A DNA stretch of 39,517 nt, from positions 1-39,517 of the forward strand of contig NZ_QAAD01000029.1 in the NCBI RefSeq assembly GCF_003046625.1, given 5' to 3'. A program made the position numbers and the translations under genes. The first letter of the stretch is position 1; the number at the start of each line of letters is the position of its first letter. The DNA is from Mangrovibacterium marinum (GTDB lineage: Bacteria > Bacteroidota > Bacteroidia > Bacteroidales > Prolixibacteraceae). Below the pieces are notes generated by a model. That model was not told the DNA's origin. It did no database searches and saw only the letters and a program-made list of their open reading frames with translations. Below, in pieces: positions 1 through 39,517 of the stretch.

Positions 1-267
1 TTTCCGTGGGTGAAATTCCGTCCCGTACGGGACGGGAGAATCTTCGTGCTGCCTTTAGTGCTACCCAAATTGAATGGCTAAAGTCATTGCTGAAAAATGA
101 AAACCCGTCCGGTAGGACAAAGTTCCCTTTTTGATCAAAGGTAGAAGTTAAAAAGGGCAGATTCTGAAATGACTTTCTGATTGTCTGTTGTCGGGTTGTC
201 GTTCCTCATCTATTCAAAAACTTGATCGACATTGAGGCTTAGCTCCTTTGGGTGGTAAGACTTTCAG
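1..267. other. Intergenic region with short palindrome and dispersed repeat R1 copy 1
   Basis: No supported gene. The palindrome CCCGTACGGG lies near position 24-33. Positions about 186-267 are a partial copy of dispersed repeat R1, which recurs at 30988-31160 in the same orientation and at 38696-38862 inverted. Short reading frames here lack protein-like composition. Confidence 0.6.
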
Positions 268-299
268 AAAAAAGCCGCTCTTGCGTACAAAAGCGGCTT
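268..299 (-). terminator. Intrinsic terminator downstream of metG
   Basis: The inverted repeat AAGCCGCT / AGCGGCTT (272-279 and 292-299) has a 12-nt loop. Read on the minus strand it is followed by a run of six T. It lies about 190 bases past the metG stop and fits a rho-independent terminator for that gene. Confidence 0.7.
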
Positions 300-488
300 C
301 GGTATATGTAGAGTAAATTGCCGATCTGCAAAAGCAGTACGGCAACTTACGGAAGCGCCGCCAACAGGAGTTGGCAACGACTGTGAGCCCCTCCAAACCT
401 CCCCGTTGGGGAGGAATTTGGGTATGTATGTGAACTATTCTGCCATCTTGTTTCTCCGATCCCTTCCATTTGGAGGAGCCGGTGAGGC
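300..488. other. metG 3' intergenic sequence with short GC-rich inverted repeat
   Basis: No gene seen. Around 388-417 is an imperfect inverted repeat built on CCTCC / GGGGAGG. The same style of repeat recurs at about 18391-18420 inside the MITE-like element, and such sequences are common in intergenic DNA of this phylum. Confidence 0.4.
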
Positions 489-2522
489 CTATCGTACTTC
501 CGATCCGTTTTTAACCTGGGCCTCGGGCGAAACGAATTTGAGGCTGCCGTCGGCATCTTCAGCCATCAAGATCATACCCTGCGACTCGATTCCACGCAAT
601 TTACGCGGCTCCAGGTTCACCAGGATTGATACCTGTTTGCCAATGATCTCTTCGGCTTTGTAATATTCGGCAATGCCCGACACAACCGTACGTTTGTCAA
701 TACCGGTGTCCACCAAAAGCTTCATTAGTTTTTTTGTTTTGGCAACCGGTTCGGCCTCCAAAATGGTTCCGGTGCGGATATCCATCTTCATGAAATCGTC
801 AAACGAGCAGTTTTCTTTGGCCGGCTTGGCAACAGCAGCAGCTGCTTCGTTGGCTTTTTTGGTATCCAGCAATTTTTGCACCTGCGCATCGATGGTTGCA
901 TCTTCAATTTTTTCGAACAGCAACTCGGGCTTGTTGGTTTGGTGACCTTCGGCCAGCAAATCGGTGCGTCCCAGTTCGCTCCAGGGCAGTTGCTCCATAT
1001 TCAGGAATCCGCGCAGTTTTTCCATACTGAAGGGCAGGAAGGGATCCAGCATAACGGTCAGGTTGGCGGTAATCTGCAAGCAGATATTCATCACCGTTTT
1101 TACGCGTTCCGGATCGGTTTTAACCACTTTCCAGGGCTCTTCGTCGGCCAGGTATTTGTTGCCCAGGCGTGCCAGATCCATGGCTAATTTCAGGGCTTCG
1201 CGGAAGCGGTAGTTCTCCAGGCTTTTCTCCACATCGGCTTTCAGCTTGGCAATATCGGCCAGGGTTGCCTGGTCTACGTCGTTGGTTTTGCCCAAAGCCG
1301 GCACAATGCCTTTGTAATATTTTTGAGTCAATACCAACGCACGGTTCACAAAGTTACCCAATACGGCAACCAGCTCGTTGTTATTGCGGGCCTGGAAATC
1401 TTTCCAGGTGAAGTCGTTGTCCTTGGTTTCCGGAGCGTTGGCCGTCAGCGTATACTTCAGCACATCTTCCTTTCCGGGGAATTCATCCAGGTATTCGTGC
1501 AGCCAAACGGCCCAGTTGCGCGAGGTTGAAATTTTGTCGCCCTCCAGGTTCAGGAACTCGTTGGCCGGTACGTTTTCGGGCAGAATGTAGCTTCCTTCAG
1601 CCTTCAGCATACTGGGGAAAATGATACAGTGGAAAACAATGTTGTCTTTCCCGATGAAGTGTACCATTTTACACTCCGGATCCTTCCAATACTTCTCCCA
1701 ATCGGGTGTACATTCTTTGGTGGCCGAGATGTAGCCAATTGGCGCATCGAACCAAACGTACAACACTTTGCCTTCGGCACCTTCAACCGGAACAGGAACG
1801 CCCCAGTTCAGGTCGCGAGTTACAGCACGAGGCTGCAAACCACTGTCGATCCAGCTTTTGCATTGTCCGTAAACGTTGGATTTCCATTCTTTATGGCCTT
1901 CCAGAATCCATTCTTTCAACCAAGGCTCGTATTGGTCGAGCGGCAGGTACCAGTGTTTGGTTTCTTTTAAAACCGGGGTATTGCCGCTGATCATCGACTT
2001 GGGATTGATCAGTTCGGTGGGGCTTAGCGAGGTACCACAGCTTTCGCACTGGTCGCCGTAAGCTTTCTCGAACGAACATTTTGGGCAGGTACCCACAATG
2101 TAGCGGTCGGCCAGGAACTGCTTGTTTTCCTCGTCGTAATATTGTTCGGATGTTTGCTCAACAAACTTGCCGTTTTCGTAGAGTGTTTTGAAGAATTCAG
2201 AAGCTGTTTCGTGATGTACAGGTGAACTGGTTCGTGAGTATACATCGAACGAAATGCCAAATTTTGCAAATGATTCTTTAATGATGCCGTGATACTTATC
2301 GACAATGTCCTGAGGGGTAACACCTTCGTTTTTAGCTTTTAATGTAATTGGCACGCCATGTTCGTCCGATCCGCCGATGAAAAGCACATCTTCGCCTTTC
2401 ATGCGCAGATAGCGGGCATAAATATCGGCCGGAACATAAACCCCGGCTAAGTGACCAATGTGTACCGGCCCGTTGGCATAGGGAAGGGCCGATGTAATGA
2501 GAGTACGTTTGTATTGTGACAT
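489..2522 (-). CDS. metG: Methionyl-tRNA synthetase
   Basis: Charges tRNA-Met with methionine in the cytoplasm (ATP-dependent, class I synthetase). The 677-aa protein has the HIGH motif at residues 21-24, a zinc knuckle with CPKC (146-149) and CESC (159-162), and a KMSKS-type loop KISTS at 330-334. The anticodon-binding helices follow. A C-terminal EMAP-II/Trbp111-like tRNA-binding domain starts near residue 567 and drives dimerisation in long-form MetG. The length fits the long form. The ATG at 2522 is supported by a TATCTTTG box about 50 bases upstream. It appears monocistronic, with a terminator at 268-299. Confidence 0.98.
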
Positions 2523-2569
2523 GTTGTCTATTTTTTCGTGTCGTGAAAAACAGTTCTTTTAAAGGGCTA

Positions 2570-2577
2570 CAAAGATA
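2570..2577 (-). promoter_or_regulatory. Bacteroidota -7 box for metG
   Basis: Minus-strand TATCTTTG matches the TAnnTTTG consensus of the Bacteroidota primary sigma factor, about 48 bases before the metG start codon. No clear -33 TTG was identified. Confidence 0.6.
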
Positions 2578-2638
2578 GTTGTTTTTTGTGTTTTCGAGGC
2601 AGAAAGATCCGGAACGCTGAAGCTTACAGCCCAAACAT

Positions 2639-3466
2639 TTATAAACTGATCCGATTCAGGTTCAATCCGTCGCTTTGGATGGCCCGGGCATAGCTCACTG
2701 TTGGTTTGCCGAATACCAAAGTCGAAGCGATAACATGATCTTCGGGAATGCCGATTTGACGGGCCAGTGCCGGGTTTATTTCGTCGATCACCCATTTGAT
2801 CATGCCATTCCAAAGCGTGCCAATGCCGTGGCTGTTGGCCAACAGCTCAAAGTAACTTAGTGCGATGGTACTATCGATGATGGGCGTGGTAATCGATTTT
2901 GGAGCCGATGCAATTAACAGGTGAGGGGCATCGCGGAAAAGCACATCGATTTGTTTGCTGGCCCATAGGCGTTGTACGTTGAATAACATGGCCTTATCTG
3001 CCGGCAAACGTCCTTCCTCCCGGGCTTGTTTGATGCTGTCGTAGGCCAGGCTTCTCAGTTTGGCCAGATCGTTCCGGTTATCGACAACCGACAGCATGAC
3101 GGCGTTTTTATTGTGGCCGGTAGGGGCGTAGGCTGTTGTTTCCAGGAGTTGTTGAATGAGTTCCGGAGCAATTTGTTCGGCTTTGAATTTGCGAATGGAA
3201 CGTCTGGTTTTGATTAATCGGCTCATTTCCTCCGGCGTGGGGAGCTCATCGCTTACCAGCTCACTTTGGTCCGGATCTTTGCCCAGAATGGAGAGTGCCG
3301 CTGTTGGACAAACGGCCAGGCAGTGCTGGCAACGAATGCACAGGCTTTCTTTTCCGGCCTTAATTTCGGGATAGTCTGTTTGGCCATCGATAATCAGCAT
3401 CGGGCATTCCTTCGAGCACAAGCCACAGCCGATGCAGCGTTCAGTATCAATTTTAAAGTCAATCAT
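2639..3466 (-). CDS. Ferredoxin-nitroreductase fusion protein
   Basis: An FMN-dependent nitroreductase fused to a two-cluster ferredoxin module; the substrate is unknown. In the 275-aa protein starting at 3466, cysteines 11, 14, 17, 21 and 43, 46, 49, 53 form two CxxCxxCxxxC motifs typical of 2[4Fe-4S] ferredoxins. The nitroreductase fold begins near residue 80 with the RRSIRKF phosphate-binding motif at 88-94. The ATG at 3526 lies upstream of a TATCTTTG box at 3490-3497, so the start at 3466 is preferred. The iron-sulfur module presumably passes electrons to FMN. It resembles the widespread family annotated as nitroreductase family protein with 4Fe-4S domain. Some family members reduce NADH-incompatible substrates, but nothing here fixes a substrate. 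Confidence 0.9.
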   Translation of the reverse strand: MIDFKIDTERCIGCGLCSKECPMLIIDGQTDYPEIKAGKESLCIRCQHCLAVCPTAALSILGKDPDQSELVSDELPTPEEMSRLIKTRRSIRKFKAEQIAPELIQQLLETTAYAPTGHNKNAVMLSVVDNRNDLAKLRSLAYDSIKQAREEGRLPADKAMLFNVQRLWASKQIDVLFRDAPHLLIASAPKSITTPIIDSTIALSYFELLANSHGIGTLWNGMIKWVIDEINPALARQIGIPEDHVIASTLVFGKPTVSYARAIQSDGLNLNRISL

Positions 3467-3489
3467 TTTTGGTTTCTTTTTTCGGGCGG

Positions 3490-3497
3490 CAAAGATA
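3490..3497 (-). promoter_or_regulatory. -7 box for the ferredoxin-nitroreductase gene
   Basis: Minus-strand TATCTTTG lies 24 bases before the ATG at 3466 and between it and the upstream ATG at 3526. This decides the start in favour of 3466. Confidence 0.55.
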
Positions 3498-3617
3498 TGG
3501 CCTGCCTGGCGATTGGCGAAGGGCATGGCCGAAAAAGCGGCTAAGGCTTAAGCTTGCGTTAAAAGAAATAATACCCGGAAAAGCTTTTTCAGCAAAACAG
3601 CCTGGTGAAAACGGCTT

Positions 3618-5816
3618 TCATAAGGCGATTAAACCATTTTTTCGGATGTTCTGCATGGCGGGGCTATTCCAAAAAAGAATGAAATCGTCGCCGGTATTGG
3701 CTTCAAAAGTCGTTTGCAGCTGGCCGAATGTTTTGGTGTTCGCCTGGTCTGCCGACAGCGTGGGGAGCTCAGCCATCAACCATTGGCCGTGTTCTTTTTT
3801 CAGCTGCATCGAAAACTCGTTTTGCAAGTTTGCAAAGCTCAGTTCGGCCATCTCGAAGGTTTTTTTCTTTTTCTTTCGGGTGAAATAATTGGCCGTTACG
3901 CTGCCGCCCAGCCAAAACACATTTGCCGACAGGGCAGGTGTTTCGGGCCCCTGCGAGTCGATGGCCTGTCGGATGAAATCGGGAGCGACGCTTGTGCGCG
4001 GTACCTTGAAGTTGAACCACTCGTGCAGGGGCATGTCGAAGCCCAGCTCATTCATGTAGTTAAACAACGATGTGCGCAGGCCTTCGCTAAACAGTTCGTG
4101 GCGGGCGCCGGTTGGGTCGTGGTGGAGCAGGTCGTTGTTGGCAAAGCTTCCGGTTTGGTAGCTGTCGCGTTCTACTTTAAACTTTTTCGGATTCAAGCCA
4201 ATGGGGCTGTGGGCTGTCATGGCGAATTGGTGCCAAAAGCCGGACTGAACGATTCCGGCCTCGAATAATTGCCGGACAACTTCGAGCGAATCGATGGTTT
4301 CCTGAGCCGATTGAGTTGGAAAACCGTACATCAGATAGGCATGCACCATGATTCCGGCGCGGGTGAAATTGTCGGTCACCCGGGCTACGTTGGCCAGGCT
4401 CACACCTTTGTTGATCAGCCCCAGCAGGCGTTCCGACGCAACTTCGAGCCCGCCCGAAACAGCAATGCAGCCCGACTTTTTCAGCAACATACACAAATCG
4501 TAAGTAAAGCTTTTCTCGAAGCGGATGTTGGTCCACCACACGACGGTCATCTTGCGCCGGATAATCTCTAAAGCCAATGCGCGCATCAGGGCCGGGGGAG
4601 CGGCTTCATCAACAAAATGAAAGCCGATTTCGCCGGTTTGGCCGATGATTTCTTCCATACGGTCGCAGAGCTGGCCAACGCGGTTGGGCTCGTAGCGTTG
4701 GATGTAATCGAGCGAGGTGTCGCAAAAGGTGCAGCGCCCCCAGTAGCAACCATGGGCCAGGGTGAGCTTGTTCCATCGTCCATCGCTCCACAGGCGGTGC
4801 ATGGGGTTTACAATTTCAATCACCGACAGGTACCGATCCAGTTGAAAGTCGCTGTAGTCAGGAGTTCCGGTTTGCGATTGTGCCACATCGTTTTCGCTTG
4901 TACCATTGTGGTAAACCACCTTTCCGTTGGTACAGCTGAAGCAGCGTTTTAGTTGTTCGGCCGGGCGTTTACCGTCCAGGTGTTCCAGCAGATGGAGCAG
5001 GGGAGCTTCACCGTCGTCCAGGGTCATAAAATCGATGTAGTTGAACAGGCGGCTGTCGGTTAGCGAGCGCAGTTCGGTATTGGGGAAGCCTCCGCCCATT
5101 AGAATGGTGGTTTGCGGATGGTTCTTTTTAATCCATTGGCCGCACTTGAGCGCGCAGTACAGGTTGCCGGGAAAAGGAACCGACAAAGCCACCAAACTTG
5201 GCTGGTAGTGGTCGAACTTTTGACGCAGGAGCTCCAGTAAAATTTCATCGATGAAGCTGTTGGGAGCCAGCAGCGCCTGGTTGATGGGCTCGAAGCTGCT
5301 GGCCGAGCTGCTCAGCCGTTCGGCATAGCGGCTGAAGCCAAAATGCGGGTCAACAGCTTCAATAATCAGATCCGAAAGATCTTCGAGGTAGAGCGTTGCC
5401 AGATGTTTGGCTTTATCGCGAATGCCCATGCTGCCAAAAGCCCAATCCAGCTCGTCGGTTTGTGCAAAGCGCGAAGCCTCGGGCAGGTAGGTGCGGTCGC
5501 AGATGCTATGAGCCAGCGTGTTGTTTTTTTCCTGTAAAAAGTGGATTACCGCGTCGATGGTGCGGATATAGTCGGCTTTGAGACTGACCATGCGTTGGGC
5601 ATTAGCCGATAATTGGCTTTCCGCGCTTTCAATCCGGTTAAAAAGAGCCGTTAAGCCTTTGGTTGAAAACAAGCTCAGGATCACTCCGAGCCCCAAATCG
5701 CATTGGTTGGAAGCGATGCCTTGGCTGTTCAGAAAACCTTTTAAATAGGCCGTTGCCGGGTAGGGCGTGTTCAACTGGGTAAAGGGCGGATTGATAAAAA
5801 GGATGTTCTGACTCAC
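3618..5816 (-). CDS. B12-binding domain radical SAM protein
   Basis: A radical SAM enzyme with an N-terminal cobalamin-binding-like domain; the reaction is unknown. The N-terminus carries the INPPF motif typical of this class. A Rossmann-like region with MGGGFPN follows, then the iron-sulfur motif C357-x4-C362-x2-C365, which has one residue more than the canonical Cx3Cx2C. After the TIM-barrel come GGLE and YGFP motifs. An ATG at 5927 would add 37 residues, but a TACCTTTG promoter box (5841-5848) sits inside that extension. The GTG at 5816, giving 732 aa, is therefore the better start and places INPPF near the N-terminus as usual. It lies outside the B12 operons, and use of the imported cofactor is only an inference. 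Confidence 0.85.
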   Translation of the reverse strand: MSQNILFINPPFTQLNTPYPATAYLKGFLNSQGIASNQCDLGLGVILSLFSTKGLTALFNRIESAESQLSANAQRMVSLKADYIRTIDAVIHFLQEKNNTLAHSICDRTYLPEASRFAQTDELDWAFGSMGIRDKAKHLATLYLEDLSDLIIEAVDPHFGFSRYAERLSSSASSFEPINQALLAPNSFIDEILLELLRQKFDHYQPSLVALSVPFPGNLYCALKCGQWIKKNHPQTTILMGGGFPNTELRSLTDSRLFNYIDFMTLDDGEAPLLHLLEHLDGKRPAEQLKRCFSCTNGKVVYHNGTSENDVAQSQTGTPDYSDFQLDRYLSVIEIVNPMHRLWSDGRWNKLTLAHGCYWGRCTFCDTSLDYIQRYEPNRVGQLCDRMEEIIGQTGEIGFHFVDEAAPPALMRALALEIIRRKMTVVWWTNIRFEKSFTYDLCMLLKKSGCIAVSGGLEVASERLLGLINKGVSLANVARVTDNFTRAGIMVHAYLMYGFPTQSAQETIDSLEVVRQLFEAGIVQSGFWHQFAMTAHSPIGLNPKKFKVERDSYQTGSFANNDLLHHDPTGARHELFSEGLRTSLFNYMNELGFDMPLHEWFNFKVPRTSVAPDFIRQAIDSQGPETPALSANVFWLGGSVTANYFTRKKKKKTFEMAELSFANLQNEFSMQLKKEHGQWLMAELPTLSADQANTKTFGQLQTTFEANTGDDFILFWNSPAMQNIRKNGLIAL

Positions 5817-5840
5817 GGATTTCAAGTTTTTTCTTGGGGG

Positions 5841-5872
5841 CAAAGGTACGATAAAACGGGCAAGCTGTGCAA
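5841..5872 (-). promoter_or_regulatory. Promoter for the radical SAM gene
   Basis: On the minus strand, TTG at 5872-5870 is followed after 21 nt by TACCTTTG at 5848-5841, about 25 bases before the GTG start at 5816. This fits the Bacteroidota -33/-7 promoter architecture. Confidence 0.55.
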
Positions 5873-6028
5873 GCGATACAAGGGGAGCCGGCACGACTTC
5901 ACCCAGGCATTGGATATCTGTAAGCAAAGGCTTACTTTCGCCTATCGCATCGAATTATGGCAAAATAGTGCGCTGCGAGGTATCGCTATTCATCAAATAG
6001 CCGTATTTTAAAGAAAAAACCATACGTT

Positions 6029-6844
6029 ATGATCGGCTTCAACAATGGCAGTTACGAACCGGTAGCAACAATCGGCGTACCGGTAACCAGTCTATCGATT
6101 AATCGCGGATACGGGGCTTTCGAGTTTTTCGAAATTACCGGTGGCCGCCCATTTTACGGCGAACGGCACCTGGCGCGCTTCCGCCGCAGTATGCAAATCT
6201 TAAACCTGAAAACCGATTTCGACGATCAGCTGGAGGCTGTTGTAGCCGAAGTTATTCGCCTGAGTGAGTTGCAGCATGCCTACCTGAAACTGTATGCCTT
6301 GCCGCACGAGCTGAATTGCAACGGGCGTCGGCAGGCAGCTTTGTATGTTTTTCCAACCGAAATGCCGTTGTTCGACCCCATGCTTTATAAGGAAGGCGCC
6401 AAGCTGGTAACCCATTGCCATCAGCGTTTTTTGCCCGAAGCCAAATCGACCAACTATTTGCCCGGCCAGTTTTGGATGGATCAGGAAGCTGATCCGCGGG
6501 TGGCCGACGTGTTGTACCATAACGGGCGGACGGTGCAGGAAAGCTCGCGCGGAAATATTTTTGCGGTGAAAGATGGAGCCGTAATCACCCCAGCCAAGGA
6601 TGTGCTGCAAGGAATTACCCGCGGTTTGGTGCTGGAAATGCTCCCTGCAATGGGCATTCTGCATACTGAAGCCGAGCTGAGCCTCGAGCTGCTTTACGGT
6701 GCCGACGAGCTGTTTGTGTCGAGCACCACCAAACACATTCTTCCGGTAACACAAGTCGACGATAAACACATCGGAAGCGGCAAGCCCGGACCGGTAACCT
6801 GCCAAATTCGGGAGCAGTTTATGCGCCTGAAGTACGAGTATTGA
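6029..6844 (+). CDS. Class IV aminotransferase / aminodeoxychorismate lyase-like
   Basis: A PLP enzyme of fold type IV (branched-chain aminotransferase, D-amino acid aminotransferase or 4-amino-4-deoxychorismate lyase). The 271-aa protein has the candidate Schiff-base lysine K139 in EAKSTNY, the cofactor-binding glutamate E171 in VQESSRGNIF, and an SSTTK motif near the C-terminus. The short length and lack of the branched-chain aminotransferase arginine pattern lean towards PabC-like enzymes, but substrate cannot be assigned. No pabA or pabB is adjacent. A 28-base gap separates it from the DsrE-like gene, so co-transcription is plausible. It is divergent from the radical SAM gene. Confidence 0.85.
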   Translation: MIGFNNGSYEPVATIGVPVTSLSINRGYGAFEFFEITGGRPFYGERHLARFRRSMQILNLKTDFDDQLEAVVAEVIRLSELQHAYLKLYALPHELNCNGRRQAALYVFPTEMPLFDPMLYKEGAKLVTHCHQRFLPEAKSTNYLPGQFWMDQEADPRVADVLYHNGRTVQESSRGNIFAVKDGAVITPAKDVLQGITRGLVLEMLPAMGILHTEAELSLELLYGADELFVSSTTKHILPVTQVDDKHIGSGKPGPVTCQIREQFMRLKYEY

Positions 6845-6872
6845 AACATGAACGAATTAACAACCAAAAGCT

Positions 6873-7220
6873 ATGTATTCACTGAAAAACACTTTGATTC
6901 AAATCACCCAAAAGGGAATGGGTTCGGGTAACGAGGAATTAGCCCTTGTCCTGGTGAAAAACTATTTTAAACTGCTTACCGAAGAGCAGGAGCTACCTCG
7001 GGTTATCGCCTTCTACAACACCGGTGTTGAGCTGATTGTGAAAGGTTCGCCGGTGCTTGCCGAATTAAAAATTCTGGAAGAAAAAGGCGTGCGCCTGGTG
7101 GCTTGCAAAACCTGTTTAAAACATCTGAGCCTGCTCGAAAAGATGAAAGTGGGTATTGCCGGAACCATGATGGATATTTTGGAGCTGCAAAAGGTAGCCT
7201 GCAAAGTGATTAGCTTATAA
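6873..7220 (+). CDS. DsrE/YedF-like sulfurtransferase-family protein
   Basis: A small cytoplasmic protein (115 aa) of the DsrE/DsrF-like fold, a family that handles persulfide sulfur or is associated with selenium metabolism. Visible features are a glycine-rich N-terminal turn (GMGSGNEEL), a central FYNTGVEL segment, and a CxxC-like pair C78/C81 in ACKTCLKHL. That cysteine pair matches the position of the reactive cysteine in YedF-type C-terminal domains. No SirA/TusA domain is fused or adjacent. It is probably co-transcribed with the aminotransferase. The substrate is unknown. Confidence 0.75.
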   Translation: MYSLKNTLIQITQKGMGSGNEELALVLVKNYFKLLTEEQELPRVIAFYNTGVELIVKGSPVLAELKILEEKGVRLVACKTCLKHLSLLEKMKVGIAGTMMDILELQKVACKVISL

Positions 7221-7337
7221 ACGGCCCGGATCCCGGTCAGTTTCGAGGCCAACGCTTGCTCGGTGAGCCGGCAAAGCGGTAACTTTTAAGCTTATCATGA
7301 AGTAGGATGAAGTAGGTGAGAACCAAAACTAAGGGCC

Positions 7338-7826
7338 ATGAGTTTCAATGCTGATTTATATAACCAGGAATTTATCGATAAGTACTTTCGGGGCTGGATT
7401 GGCCTTTCGTTCGACTTGCCCGCGGATCCCGAGGCCGAAACAATGGCGCTGAACCTGGAGTTTAACTCGAAGTGTAATGCCACGGCGGCTCTGCTGTTTA
7501 TTTATCGCTGGCAGGTGTTTAGCGCCGGTAAACGACTTCGTTTTTCGATGGTGGAAGAAGCCGATGGACAGCTCTCCTGTTATTTTTACACCCCCGGTTA
7601 CCCATACCGCAAACTGGGGCGATTCCAAAAGAATATCAACTTCGACAAGCTGCGCCGCTTTGTTGAGTTACAGCAAAAGTACCCCGCATACCGCATCCTT
7701 ACCCGTTTTGCCGATCAAAATTTCGACGTGTGCGAGGCCGACACTCAAAACATTATCATTTTTCTCGACTCGCTCACTTACCGCAAGCGCGAGAAGGTGA
7801 AAAAGGGCGAACTGGAATACGAATAA
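7338..7826 (+). CDS. Hypothetical protein (162 aa)
   Basis: I do not recognise a family. The protein is soluble with no signal peptide or membrane segment, mixed alpha/beta composition, many aromatics, and a charged lysine/glutamate-rich C-terminus. Codon use and base composition match the neighbours, and the frame is open from ATG to stop without interruption, supporting a real gene. It follows the DsrE-like gene by about 117 bases and converges on the HTH regulator gene, with 12 bases between the two stops. Confidence 0.7.
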   Translation: MSFNADLYNQEFIDKYFRGWIGLSFDLPADPEAETMALNLEFNSKCNATAALLFIYRWQVFSAGKRLRFSMVEEADGQLSCYFYTPGYPYRKLGRFQKNINFDKLRRFVELQQKYPAYRILTRFADQNFDVCEADTQNIIIFLDSLTYRKREKVKKGELEYE

Positions 7827-7838
7827 GCGCGTTGGAGC

Positions 7839-8159
7839 CTAGCCTTTGAGGAGTTTGATTAAGGTGCGGTTTTCAATTTCCAGCGCTTTAATTCGTTCAA
7901 TATCGGCTGATGCCGGTTGATCAATCTGTAGTTGGTCAGCCCAAAACCGGAAAAAATTGAAATTCAGAATAACCGATATTTCGTGAAGCCGGTCCAGTGT
8001 CATCTGGTTGCCGTTCAGCATATTCCGAGTGGCACTCACACTTAGCTGAAGATGCGAGGCAAACGTTCTGATATCCATATTTTGCGCTGTGAGTTCGAGC
8101 TGTATCAAGTTCACCAGTTCGGTTTTAATTTCGGCTGTCTTTTTTTTGCTGATGCCCAT
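7839..8159 (-). CDS. Small HTH (Cro/C1-like) regulator
   Basis: A DNA-binding protein of 106 aa. Residues about 25-75 form a helix-turn-helix (TFASHLQLSVSATRNML, then a recognition and support helix). A short hydrophobic/aromatic linker and a C-terminal leucine-rich helix (IERIKALEIENRTLIKLL) probably form a dimerising coiled coil. The open frame extends upstream to 8294, but that part is the translation of a repeat array and is low-complexity. The ATG at 8157-8159 starts the sensible domain. A TATCTTTA box (8199-8206) and a long array of dyad repeats lie directly upstream, suggesting autoregulation. Target genes are unknown. Confidence 0.8.
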   Translation of the reverse strand: MGISKKKTAEIKTELVNLIQLELTAQNMDIRTFASHLQLSVSATRNMLNGNQMTLDRLHEISVILNFNFFRFWADQLQIDQPASADIERIKALEIENRTLIKLLKG

Positions 8160-8180
8160 TGTTAGTCGTTTTAGTGGTTC

Positions 8181-8443
8181 GCGAATGCGTGATACGCTTA
8201 AAGATACGCGAATGAATCGTAAAAAACGAGTCAGACTATCAAAAAACGCGTGGAACTGGTGGAAAACCAGTCGGACTCGTAAAACACGTGTCAAACTGGT
8301 AAAAAGCGCGTGTAAATCATCAATCGGTGAGTTGAACTGCTAAAAAACGAGTCGGACGCGTAAAAAACGAGTGTAACGCGTAAATTGATTAGTTAGACTG
8401 CGCGAAAAAGTAGTTGTACGCGTTAATCGGGGCGTGTTACAGT
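8181..8443. repeat. Degenerate 20-bp tandem dyad array upstream of the HTH gene
   Basis: About 12-13 units start at 8181, 8201, 8221, 8241, 8261, 8281, 8301, 8321, 8342, 8362, 8382, 8404 and 8424. Almost all are exactly 20 bp. The unit is an A-tract followed by a 15-bp dyad of form ACnnGT-N3-ACnnGT; the sequence ACGAGT-CGG-ACTCGT is the ideal and AAAAAACGAGTCGGACGCGT is one real unit. The GT-N3-AC core is kept in nearly every unit while other bases drift. It begins about 20 bases upstream of the HTH start codon and covers its promoter. It could be an operator array or a diverged minisatellite. The rest of the gap (8444-8614) shows only the palindrome GATCGCGCGATC near 8552-8563. Confidence 0.85.
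8199..8206 (-). promoter_or_regulatory. Possible -7 box for the HTH gene
   Basis: Minus-strand TATCTTTA differs from TAnnTTTG at one position, 40 bases before the ATG. The upstream -33 region would fall in the A/T-tract of the first array units. Confidence 0.35.
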
Positions 8444-8614
8444 TGTCCGAATTCGTTTTGCTTGGTAAAGGTTTGGTTTAATAGCGTAATCGTGGCTTTC
8501 AACATTCCGGGCGCCGTGGTTTTACAGCGCGGATGTAGCGATGTAGTCTGAGGATCGCGCGATCGGGCTTTCGGAAGCCATTTCAGGATGGCCGGCCTGT
8601 TTCAAATAATTTCC

Positions 8615-8622
8615 TACTTTTG
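8615..8622 (+). promoter_or_regulatory. -7 box of the btuF operon
   Basis: TACTTTTG lies about 40 bases upstream of the first cobalamin riboswitch. The same box in nearly the same context (ATAATTTC-TACTTTTG) precedes the second riboswitch at 13388-13395. Confidence 0.6.
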
Positions 8623-8639
8623 CCTCTGTTTTTGGGTGG

Positions 8640-8815
8640 CTGGCTTCCTTTGTTGAACATTCAGGAAGCTGCCTTAAAAAGGGAATCCGGTGTAATCCCG
8701 GAGCAGTCCCCGCTGCTGTAAACCTCGCGAATTTTGCAGAACCCCCGCCACTGTCAGGCTACGGCCCGACGGGAAGGCATCGGCAAAAGAGGTGAGCCAG
8801 AAGACCTGCCCGAAA
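8640..8815 (+). ncRNA. Cobalamin (adenosylcobalamin) riboswitch 1
   Basis: The RNA carries the conserved pieces of the cobalamin aptamer in order: GGGAATCCGGTG, the GCTGTAAACCTCG junction, CCGCCACTG, GACGGGAAGGC and the B12 box AGCCAGAAGACCTGCC at 8795-8810. It lies 100 bases upstream of the btuF start. It is expected to shut the btuF-cobA-btuCD operon when adenosylcobalamin is abundant. The expression platform is not obvious. Both edges are approximate. Confidence 0.95.
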
Positions 8816-8910
8816 CAAACAGTATTAACCGGATCTTCGGGGAAAAAGGTCGTTGGAATACCCGTTCCATCCTTATCTTTTCTTCGAATCATCACATTTT
8901 TGATTCGTTC

Positions 8911-9753
8911 ATGAAAAACAGATTTCGACAAAATTTTTATCGCAAAACCGGCTTGCTGAGCCTGCTGTTTTTGCTGGTGGGGCTGTCGGTGCAGGCGGCA
9001 ACACCGCAGCGCATTATTTCGCTCGCGCCCTCACTCACCAAAAGCTTGTATATGCTTGGCGCCGACGATTTGCTGGTGGGTTGTACCAGTTTCTGCACCC
9101 TCCAAAAGCCCGACGATGCTGAAGTGGTAGCCTCGGCCGTGAAGGTGAATCTCGAGAAAGCCATGCTGCTGAAGCCCGACCTGGTGTTGACCAGCTCGCT
9201 GACCAGCCCCGAAACAAAACGGGCATTCGAAAAGCTGGGCGTTGAAGTGCTTTATTTTCCCTATCCCAAATCGTACGGGGAGATGTGCCGGTATTTGTTG
9301 CGTTTAGGTGAAAAGATTGGGCGCAAAGAACTGGCCGAAAAGCTGGTGGCCGAGTCGAAAGCGCGCCTGGCCAAGGCAATTGCTACGGTTCCCGCAACCG
9401 ATCATCAACCGCGGGTGTTTATGCAAATTGGCGCTAACCCGCTGTTTACCGTAGTTCCGAACACCTTTATGCAGGATTTTATCGACTTCTCGGGCTGCGA
9501 AAACATTGCCGCCGACCTGGAGATCGGCAGCATCACCCGCGAGGGCGTTTTGGTGCGTAACCCCGATGTCATCTTTGTGATTCTGATGGGCTCACTCAGT
9601 GTCGACGAAAAAGAAAAATGGGAATCGTATCCGGCGCTGAATGCCGTGAAGAACCACAAGATTTTTGTGCTCGACTCGGAAAAAACATGCAGCCCCACAC
9701 CGCTCGATTTTGTCGACGCCCTGGAGCAGATGATTGGAATGATCTATAATTAA
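8911..9753 (+). CDS. btuF: Cobalamin ABC transporter substrate-binding protein
   Basis: A periplasmic corrinoid-binding protein that delivers ligand to BtuCD. The 280-aa protein has a signal peptide (basic start, hydrophobic stretch, VQAA cleavage region near residue 30) and the helical-backbone metal-receptor fold. It opens with the RIISLAPS motif shared by BtuF homologues and includes a GADD-LLVG segment. The frame is open to 8734, but that extension is riboswitch RNA, so the ATG at 8911 is the start. It is the first gene after riboswitch 1 and sits with btuC and btuD. Confidence 0.93.
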   Translation: MKNRFRQNFYRKTGLLSLLFLLVGLSVQAATPQRIISLAPSLTKSLYMLGADDLLVGCTSFCTLQKPDDAEVVASAVKVNLEKAMLLKPDLVLTSSLTSPETKRAFEKLGVEVLYFPYPKSYGEMCRYLLRLGEKIGRKELAEKLVAESKARLAKAIATVPATDHQPRVFMQIGANPLFTVVPNTFMQDFIDFSGCENIAADLEIGSITREGVLVRNPDVIFVILMGSLSVDEKEKWESYPALNAVKNHKIFVLDSEKTCSPTPLDFVDALEQMIGMIYN

Positions 9754-10034
9754 AAAGTCGTGAGTAGTGAGTCGTGAGTGAAGAAGTCGCAGTCAGTCCC
9801 AGTTTTCAGTGCTCTCTGTGGTTAAAAGAGAAAAGAGGGTGAGAAATGAGAGGGTATGAAAATGAGAGAAGAAGTCTCACGACTCACGACTCATGTCTCA
9901 CGACTCAATATTAAAAAGTAGTGAGTGAAGAAGTCGCAGTCACAGTCGCAGTTTTCAATACTCATGTCTCAATACTCACGACTCAATACTCACGACTCAT
10001 GTCTCATGACTCACGTCTCAATACTAAAAAAAAA
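9754..10034. repeat. Heptamer TGAGNNN / NNNCTCA microsatellite region
   Basis: The gap between btuF and cobA consists largely of tandem heptamers. TGAGNNN units lie at about 9761-9781 and the inverse CTCANNN units at 9876-9910 and 9956-10025, with NNN mostly CGA, ATA, TGT or TGA. Hexamer-like CAGTCG/CACAGT runs and a CTCTGTGGTTAAA fragment also occur. The opposing orientations could fold into long imperfect hairpins. No gene is seen. Confidence 0.8.
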
Positions 10035-10562
10035 ATGAAAAAAGGACTTGTTCACATTTATACCGGAAACGGCAAGGGCAAAACAACCTGCGCCGTTGGC
10101 CTGGGAACCCGGGCCTTGGGGCAGGGGTTTAAAGTAACCTATTGCCACTTTATGAAACGCCCCGAATTGTACGGCTATCACGAGATTGACAGCTTGAAAG
10201 CCCTGGGGGCAACCATCATGGGATTTACCGATGGACACCCCCATTTCAACAAGGAAGTAACGCCCGAAATGCTGCAAAAGCAGGTGGCCGAAGCCTTGGT
10301 GTACTTATCGGGCTATCTGCAAACGGCTAAACCCGACCTGATGATCATGGACGAAATTCTGATCACCGTGCGCGACGGTTTTCTCGAAGAAGATGTACTT
10401 TTGGACTTCGTGAACCAAAAGCCGGAAGGAACCGAGCTGGTGTTAACGGGCCGCGGAGCCACCCCAAAACTGATTGAGCGCGCCGATTACGTGAGCGAAA
10501 TCAACATGGTGAAACATCCCTACCAGCAGGGCATTCCCAGCCGAAAGGGGATTGAGTTTTAG
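10035..10562 (+). CDS. cobA: Cob(I)yrinic acid a,c-diamide adenosyltransferase
   Basis: Transfers the adenosyl group from ATP to the cobalt of corrinoids (BtuR/CobO/CobA family). The 175-aa protein has the P-loop GNGKGKTT at residues 11-18 right after VHIYT, then the MDEI Walker-B-like segment and a LTGRGA motif near the end, all typical of the family. The frame is open to 9921, but the extra part is translation of heptamer repeats; the ATG at 10035 gives the normal family length. It sits between btuF and btuC in the riboswitch-1 operon, so adenosylation is coupled to import. Confidence 0.95.
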   Translation: MKKGLVHIYTGNGKGKTTCAVGLGTRALGQGFKVTYCHFMKRPELYGYHEIDSLKALGATIMGFTDGHPHFNKEVTPEMLQKQVAEALVYLSGYLQTAKPDLMIMDEILITVRDGFLEEDVLLDFVNQKPEGTELVLTGRGATPKLIERADYVSEINMVKHPYQQGIPSRKGIEF

Positions 10563-10665
10563 AAGAAGTTCATAAGTACGATGTCCATAAGTTCCCGGCG
10601 GAAGTGGGCTTTTGGGCGACTTGTGTACTCATGAACTTTGGGACTTATGCACTAAAAGTGAAACA

Positions 10666-11685
10666 TTGAAAAATAACCCGAAATACCTGAAATGGCTGTT
10701 CGCCGTGATCGGATTGTCAGCGCTGTTGCTGTTTGCTGTACTGCTGTCGTTAAGCTCCGGTGAAATGAAAATTGGCCTCGGCGATGCACTGAAAATGCTG
10801 TTTGGCGGTGGCGATCCAGGCAGCATCGAATATATGCTGGTTCGGCAGGTTCGCTTGCCGCGCATCATCCTTGGTGTGGCTGTGGGCGGCGCTTTAAGCC
10901 TGGCCGGGGTCATCCTGCAAGGGGTCTACCGCAACCCGTTGGTCGAACCCTTTACGCTGGGCATCTCGGGTGGAGCTTCCCTGGGGGTGGCCATCACCAT
11001 TGTGTTTGGTTTGCACCTGGCATTTGGATCGTTTATGCTGCCGGTGGCCGGCTTCATTGGCGCTTTCCTGATTATCTTCCTGGTTTATACCATCAGCTCC
11101 CGCCGCGGAGCAATCGAGATTCAGCGTATGCTGCTGACAGGTGTCATGGTGAGCTTTGTCGCCTCATCGGCCATGATGTTCCTGATGTCCATAAGCACCA
11201 GCGAAAACCTGCATGGCATCATTTTTTGGATCATGGGATCGCTCGACGAGCCCGATGGCTTTCTGATTTGGCTCACCCTGATAGCAACCCTGGTGGTGTT
11301 GTTTCTGTCCTACTTCTTTGTTCAACCTTTAAATGCCTTGCGTTTGGGCGAAGAAAAAGCCATGCACCTGGGTATTAATACTAATGTAGCCGTTCGCATT
11401 CTGTTTTTGCTGGCCTCCTTGCTGGCAGGTATCTGCGTGTCGGTGGCCGGGGTTATTGGTTTTGTAGGGTTGATTATTCCGCACCTGTTGCGCCTGATTT
11501 TCGGCACCGACTACCGCATTTTGCTGATCAGCTCGTTTTTGTTTGGCGGTTCGTTTTTGGTGCTCTCCGATGTGCTTGCGCGAACCATTATTGCCCCCAA
11601 CGAGTTACCCATTGGGGTCATTACCGGCATTATTGGCGGGCTGGTGTTTATAGTGATGATGAGCCGTAAAAAGAACCTGGTATGA
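10666..11685 (+). CDS. btuC: Cobalamin ABC transporter permease
   Basis: Inner-membrane FecCD/BtuC permease with about ten predicted transmembrane helices. Recognisable motifs include VRLPR (cytoplasmic entry), GxSGGASLG in the pore helix region, and the conserved GxIGFVGLIIPHLLR segment that contacts the ATPase. No ATG precedes the first membrane helix. Candidate starts are TTG at 10612 and TTG at 10666; the second gives a natural lysine/asparagine-rich start (about 339 aa) and is chosen with low certainty. The stretch before it contains inverted AAGTTCAT / ATGAACTT pieces. It overlaps btuD by 4 bases, showing translational coupling. Confidence 0.92.
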   Translation: MKNNPKYLKWLFAVIGLSALLLFAVLLSLSSGEMKIGLGDALKMLFGGGDPGSIEYMLVRQVRLPRIILGVAVGGALSLAGVILQGVYRNPLVEPFTLGISGGASLGVAITIVFGLHLAFGSFMLPVAGFIGAFLIIFLVYTISSRRGAIEIQRMLLTGVMVSFVASSAMMFLMSISTSENLHGIIFWIMGSLDEPDGFLIWLTLIATLVVLFLSYFFVQPLNALRLGEEKAMHLGINTNVAVRILFLLASLLAGICVSVAGVIGFVGLIIPHLLRLIFGTDYRILLISSFLFGGSFLVLSDVLARTIIAPNELPIGVITGIIGGLVFIVMMSRKKNLV

Positions 11686-12482
11686 GCGAACACTTCTTCG
11701 AAATAAAAAATTATTCCTGCGGATATGCATCCTTCCGGTTGAACGATATCAGCTTCAGTTTGAAACGGGGCGCCTTTGCAGGGATTATTGGCCCCAACGG
11801 GTCGGGAAAAACCACCTTATTTCGGGGCATTTCCGGTACACTTCCCCCCCTGGCGGGTCAGCTGATCTTACAGGGAAAGCCGTTGAAGGAGCTTCCGCTG
11901 CAAAAACGGGCGCAAAATATTGCCATCGTAACGCAGACGGTCGATGCCGGGCAAATTACGGTGGAAGATTATGTGCTGATGGGCCGCATACCCTATCACT
12001 CGCGTTTCCAGTTTTTCGAAAGCAAACGCGATTACGAGCTGGCAACCAAGTATATGGAGCTAACCGGGGTTTTGCATCATAAAGACAAGCTGATGACCGA
12101 GCTGAGTGGGGGCGAGCAGCAGCGCGCAGCCATTGCCCGCGCATTAACGCAGGAACCCGAGTTGCTTTTGCTCGACGAGCCGACCTCACATCTCGACATT
12201 ACCCACCAGGTGCGTATTTTGAACCTGATTCAGCGCTTAAATGCCGAGATGGGCCTGACCGTTCTGATGGTGATTCACGATCTGAACCTGGCCTCGGAAT
12301 ACTGCGACCAGCTGATCATGTTCCAAAAGGGAAAGATATTTTTGCAAGGTGCACCCGATCAAGTGCTGACCTTCGATACCATCGAACAGGTTTATCAAAC
12401 ACCGGTCATTACCCGCATCAACCCGTATTCCAACAAGCCGGTTATCTTTTTGGTTAGCGAAAAGATGTTGAAAAAGCATTAA
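11682..12482 (+). CDS. btuD: Cobalamin ABC transporter ATPase
   Basis: The ATP-hydrolysing subunit of the BtuCDF importer. The 266-aa protein has Walker [10 protein letters not shown] at residues 37-45, a Q-loop glutamine near 85, the signature LSGGEQQR at 141-148, Walker B LLLLDEP at 161-167, a D-loop SHLD at 169-172, and an H-loop histidine in VIHDLN. The start overlaps the btuC stop by 4 bases. FecE-family iron transport is the alternative, but the riboswitch and btuF context make cobalamin far more likely. Confidence 0.94.
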
Positions 12483-12554
12483 TCCGATTACTTTGTTTTT
12501 TATCTTGGTTAAAACTGGCGAAAATGCTTACTTTGGTCTAAATATCACGACCCA

Positions 12555-13322
12555 ATGACACTAAAGTACGCGACCAAACTCGAGAATCCTGCTACCGATT
12601 ATCTGGCACATTTATCCATCGATTGTGTTGTTTTTGGTTTTCACGATAACCAGTTAAAAGTGCTTTTGTTGAAGTCGAAATACCTGGACGAATGGAGTTT
12701 GCCCGGTGGTTTTGTGATGCACTCGGAGACGGTGGAACAGGCCGCCCGCCGAACCCTGGAGGAACGAACCGGAGCCACCGATATTTTCATGCAACAATTT
12801 CGGGTTTTTAGCAACCCGGAGCGTAAAAATCCCATTTTTCAAAAAGAGAATATGCTGAAAGCCAATCTGAAGATGAACAATTTTGATTGGTTAAATCAGC
12901 GCTTTGTTTCCATTGGCTTTTATGCCTTGGTCGAATTTTCGAAGGTCGATGCAGCACCGGATATTTATTCCGAAGAATGTGTTTGGAAAAACGTTGACCA
13001 GGTTGGCCGGTTGATGATGGATCACAACCAGATTCTGACCGATGCGCTGGAAACCCTTCGCCTGCAATTGCGCCATCAACCCATTGGGTATAATTTGCTG
13101 CCCAACAAATTTACCATGCCTGAGTTGCAAAAGCTCTACGAAACCATTTTGGGCCGTGAGTTGGACCGTCGCAACTTTCAGCGTAAAATATTAAGCTACA
13201 AGATTGTGAAACGACTGCCCGAACGCCGTACCGGTGTGGCCTACAAAGCACCTTATTTGTACCGCTTCGATTTGGAGGAGTACAACAAAGCCCTGAGGGA
13301 AGGCCTCTCGGGCGATTGGTAA
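12555..13322 (+). CDS. NrtR-like Nudix-domain transcriptional regulator
   Basis: A 255-aa protein with an N-terminal Nudix domain (about 15-160) and a C-terminal winged-helix (about 170-250), the layout of NrtR/AraR-type regulators. The Nudix box spans residues 52-74, but two conserved glutamates are replaced: T67 for the glutamate after R66, and R71 for the second of the E-E pair. Metal-dependent hydrolysis is therefore unlikely and ligand sensing is likely; known family members bind ADP-ribose or sugars. It lies 72 bases after btuD and before riboswitch 2. Its ligand and targets are unknown. It may belong to the btu operon or have its own promoter. Confidence 0.85.
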   Translation: MTLKYATKLENPATDYLAHLSIDCVVFGFHDNQLKVLLLKSKYLDEWSLPGGFVMHSETVEQAARRTLEERTGATDIFMQQFRVFSNPERKNPIFQKENMLKANLKMNNFDWLNQRFVSIGFYALVEFSKVDAAPDIYSEECVWKNVDQVGRLMMDHNQILTDALETLRLQLRHQPIGYNLLPNKFTMPELQKLYETILGRELDRRNFQRKILSYKIVKRLPERRTGVAYKAPYLYRFDLEEYNKALREGLSGDW

Positions 13323-13387
13323 TTTTAAGTCGGTTGAAATTTACAGTCTATTTTCAGGGATTTTCTTCAACCGAAGAAAATAATTTC

Positions 13388-13395
13388 TACTTTTG
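13388..13395 (+). promoter_or_regulatory. -7 box of the btuB operon
   Basis: TACTTTTG precedes riboswitch 2, in nearly the same sequence context as the box at 8615-8622 before riboswitch 1. A UUCG-capped hairpin, GCTTGTG-TTCG-CACAAGC (13415-13432), lies between the box and the aptamer core. Confidence 0.6.
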
Positions 13396-13414
13396 TCGCG
13401 GATTTGGTTCCAGC

Positions 13415-13580
13415 GCTTGTGTTCGCACAAGCCGGATGAAAAGGGAATCCGGTGTGAATCCGGAGCTGTACCCGCAGCTGTAAACCTCGGTAATCTTTCT
13501 GAAACCCCTGCCACTGTTTCCAAACAAGCGAGACGGGAAGGCATCAGAAAGAGAGGTGAGCCAGAAGACCTGCCAAGACC
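13415..13580 (+). ncRNA. Cobalamin (adenosylcobalamin) riboswitch 2
   Basis: It has the same conserved elements as riboswitch 1: GGGAATCCGGTG, CAGCTGTAAACCTCGG, CTGCCACTG, GACGGGAAGGC and the B12 box AGCCAGAAGACCTGCC at 13559-13574. It lies about 150 bases upstream of the TonB-dependent receptor start codon. It is expected to repress receptor and assembly-gene expression in high adenosylcobalamin. Edges are approximate. Confidence 0.95.
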
Positions 13581-13727
13581 AATTTTTTAATCATAGCTTT
13601 CGGGATAAAAGCGTGAGATGAATTAATCATTCATTTATCCATTTTATTTCTTTTCATTCATTTTTCGATTTGGAAAGTATGAGAAAAGCTGTGGTTTGCA
13701 TTTATGTTTAACCATACTTTATTTTTA

Positions 13728-15875
13728 ATGAAAACAAACAAATTGAGATTTTCTTTGAGATTGGTTTTAGCGTCGGCTGCCTTTTGGGCCTTCAATCATG
13801 TGAATGCTGAAGTTATCGATACGCTGAATGTTGATGAAGTGGTCGTGAAGGCGTCAATACTGGATGTTAAACTAAAAAACATTCCACAAAAAATTGAAAT
13901 TATCGGTGAGGATGAAATTAAAACCGGGAATCAACAGAGCCTGGTCGAGGTCTTGAAGCAATACAGCAATATCGACCTGATTCAATACCCCGGAGTGAAC
14001 GCTACCATTAGTATGCGCGGTTTTTCGCCAAGTGCAGTATCACGCAGCTATACGTTGATCCTGATTGATGGCAAACCAGCAGGGACGACCAACCTGGCGG
14101 CTGTGAATCTGAACAATGTGGAGCGTGTTGAGATTGTAAAAGGCCCATATTCCGCAATTTATGGATCCGACGCCATGGCCGGCGTTGTCAATATTATCAC
14201 CAAGCAAGGGCAGGGAGACTGGACCGGAAATGCCTCGGTCGGATATGGTAGTTTTGAAACGCAAACAGCCGATGTTTTTGTAACCGGAGCACTTACCGAA
14301 GGGATTAATTTCAATGCCGGTTTCTCGCACAAGAAGAGCGGAAAAGACTACAAAATCGGGGACCATAACTTTCTGCATCTGTCCGAAAGCGATCAATTGC
14401 TTTTGGATAAGAACTCGTATGGCGACCGTATGGAAAACTCCCAATATGAGTTGAATGCGGTTAATGCAGGAGTGAACGGAAAATTTGGAGAAAAATGGTC
14501 TGCCAATGTCAATGCAGCTTACACTTATGGCAATAAAATAGGGTCGCCGGGAAACTACTGGGGAAGCTACGGACAAGCGATGAAAGACGTTCGCCGTTTG
14601 AATTTATATACCGACGTAGCCTATAAAACAGGGAAAAGTTCATTTCTGTTAAGTCCTTATTTTACACAGGAAAAAGATCCGAACTATTCGGACAACACTT
14701 CCGAAGGATTTATAAGCTTTGAAAGCCGTGTGCGTGAATATGGCTTCCAGTTTCAGGATATGATGACTTTCGGCCGGTTTAAAGCAACCGCTGGTGTGGA
14801 TTATAAAACCTACGACTACCACTCGGAACGTTATTCGGATGCGACAACACCTGCTGCTCCGTACAAACCGGATAACCGGAATTTAAATACCGCGGTATTC
14901 GGTCAGTTAACCTACTCGAAAGGAATCTTGGACTGGAACTTCGGCCTTCGTTACGATCACTTTAAATACGAATTGGATGCGAATGAAGATTTGAACTCGG
15001 TGAAGGCGGATGAAAACTACAACACCGTGAATCCAAACCTTGGTTTGCAGTTGCATTTGGCTGAGAACTTACGTTTCCATGCTTCTGCCGGATCGGCTTT
15101 TTTCGTTCCCGATGCTTATAAAGTAGCCGGTCAATACGAAGTTTCTGAATACTTTCCGGATTGGGACTATACCTGGGTTGCTTCGTACGTGGGGAATCCG
15201 GATCTGAAACCCGAAAAATCAAAAACGGTAGACTTCGGATTCAAATACAATGCCTTGAAACAGGCTTTCAATATCGACCTGACTTATTTCACGACCTATC
15301 ATAAAGATAAAATTGCAGAGACCACGTTGGAATCAGGTGAAACAACTTATATGAATGCTGACAAAGCCAGAATGTCTGGTTTGGAATTGATGTCTTCAGT
15401 CGACTTTGGAAAATTGGCCGATCAGAACTATAAATTGGAGCTGTATTCAAACTGGACATTCATGTTTAAATCGGAATTACAGATTGAAGATAATGGTAAT
15501 ACCTTGAAAAAGGATATGCAGTATGTGAGCAAGACAACAGGTAGTTTCGGTTTGTTCTACGATAGCTACAAAGGACTGATAAGTCGATTAAACGCCAGAT
15601 TTCTCGGATCTCGTTTGGAATCGGATCGCTTTGCGGTATTACGTCCTGCTTATTCAGCGGACAATTATTATACTCGGAAAGACTACGAAGCATCGGATAA
15701 GATTATTCACCATCCAAGCTATTTAATTTTCGACTACACATTAGGTTACAACTTTAAAAATGGCTTTAATGTGCAAGGATCGGTACTGAACCTTTTGGAT
15801 GAGAACTATACCGAAAAAGATGGATATAATATGCCGGGACGTAGTTTCTCAGTTAAATTAGGATATGCATTCTAA
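13728..15875 (+). CDS. btuB: TonB-dependent cobalamin receptor, BtuB-like
   Basis: An outer-membrane beta-barrel importer of corrinoids powered by TonB. The 715-aa protein (start at 13728) has a signal peptide ending near NHVNA, a TonB-box-like DEVVVKA segment, a plug domain with SMRGF, LILIDGKPAG, VERVEIVKGPYSAIYGSDAMAGVVNI motifs (the NIIT exit), and a barrel ending in aromatic phenylalanine (LGYAF). The alternative ATG at 13704 would add 8 residues before the signal. It is short and lacks a carboxypeptidase-like N-terminal domain, so it is BtuB-like rather than SusC-like. Its cobalamin role rests on riboswitch control and the cob neighbours. Confidence 0.93.
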   Translation: MKTNKLRFSLRLVLASAAFWAFNHVNAEVIDTLNVDEVVVKASILDVKLKNIPQKIEIIGEDEIKTGNQQSLVEVLKQYSNIDLIQYPGVNATISMRGFSPSAVSRSYTLILIDGKPAGTTNLAAVNLNNVERVEIVKGPYSAIYGSDAMAGVVNIITKQGQGDWTGNASVGYGSFETQTADVFVTGALTEGINFNAGFSHKKSGKDYKIGDHNFLHLSESDQLLLDKNSYGDRMENSQYELNAVNAGVNGKFGEKWSANVNAAYTYGNKIGSPGNYWGSYGQAMKDVRRLNLYTDVAYKTGKSSFLLSPYFTQEKDPNYSDNTSEGFISFESRVREYGFQFQDMMTFGRFKATAGVDYKTYDYHSERYSDATTPAAPYKPDNRNLNTAVFGQLTYSKGILDWNFGLRYDHFKYELDANEDLNSVKADENYNTVNPNLGLQLHLAENLRFHASAGSAFFVPDAYKVAGQYEVSEYFPDWDYTWVASYVGNPDLKPEKSKTVDFGFKYNALKQAFNIDLTYFTTYHKDKIAETTLESGETTYMNADKARMSGLELMSSVDFGKLADQNYKLELYSNWTFMFKSELQIEDNGNTLKKDMQYVSKTTGSFGLFYDSYKGLISRLNARFLGSRLESDRFAVLRPAYSADNYYTRKDYEASDKIIHHPSYLIFDYTLGYNFKNGFNVQGSVLNLLDENYTEKDGYNMPGRSFSVKLGYAF

Positions 15876-15920
15876 CAGCGACATGTACTATTCCCATCAG
15901 ATAATAATTAATGTTTGAAC

Positions 15921-15955
15921 GAATACTACCCTCATCTTCCCTGGGGGTAGTATTC
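15921..15955 (+). terminator. Hairpin after btuB (weak terminator or processing site)
   Basis: GAATACTACCC (15921-15931) pairs perfectly with GGGTAGTATTC (15945-15955) around a 13-nt loop. Only a short T-poor tail follows, so it may attenuate or stabilise the mRNA rather than fully terminate, keeping the downstream cob genes at lower expression. Confidence 0.5.
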
Positions 15956-15987
15956 TAGTTTCATACAGAAACCAAAATAAAACTCGA

Positions 15988-16383
15988 ATGAAACTGACGA
16001 AATTCTTTTTAAGCCTGATGTTACTGCTGGTTGTCAGCGTGGCAGGCTTTGCAGCAAAAGGTAAATTTATAACAGTTGAGATTAATTACGGCGATCAGAA
16101 AGCGGCAGAGACAATTCAGGTTGAATGTCCGAAAGCAATGACAGCTCTGGAAGCCTTGCAACACGCCGCCGATGTGAAAACTCATCCGGTCAATGAATAC
16201 GTCTTTGTAACTTCAATTAACGAGGTGACTGGTGTGCGTGGCCAAATGGCCTGGTATTACACCGTCAACGGCCAAAAGCCGAAACTGGCCATCAGCCAGA
16301 TCGTAAAAGCCGGAGATACCATTAGCTGGCGCTACGTGAAGGACGTTTGCTCCTGCACGGTTGACGGGCCTAAGAAAAAGTAA
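15988..16383 (+). CDS. Exported DUF4430 / transcobalamin-like C-terminal domain protein
   Basis: A 131-aa secreted protein. Residues 1-23 form a signal peptide with no lipobox. The mature part is a single DUF4430 domain, the family that includes the C-terminal cobalamin-contacting domain of animal intrinsic factor and transcobalamin. Visible family marks are TALEALQHA (52-60), W89-Y90 with the VNG turn at 93-95, and the GD-xIxWRY ending (109-116). A C-S-C pair (121, 123) and a basic tail follow. It sits between the BtuB-like receptor and cobU under riboswitch 2. A role in holding corrinoid in the periplasm or at the receptor is inference. DUF4430 also occurs in proteins unrelated to B12. Confidence 0.85.
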   Translation: MKLTKFFLSLMLLLVVSVAGFAAKGKFITVEINYGDQKAAETIQVECPKAMTALEALQHAADVKTHPVNEYVFVTSINEVTGVRGQMAWYYTVNGQKPKLAISQIVKAGDTISWRYVKDVCSCTVDGPKKK

Positions 16384-16586
16384 GCAGTGATCAGTTGCAG
16401 TGCTCAGTGAAGGAAAGCATTTCCGGATTGTTTCTTGTCATTTACAGAACATTCGGTGAAACTCTGTGACGAACTCGGAGTACTCTGTGGTAAAAAAGAA
16501 AGTCTTGAGTATTGAGTTTTTTTTCTCATGTCTCACGACTCATGTCTATTTTTGGAACATTAAACTCGAAATTTGGAACTCAAGGA
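16384..16586. repeat. Repeat-rich spacer before cobU
   Basis: Contains pieces of the repeats that fill the other gaps of the B12 locus: a CAGTGATCAGTTGCAGTG run, ACTCTGTG and CTCTGTGGTAAA fragments, and TGAGNNN heptamers facing CTCANNN heptamers at about 16503-16518 and 16525-16548. No gene seen. Confidence 0.6.
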
Positions 16587-17096
16587 ATGGCAAAAATTAC
16601 ATTGGTAACCGGAGGTGCCCGATCGGGCAAAAGCAGCTTTGCCCAGCAAATGGCCGAGGCGAAAAGCGAGCGGCCAGTGTACCTGGCAACCGCCCGGATA
16701 TGGGATGAAGACTTTGCGCAGCGGGTGAAGCGCCACCAGGCCGACCGCGATGAACGTTGGGTAAATGTGGAAGAAGAAAAGCAGCTCTCGAAACATGATT
16801 TCAGCGGCAAAGTGGTGCTGATGGACTGTGTGACCTTGTGGCTGACGAACTTTTTCCACGATAGCGAATATAAACTTGATGAAGCGCTGGAAGCCGCCAA
16901 AGCCGAATGGAAACTGTTTATTCAGCAGGATATGGAGCTGATTGTGGTGACCAACGAGCTGGGCATGGGTGTTCACCCCGAGCATGAGGTGGCACGCAAA
17001 TTTGCCGACTTGCAGGGCTGGATGAACCAGCACATTGCCAAAGGAGCTGATGCTGTTTACCTGTTGGTTTCCGGTATTCCGGTGAAGATAAAGTAG
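16587..17096 (+). CDS. cobU: Adenosylcobinamide kinase / adenosylcobinamide-phosphate guanylyltransferase
   Basis: A bifunctional enzyme that phosphorylates adenosylcobinamide and transfers GMP to give adenosylcobinamide-GDP. The 169-aa protein has the P-loop GGARSGKS at residues 9-16, a YLATAR segment with a following D, the RHQADR motif with the catalytic histidine, a DCVTLWLTN motif and the VTNELGMGVHPE segment, all family hallmarks. Upstream codons to 16512 are translated heptamer repeats, so the ATG at 16587 is the start. Confidence 0.96.
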   Translation: MAKITLVTGGARSGKSSFAQQMAEAKSERPVYLATARIWDEDFAQRVKRHQADRDERWVNVEEEKQLSKHDFSGKVVLMDCVTLWLTNFFHDSEYKLDEALEAAKAEWKLFIQQDMELIVVTNELGMGVHPEHEVARKFADLQGWMNQHIAKGADAVYLLVSGIPVKIK

Positions 17097-17257
17097 CGAG
17101 TAATGAGTCGTGAGTGATGAGACAGCGCTTTTTTTACACAAATCTCGTGTCTTCTTGACGAAAAAATCATGTAGTGGATTTGAAACTGCGGGTTTTTCTA
17201 CTCATGACTCAAGTCTCACTTCTTTCAAATCGTAAATTGTAAATAGATAAATCGAAA
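17097..17257. repeat. Heptamer repeats between cobU and cobT
   Basis: TGAGNNN units at about 17097-17122 face CTCANNN units at about 17201-17220, forming a potential long imperfect hairpin. No gene seen. Confidence 0.6.
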
Positions 17258-18262
17258 ATGAATATTAAATCTCAGCTTCAACACAAAATTGACCTGAAAA
17301 CAAAGCCGACCGGTGCTTTGGGTCAGCTGGAACAGATTGCCTTGCAAATTGGTTCCATTCAGAACAGCTTGACACCCGAGTTGAAAAGCCCGGCGATGTT
17401 GGTTTTTGCCGGCGACCATGGCCTGGCCGATGCCGGAGTGAGCCCTTACCCCAAGGAAGTAACCTGGCAAATGGTGATGAACTTCTGCGCCGGTGGTGCG
17501 GCAATCAACGTGTTCTGCAAACAAAACGGCATCAGCCTGAAAGTGGTCGACGCTGGTGTGGACTTTTATTTTCCGAAGGAGCTGCCGGTAGTAGACTGCA
17601 AGGTTGCCATGGGTACAAAGAATATGCTCGAAGAGCCGGCCATGACTCCCGAACAATGCCGCGAAGCCATGAATCACGGGGCCGAACTGGTGAAGGCCGA
17701 GGCGGCAGCTGGCAGCAATGTGATTGGTTTTGGTGAAATGGGAATCGGGAATACGTCGGCCTCGTCGCTGTTGATGCACCGCTTTCTGAACCTGCCGGTT
17801 GAACAATGTACCGGACGTGGTACGGGCATGGTGGGCGATCAACTTGATTATAAAATATCAGTATTGAAGAAGGTTGCCGAAAAGTATAATCCGCAAACAG
17901 TGGAAGAGACCCTGGCCACTTTTGGAGGCCTCGAAATTGCCATGATGACCGGCGCTATCCTGGAAGCTAAAAAGCAAAGCATGGTCATTTTGGTCGATGG
18001 ATTCATCACTACGGCAGCTACCTTAACAGCTATTCAGTTCGACGGCTCGGTGCGCGACAACTGCATCTTTTGCCATGCCTCGGAAGAGCAGGGGCACCAG
18101 CTGATTCTGAAACACCTGGAGGCCCAGCCTGTGCTGTCGATGGGCATGCGTTTAGGCGAAGGATCCGGCGCAGCGGTAGCTTATCCGGTAATTAAATCGG
18201 CCGTTACCTTCCTGAACGAAATGTCGAGTTTTGAAGACGCCGGCGTTTCCAATAAAGAATAA
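17258..18262 (+). CDS. cobT: Nicotinate-nucleotide-dimethylbenzimidazole phosphoribosyltransferase (copy 1)
   Basis: Makes the alpha-ribotide of the lower-ligand base from nicotinate mononucleotide. The 334-aa protein matches canonical CobT. It has the KTKPTGALG N-terminus, GDHGLADAGVSPYP around D53-H54-G55, GGAAIN at 79-84, a VDAGVD motif, GFGEMGIGNTS, and the RLGEGSGAA motif with the general-base glutamate E301. It lies downstream of cobU and upstream of cobS, the normal order for nucleotide-loop assembly. A second, more divergent copy is at 22344-23417. Confidence 0.95.
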   Translation: MNIKSQLQHKIDLKTKPTGALGQLEQIALQIGSIQNSLTPELKSPAMLVFAGDHGLADAGVSPYPKEVTWQMVMNFCAGGAAINVFCKQNGISLKVVDAGVDFYFPKELPVVDCKVAMGTKNMLEEPAMTPEQCREAMNHGAELVKAEAAAGSNVIGFGEMGIGNTSASSLLMHRFLNLPVEQCTGRGTGMVGDQLDYKISVLKKVAEKYNPQTVEETLATFGGLEIAMMTGAILEAKKQSMVILVDGFITTAATLTAIQFDGSVRDNCIFCHASEEQGHQLILKHLEAQPVLSMGMRLGEGSGAAVAYPVIKSAVTFLNEMSSFEDAGVSNKE

Positions 18263-18294
18263 ATAGAAGGCAAAAGTTAAAAGGCAAAGGTTAG

Positions 18295-18484
18295 AGGCTG
18301 TCTAAAAAGTCTGAAGAGTTTTTTCAATGCTATCAAATTGTAAGTCCGTTCAAGCTACATGACCCCTAAATCCCCTGAAGGGGACTTTAAGCCGCCCCTT
18401 TAGGGGAGGTTTGGAGGGGTAAAATCAGCTAGAGCTTTCAATTTGTAAGTCTGAGTTTCTTCTTATCGACTTTTTGGACAGCCT
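18295..18484. mobile_element. MITE-like element with 17-bp terminal inverted repeats
   Basis: AGGCTGTCTAAAAAGTC at 18295-18311 is matched in inverse at 18468-18484 (GACTTTTTGGACAGCCT) with one mismatch. Inside are paired CAAATTGTAAGTC / CAATTTGTAAGTC pieces and GC-rich inverted repeats built on CCCCTGAAGGGG and CCCCTTTAGGGG. There is no reading frame. The size (190 bp) and ends fit a non-autonomous transposon remnant between cobT and cobS. Confidence 0.65.
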
Positions 18485-18510
18485 TAAGCAACCCCAAAGT
18501 AACGATACCG

Positions 18511-19278
18511 ATGAAAAAGCAATTTCAGCTCCTCTTAACAGCTATCATGTTTTACACGCGCATTCCGGTGCCGGCAAGCCTGGAATACTCGCCGGAACGC
18601 CTGAACAGGGCAACGCGGTATTTCCCGTTCATTGGCTGGATTGTCGGTGGAGTAGGGGCTGCTGTTTTTTATGGTTTGATGCAAATTTTACCATTGCAGG
18701 TGAGTGTGTTCCTGAGTATGCTTGCTACGATTTTCGTCACCGGAGCGTTTCACGAGGATGGCTTTGCCGATTTCTGCGATGGTTTTGGCGGCGGCTACAC
18801 CCGCGAGAAAATCCTCACCATCATGAAGGACAGCCGCATCGGCACCTACGGTTCGGTTGGCTTAGTGGGCATGCTGGGAACCAAGTTTCTGGCCCTTCAG
18901 TCTATGCCGGTTGGTGTGATTCCCCTGGCGATGGTTGCTGCTCATGCGTTTAGCCGCCTGATGCCGGTATTGATCATCTTTACCAGCTGGTATTCGCGCG
19001 ACGACGAGACCAGCAAAAGCAAGCCTATTGGCAAGAAAGGAAAACGCAGCGACCTGATAATCGCCATCTTCTTCGCCTTGATCCCCACGGTTTTTCTACC
19101 GTGGCAGCTTATGGCTGTTGCCCTGCCCTTAGCCTTGCTGGCCACCCTTCGCTTTAAAAAATACAGCGAGCGCAAAATTGGCGGCTACACCGGCGACGGC
19201 CTGGGTGCCCTGCAGCAGTTGATCGAGCTGCTGTTTTATCTGTGTTTGCTGGGTGTGGTCCACTTCGGGCTGCTGTAA
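18511..19278 (+). CDS. cobS: Adenosylcobinamide-GDP ribazoletransferase (cobalamin synthase)
   Basis: Joins alpha-ribazole (or its phosphate) to adenosylcobinamide-GDP in the inner membrane. The 255-aa polytopic protein has the conserved metal-binding HEDGFADFCDG motif at residues 81-91, an early FYTRIPVP motif near 14-21, GGxTxxKIL-type MKDSRIGTYG, and a KIGGYTGDGLGALQQ segment near the C-terminus. It starts 26 bases after the MITE-like element. Confidence 0.96.
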   Translation: MKKQFQLLLTAIMFYTRIPVPASLEYSPERLNRATRYFPFIGWIVGGVGAAVFYGLMQILPLQVSVFLSMLATIFVTGAFHEDGFADFCDGFGGGYTREKILTIMKDSRIGTYGSVGLVGMLGTKFLALQSMPVGVIPLAMVAAHAFSRLMPVLIIFTSWYSRDDETSKSKPIGKKGKRSDLIIAIFFALIPTVFLPWQLMAVALPLALLATLRFKKYSERKIGGYTGDGLGALQQLIELLFYLCLLGVVHFGLL

Positions 19279-19334
19279 TTTTTCGGGTGTGTTTTTTTAT
19301 AAGTAATAAGATTAAAAATCATAGCGTTGGAGTT

Positions 19335-19430
19335 GTTTTACTAAGGAGGATTAATGCAGATGGGGACTACGGTCTTTTTTCTTCAACCTTATTCTTCAGT
19401 AAACAACCTTAGTAGAAAAATTAGTACCAA
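19335..19430. repeat. Left inverted-repeat flank of the RAYT element
   Basis: CAACCTTATTC followed by AACCTTAGTAGAAA (about 19385-19420) is the inverse of TTTCTACTAAGGT...GAATAAGGTTTG downstream (about 19988-20025). An additional TTTTACTAAGG at about 19335-19345 can pair with the same CCTTAGTA sequence to make a local hairpin. This resembles REP sequences recognised by RAYT proteins. Confidence 0.6.
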
Positions 19431-19505
19431 GTTTGTTAACCTTATTAGCTTATTGAAATTGAATGGTGAATCTGTTAACTTTAAGAAACACATTTCACCT
19501 GCCTT

Positions 19506-19958
19506 ATGAAAATAGAATACAACAATCTTTACACGCATTTTGTGTTGACATGCTTGCACCGCCAACCTTTAATTAAGGAGTCGTCCAGAGAACGGATCGA
19601 AAAATATATCACAGGTATCGTCAATAATAACGACTCTCAGCTTTATGCGATATATGCGAATCCCGAGCATGTCCATTTTCTGATATCTCGTTCTCCGGCA
19701 ATCTCAGAGCAACGATTGATTACAGTTATAGCAGAAAGTTCGGAGCGGTTTATTCGGGAAAGCAAATTGCTGGCCGGACGATTTGAATGGCAGCAAAGTT
19801 GTTCAGCCTTTTCGGTATCAAAAAGTCACATCGACCGGGTATGTAAGTATATCTTAAATCAGCCTGAACATCACCGGACACACACATTTGCCGAAGAGTA
19901 CGAAGAGTTTATCAGGCATTATCAGAAGACCATTCATAAACGAGATGGAGAAGAATAA
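19506..19958 (+). CDS. REP-associated tyrosine transposase (RAYT, Y1 superfamily)
   Basis: A single-strand DNA transposase/nuclease of the IS200/IS605-like Y1 superfamily. The 150-aa protein has the HUH motif H55-V56-H57 in EHVHFL, and the catalytic tyrosine Y115 in RVCKYILNQPEHHR, a signature of RAYTs of this type. The length is complete for the family and there is no frameshift. It interrupts the spacer between cobS and the cobC-like phosphatase, in the same orientation, and is flanked by inverted repeats of about 35 bp. Confidence 0.9.
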   Translation: MKIEYNNLYTHFVLTCLHRQPLIKESSRERIEKYITGIVNNNDSQLYAIYANPEHVHFLISRSPAISEQRLITVIAESSERFIRESKLLAGRFEWQQSCSAFSVSKSHIDRVCKYILNQPEHHRTHTFAEEYEEFIRHYQKTIHKRDGEE

Positions 19959-19984
19959 GCGAATAAGGTTACGGAATTCTCACA

Positions 19985-20030
19985 TTGTGTTTCTACTAAG
20001 GTGGGCTACGTTGAATAAGGTTTGTCAAAT
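19985..20030. repeat. Right inverted-repeat flank of the RAYT element
   Basis: TTTCTACTAAGGTGGGCTACG and GAATAAGGTTTG match in inverse the block at 19385-19420 on the other side of the transposase gene. A further GAATAAGGTT occurs at 19960-19970. Confidence 0.6.
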
Positions 20031-20085
20031 CATAGTTGAGCCTTATTGCGTCATTTTAATTAGATAATACTTATAGCATTTATCA

Positions 20086-20619
20086 ATGATCATTACCACC
20101 ATTCGCCATACCCGGGTTGATGTGCCAGCGGGTGTTTGCTACGGGCAAACCGATGTTCCGCTGGCTTCCACTTATACGGAAGAAATGGCCGCTGTAAAGA
20201 CGCAAACCGATTGGTATCAGTTTGATGCGGTGTATTGCAGCTCGCTGAGCCGTTGCCGCCGATTGGCCGAAGATTTGTTTCCACGTGAAACCATTTTGTT
20301 TGATGAGCGCCTGATGGAGCTGAATTTTGGCCGCTGGGAAATGCAAAAGTGGGACGACATGGACCACACGGCCGAGGCGCAGGCCTGGTTCGCTGATTTT
20401 GTTGATGTGCGAACTCCCCAAGGCGAGTGCTTTCGCGATCAGATAAACCGGACGGCCGACTTTTTGAAAGACCTGAAATTAACCGGTTACAAGCGTGTTG
20501 CGGTGGTTACGCATGGCGGCATCATCCGGGCGCTGCATTGCCTGCTAAACGGCACAAAGCCCGAGGATGCTTTTCAGAATAAAGTGAATTACGGTGAGGT
20601 TGTGGAATTTGAGACTTGA
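20086..20619 (+). CDS. cobC: Alpha-ribazole phosphatase-like histidine phosphatase
   Basis: Histidine-phosphatase (phosphoglycerate mutase-like) of 177 aa, expected to remove the 5'-phosphate from alpha-ribazole phosphate or adenosylcobalamin phosphate. The phosphohistidine is H8 in IRHT, where threonine replaces the usual glycine as commonly seen in CobC-type proteins. Other marks are the early CYGQTDVPL segment typical of alpha-ribazole phosphatases, E78 in MELNFGRWE, and H143 in VTHGG. The position after cobU, cobT and cobS supports the assignment over other phosphatases. Confidence 0.9.
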   Translation: MIITTIRHTRVDVPAGVCYGQTDVPLASTYTEEMAAVKTQTDWYQFDAVYCSSLSRCRRLAEDLFPRETILFDERLMELNFGRWEMQKWDDMDHTAEAQAWFADFVDVRTPQGECFRDQINRTADFLKDLKLTGYKRVAVVTHGGIIRALHCLLNGTKPEDAFQNKVNYGEVVEFET

Positions 20620-21079
20620 GACTTGAGACGTGAGTCTTGAGTCTTGAGTTGGGAAAGAGAGATAATATCCATCTTTTTTGTGCACAATTATTGACCATCA
20701 ATCACTACAACAACCCGTCATCCAATATTCTTGCTTCCGTATATTTTACCCCTAAATCCCCTGAAGGGGACTTGGCTTCAGCTTTTCAAATCAATATTGA
20801 TGCACTTTGCAATGCAGTCCTTGTTTGGTTCTCCCTTCAGGGAGTTAGAGGGTCGAAACAAGGACGAGCGAACGGCGTTTCAGTTACTTTCTTTTTAACC
20901 ACAGAGGACACCGAGTTCGGCACAGAGTTTCACGGAGTAGTCTTGAGTCGTGAGTTGGGAAAGAGAGACAATCTCTGTCATTTTTTGTGCACAACTATTG
21001 ACCACAAATGACCCCGGCGAACTGCGACTGCGACTGTGACTGTGACTGATCACTGCGACTGCGACTGTGACTGCGACTA
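20609..21079. repeat. Composite repeat R2 copy A with heptamer and hexamer runs
   Basis: This 457-base gap has no gene. Heptamers of form TGAGNNN lie at 20609-20650. R2 copy A runs from about 20678 to 20945 in plus orientation and contains CCCCTGAAGGGG and ACCACAGAGGACACCGAG pieces. A 55-base segment (TTGGGAAAGAGAGA... GTGCACAA...ATTGACCA) occurs at both 20649-20703 and 20954-21003 as direct flanks. A TGYGAC/GCGACT hexamer run fills 21020-21079. A frame readable across R2 recurs in the other copies and looks like translated repeat, not a gene. Confidence 0.75.
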
Positions 21080-21334
21080 TTTCTCCTCTTCATCCGGTTT
21101 TTCCCAATCGCTGACGGAAAACACCGGCGTCATAAACTTCAAAAAACCTTGCCGGTAAATGGCTTTGAAGACAATCACCCCAAACCAAACAGCGCCTAAA
21201 AACAACACCAATGCAATGATAATCCCAACGAACGATTGCAGCTCGGTATAAATCAAAATGCTGAACATGCTGGCTCCGATAATGGGTAAACAACCGGTTA
21301 GAATGCCGGCAACAATGCGGATGAATTGTTTCAT
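21077..21334 (-). CDS. Small membrane protein (85 aa)
   Basis: Two predicted transmembrane helices (about residues 6-28 and 34-56), then a short soluble tail with an acidic KPDEEEK end. No family recognised with confidence. The start ATG at 21334 gives a positively charged MKQFIR start. The stop falls at the edge of the hexamer run. It shares the minus strand with the AraC-type gene but is separated from it by about 100 bases and downstream of it. Confidence 0.7.
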   Translation of the reverse strand: MKQFIRIVAGILTGCLPIIGASMFSILIYTELQSFVGIIIALVLFLGAVWFGVIVFKAIYRQGFLKFMTPVFSVSDWEKPDEEEK

Positions 21335-21434
21335 AACGGCTTGTTTTTAGTTTTCCCGTTAAAGGTAGCATAGTTCTGTCGCTTTTGTGGACTAATCTCC
21401 GGTATATTTTTCTGAAAATAAGCGCGTCAGCAGG

Positions 21435-21893
21435 CTATCCATAGAAATAGTTGCTCTTGCGGCCATGTTTTTTCAGGCTGCGGTATTCCCACGGTTGCAT
21501 CTGTTGATAGGCCCTGAAAAACTGGCTGAAACTACTCGACGACATACCTAGCTTCTGACCGACTTCTTTGAAGCTCCAATCCGTTTGTTCCATTAAATCG
21601 CAGGCTACTAAACGCAAATATTCGCAAATCCAATCGTGGGCACTCATTCCCGACATGCACCGAATGGCACCGTCAAACTGGCGGGGATCGGCGTTCATCT
21701 GTTTGGCATACCATTTCGAACTTCGTTTCCCGTATTTGCGAACCTGTTCTGCAAACAAGTCCATGTAGCTGTTGCCCGAAGGCTGATGGTTTACAATGAT
21801 CCCGGAATGGCGATGGCCGGAGTCTTCAGTGGTCTCTATAAGCCCCGAGTATACGTTTGCCGGAGTGATGGGGTGGTATTCGATTGAGCTCAT
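21435..21893 (-). CDS. AraC-type helix-turn-helix regulator
   Basis: A 152-aa protein consisting of a short N-terminal extension (about 50 residues) and an AraC/XylS DNA-binding region with two helix-turn-helix units (about 65-150). The second shows WSFKEVGQKLGMSSSSFSQFFRAY, close to the AraC signature, and the usual PxxYR is changed to PWEYR. It lacks a full sensor domain. Tandem 42-bp dyads lie 70 bases upstream of its start codon. It may regulate itself or the second cobT, which is divergent. The ligand, if any, is unknown. Confidence 0.85.
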   Translation of the reverse strand: MSSIEYHPITPANVYSGLIETTEDSGHRHSGIIVNHQPSGNSYMDLFAEQVRKYGKRSSKWYAKQMNADPRQFDGAIRCMSGMSAHDWICEYLRLVACDLMEQTDWSFKEVGQKLGMSSSSFSQFFRAYQQMQPWEYRSLKKHGRKSNYFYG

Positions 21894-21963
21894 TGTTTTT
21901 TTCCCTTCAAGTTAGGCCGATATTTTAGAATATGGTACTGTTTCTTATAGTTTTTCAATTCAT

Positions 21964-22131
21964 ATTTTATAAAAATGAACACGTTCCTAAAGTTATGGGC
22001 TCCTAATTTTAGAAAAGTGTACAAGGTGGTAAAATAAACAACTCATTATTTTAGGAAAGTGTACCAAGTGATAAAATTTAGAACTGATAATTTTATCAAA
22101 AAGCACAAAATGATAAAATTATAGCATCTGC
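21964..22131. repeat. Four tandem 42-bp units, each an inverted repeat
   Basis: Unit starts at 21964, 22006, 22048 and 22090 are exactly 42 bp apart. Each carries an inverted repeat with 8-bp arms and a 12-bp spacer; the last is perfect, TTTTATCA-N12-TGATAAAA. Units 1 and 2 keep AAGTGTAC in the spacer and the first unit is the most degenerate. It lies between the AraC-type gene and cobT copy 2 and looks like a multi-site operator. The remainder of the gap (22132-22262) shows nothing clear. Confidence 0.8.
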
Positions 22132-22262
22132 GTGGACTAATCTACCGTTTTTCTTTTTGGGGTGAATAAGATGATGTTGCGTCTGTTTTTTCGCGCTTGT
22201 TAAATCCCCTTAATTCGGCTCGATTCTCCTTGTGTTTCCGGTCTTTTTCGACCTGAAAAACT

Positions 22263-22270
22263 TATCTTTG
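22263..22270 (+). promoter_or_regulatory. -7 box for cobT copy 2
   Basis: TATCTTTG lies about 74 bases before the ATG at 22344. No riboswitch is present between the box and the gene, so the cobT2-cobQ-cbiB block may be under different control from the first two operons. Confidence 0.55.
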
Positions 22271-22343
22271 GGCGCACTTTCGGAGGGGCGCCGCACGATT
22301 GGAGCACGAGGCGTTTCCTTCCCCGAAAATCAACAAAAACCAA

Positions 22344-23417
22344 ATGCAACAAAACGAATTTGAAATCCCCGGAATTGACGAGGGATTACGCGAGGGCATT
22401 CAGCATAAGCTCGACAACAAAGCCAAGCCGGTAGGATCGCTTGGCCGCCTGGAGTCGCTGGCCATGCAGGTGGCGCTCATTCAAAATACACTGACACCGG
22501 AATTGCGAAAACCGGTGATGTTGACCGTGGCATCGGACCACCTGATTTGTGCCGAGGGGGTGAGCCCTTGCCCGGTTGAAATTACCTGGCAACAGGTGCT
22601 CAACTTCCTGCAAGGCGGTGGCGGCATCGGGCTGTTGTCGCGCGTGTATGGCATGGACCTGCACGTGGTGGATGCCGGGGTGAATTTCGATTTCGCACCG
22701 CACCCGAAACTGATCGATGCGAAGGTTCGCAAAGGCACGCGCAACTTTTTGTACGAGCCGGCCATGACGATGGACGAGTGCATGCAGGCCTTTAACAACG
22801 GGCGCCGCATTGTGGCAAAGTTCAACGACGAAGGCACTAACATCATCGGTTTTGGCGAGATGGGCATTGGCAACACAACGCCCGCTTCGGCGCTGATGTC
22901 CATCATTTGTAAGCTTCCGGTGAAGGACTGCGTTGGCCCGGGCGCGGGCTTGGATAAAGATGGTGTATCGCACAAAGGCCGCGTGATTGAGCAGGCCATT
23001 GCGAAGCATGGCGTGTCGGAAAATGTGCTGGAAAACCTGGCGTGCTTTGGTGGTCTCGAAATCGCCACAATTGCCGGTGGAATGTTCGAAGCAGCCGCCC
23101 GCCGCATGGTCATCCTGGTCGATGGGTTCATTACCACCGCCGGCATGCTGGTGGCATCGGAACTGAACCGCAAGGTGCTCGACTACGCCGTGTTTGCACA
23201 TGTGTCGGACGAGCAGGGGCACCACAAAATGCTGGAATATATGAAGGCTGATCCGGTGCTGGCTTTTGGCCTTCGCCTGGGTGAAGGAACCGGCGCAGCG
23301 CTGGCTTTCCCGATGATGCAAGGCGCCGTGGCGGTACTTTCGGAGATGACTTCGTTCGAGGAGGCGCAGGTGGTGAACACCAGCCATATTCGGTTTGAAG
23401 AAGAGGCGGAGAAGTGA
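22344..23417 (+). CDS. Divergent second CobT-family phosphoribosyltransferase
   Basis: A CobT paralogue of 357 aa. It keeps KAKPVGSLG, VDAGVNF, GFGEMGIGNTTPAS and the RLGEGTGAA motif with general-base E314. It differs at base-pocket segments: the usual DHG is D65-H66-L67, and GGAAIN is GGGGIG (91-96). It could activate a different lower-ligand base, act as a partner of copy 1 (as ArsA/ArsB do for phenolic bases), or be redundant. An upstream frame to 22299 starts with TTG; the ATG at 22344 fits the family. It has its own promoter box and is followed by cobQ after a 669-base repeat-filled gap. Confidence 0.9.
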   Translation: MQQNEFEIPGIDEGLREGIQHKLDNKAKPVGSLGRLESLAMQVALIQNTLTPELRKPVMLTVASDHLICAEGVSPCPVEITWQQVLNFLQGGGGIGLLSRVYGMDLHVVDAGVNFDFAPHPKLIDAKVRKGTRNFLYEPAMTMDECMQAFNNGRRIVAKFNDEGTNIIGFGEMGIGNTTPASALMSIICKLPVKDCVGPGAGLDKDGVSHKGRVIEQAIAKHGVSENVLENLACFGGLEIATIAGGMFEAAARRMVILVDGFITTAGMLVASELNRKVLDYAVFAHVSDEQGHHKMLEYMKADPVLAFGLRLGEGTGAALAFPMMQGAVAVLSEMTSFEEAQVVNTSHIRFEEEAEK

Positions 23418-24086
23418 TCAGTGATTAGTTGCAGTGCTCAGTCGCAGTGTTCAGTTGGAAGAGGTCAGGGATGGTCATTCAGTTGTCATTGTTGGTCAAT
23501 AATTGATCGGACTCCGAGAAACTCTGTGCCGACCTCCGTGTCCTCTGTGGTTAAAGAGAAAGTAACTGAAACGCCGTTTGCACGTCCTTGTTTTCACCCT
23601 CTGACTCCCTGAAGGGAGAACCAAACAAGGACTGCATTGCAGGGCGCGCTAATATTGATTTGAAAAGCTGAAGCCAAGTCCCTTTAGGGGATTTAGGGGT
23701 GAAATATACGGAAGCAGGAGTATTGGATGACAGTCGTTGATAGTCATTGATGGTCAATAGTTGTTGTACAAAAAATAGCGGATATTGTGACACGAGTTTT
23801 CTTTTAATACTCAAGACTACTCAGTGAAACTCTGTGGCATACTCCGTGTTCTCTGTGGTTAAAAAAGAACACCGAGACGCCGTTTGCTCGTCCTTGTTTT
23901 CACCCTCTGACTCTCTGAAGGGAGAACCAAACAAGGACTGCATTGCAAAGTGCATCAGTATTGATTTGAAAAGCTGAAGCCAAGTCCCCTTTAGGGGATT
24001 TAGGGGTGAAAATGTAATGAGTTTCATGCAGTACCAATACTCAGGTCTGTTTGAAACTTGAAATATATAACGTGGAACTAGAAACA
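23418..24086. repeat. Composite repeat R2 copies B and C
   Basis: No gene. Copy B (about 23514-23782) and copy C (about 23822-24012) are tandem and both in minus orientation relative to copy A at 20678-20945. Shared landmarks are CTCTGTGGTTAAA, GACGCCGTTTGC or AACGCCGTTTGC, CGTCCTTGTTTTCACC, CTGAAGGGAGAACCAAACAA, TTGATTTGAAAAGCTGAAGC and TTTAGGGGATTTAGGGGTGA. A CTCAGTCGCAGTG run precedes copy B and TGAGNNN-type heptamers lie at 23806-23822. Confidence 0.8.
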
Positions 24087-25565
24087 ATGAATAAACTCAA
24101 ACCCATCATGTTTGTTGGCACCGGCTCCGATGTGGGCAAGTCGGTGATTAACGCTGCCTTTTGCCGCATCTTCAAGCAGGACGGCTACCAGCCCGCGCCC
24201 TTTAAGGCGCAGAATATGTCGCTCAACTCCTTTGCCAGTGCCGAAGGTCTGGAGTTGGGACGGGCACAGGCGGTACAAGCCGAGGCCTGCGGCATTCCCT
24301 GCCTTAGTGCCATGAACCCGATCCTGTTGAAACCGACTAGCCACACCAAGTCGCAGGTCGTGTTGAACGGCAAACCGCTGGGCGACCAGTCGGCACAGGA
24401 ATATTTCCTGAAAACCGACCGCCAGTTTCTGTTCGACGAGGCCATGAAAGCCTGGCGCTCGCTGGATGAAAAGTATAACCCCATTGTGATGGAAGGCGCC
24501 GGGAGCATCTCCGAGGTCAACCTGTGGGATAAGGATATTACCAACATGCGCATTTCGCTGGCCACGGGTGCGCCAACCATCCTGGTGGCCGACATCGACC
24601 GCGGTGGTGTGTTTGGCAGTGTTTACGGCACCATCAAACTGTTGCCCGAGGCCGAACGGAAACTCATCAAAGGCATTCTCATCAACAAGTTCCGGGGCGA
24701 TATTGCCTTGTTTCATGATGGCCGTAAGATGCTGGAGGAGCTGACCGGTGTTCCGGTGATTGGCGTGGTTCCCTATTTCAGCGACATCCACATTGAGCAG
24801 GAAGACAGCGTGGTGATCGACTACAAGCGCGGCAGTGTGAAAGATGACGGCAAGGTGAATGTGGCGGTGGTTTTGCTGCGGCACATGAGCAACTTCACCG
24901 ACTTCAACATGCTGGAGCGCATGCCCGATGTCAACCTGTATTACTCGGCCAACCCGGCCGAGATTGCCAAGGCAGATCTGGTGTTGGTGCCGGGCTCGAA
25001 GAACACCATTTCCGACCTGATGTACCTGCGTGAACGTGGCCTGGCGAAAGCGATTCTGCAGGCTGCCGAAGCGGGCAAAGGCGTTTACGGTATCTGCGGT
25101 GGTTACCAGATTTTGGGCGAAGAAATTCGCGATCCGCACCATGTCGAAGGCGAGATTGAGGCCATTCCGGGACTCGGTTTGTTGCCGGTTGTCACAACGC
25201 TCACTAAAGACAAACGCACGGTGCAAACTGCCTTCAAATTTGCAGGTCGCGAGGAAGATTGCTCGGGCTACGAGATCCACATGGGAACAACTGACCTGAA
25301 AGGTGGCGAACCTTTATGTGCCCTGAATGACGGTGGTACCGACGGTTGCCGGGTATCGCCGAAACTGTGGGGAAGCTATCTGCACGGCATTCTCGACAAT
25401 AAAGCGGTAGTTGAAGAAATGCTGAAGGCGAACCAGCTGAAGGCTGAAGTGACCGAATTCGATTACGCCAAATTTAAAGAAGAACAGTACAATAAACTCG
25501 CCGATCATGTTCGTGCCTATGTGGATATGGATTACGTGTACTCGGTGATGCAAATAGAAGAATAA
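24087..25565 (+). CDS. cobQ: Cobyric acid synthase (glutamine-hydrolysing)
   Basis: Amidates adenosylcobyrinic acid a,c-diamide at four side-chain carboxylates using glutamine and ATP. The 492-aa protein has an N-terminal P-loop-like GTGSDVGKSV at residues 11-20 with the KAQNMSLNSF motif next, a VADIDRGGVF segment, and a C-terminal class-I-like glutaminase domain with nucleophile C337 in YGICGGYQ and H433 in SYLHGI. The frame is open to 24051, but the ATG at 24087 starts the recognisable domain. Its presence means the cell can use incomplete corrinoids as well as cobinamide. Confidence 0.97.
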   Translation: MNKLKPIMFVGTGSDVGKSVINAAFCRIFKQDGYQPAPFKAQNMSLNSFASAEGLELGRAQAVQAEACGIPCLSAMNPILLKPTSHTKSQVVLNGKPLGDQSAQEYFLKTDRQFLFDEAMKAWRSLDEKYNPIVMEGAGSISEVNLWDKDITNMRISLATGAPTILVADIDRGGVFGSVYGTIKLLPEAERKLIKGILINKFRGDIALFHDGRKMLEELTGVPVIGVVPYFSDIHIEQEDSVVIDYKRGSVKDDGKVNVAVVLLRHMSNFTDFNMLERMPDVNLYYSANPAEIAKADLVLVPGSKNTISDLMYLRERGLAKAILQAAEAGKGVYGICGGYQILGEEIRDPHHVEGEIEAIPGLGLLPVVTTLTKDKRTVQTAFKFAGREEDCSGYEIHMGTTDLKGGEPLCALNDGGTDGCRVSPKLWGSYLHGILDNKAVVEEMLKANQLKAEVTEFDYAKFKEEQYNKLADHVRAYVDMDYVYSVMQIEE

Positions 25566-25578
25566 AAAGATTGCCCAA

Positions 25579-25609
25579 TTGAGGGCTTCACTTTAAGTGA
25601 AACCCTCAA
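25579..25609 (+). promoter_or_regulatory. Hairpin between cobQ and cbiB
   Basis: TTGAGGG...CCCTCAA with an inner TTCACTT / AAGTGAA pair makes a long stem. A third copy (GTGAAGCCCTCAA) follows immediately at about 25612-25625, so two alternative stems are possible. There is no T-tract, so it is not a standard terminator. Confidence 0.5.
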
Positions 25610-25639
25610 TCAGTGAAGCCCTCAATAACAGAAAGCTCA

Positions 25640-26566
25640 ATGGAACTCCTCATACTTCCTTTACTAATTGGTTTTGCAGTGGACTGCCTGTTGGGCGATC
25701 CGCGATGGTTGCCGCACCCGATCCGCTTGTTTGGCTGGCTGATTGCCTGGTTCGAAAAGCGCTTTAACCAAGGAAATCACCGCAAATTGAAAGGTGCACT
25801 GACATCTGTCTTGTTGGTTGGCGGTACTTGGTTGTTGCTGTTTCTTTTGTTCGGATGGTTGAAGAGCTTTCCGACCATTTACCTGATGATAGCATCGGCA
25901 GGTGTCTTCTTTGGCCTGGCCAATCGAAGCTTGATTTACGAATCGTGGCTGGTGATCCGGGCCTTGCAGCGCGACGGACTGGAAGCCGGCCGCAAGCAAC
26001 TGAGCTACATTGTTGGTCGCGATACCACGAAGCTCAATGAGCAGCAAATCCGCACGGCAGTGCTCGAAACCATGGCCGAAAACCTCAGCGACGGAGTAAT
26101 CGCGCCCCTGTTTTTTTATGCTCTAGGCGGCGTTCCGGGGCTTTTCGCTTTCAAAATGGCCAGCACCCTCGACTCGATGATTGCCTACAAAAGCGAGCGC
26201 TTTAAAAGCTACGGCTGCTTTGCCGCCCGATTGGATGATTTGCTCAACCTCATTCCTGCCCGCCTGACAGCTTTGCTGATGGTTTTGGTGAGTCTGAGTT
26301 GGAGTGGCCTGACACATATTTTCCGCTACGGACATCAACATGCCAGCCCCAATGCCGGTTATCCGGAATCGGCTTTGGCCGGAATCCTGAAATGCCGCTT
26401 CGGAGGGCCGAATGTTTATCATGGGAAGATGGTCGAGAAGCCCTACATCGGCCATCATCAAAAGCAAATCACCACCCGCGATTTTTGGATGGCGGCTTAT
26501 GTGAATACCGCAACGGCTGTGGTGATGGTTGGCGGGATTGTGGCGGTGTATTTGACGTGTATTTGA
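25640..26566 (+). CDS. cbiB: Adenosylcobinamide-phosphate synthase
   Basis: Membrane enzyme (CbiB/CobD family) that attaches aminopropanol phosphate to adenosylcobyric acid. The 308-aa protein has the family N-terminus with GDPRWLPHPIRLFG, a YIVGRDTTKL segment, the ETMAENLSDGVIAPLFFY motif, a NTLDSM-like STLDSMIAYK region, and SPNAGYPESALAG near the C-terminus, all hallmarks. Several transmembrane helices are predicted. The frame is open to 25613; ATG at 25640 is the natural start. It is the last gene of the B12 block. The decarboxylase that makes aminopropanol phosphate is not in this window. Confidence 0.96.
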   Translation: MELLILPLLIGFAVDCLLGDPRWLPHPIRLFGWLIAWFEKRFNQGNHRKLKGALTSVLLVGGTWLLLFLLFGWLKSFPTIYLMIASAGVFFGLANRSLIYESWLVIRALQRDGLEAGRKQLSYIVGRDTTKLNEQQIRTAVLETMAENLSDGVIAPLFFYALGGVPGLFAFKMASTLDSMIAYKSERFKSYGCFAARLDDLLNLIPARLTALLMVLVSLSWSGLTHIFRYGHQHASPNAGYPESALAGILKCRFGGPNVYHGKMVEKPYIGHHQKQITTRDFWMAAYVNTATAVVMVGGIVAVYLTCI

Positions 26567-26572
26567 TCGTTT

Positions 26573-27367
26573 CTATTCAACTAACTTGGGATATAATCCT
26601 TGTTGAGATCTAAGAAGCTTGTAGTAAGTGAAATTCAGATTTTTGATCTCCTCGTATTTAAATAGAAGCAAATGTCCGTCTATCGGGTAGTATTTTGTGG
26701 CATTTGACTTTTTTGAACCGTCTTTTTTAATTTCACAGTCATCAGTTAATGCTCTGCGTTGAACATTTTTTAGAGTGATACTTTCTATACCTCCATCTTT
26801 ACTTAACGAATAGTCGACGAGAACTCCGTCATAAAGTATAGTAGAGCCGCCTAATTCAATAATTACATCCACAAAAACAAATTCAATATCTTCAACGGAA
26901 TCGGTCATCAAATCAAATTCAGCATCTGGAAAATCGAAAATCTCACCTTTTAATAGGTAATGCCATTCATTCTTGAATCTGAGTATTTTATATTTTCGAT
27001 CGAGTTTAAAATATCGAACGATTTTTCGAGATAGATAACCAATCGACAATGCAGCTGTATACATCGTCAGATTATAAAGGAGGATTTGAAGCGAAAAGAT
27101 CTCAATTTTTTGAACTGAATCAGGGTGTGGGGTATTGGTTAGTATGTCGAAAAATACCTTAAGATCGACTTTATAGCCGAAAATGGGAGCTGCAAAATAC
27201 CATATAGTTTGAAATATGAGAGATGGTATAATTGTAGAAATAAAAATGCTAAAGAAAGTTTCTTTAAAATATTCGTGAGAAAATTCGGCCGAGTAATAGA
27301 AACGTCGATAAAAAATGCCCGGAAGCAATAATACAAAAAGAATTATTGTCGACAGGGCAATGTTCAT
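26573..27367 (-). CDS. Hypothetical membrane protein, AT-rich unit
   Basis: A 264-aa protein with three predicted membrane segments in the first 120 residues (about 4-22, 38-60 and 92-115), then a soluble C-terminal domain of about 140 residues rich in beta-type sequence (FVFVDVIIELGG, ILYDGVLVDYSL). I do not recognise a named family. Base composition is clearly lower in G+C than the neighbouring cob genes, suggesting acquisition by transfer. Its start overlaps the stop of the upstream small gene as TAATG, so the two are translationally coupled. It converges on cbiB, with 6 bases between the two stops. Confidence 0.8.
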   Translation of the reverse strand: MNIALSTIILFVLLLPGIFYRRFYYSAEFSHEYFKETFFSIFISTIIPSLIFQTIWYFAAPIFGYKVDLKVFFDILTNTPHPDSVQKIEIFSLQILLYNLTMYTAALSIGYLSRKIVRYFKLDRKYKILRFKNEWHYLLKGEIFDFPDAEFDLMTDSVEDIEFVFVDVIIELGGSTILYDGVLVDYSLSKDGGIESITLKNVQRRALTDDCEIKKDGSKKSNATKYYPIDGHLLLFKYEEIKNLNFTYYKLLRSQQGLYPKLVE

Positions 27368-27600
27368 TATTCTGCATTAAGAATTTCTAAGGCAAGCTTG
27401 GTTTCTTCGGTAATTTCAAAAGAAGAATCTGTAGCAGAAGCAAATCTTCGTTTTCTTACAGCGTTGGCAAGTTTCTCAGAATCTTTAGAGTTTGCCAAAA
27501 TAATTTTTACTCGTTTACTTGTTAATGGGGTATCAGAGTTAAAGAAAGTAACGATTCTTTTTTTACTGATTTTTTCATGCCATTGTTGATTAGGAATCAA
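27367..27600 (-). CDS. Small basic hypothetical protein coupled to the membrane gene
   Basis: A 77-aa basic protein with no signal peptide or membrane segment. No family recognised. The only usual start is TTG at 27600; no in-frame ATG exists and an in-frame stop lies just upstream. A TACATTTG box at 27603-27610 sits immediately before the TTG, which would demand a leaderless or very short leader. The stop-start TAATG overlap with the membrane gene supports a two-gene unit. Low G+C like its partner. A toxin, antitoxin or accessory role cannot be told from sequence. Confidence 0.55.
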   Translation of the reverse strand: MIPNQQWHEKISKKRIVTFFNSDTPLTSKRVKIILANSKDSEKLANAVRKRRFASATDSSFEITEETKLALEILNAE

Positions 27601-27602
27601 TA

Positions 27603-27610
27603 CAAATGTA
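27603..27610 (-). promoter_or_regulatory. Possible -7 box for the AT-rich two-gene unit
   Basis: Minus-strand TACATTTG matches TAnnTTTG but ends only three bases before the TTG start codon at 27600. Either the transcript is leaderless, or this match is fortuitous in AT-rich DNA. Confidence 0.35.
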
Positions 27611-27696
27611 AAGATTTAAACTGAAAGTAGATATTCGATGAAATATTTTTGATTTTAGCCTCTCGGGGATGATTCTATCTCATCTCTCATCTCTCG

Positions 27697-28581
27697 TTAC
27701 TCCATCAACTTCTTTCCAACTTCAATAATCTCCCGGGCCAGTTTTTCGCTGGTGGCGTAAATCACACCACGGTGGTTCATAAAGGTTGAATCGGCACGGT
27801 TCAGGTCGAGTGGGTTGCCGTGAATGTCGCTGATCCAGGCACCGGCTTCCCGGAAAATGCAGGCACTGGCCGCGAAATCCCAAATGCTGCCACCACCTTC
27901 AATTTTCTTTGGTAAATAGAAGTAGCAGGCCGGCGCTTTTTCGAGCACCCAGCAGGCAATCAGTGCTGCTCCGCCCTGAAAGTGAGTGGTCATTCCTTGG
28001 TAGCCCAGCTTTTGGCTTACCGCTTCCATCTCGCTCAAAATGGCGTCTTTTAACGGATAAGTCAGCATGCTTTTGCCGTTCATGAAAGCCAATGGTGCAT
28101 TGGTTTGTTCTTCAACCTTCCACGGCAGGCCGCAGAAAAAGGCACCCTGGCCTTTCACCGCATAATACAGGTTGCCGCTCATGGGGTCGAAAATAACGCC
28201 GATAACCGGTTCGCCTTCTTTCGAAACCAAGGCGATAGAGGTTGAATAACCATGCTCGCGGTTGATAAAGGGCAGCGTTCCGTCGATGGGGTCGATGGCC
28301 CAGAAATAGTCTTTTTCAAAGCGTTCGTGGTTGTCGGGGCTTTCTTCGCCCAAGGTTCCCAGGTCGTAAATCTTCGTCACTTTTTTGAGCATCTTCAGAA
28401 TAAGTTCCTGTGCCATCACATCAACTTCGGTAACCACGTCCGAGGCCAGCGAGTCGCCGGTTCCTTTGTGCTTTACGGTGAGGTCTTTCGTGGTGTAGGT
28501 CGAAATTAGTCTACCGGCTTTCAGGGCTGCCGAAGTGGCTGCTTCGCGCAGCATCTGCAAATCGTGATCGGTTAATTGCAT
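27697..28581 (-). CDS. Inositol-monophosphatase family phosphatase
   Basis: A Mg-dependent phosphatase of the IMPase/CysQ superfamily, 294 aa. Metal-binding motifs are GEES (78-81), WAIDPIDGT with D97 and D100, and the C-terminal WDFAA. Substrate could be inositol phosphates, 3'-phosphoadenosine 5'-phosphate (CysQ-like) or sugar phosphates; the sequence does not decide. It lies 12 bases downstream of the phosphotransferase gene on the same strand, so the two form a likely operon. Confidence 0.88.
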   Translation of the reverse strand: MQLTDHDLQMLREAATSAALKAGRLISTYTTKDLTVKHKGTGDSLASDVVTEVDVMAQELILKMLKKVTKIYDLGTLGEESPDNHERFEKDYFWAIDPIDGTLPFINREHGYSTSIALVSKEGEPVIGVIFDPMSGNLYYAVKGQGAFFCGLPWKVEEQTNAPLAFMNGKSMLTYPLKDAILSEMEAVSQKLGYQGMTTHFQGGAALIACWVLEKAPACYFYLPKKIEGGGSIWDFAASACIFREAGAWISDIHGNPLDLNRADSTFMNHRGVIYATSEKLAREIIEVGKKLME

Positions 28582-28593
28582 GGTGGTCTATTT

Positions 28594-29571
28594 TTAATTT
28601 TTTAATTCGGCAATAACTTCGCGGCAAACACGCTCGCTGTAGCTGTTTATCTTCCAGTGGCCGGGGCTCCAACCTTTCAGGAAACGGTGAAAATCGGCCC
28701 AGGCGGTGTGGTATAAGCCCCGCCAATCGTTGTGCAAGGCTATAAAATCAATTTGCTTTTCGTGTCTGATCAGAGCCTCTTCGAGTGCTTCAAAGTAAGT
28801 ATTCAGAATCCGGCTTTCCAGTTGTTCGCAATCTTCTTCGTACAAACAACTTCCAACGAAATAGGCCACATCTTTCATGCCGCAGCCACCGCCAACATAT
28901 TGAAAGTCGACTGCTGCGACCTGCTTGCCATCGGGCGAAAAACAGAAGTTGGCCAACTTGGCATCGCCATGCACAAAGGTTTGGAAGGGTGATGCGTTCA
29001 GGCGGCCATCAATGGCCGAAGCTGCCTGTTTCAGGGCTTTGTCGTTGAGAACTTCCAGCTCGTCGGGGCGGGTTTCCAGGTGCCAGTAAGTTCCCGATTT
29101 CCACAAACCCTCGGGCTGTTGGTTCAGGAAGGTCGCATGAAAATTGGCCAGCCACCGCAGGCAAATTACCATTTCGTCCCAGTTGAGCCGGTCTTTTCGT
29201 TTGGGGAAGCCGGCCGGGTCCAGATCTTCGAGCACCAGCAAGACCTCTTCGCCTTGGCTATCCATTGCCAGGCAATACGGAATGCGGCAGTTGTCGTCGC
29301 ACAGGGCGCTGTAATGTTCGTAAAAATAGCTTTCAACCTGGTACGATTTCAACTTACGCTGGTGCGACAGGTTGCTGTTCCAGCCACGCGGGTTGCCGGC
29401 ACCATCGAGCAGGCGCACATGCTTGACCACCACCGAGGGAACTGAAGCACCAATCAGCTGATAGCGGATAATTTTTCCGTAACCACTCCACAGGTTTTGG
29501 ATGGTTTCCGGCTTGCTGACGTCCTTGGCTTGCGTTGCTTTTATGATGGTTTCGAGAAACTGTTTATTCAT
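28594..29571 (-). CDS. Aminoglycoside/choline-kinase-like phosphotransferase
   Basis: A 325-aa kinase-like protein of the APH/EcKinase (DUF1679-type) family. Visible motifs are the Brenner-type HGDAKLANF catalytic loop and the VDFQYVGGG metal-binding motif (D of DFG equivalent). The N-terminal lobe has VVVKHVRL with a candidate ATP-binding lysine. It lies just upstream of the IMPase-like gene, so small-molecule phosphorylation and dephosphorylation may be linked. Substrate unknown; this is not evidence of antibiotic resistance. Confidence 0.82.
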
Positions 29572-29750
29572 GAAAAAGAATCGTTTTGATTTCCTGGAGT
29601 GGTAAAGGTAATATTTCGATTTACCTTCCGCTTATTGGCGATCTGATGCCCCTTTCATATTTAAAACTTCTTAATGTTACGAGGCTTTAGTGCCCGCCGA
29701 AGAATAAATGCAGCGAATTGTGTTTTCTTTGTAGGGTAAATAAATGAGCA

Positions 29751-30401
29751 ATGGCCAATTTTTCACATCTTATTTTCGATTTGGACGGAACGCTGGTTGA
29801 CTCCAAGCCGGGTTTGCTGAATGCGCTGCGCTTTGTGCTTGGTGAGATGGGCCTGGATTTGCCGGCAGAGGAGCTGATTGATTCGCTGATTGGCCCGCCG
29901 GTGCAGCAGGGAATGCGGAATATCCTGGGGTTTAACGATCGGCAGGTTGAAATTAGTTCGCGCCTTTTTCGGGAATATTATGGTGAAAAAGGAATGTACG
30001 AAGGGCATGTTTATCCCGGCATTCAACTGCTGCTGGAAGCCTTGCTGGCTGACGGCGCGAAGCTTTACATTGCCACTTCGAAACAGGCCGTATTTTTGCC
30101 TGCTATTTTGCGCCATTTCGAGCTGGAGCGCTACTTCGACGATACCGAAGGTTCGGAGGGCGCCGCACTGCAAACCAAAGCCGAGTTAATCACCAATTTA
30201 ATGGATCGCAACCGCCTGGAGCCATCGCACCGCATTGCCATGATCGGCGATACAAAGTTTGATGTTGTCGGCGGAAAGGCGAATGAAATTACGACCATTG
30301 CTGTGGGCTACGGCTTTGGATTGAACGGAGATCTTCAGGAACTGGATCCGGATTATTTTGCCGAAGAAGTGGATGACCTGACCGAGATTTTGCTGGGCTA
30401 A
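29751..30401 (+). CDS. HAD-superfamily phosphatase (phosphoglycolate phosphatase-like)
   Basis: A 216-aa haloacid-dehalogenase phosphatase. Motif I is FDLDGTLVD at 9-17 with nucleophile D10, the cap domain follows, motif II lies in IATSKQ, and motif IV is the GDTKFDVVGG segment. This resembles Gph/PpaX-type enzymes. The ATG at 29751 is used; an ATG at 29744 is out of frame. It stands alone, with the 20-bp array downstream. Confidence 0.88.
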   Translation: MANFSHLIFDLDGTLVDSKPGLLNALRFVLGEMGLDLPAEELIDSLIGPPVQQGMRNILGFNDRQVEISSRLFREYYGEKGMYEGHVYPGIQLLLEALLADGAKLYIATSKQAVFLPAILRHFELERYFDDTEGSEGAALQTKAELITNLMDRNRLEPSHRIAMIGDTKFDVVGGKANEITTIAVGYGFGLNGDLQELDPDYFAEEVDDLTEILLG

Positions 30402-30490
30402 CCGATGCTTCCAGGGCGTTTGGCGCAGTCATCATTCAATTTTGATCGTTTTGGGCGAGGTTGAAACAGATGCTGCCTCGCGGAGTTTGT

Positions 30491-30800
30491 TTCCTGTGCA
30501 GTTTTGGGGTATTCAGGGCGTTTTTCGGCAGTCCTGTGTAGAAATGAGTCTTCCTGTGGAGTTTTTAGCGCTCCTGTGCGATTTTTTGATTCCCTGTGCA
30601 AAGTTTTGTGTTCCTGTGTTGTTTTTTGCTTTCCTGTGCGCTTTTTGTCAGCCCTGTGCTACAGGAGTGACAAAATGTAAGCAGGATGCGTTTTTTTTAC
30701 ACAGGACGGGAAAAAACTACGCAGGACGAGGAAAAACCATACAGGACGGGATTTGATGCCGCTGGAAAGCAAAGAATGATGCAGGAACGGCTTTTTACGC
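30491..30800. repeat. 20-bp-period array with an orientation switch
   Basis: Unit starts at 30491, 30511, 30531 and every 20 bp to 30781 are in exact phase. The left half has TTCCTGTGCNNTTTTTNNNN units. Near 30653-30665 is the 13-bp palindrome CCTGT-GCT-ACAGG, after which units become (G/A)CAGGACGNGNAAAAANNNN, the inverse motif. About 16 units in all. CCTGTG / ACAGGA and the A/T-tract are kept and other bases drift. No gene is seen. It lies between the HAD gene and repeat R1. The stretch 30801-30987 shows nothing clear. Confidence 0.85.
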
Positions 30801-30987
30801 CCAGTTTAGTGTGAAAAGTCCCAGATCTTTTCCTAAAATAGCTTGACAGATTTATACTTTATTTGGTAGGATATAAATGTTTTTCATTTACTGGTTTACA
30901 AATCTAATTAGATTCTAATTCCTGGTTGCGTTCATACTTCATTTTCTTTATCCTGTTTTTTGACGCGGTTGAAAACCGCATCGCTCC

Positions 30988-31160
30988 CCAAAAAACCTTC
31001 ATGATTCCCGGGAGTCACCAACAGGAATGAAAGGTTAGGATCTTTTCAATTATACTGTTGTCGTTGTTTTCAACAGTTGTCGGGTTGTCATCCCTCATCT
31101 AATTAAAACCAGTTATTGGCATTGCGCCTCAGTGTCTTTGCGTGGTAGACTTTCAAAAAA
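30988..31160 (+). repeat. Dispersed repeat R1 copy 2
   Basis: Landmarks are CAAAAAACCTTCATGATTCC, TCACCAACAGGAATGAAAGG, GTTTTCAACAGTTGTCGGGT and AAAACCAGTTATTGGCATT. The copy at 38696-38862 is the same sequence inverted, and 186-267 is a partial direct copy. Here it abuts the pheS terminator. Confidence 0.75.
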
Positions 31161-31189
31161 AATGCAGGAAAGCCGAAGCAATCCTGCAT
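31155..31189 (-). terminator. Intrinsic terminator of pheS
   Basis: ATGCAGGA (31162-31169) pairs with TCCTGCAT (31182-31189). On the minus strand the stem is followed by at least eight T. It starts about 30 bases past the pheS stop. Confidence 0.8.
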
Positions 31190-31220
31190 GATATCGTGGT
31201 AACGGATGATGTCGTTGTTG

Positions 31221-32240
31221 TTAGATGGTCGATTCGAACTGGCGCAGGAAGCGAACATCGTTTTCGAAGAAATGGCGAATGTCTTTGATGCCGTATTTCA
31301 GCATGGTAATCCGTTCAATTCCCATTCCGAAGGCGAAGCCGCTGTATTTTTTCGAGTCAATTCCGCACAGCTCCAGCACATTCGGGTCAACCATGCCGCA
31401 GCCCAGAATTTCGAGCCAGCCGGTGTATTTACACACGTTGCAACCTTTACCGCCGCAAATTGAGCAGCTCACATCCATTTCGGCCGATGGCTCGGTGAAG
31501 GGGAAGTAAGAAGGGCGCAGGCGAATTTCGGTTTTTTCGCCAAACAACTCGCGCGAGAAGTACAGCAGGGTTTGTTTCAGGTCGGCAAACGATACGTTTT
31601 CGTCAACATATAAACCTTCAACTTGGTGGAAAATACAGTGCGCACGAGCCGAGATTGCTTCGTTGCGGAATACGCGTCCCGGGAAAATAGCGCGGATTGG
31701 CGGCTGTGTTTTTTCCATCACCCGAACCTGAACGCTCGAGGTGTGGGTACGCAGCAAAACGTCGGGATCTTTCTCTATGAAAAAGGTATCCTGCATATCG
31801 CGGGCCGGGTGCTCGGGCGGGAAGTTCAGGGCCGAGAACACGTGCCAGTCGTCCTCAATTTCGGGGCCCTCGGCAACGGTAAATCCCAGGCGAGCAAAAA
31901 TATCGATGATTTCGTTGCGAACGATCGAAAGCGGATGGCGTGAACCAACGCGCAAAGGCTCGGCCGGCATGGTCAGGTCGGTTTGGCCACCGGCATTTTC
32001 TGCGGCTTCAAAGCTTTCTTTCAGTTCGTTTATTTTATTGAGTGCAAATTCTTTCAGTTCGTTTATCGCTTGTCCAACAGCCTTTTTTTGGTCAGCTTCT
32101 ACGTTTTTAAAGTCGGCAAACAACTGACTGATCAAGCCTTTTTTACTGATGTATTTAATGCGAAGCTCTTCGACTTCCTGCTTCGCTGAAGCGCTAATTT
32201 GCTCAAGTTCTTCTCTTAACTCTTTAATTTTTTCTAACAT
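31221..32240 (-). CDS. pheS: Phenylalanyl-tRNA synthetase alpha subunit
   Basis: Class II synthetase alpha chain (339 aa), which with PheT charges tRNA-Phe. It has an N-terminal coiled coil (about 1-85), motif 2 with VFRNE and HCIFHQVEG, a C-x2-C-x4-C-x2-C cysteine cluster before the GWLEILGCGM segment (as in many bacterial PheS), and motif 3 FGMGIERITML. pheT is not in this window. A TATATTTG box (32266-32273) precedes it and a terminator follows, so it appears monocistronic here, unlike the pheST arrangement of enteric bacteria. Confidence 0.97.
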   Translation of the reverse strand: MLEKIKELREELEQISASAKQEVEELRIKYISKKGLISQLFADFKNVEADQKKAVGQAINELKEFALNKINELKESFEAAENAGGQTDLTMPAEPLRVGSRHPLSIVRNEIIDIFARLGFTVAEGPEIEDDWHVFSALNFPPEHPARDMQDTFFIEKDPDVLLRTHTSSVQVRVMEKTQPPIRAIFPGRVFRNEAISARAHCIFHQVEGLYVDENVSFADLKQTLLYFSRELFGEKTEIRLRPSYFPFTEPSAEMDVSCSICGGKGCNVCKYTGWLEILGCGMVDPNVLELCGIDSKKYSGFAFGMGIERITMLKYGIKDIRHFFENDVRFLRQFESTI

Positions 32241-32265
32241 CTTCGTATGCTGTTGAATGAAGGCG

Positions 32266-32273
32266 CAAATATA
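32266..32273 (-). promoter_or_regulatory. -7 box for pheS
   Basis: Minus-strand TATATTTG, 26 bases before the pheS ATG. Confidence 0.6.
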
Positions 32274-32308
32274 ATTATTGAAGTTCGAATAATTAAACGA
32301 TTGCCTGG

Positions 32309-33631
32309 TTATTTTAAAATGCGGATGCGCCGGATGCGGATATCTTTCCGGGGCCGATAGTCGCTGTCGACAGGCAGGGCGTTGATTTTGTCGGCAATGT
32401 CCATTCCTTGGCTTACTTCGCCGAAGATGGTGTAGGTACCGTCGATGTGTGGCGCGCCGCCAACTGTTTTGTACACCCGCCGTTGTTCGGCCGTGAACTG
32501 GTAGCCTGTTTCTTTGGTGATGTCGTCGAGCTCCGAATCGGAATAAGTGCGTCCGGTAACAATGTAGAATTGCGAGCCGTCGGAGCGTCGTTTGCTGTTA
32601 CCGCGATCCGGTTTCCGGGGCGAACCAATCACGCCCCGTTTGTGATATAATCCGGGAACGATATGTGCCGGTAGCGTATAGCCGGGGCCTTTCCAGCCTA
32701 CCACGTCGTTTTTGCCGGCGTAGCGCGTGTCGGCAGCTCCGCTCTGGATGCAAAATCCCTTGATGACCCGGTGGATGAGCAGGCTGTCGTAGTAATTTTC
32801 GTTGACCAGAGCGATGAAATTGTCCCGGTATTCGGGCGTCTGGTTGTATAGGCGGATTTTAATATTGCCCAGATCTGTTTCAATCAGCAAGCCTTTAATC
32901 CGTTTGTTGGCTTCGCTGGTGGCCTTGTCGGTCGACGATTTGAGTTGATCCAATGGCTGCGGATTCGTACTGGCTTTACGAAGCAGGTCGACAATTAAGT
33001 TTGAAGGGATCGCCAGGTTTTGGTTTTCGTATTCAATGACATCGGCATAGCCCAGGCCAATGCATTTTTCGCCCGAAAAGACCGGAGTACCATAGCTTTT
33101 GGATCGAAACTGGTTGGTAAGCTGGTAGCGCATGGCTCCGCCAATGTTGCCATGTTTTTTCACGCTGCCTTTGTGTAAGGGGAGCGTGTTGCCCTGTGGC
33201 CTGGTCAGGTAAATCGTTTTTTGATCGATGGGAATAACCTGCGCTGCCAGGGGAATGGCGGGGCGGCTGATCGCTGAAGTTTTTAAAATCACCAGGTCGT
33301 TAATTCGGTCGATGGCCACAAAGCCGTCAATCTCATATTTTTTGTCCTGGTTCCAGGGGCTGATCAAAGCGGTGTTGGCTTCAATCAGTGGGCTTAGCCG
33401 GCTAACAATAAGATTGCTGTCGACGAAAAAGGCCGTTTCACTTTCCAGAAATCGTGCGTGGTCGAAGCTCTCCAGTTTTACAATGGCAGGAACATAGTCG
33501 AGGTAATTGAATGGCGTTTTTGCTTGTGTTTCGGTGGTCTCTTTAGCCGCTTGTTCCGTGGGTTTCTTTGGGCTCGATGAGCAGGATGCCAGCAGACTAA
33601 CAAGCAGGATGAAGCTGTACTTTTTCAGCAT
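32309..33631 (-). CDS. Lipoprotein: inactive trypsin-like domain fused to cyclophilin
   Basis: A 440-aa protein. The lipobox LLASC places the lipid-modified cysteine at C17. Residues about 55-230 align in order with the HtrA/trypsin-like fold: FFVDSNLIVS, VAIDRINDLVILK and GTPVFSGEKCIGLG, then NLAIPSNLI. The catalytic aspartate position is kept (D112), but the histidine position is S80 and the serine position is Y180, so protease activity is unlikely. Residues about 245-440 form a cyclophilin peptidyl-prolyl isomerase domain with HRVIKGFCIQSG, GSQFYIV and YTIFGEV. It lies 2 bases downstream of the next cyclophilin gene. The role is probably envelope protein folding, by inference. Confidence 0.85.
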   Translation of the reverse strand: MLKKYSFILLVSLLASCSSSPKKPTEQAAKETTETQAKTPFNYLDYVPAIVKLESFDHARFLESETAFFVDSNLIVSRLSPLIEANTALISPWNQDKKYEIDGFVAIDRINDLVILKTSAISRPAIPLAAQVIPIDQKTIYLTRPQGNTLPLHKGSVKKHGNIGGAMRYQLTNQFRSKSYGTPVFSGEKCIGLGYADVIEYENQNLAIPSNLIVDLLRKASTNPQPLDQLKSSTDKATSEANKRIKGLLIETDLGNIKIRLYNQTPEYRDNFIALVNENYYDSLLIHRVIKGFCIQSGAADTRYAGKNDVVGWKGPGYTLPAHIVPGLYHKRGVIGSPRKPDRGNSKRRSDGSQFYIVTGRTYSDSELDDITKETGYQFTAEQRRVYKTVGGAPHIDGTYTIFGEVSQGMDIADKINALPVDSDYRPRKDIRIRRIRILK

Positions 33632-33633
33632 AT

Positions 33634-34446
33634 TTATTGAATGATTTTCACGGTTATCATCACATCGGTGTAGGGGCGGTTGTTTGTGTCGGTTTTCAGT
33701 TTCGAGATTTTGTCAATCACATCGAAGCCGGAAATACACTCCCCGAAAATGGTGTACTTGCCATCCAGGTCGGGATAGCCGCCAACGGTGGTGTAAGCTT
33801 TACGCTGCTGATCCGTAAACACAAGAGTTTTTGGATCCAGCTTCATCTTAGCCTCGATATCGGCCTTTACTTTTTCTGCAATTTCGCGAAACTCAGCCAC
33901 CTTGTTTTCCGCTTTCAGTTGTTTCAGTTGCGCTTTTATTTCGGGGGTATAAACCTCCTTGATCACTTTCTTGCGGATGGGACGGTTCACAGCCATTTCC
34001 ATTGTGTCCAGCTGTCCCTCGGTAAATACCTGCCCTTCGATAATGTAAAACTGCGAAATATCCGATTGCTTAAACGGATTCACCTCGTCGGGTTGGCGGG
34101 GCGCGCACAGCGCTCCTTTTTTGTGAATATGCCCGGGAACAATTTCATCATCCACCGTGTGATCGGGGTCTCCGTAGCCGATGCGCTTGCCCGGTGGGGC
34201 ATTGCGCGATGATCGTGATCCGCCCTGGATCAGGAAGTTCTCGATTACCCGGTAAAACAGTGTTTCATTATAATAGCCTTCGCGTGCCAGCTGCATAAAG
34301 GCATCGCGGTGTTTGGGCGTATCGTTGTATAGTTTGAAGCGCATAGTACCCAGGTTGGTCTGTATTTCAACGATATGATCAACCTGGCTCTGGGCGTTAA
34401 CGGCGTTGAAAACTAATAAGCTAAGTGCTAAAAGGAAATATTTCAT
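33634..34446 (-). CDS. Exported cyclophilin-type peptidyl-prolyl isomerase
   Basis: A 270-aa secreted cyclophilin. The signal peptide ends near NAVNAQ (residues 1-19). Core motifs are FYRVIENFLIQGG, ISQFYII and YTIFGECISGFDVIDKI. A lysine-rich helical insertion of about 75 residues lies between ISQFYII and the conserved YTTVGGYP. Family function is proline isomerisation and folding in the periplasm. It is the middle gene of three; its start overlaps the stop of the upstream cyclophilin by 4 bases (ATGA), so they are coupled. Confidence 0.93.
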   Translation of the reverse strand: MKYFLLALSLLVFNAVNAQSQVDHIVEIQTNLGTMRFKLYNDTPKHRDAFMQLAREGYYNETLFYRVIENFLIQGGSRSSRNAPPGKRIGYGDPDHTVDDEIVPGHIHKKGALCAPRQPDEVNPFKQSDISQFYIIEGQVFTEGQLDTMEMAVNRPIRKKVIKEVYTPEIKAQLKQLKAENKVAEFREIAEKVKADIEAKMKLDPKTLVFTDQQRKAYTTVGGYPDLDGKYTIFGECISGFDVIDKISKLKTDTNNRPYTDVMITVKIIQ

Positions 34447-35276
34447 TTCAGAATCTTTACCGTCATTTTTAGGTCTTGTTCCGGACGATTAAACCGATCT
34501 GTCTTTACTGCGGCAATTTTATCGAGCACCTCAAAGCCGTCAATCATCTCACCAAAAACGGTGTAAGCTCCATCGAGTGACGGGTAGCCTCCCTGGGTGG
34601 TGTATATGGCTCGTTTTTCTTCCGAAATTTGATAAGGTTCGGTTTTGGCCAGCTGTTCGTTGGCCAGTTCTTTCAGCTCGGCCAGGCGGATGTTCAAGCT
34701 ATCCTGAAGGCCTTCTTTCATTAGTTTATTCAGCTCTGCCTGATGCTGGCGGAAGATTTGCTGGTTGATCTGACTGGCTCGTTTGCTGTTCATCTGCATC
34801 TCGAGCGAATCCAGTGCTCCCGGCGTAAGCAACTCTCCCTGCACAATGTAAAATTGCGATCCCGACGATCTTTTTTCGGGATTTTGAGCATCGCCTTGTC
34901 GGGCGGCCGCCAGGGCTCCTTTTTTATGGAAAAAATCGGGTTTTATTTCAGCCGGAATGGTATAACCCGGATCGCCGTTTCCTAAACGCTGCCCCGGAGC
35001 AGCATCTTTCGATTTCGGATCGCCACCCTGGATCATAAACTCATTGATGACCCGGTGGAACAGCAGGCCGTCGTAAAAACCATCCTGGGCCAGTTTGATA
35101 AAGTTGTCGCGGTGTTGCGGGGTTTCGTTGTACAGGCGGAAGGTCATTTTTCCGTAGTCGGTATCGATTTCAACGGTTGTTGCTTTATTCGCTGGTTTGT
35201 TGCTCGAACAGGAGCTGTGCACCAGCAAGCAGAGTAGCAGTATGATGCTGTATGCTTTGGTCATTGTCTGATTCAT
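34443..35276 (-). CDS. Cyclophilin-type peptidyl-prolyl isomerase lipoprotein
   Basis: First gene of the cyclophilin operon (277 aa). A lipoprotein-like N-terminus has the cysteine in HSSCSSN. Starting at the second methionine (35264) would give a more typical signal, so the start is uncertain by four residues. Motifs are FHRVINEFMIQGG, GSQFYIV and YTVFGEMIDGFEVLDKI. A helical insertion of about 65 residues lies between GSQFYIV and YTTQGGYP, as in the next gene. A TATATTTG box lies upstream. Confidence 0.93.
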   Translation of the reverse strand: MNQTMTKAYSIILLLCLLVHSSCSSNKPANKATTVEIDTDYGKMTFRLYNETPQHRDNFIKLAQDGFYDGLLFHRVINEFMIQGGDPKSKDAAPGQRLGNGDPGYTIPAEIKPDFFHKKGALAAARQGDAQNPEKRSSGSQFYIVQGELLTPGALDSLEMQMNSKRASQINQQIFRQHQAELNKLMKEGLQDSLNIRLAELKELANEQLAKTEPYQISEEKRAIYTTQGGYPSLDGAYTVFGEMIDGFEVLDKIAAVKTDRFNRPEQDLKMTVKILK

Positions 35277-35357
35277 TTACGGGTTTGAAAAATTATCATT
35301 AAACGCTTGTTGTCGAACAGAAAAGAGCTTGACAAATGATGTTTTTATCTGTTCTCA

Positions 35358-35365
35358 CAAATATA
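35358..35365 (-). promoter_or_regulatory. -7 box for the cyclophilin operon
   Basis: Minus-strand TATATTTG, 82 bases before the first cyclophilin start. A plus-strand box for the divergent acetyltransferase lies at 35434-35441. Confidence 0.55.
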
Positions 35366-35433
35366 GTTATTCTGTAAGCCTGAAAAAATTACAACCCGAG
35401 AGGATTCGCCGAAGCTTCCTGTTTCAAAAGAAT

Positions 35434-35441
35434 TACATTTG
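35434..35441 (+). promoter_or_regulatory. -7 box for the GNAT gene
   Basis: TACATTTG, 18 bases before the ATG at 35459, so the mRNA leader would be short. Confidence 0.5.
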
Positions 35442-35458
35442 TTAAAATCGAAATAGCT

Positions 35459-36013
35459 ATGCACGAAATCAGAGTAAACGATCAGCTTCGTCTGGAGAAA
35501 ATTAAATATTCACACGCTTTTCAGATGTTTCATGCAATTGATTCGAATCGCGAATTTTTGTCGCCCTGGTTGCCTTTTGTTCAGCAAACCCAATCGCAGG
35601 AGGATACCGAGGCTTTTATCCGGTCAATTCTAAATCAGTCCGGCGATCGTAGAGATGAAGTTTTTGTAATCTGGTTTAATCAGCGTTTTGCGGGCTTAGT
35701 CGGCTTGAAGGATACCGATTATCTGAATTTGAAAACCGAGATCGGCTATTGGCTTGTTGAGAGTATGACCGGAAAAGGCATCATGACCAAATGTGTCAAA
35801 AATCTGGTTGACTTTCTTTTTAGTGTCATGAAATTGAATCGTATTCAGATTAAATGTGGTGTCGGAAATGAGAAAAGTTCAGCAATTCCCAAGCGTTTGG
35901 GCTTTACCTTCGAAGGAGTTGAACGAGCTGGCGAAAAGCATGAAAATCGCTTTATCGACCTGGAAGTTTACAGTTTGTTAAAGAATGAATGCAGACCAAT
36001 GAATAAATTGTGA
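35459..36013 (+). CDS. GNAT acetyltransferase, RimJ/RimL-type
   Basis: A 184-aa acetyl-CoA-dependent N-acetyltransferase. It resembles ribosomal-protein-serine acetyltransferases: an early LxxxxxxHAFQMFHAIDSNREFLSPWLP segment, GYWLVESMTGKGIMTKCV as the acetyl-CoA-binding loop, and a GVGNEKSSAIPKRLGF segment followed by a FEG turn. The substrate (ribosomal protein, other amine) is not evident. Divergent from the cyclophilin operon. Confidence 0.88.
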   Translation: MHEIRVNDQLRLEKIKYSHAFQMFHAIDSNREFLSPWLPFVQQTQSQEDTEAFIRSILNQSGDRRDEVFVIWFNQRFAGLVGLKDTDYLNLKTEIGYWLVESMTGKGIMTKCVKNLVDFLFSVMKLNRIQIKCGVGNEKSSAIPKRLGFTFEGVERAGEKHENRFIDLEVYSLLKNECRPMNKL

Positions 36014-36257
36014 AATACCATATTGCTCGTTTTCGATATAGAAAATAGAGGTGTGTTTGCTTGTGGCGTTTAAAGACAACAGAATTGATTGTTTTGTTTT
36101 TTGTTTTGTGACTAATTGATGATAACGTTTTTAGCTGTGTTGGTACGGTTCGGAGAAATAAAAGTTAGAACGGTTTAATTTTTTGTTCGATTTTTTAATT
36201 TTGAATCGAATTAGATAACCGTTCATAGCCAGGCGGTTATTGCGAAAAAAGAGAACA

Positions 36258-36494
36258 ATGGAAAATAAGACTGCAAGAAGAACGCTTTACAAGGTGCTTC
36301 GAAAGACAGGAGTTGCCAGGGATGCGATTGAATTGGATGCATCTTTTCAGGAAGACCTGAATTTCGATCAACTGGACTGGAACGTGTTTCTTTTCTATAT
36401 GGAAGAAACCTTGAATGTCAGTATTAAAGATGATCAGGCGAGAAATCTCCGCCAGGTCAAGGATTCGCTCGAGTTATTAGAGAATATAGCCTAG
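36258..36494 (+). CDS. Acyl-carrier-protein-like protein lacking the phosphopantetheine serine
   Basis: A 78-aa acidic protein aligning along its length with acyl carrier proteins: ASFQEDLNFDQLDW matches the ACP motif ASFxEDLxxDSLD, with EE and IxDxxA further on. The serine that carries 4'-phosphopantetheine is replaced by glutamine (DQL for DSL). It therefore probably cannot carry acyl groups in the usual way. The alternative TTG start at 36240 adds six residues; ATG at 36258 is preferred. No fatty-acid or polyketide genes are adjacent. It is followed by a terminator, so it is a stand-alone gene. Confidence 0.8.
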   Translation: MENKTARRTLYKVLRKTGVARDAIELDASFQEDLNFDQLDWNVFLFYMEETLNVSIKDDQARNLRQVKDSLELLENIA

Positions 36495-36520
36495 GGGTAT
36501 ATTTAGTTTAGTTAGTTCAA

Positions 36521-36555
36521 AAGGAATATTTTCGAAGGAAATATTCCTTTTTTCG
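36521..36555 (+). terminator. Terminator after the ACP-like gene
   Basis: AAGGAATATTT (36521-36531) pairs with AAATATTCCTT (36539-36549), followed by a T-run. Confidence 0.75.
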
Positions 36556-36565
36556 TTTTTGTAAG

Positions 36566-36597
36566 TTGCATTCCAGAACCGAAATAGTGTACATTTG
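36566..36597 (+). promoter_or_regulatory. Promoter for mscS
   Basis: TTG at 36566-36568, 21 nt, then TACATTTG at 36590-36597, about 40 bases before the mscS ATG. This matches the Bacteroidota -33/-7 layout. Confidence 0.6.
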
Positions 36598-36636
36598 TTA
36601 GAGCACTAAACATTCAATCAATTTAATTTATACATT

Positions 36637-37449
36637 ATGGAAGTTTTGGAAAATTACACCGACAAGATTAAAGAGCTCATAATGACCTACGGCCTGAAAG
36701 TTGTGGCTGCTATTATTGCCTTAGTCGTTGGCTTGTGGATCATCAATCTAATTGTAAAGGCTTTCGCCCGAGTGATGGAGAAAAAAGAGGTTGATCCGTC
36801 GTTGCGGGGCTTCATCAACAGTTTGACAGGCATCTTGCTGAAGATTATGCTAGTCATTACTGTCATCAGCATGGTTGGCATACAGATGACTTCGTTTATA
36901 GCGATTTTGGGTGCTGCCGGTTTGGCTGTCGGTATGGCGCTGTCAGGGACCTTGCAGAATTTCGCCGGCGGTGTTATGATCTTGATATTTAAACCCTTTA
37001 AGGTTGGTGATTTCATTGAGGCGCAGGGTTATATGGGAACCGTATCCGAAATACAGATTTTTATTACCGTATTGAAAACCCCTGATAATAAAACCATCTT
37101 GATCCCTAATGGTGGTTTGTCAACCGGATCGCTGGTGAATTTCTCCACCGAAGAACGACGCCGGGTCGACTTTTCGTTTGGCATTGCCTATGGCGATAAT
37201 TATGACGATGCCAAAGCTTTGTTGCTGAAGTTGATTGCTCAGGACGAACGCATCTTTAAAACACCGGAGCCTTTCATCGTGCTGGGAGCTTTGGCTGATA
37301 GCTCGGTCAATATTACCGTACGTGTTTGGGCAAAATCGTCCGATTATTGGGGGGTTTTCTTCGATATGAATGAGAAAGTATACAAGGAGTTCGACAAGCA
37401 CGGTTTGCATATTCCTTTCCCGCAGTTGGATGTTCATCTCGAAAAATAA
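36637..37449 (+). CDS. mscS: Small-conductance mechanosensitive channel, MscS family
   Basis: Inner-membrane channel that releases solutes at hypo-osmotic shock. The 270-aa protein has three membrane helices. The pore-lining TM3 is visible as GAAGLAVGMALSGTLQNFAGG. The beta domain follows with PFKVGDFIEAQG and TILIPNG. The length is close to canonical MscS. The next gene begins at the base after its stop, suggesting co-transcription. Confidence 0.95.
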   Translation: MEVLENYTDKIKELIMTYGLKVVAAIIALVVGLWIINLIVKAFARVMEKKEVDPSLRGFINSLTGILLKIMLVITVISMVGIQMTSFIAILGAAGLAVGMALSGTLQNFAGGVMILIFKPFKVGDFIEAQGYMGTVSEIQIFITVLKTPDNKTILIPNGGLSTGSLVNFSTEERRRVDFSFGIAYGDNYDDAKALLLKLIAQDERIFKTPEPFIVLGALADSSVNITVRVWAKSSDYWGVFFDMNEKVYKEFDKHGLHIPFPQLDVHLEK

Positions 37450-37455
37450 ATGCCG

Positions 37456-38331
37456 ATGAAGAAATTACTTGTTGTTGCCTGTTTGTTGCCCCTGTTGGTG
37501 GCGGCACAGGCACCGGTTGATTCCGTAAAAGTGTGGAAAACCGGCGGCTCTGCCTCGGTAAATTTCAGTCAGGTATCCCTGTCAAACTGGGTTGCCGGGG
37601 GTAAAAGTTCGGCCTCTGGTACGTTCCTGGTAAATCTTTACGGAAACTATCAGAAGGATAACGTGAGCTGGGAAAATACACTCGACCTGGGCTATGGCCT
37701 TTTAAAAGAAGAAGACGCCAAGGTGCTGAAATCGGACGATAAAATCGACTTTAGCTCGAAATTTGGCTACAAGGCCTCCGGGAAGTTCTTCTATTCGGCT
37801 CTGCTAAGCTTTCGTTCGCAGTTTACCGATGGCTATGATTATAAGATCGAAGAAAGGCCCGTCATCTCGCGTTTCTTAGCACCAGCTTATATTACGATGG
37901 CGTTGGGGATGGACTACAAGCCCAATGAGCATTTTTCGCTTTTTTTATCTCCGCTGACTGGTAAGATGACCCTGGTAACCGATGATGCTTTATCGGAGGC
38001 CGGTGCTTTTGGTGTTGACGAAGGGGCAAAAAGCCGCTGGGAATTGGGTGCCTTTCTGAAGACAACCCTGAAGTATGAGCTGGTTAAGAATGTTTCGCTG
38101 GAGTCGAAGTTTGATGTTTTCTCCAACTATCTGGATCAGCCCCAAAATATGGATGTTAACTGGGATGTGACGATTAACATGAAAGTCAACAGTTTTATGT
38201 CGGCCAAGTTAATCACGAATATGATTTACGATAACGATATCAAGATTGATGTCGATAATGATGGCACTGTTGACGGGCCACGTGTACAGTTTAAAGAACT
38301 TTTCGGAGTTGGATTAAATGTAAAATTCTGA
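37456..38331 (+). CDS. Outer-membrane-associated DUF3078 protein
   Basis: A 291-aa exported protein. The signal peptide is KKLLVVACLLPLLVAAQ (cleavage near residue 18-20). The rest is beta-rich, with WKTGGSASVNFSQVSLSNW near the start typical of DUF3078, repeated amphipathic strands and an aromatic C-terminus (VGLNVKF) suggestive of a small outer-membrane barrel. An ATG at 37450 gives two more residues. Function unknown in the family. Adjacent to mscS and likely in the same transcript. Confidence 0.88.
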   Translation: MKKLLVVACLLPLLVAAQAPVDSVKVWKTGGSASVNFSQVSLSNWVAGGKSSASGTFLVNLYGNYQKDNVSWENTLDLGYGLLKEEDAKVLKSDDKIDFSSKFGYKASGKFFYSALLSFRSQFTDGYDYKIEERPVISRFLAPAYITMALGMDYKPNEHFSLFLSPLTGKMTLVTDDALSEAGAFGVDEGAKSRWELGAFLKTTLKYELVKNVSLESKFDVFSNYLDQPQNMDVNWDVTINMKVNSFMSAKLITNMIYDNDIKIDVDNDGTVDGPRVQFKELFGVGLNVKF

Positions 38332-38421
38332 TCTTCGATCGACGAAATGAGGTACTCGTGGGGTGAAAATGGTAGTTTGATCAGTAAAAGTGCTTATTTA
38401 TCCGAAATCGAACCTTGAGTG

Positions 38422-38453
38422 TTGACTTGTATCGTGTGCACGGCGTAACTTTG
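38422..38453 (+). promoter_or_regulatory. Promoter for a candidate small RNA
   Basis: TTG at 38422-38424, 21 nt, then TAACTTTG at 38446-38453, with no open frame downstream before the terminator at 38540-38570. Confidence 0.5.
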
Positions 38454-38459
38454 TTAAAC

Positions 38460-38570
38460 GGTTGCAGCCGACTCTTCATCTGCTGCAATTTCGTATTTTT
38501 CTCTTTTATTATTCTATATCTTAAGCGCACAAGAATTCCAAGCCGGCAGAATCCTGTCGGCTTTCTTTTT
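38460..38570 (+). ncRNA. Candidate small RNA of about 110 nt
   Basis: A promoter ending at 38453 and a T-rich terminator at 38570 bracket about 110 bases with no reading frame. An early hairpin TTGCAG...CTGCAA (about 38462-38489), a T-rich single-stranded segment and a terminator stem are predicted. No known RNA family is recognised. The exact 5' end is inferred from the promoter box. Confidence 0.45.
38540..38570 (+). terminator. Intrinsic terminator
   Basis: AAGCCGGCAG (38540-38549) pairs with CTGTCGGCTT (38554-38563) with one G-T mismatch, followed by TCTTTTT. It ends the candidate small RNA and may also stop transcripts from the mscS unit. Confidence 0.8.
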
Positions 38571-38695
38571 GGTTCGCTTTGTTGAATCGCTCTCCGATAA
38601 CGGATCAGAGTCTAATTTGGGTCCTACGCATAAGCGCTACAGCAAGAACCCACGTTAACCACACTTCCGGATTGTCGTCAGAAGTCCTTTATTTC

Positions 38696-38862
38696 TGAAA
38701 GTCTACCATGCAAAGACACTGAGGCATAATGTCAATAACTGGTTTTAATTAGATGTGGAATGACAACCCGACAACTGTTGAAAACAACGACAACAGCGTC
38801 GTCGTATAATAGTAACCTTTCATACCTGTTGGTGATTCCCCGGAATCATGAAGGTTTTTTGG
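38696..38862 (-). repeat. Dispersed repeat R1 copy 3 (inverted)
   Basis: Inverse copy of 30988-31160, with ACCAACAGGTATGAAAGGTT (minus strand), CAACAGTTGTCGGGTTGTCA, AAACCAGTTATTGACATTA and AGTGTCTTTGCATGGTAGAC. A minus-strand open frame across it (38749-39060) partly encodes the repeat and is not accepted as a gene. Confidence 0.75.
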
Positions 38863-39372
38863 TATCGAATAGTTCCGGAGCTGCCTTCGTGCTTCTTCCA
38901 GTAATATAATGTGATAATTGGTATCGTGATGTATTTCGATTGTTCTACTCAAATCCGTATATGTATTTAAACAGGATAACGCTATATTATTACACCATTC
39001 AGTTGATCTGGTTCTGGCGACATCTGTCGGTGTATGACGATTATCGATTTTATATAGCATTATAGGATCGTTGGTCGCTTTTTTGATGTTGTGCTATTAA
39101 CTCCAGTAATGCAGTGTTGATGTCGTTCTTTGTTTCCTTTGCAAGGAAGCCCACTTTTAAATTAGACCTAACTTTTGTGTGTGATCCGTCCTCTGTTGTC
39201 CGAATTTCCAAGCGGGGCATTAGCCGAATGCAGGCCTATATGCGATATTTCAGCGCAGTGCTGGTTTGCGCTTTCATGCATGGTGAAATATTTTTGAGAA
39301 GTTAACGCGGCTGTTATCAGCTTGTTGGTTGTTTTGGCCTTGAAAAAGGTCGAAAAAACTTCACAGCAGGTG
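38863..39372. other. Long intergenic region with no supported gene
   Basis: About 500 bases between repeat R1 copy 3 and the edge promoter. Only short open frames occur (for example around 39114-39305) and none has convincing composition or start signals. It may be the upstream region of an rRNA operon. Confidence 0.5.
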
Positions 39373-39402
39373 TTGCAAAGCAGAAAATAGTCTCTATATT
39401 TG
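39373..39402 (+). promoter_or_regulatory. Strong promoter at the window edge, rRNA-operon style
   Basis: TTG at 39373-39375, exactly 19 nt, then TATATTTG at 39395-39402 followed by CACCCGCTTTTGAG. The last bases of the window (TTGAAAAAATCTTTAAAAAG and a TTTGG) look like the upstream region of a second promoter. This double-promoter layout is seen before 16S rRNA genes in this phylum; the gene itself is outside the window. Confidence 0.5.
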
Positions 39403-39517
39403 CACCCGCTTTTGAGAAACAACGGCACACAAGCCGAAGCAATCGGAAGCCGCGTTCTGTGAGGGTTTTAGAGGATTTGAGAGTTTTGAAAAAATCTTTA
39501 AAAAGAATTTGGAAAAG

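What the first reader, a model, noticed from the sequence alone, without database searches (positions are those of the whole stretch)
15988..16383. Transcobalamin-like exported protein inside a riboswitch-controlled B12 operon
A single-domain exported DUF4430 protein lies between a BtuB-like receptor and cobU, under a cobalamin riboswitch. DUF4430 is related to the C-terminal cobalamin-contacting domain of animal intrinsic factor and transcobalamin. W89, the VNG turn at 93-95 and the GD...WRY end are seen directly. The hypothesis is that this is a free-standing bacterial corrinoid-binding module that captures or hands over B12 in the envelope, distinct from the surface lipoproteins BtuG and BtuH known in Bacteroides.
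Basis: partly seen in the sequence, partly recalled or inferred. Interest (0 to 1): 0.75.

Follow-up and report, generated by a model that had tools for sequence, protein, structure and literature searches.

The report
Transcobalamin-like protein in bacterial B12 operons
A small exported protein, shaped like the half of human B12 carriers that first grips the vitamin, sits beside the outer-membrane receptor in vitamin B12 uptake operons of several bacterial phyla, and probably carries B12 across the bacterial envelope.

Summary

I examined 38 loci, the window included: 27 Bacteroidota, 10 Planctomycetota, one Smithella. A TonB receptor is adjacent in 36; a cobalamin riboswitch lies upstream in 34, and the other four contigs end within 2.8 kb. 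Nine other or doubtful DUF4430 matches had no riboswitch.

The subfamily ends in Asp-x-Cys-Ser/Thr, in 37 of 37 readable members. The receptor gene differs even within one genus while this gene stays. Seven loci also carry a BtuG-like lipoprotein.

Best reading: a periplasmic corrinoid-binding protein working under the TonB receptor, probably passing corrinoid towards BtuF. Fold and linkage are shown; binding, location and hand-over are inferred. Burroughs et al. 2007 predicted B12 scavenging for this domain family, so this is a new variant of a known kind.

The parts
15988..16383 (+). Exported solo DUF4430 / transcobalamin beta-domain-like protein (131 aa); conserved F73, W89, Y90 and C-terminal D119-V120-C121-S122
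13388..13591 (+). Cobalamin riboswitch (RF00174, 113 bits) heading the receptor-DUF4430-cobU stretch
13704..15875 (+). TonB-dependent receptor (723 aa), Cir/BtuB-like; stands where genus mates L015 and L017 have a BtuB + BtuG-like pair
15921..15955 (+). Intercistronic hairpin (14-nt arms, 93% complementary) just before the DUF4430 gene; also where DNA homology to genus mates resumes
16587..17096 (+). cobU, adenosylcobinamide kinase / guanylyltransferase (PF02283)
17258..18262 (+). cobT-type phosphoribosyltransferase (PF02277), first copy
18511..19278 (+). cobS (PF02654)
20086..20619 (+). cobC-type histidine phosphatase (PF00300)
22299..23417 (+). second cobT-type phosphoribosyltransferase (PF02277)
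24051..25565 (+). cobQ-type cobyric acid synthase (PF07685, PF01656)
25613..26566 (+). cbiB/cobD (PF03186)
8617..8827 (+). Second cobalamin riboswitch (101 bits), ahead of the BtuF-CobO-BtuCD genes
8857..9753 (+). BtuF-like periplasmic binding protein (PF01497), proposed acceptor of the corrinoid
10038..10562 (+). cobO/btuR corrinoid adenosyltransferase (PF02572)
10612..12482 (+). btuC-like permease (PF01032) and btuD-like ATPase (PF00005)

Best explanation
The gene encodes a soluble, envelope-located corrinoid-binding protein built from the beta domain of the transcobalamin / intrinsic factor / haptocorrin family without the alpha domain. When corrinoid is scarce the riboswitch lets the operon be expressed; the receptor brings cobalamin or cobinamide through the outer membrane; the DUF4430 protein catches it in the periplasm on its beta-hairpin face and keeps it for hand-over to BtuF and BtuCD, after which CobU/CobT/CobS remake or repair the cofactor. 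Shown here: the gene, its predicted fold, its subfamily motif, its linkage to receptors and riboswitches. Inferred: corrinoid binding, periplasmic location, hand-over, and any role of the conserved Cys121.
Against: No binding data exist. The alpha domain, which helps give animal carriers sub-picomolar affinity, is absent. The hairpin loop is about 7 residues shorter than haptocorrin's in the profile alignment and the stretch with Arg357 and Trp359 has no counterpart. The protein is dispensable: 22 of 140 family genomes carry it, the own one included, and one of these (G507) keeps only a fragment. BtuF is already present for the periplasmic step. CbiC occurs in 12 of 21 genomes tested (20 carriers and the archaeon of L045), the own genome included, so scavenging is often not the only source. 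BtuL of B. thetaiotaomicron is a B12-operon lipoprotein for which no cobalamin binding was observed (PMC12751083, passages), so context alone does not prove binding.
Confidence: 0.6

Rival explanations
1. Extracellular or vesicle-borne corrinophore: the protein is released or surface-bound and captures B12 outside the cell for the receptor, as BtuG or the BtuJ proteins do.
For: Signal-peptide-like starts; lipobox-like cysteines in L029, L031, L115 and doubtfully L044; one related architecture, L020, is a DUF4430-propeller protein with a type IX secretion tail in a riboswitch locus.
Against: 34 of 38 show no lipobox-like match; the window protein shows no sorting tail in Pfam (the relatives were not scanned for one); where a BtuG-like lipoprotein exists the DUF4430 protein is an additional gene. 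L029, L031 and L115 lack the acidic stretch after the cysteine seen in the BtuG-like protein of L014 (read by eye; the rule that such a stretch marks surface export is recalled).
Confidence: 0.17
2. Non-binding accessory protein, for example a receptor assembly or vesicle factor comparable to BtuL.
For: BtuL shows that B12-operon lipoproteins need not bind cobalamin (PMC12751083, passages). The closest tie is to the receptor gene (36 of 38).
Against: The fold is that of a corrinoid-binding domain and an aromatic aligns with a corrinoid-contacting position; it pairs with three receptor types.
Confidence: 0.12
3. It handles a different cobalt ligand: cobalt ion or a cobalt chelate, or another tetrapyrrole, rather than cobamides.
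For: In 7 of 10 planctomycete loci the next recognised gene is CobN/chelatase-like with a signal-like start (Pfam run on two of the seven); the conserved Cys121 could bind metal; cobalamin riboswitches also control cobalt uptake (recalled); the window receptor scores best on a haem-receptor model, below its cut-off.
Against: In Bacteroidota the neighbours are corrinoid salvage genes and BtuFCD; the L014 receptor matches solved Bacteroides BtuB, and the L103 receptor scores best on the TonB-B12 model (338.9 bits, below its cut-off of 599.7).
Confidence: 0.1

Closest known systems
Transcobalamin / intrinsic factor / haptocorrin C-terminal beta domain (Pfam PF14478; InterPro name recalled)
   Different: No alpha/alpha-toroid domain, shorter hairpin loop, extra C-terminal Asp-x-Cys-Ser/Thr just past where the animal domain ends in the structural alignment, Gram-negative envelope, TonB-receptor operon.
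Transcobalamin-like SLBB clade of Burroughs et al. 2007 (PMC1796856)
   Same: Stand-alone exported beta-grasp domains with a hairpin insert, predicted to scavenge B12.
   Different: The operon evidence in the section I read is CbiO/CbiQ neighbours; the passages list low-GC Gram-positives, planctomycetes and euryarchaea for this clade, and name Bacteroidetes only for other clades; TonB-receptor operons were not mentioned in what I read.
BtuG (DUF5074-type) and BtuH/BtuJ lipoproteins of Bacteroides
   Same: Accessory corrinoid proteins encoded beside BtuB in riboswitch-controlled operons.
   Different: Lipoproteins of other folds (BtuJ: jelly roll, DUF4465, PMC12751083 passages; BtuG: propeller, recalled). 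Seven of the 38 loci carry both a BtuG-like lipoprotein and the DUF4430 protein.
BtuF
   Same: Periplasmic corrinoid carrier step.
   Different: Other family (PF01497); both genes occur in this window.
3u7z, RUMGNA_00854 of Ruminococcus gnavus ('putative metal binding protein')
   Different: From a Gram-positive; the passages I read of one of the two papers listed for it give no function; the other paper was not read.

Membership tests
PF14478 DUF4430 / transcobalamin-like beta-grasp clade | Pfam profile above curated cut-off | tested here: met
   45.8 bits against 23.8
PF14478 DUF4430 / transcobalamin-like beta-grasp clade | Fold of the transcobalamin beta domain including a hairpin after the helix | tested here: met
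PF14478 DUF4430 / transcobalamin-like beta-grasp clade | Hydrophobic or aromatic residue in the hairpin region at a corrinoid-contacting position | tested here: met
   F73, in the second hairpin strand of the model, aligned to haptocorrin Tyr362 (weak profile alignment, E 0.02)
[quoted passage not shown]
   131-aa single-domain protein
Corrinoid-binding protein | Binds cobalamin or cobinamide | not testable with these tools
   Needs purified protein
BtuG / BtuH / BtuJ surface lipoproteins | DUF5074 or DUF4465 domain and lipobox | tested here: not met
   Only DUF4430 reported at E 0.001; no lipobox-like match
TonB-dependent BtuB (window receptor) | NCBIfam TonB-B12 equivalog above cut-off | tested here: not met
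   141.7 bits against 599.7; the Bacteroides-type BtuB of L014 also fails it (102.3 bits)

The most novel reading that the evidence does not exclude
The subfamily is a corrinoid carrier in which the protein's own conserved C-terminal cysteine (Cys121) supplies a thiolate ligand to the cobalt, a built-in counterpart of glutathionylcobalamin: it would trap aquo- or incomplete corrinoids in the periplasm as a cobalt-sulfur adduct and release them by reduction or ligand exchange at hand-over. The Cys is present in 37 of 37 readable members, is the only cysteine after residue 25 in 16 of 38, is not found in this motif in the DUF4430 proteins outside the subfamily that were compared, and lies just beyond where the animal domain ends in the structural alignment; in haptocorrin that C-terminus borders the loop occupying the glutathione site of transcobalamin (PMC11107200, passages).
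Probability: 0.2. Interest if true: 0.78.

Novelty: new variant of a known kind. Interest (0 to 1): 0.57.

Why it matters
If it binds corrinoids, Gram-negative B12 uptake has a carrier step between the TonB receptor and BtuF that the standard BtuB-BtuF-BtuCD scheme lacks, and the domain that animals use to grip B12 first is seen doing the job alone in bacteria. That would make a prediction from 2007 directly testable in named hosts that carry the gene, such as Draconibacterium, Mangrovibacterium and Sunxiuqinia. The conserved cysteine offers a specific chemical hypothesis, and the exchange of the neighbouring receptor shows that B12 uptake operons are assembled from swappable parts.

Tried and rejected
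Sequence searches of the PDB with the protein alone (five antibody chains at E above 0.5), with A1, A2 and the archaeal relative found no B12 carrier; only the mixed profile A3 did. Its haptocorrin and intrinsic factor hits are weak on their own (E 0.02, 0.15); the fold comparison carries the argument.

A conserved histidine (T65-H66-P67) looked at first like a cobalt ligand, because all 9 sequences of A1 have it. It fails in the wider set: H in 27 of 38, with Q 4, R 3, Y 2, K 2. Rejected as a general ligand.

A hairpin before the gene as a general feature was rejected: the 80 nt upstream fold at z -2 or lower in 10 of the 37 loci scored (L019 left out), and the 80 nt downstream, taken for comparison, do so in 9 of 36. 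In L016 and L028 the 80-nt stretch was neutral although longer intergenic folds gave hairpins; one search folded 16 chosen loci.

Strict scavenging (no own corrin synthesis) was rejected for many: CbiC found in 12 of 21 genomes tested (20 carriers and the archaeon), the own genome included.

'All DUF4430 proteins are B12 proteins' was rejected: L047 has no B12 context. Matches outside the subfamily in L023, L045, L047, L109, L110, L111, L112, L113 and L117 showed no riboswitch in the stretch fetched (0 of 9); L109 is a 4.1-kb contig, and L023 (below the Pfam cut-off) and L113 (20.8 bits with A2) are weak matches that may not be DUF4430 proteins. Two partial matches in larger proteins, L020 and L022, do lie in riboswitch loci; L022 is below the Pfam cut-off.

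Bias: one search used two peptide patterns, one from the C-terminal region up to the conserved Asp, and profile A2 contains the Cys column, so the 37 of 37 for Cys121 is partly favoured by how relatives were found. The 38 loci are not independent: L101 and L103 are near-identical, L101 and L102 lie in one genome, seven loci (L013, L032, L033, L037, L038, L039, L120) are close Draconibacterium-type kin. In the tree the bootstrap had not settled and several branches are long.

Full report
What is there. The window carries a long B12 region on the + strand: riboswitch (8617-8827), BtuF-like, CobO, BtuC-like, BtuD-like, a NUDIX/NrtR-type regulator, a second riboswitch (13388-13591), a TonB-dependent receptor (13704-15875), the DUF4430 gene (15988-16383), CobU, a CobT-type phosphoribosyltransferase, CobS, a CobC-type phosphatase, a second CobT-type gene, CobQ and CbiB. 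The DUF4430 match is 45.8 bits over residues 52-117. The gene is the only DUF4430 match in its 4.6-Mb genome. dN/dS is 0.18 against L015 and 0.15 against L017; synonymous sites are near saturation against L014 and saturated against L016. The genome has five cobalamin riboswitches.

Why a beta domain alone could work. Bloch et al. 2017 (PMC5599065; parts 1 and 2 of 4 read) expressed the human transcobalamin beta domain alone and solved it apo and with cyanocobalamin, cobinamide and an antivitamin. Bokhove et al. 2024 (PMC11107200; [quoted passage not shown]

Neighbourhood survey. Relatives were collected with Pfam PF14478 in 81 genomes of relatives (12 with a match at E 0.01 or better, 10 over cut-off, the own genome included) and in 392 genomes of the phylum (2 with a match, one being the own genome), with A1 in genome contigs (22 loci), and with profile A2 in 140 genomes of the family (22 with a match), 295 of the order (6) and 246 of the phylum of the Scalindua genome (13), the centre genome included each time. 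Thirty-eight loci of the subfamily, the window included, were examined: 27 Bacteroidota, 10 taken as Planctomycetota (two named, eight unnamed from that phylum search) and one Smithella. A TonB-dependent receptor gene is directly upstream in 21, upstream with one lipoprotein gene between in 14, and directly downstream in 1 (L036). The remaining two are L019, whose contig starts 70 nt before the gene, and L114, where a cobalamin riboswitch lies 144 nt directly before the DUF4430 gene and no receptor was recognised beside it. A cobalamin riboswitch lies upstream on the same strand in 34 of 38; L019, L021, L026 and L036 have under 2.8 kb before the contig ends. cobU is the next recognised gene in 23 of 27 Bacteroidota (exceptions L029, L030, L114, L116). 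In 7 of the 10 planctomycete loci the next recognised gene is CobN/chelatase-like with a signal-like start (PF02514 checked on two of them); in Scalindua (L041) it is btuF; L044 and L105 end at the contig edge.

Receptors. The 644-aa receptor of L014 matches solved Bacteroides BtuB (8bmx, 8p98, 8p97; E 1.7e-38 to 5.1e-36), and its lipoprotein is DUF5074 and matches the solved 'YncE family' chain 8blw_B, which I take to be BtuG (recalled). Of the 14 intervening lipoproteins, 7 are BtuG-like by BLAST (L014, L015, L017, L018, L021, L115, L116) and 7 are of the L013 type (L013, L032, L033, L037, L038, L039, L120), for which Pfam reported PKD domains and no DUF5074 in the one scanned. The window's 723-aa receptor is of another type (nearest solved: Cir, then others including E. 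coli BtuB), shared with L016 (60.6% identity) and others. Against genus mate L015, DNA homology runs to 13647, is absent through the receptor, and resumes at 15917, next to the hairpin before the DUF4430 gene; against L017 the two points are 13647 and 15920. The own genome has no homologue of L015's BtuB (E 1e-20) or BtuG-like protein (E 0.001). In the protein tree the window groups with three BtuB-plus-lipoprotein loci (100/97), and starred branches force at least two changes for that label and at least two for the Cir-like label. The receptor is therefore exchangeable and the DUF4430 protein stays, which favours a role common to all receptors, after passage through the outer membrane.

A subfamily signature. 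In the 38 members W89 and Y90 are invariant, N94 is present in 37, and the C-terminal Asp-x-Cys-Ser/Thr is present in all 37 that reach that point (Cys 37, Ser 35, Thr 2; L044 is cut by the contig end). The Cys is the only one after residue 25 in 16 members, so an intramolecular disulfide is not possible there. The DUF4430 proteins outside the subfamily that were aligned (L045, L047, L109, four repeats of L110, L112, L117; L111 and L113 were not) lack this motif; L109 has a Cys at that place in a different setting. The last aligned residue of the model against transcobalamin is 97, which is D119, opposite chain residue 409, so the Cys lies two residues beyond. PMC11107200 describes the haptocorrin beta-domain C-terminus as bordering the alpha7/alpha8 loop that occupies the glutathione site of transcobalamin. 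A cobalt-thiolate role is my inference and untested; the way relatives were found favours this motif (see Tried and rejected).

Location. By eye all 38 start with a hydrophobic export-signal-like stretch; lipobox-like cysteines occur in L029, L031 and L115, and doubtfully L044 (pattern and eye only). I infer the periplasm.

Against the reading. No binding has been measured; 22 of 140 family genomes carry the gene; BtuF is already present; CbiC in the own genome suggests de novo capacity (12 of 21 genomes tested); and B. thetaiotaomicron BtuL shows that a B12-operon protein may not bind cobalamin (PMC12751083, passages; section 5 read).

Known or new. Burroughs et al. 2007 (PMC1796856; abstract, passages and section 7 part 1 of 2 read) defined the transcobalamin-like clade, reported stand-alone exported bacterial members, and predicted B12 scavenging from operons with CbiO/CbiQ. 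Full-text searches for DUF4430, transcobalamin-like with bacteria, BtuG/BtuH with Bacteroides and riboswitch, solo transcobalamin domain with outer membrane and periplasm, transcobalamin with TonB-dependent and riboswitch, 3U7Z and IPR027954/PF14478 listed no title or abstract that I recognised as a study of such a protein in a Gram-negative TonB-receptor operon; the library is open-access only, the listings were capped, and I read only the papers named. PMC8941943, PMC13398666, PMC13385337 and PMC6143338 were seen as passages. Verdict: new variant of a known kind, with a strong contextual case and an untested function.

Noticed in passing
window 15921-15955: Strong hairpin between the receptor and DUF4430 genes; similar-looking hairpins at the same place in L014, L015, L017, unrelated ones in some other loci. 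It lies at the downstream edge of the receptor exchange.
   Followed up: partly
L103:7894-11934, L107:3392-7474 and other planctomycete loci: A CobN/chelatase-like protein of about 1350 aa with a signal-like start follows the DUF4430 gene, and in L103 an ExbB-like protein lies after it. Looks like an envelope cobalt or corrinoid handling system of its own.
   Followed up: partly
L020:8357-10675: A 773-aa protein with a DUF4430 domain, PQQ-type propeller repeats and a type IX secretion tail in a locus with a cobalamin riboswitch and a DUF5074 lipoprotein: another architecture of the domain near B12 uptake genes.
   Followed up: partly
L045:8291-9357: In a Baldrarchaeota genome the DUF4430 gene directly follows an ECF transporter S-component-like gene, with no riboswitch in the stretch.
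   Followed up: no
L119 (G507): In this genome only residues 2-56 of the profile are recognisable, and no DUF4430 frame of 80 aa or more lies between the lipoprotein and cobU genes, so the gene can be lost.
   Followed up: partly
window 17258-18262 and 22299-23417: Two cobT-type phosphoribosyltransferase genes (PF02277) in one cluster, possibly for different lower ligands.
   Followed up: no
window 16446-16497, 23506-23557, 23814-23865; 20633-21012; 23565-24005: Interspersed direct repeats between cob genes, with an IS200-type transposase gene at 19506-19958.
   Followed up: no
window 12555-13322: A NUDIX / NrtR-type regulator gene lies between btuD and the second riboswitch and is kept in L014, L015 and L017.
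   Followed up: no
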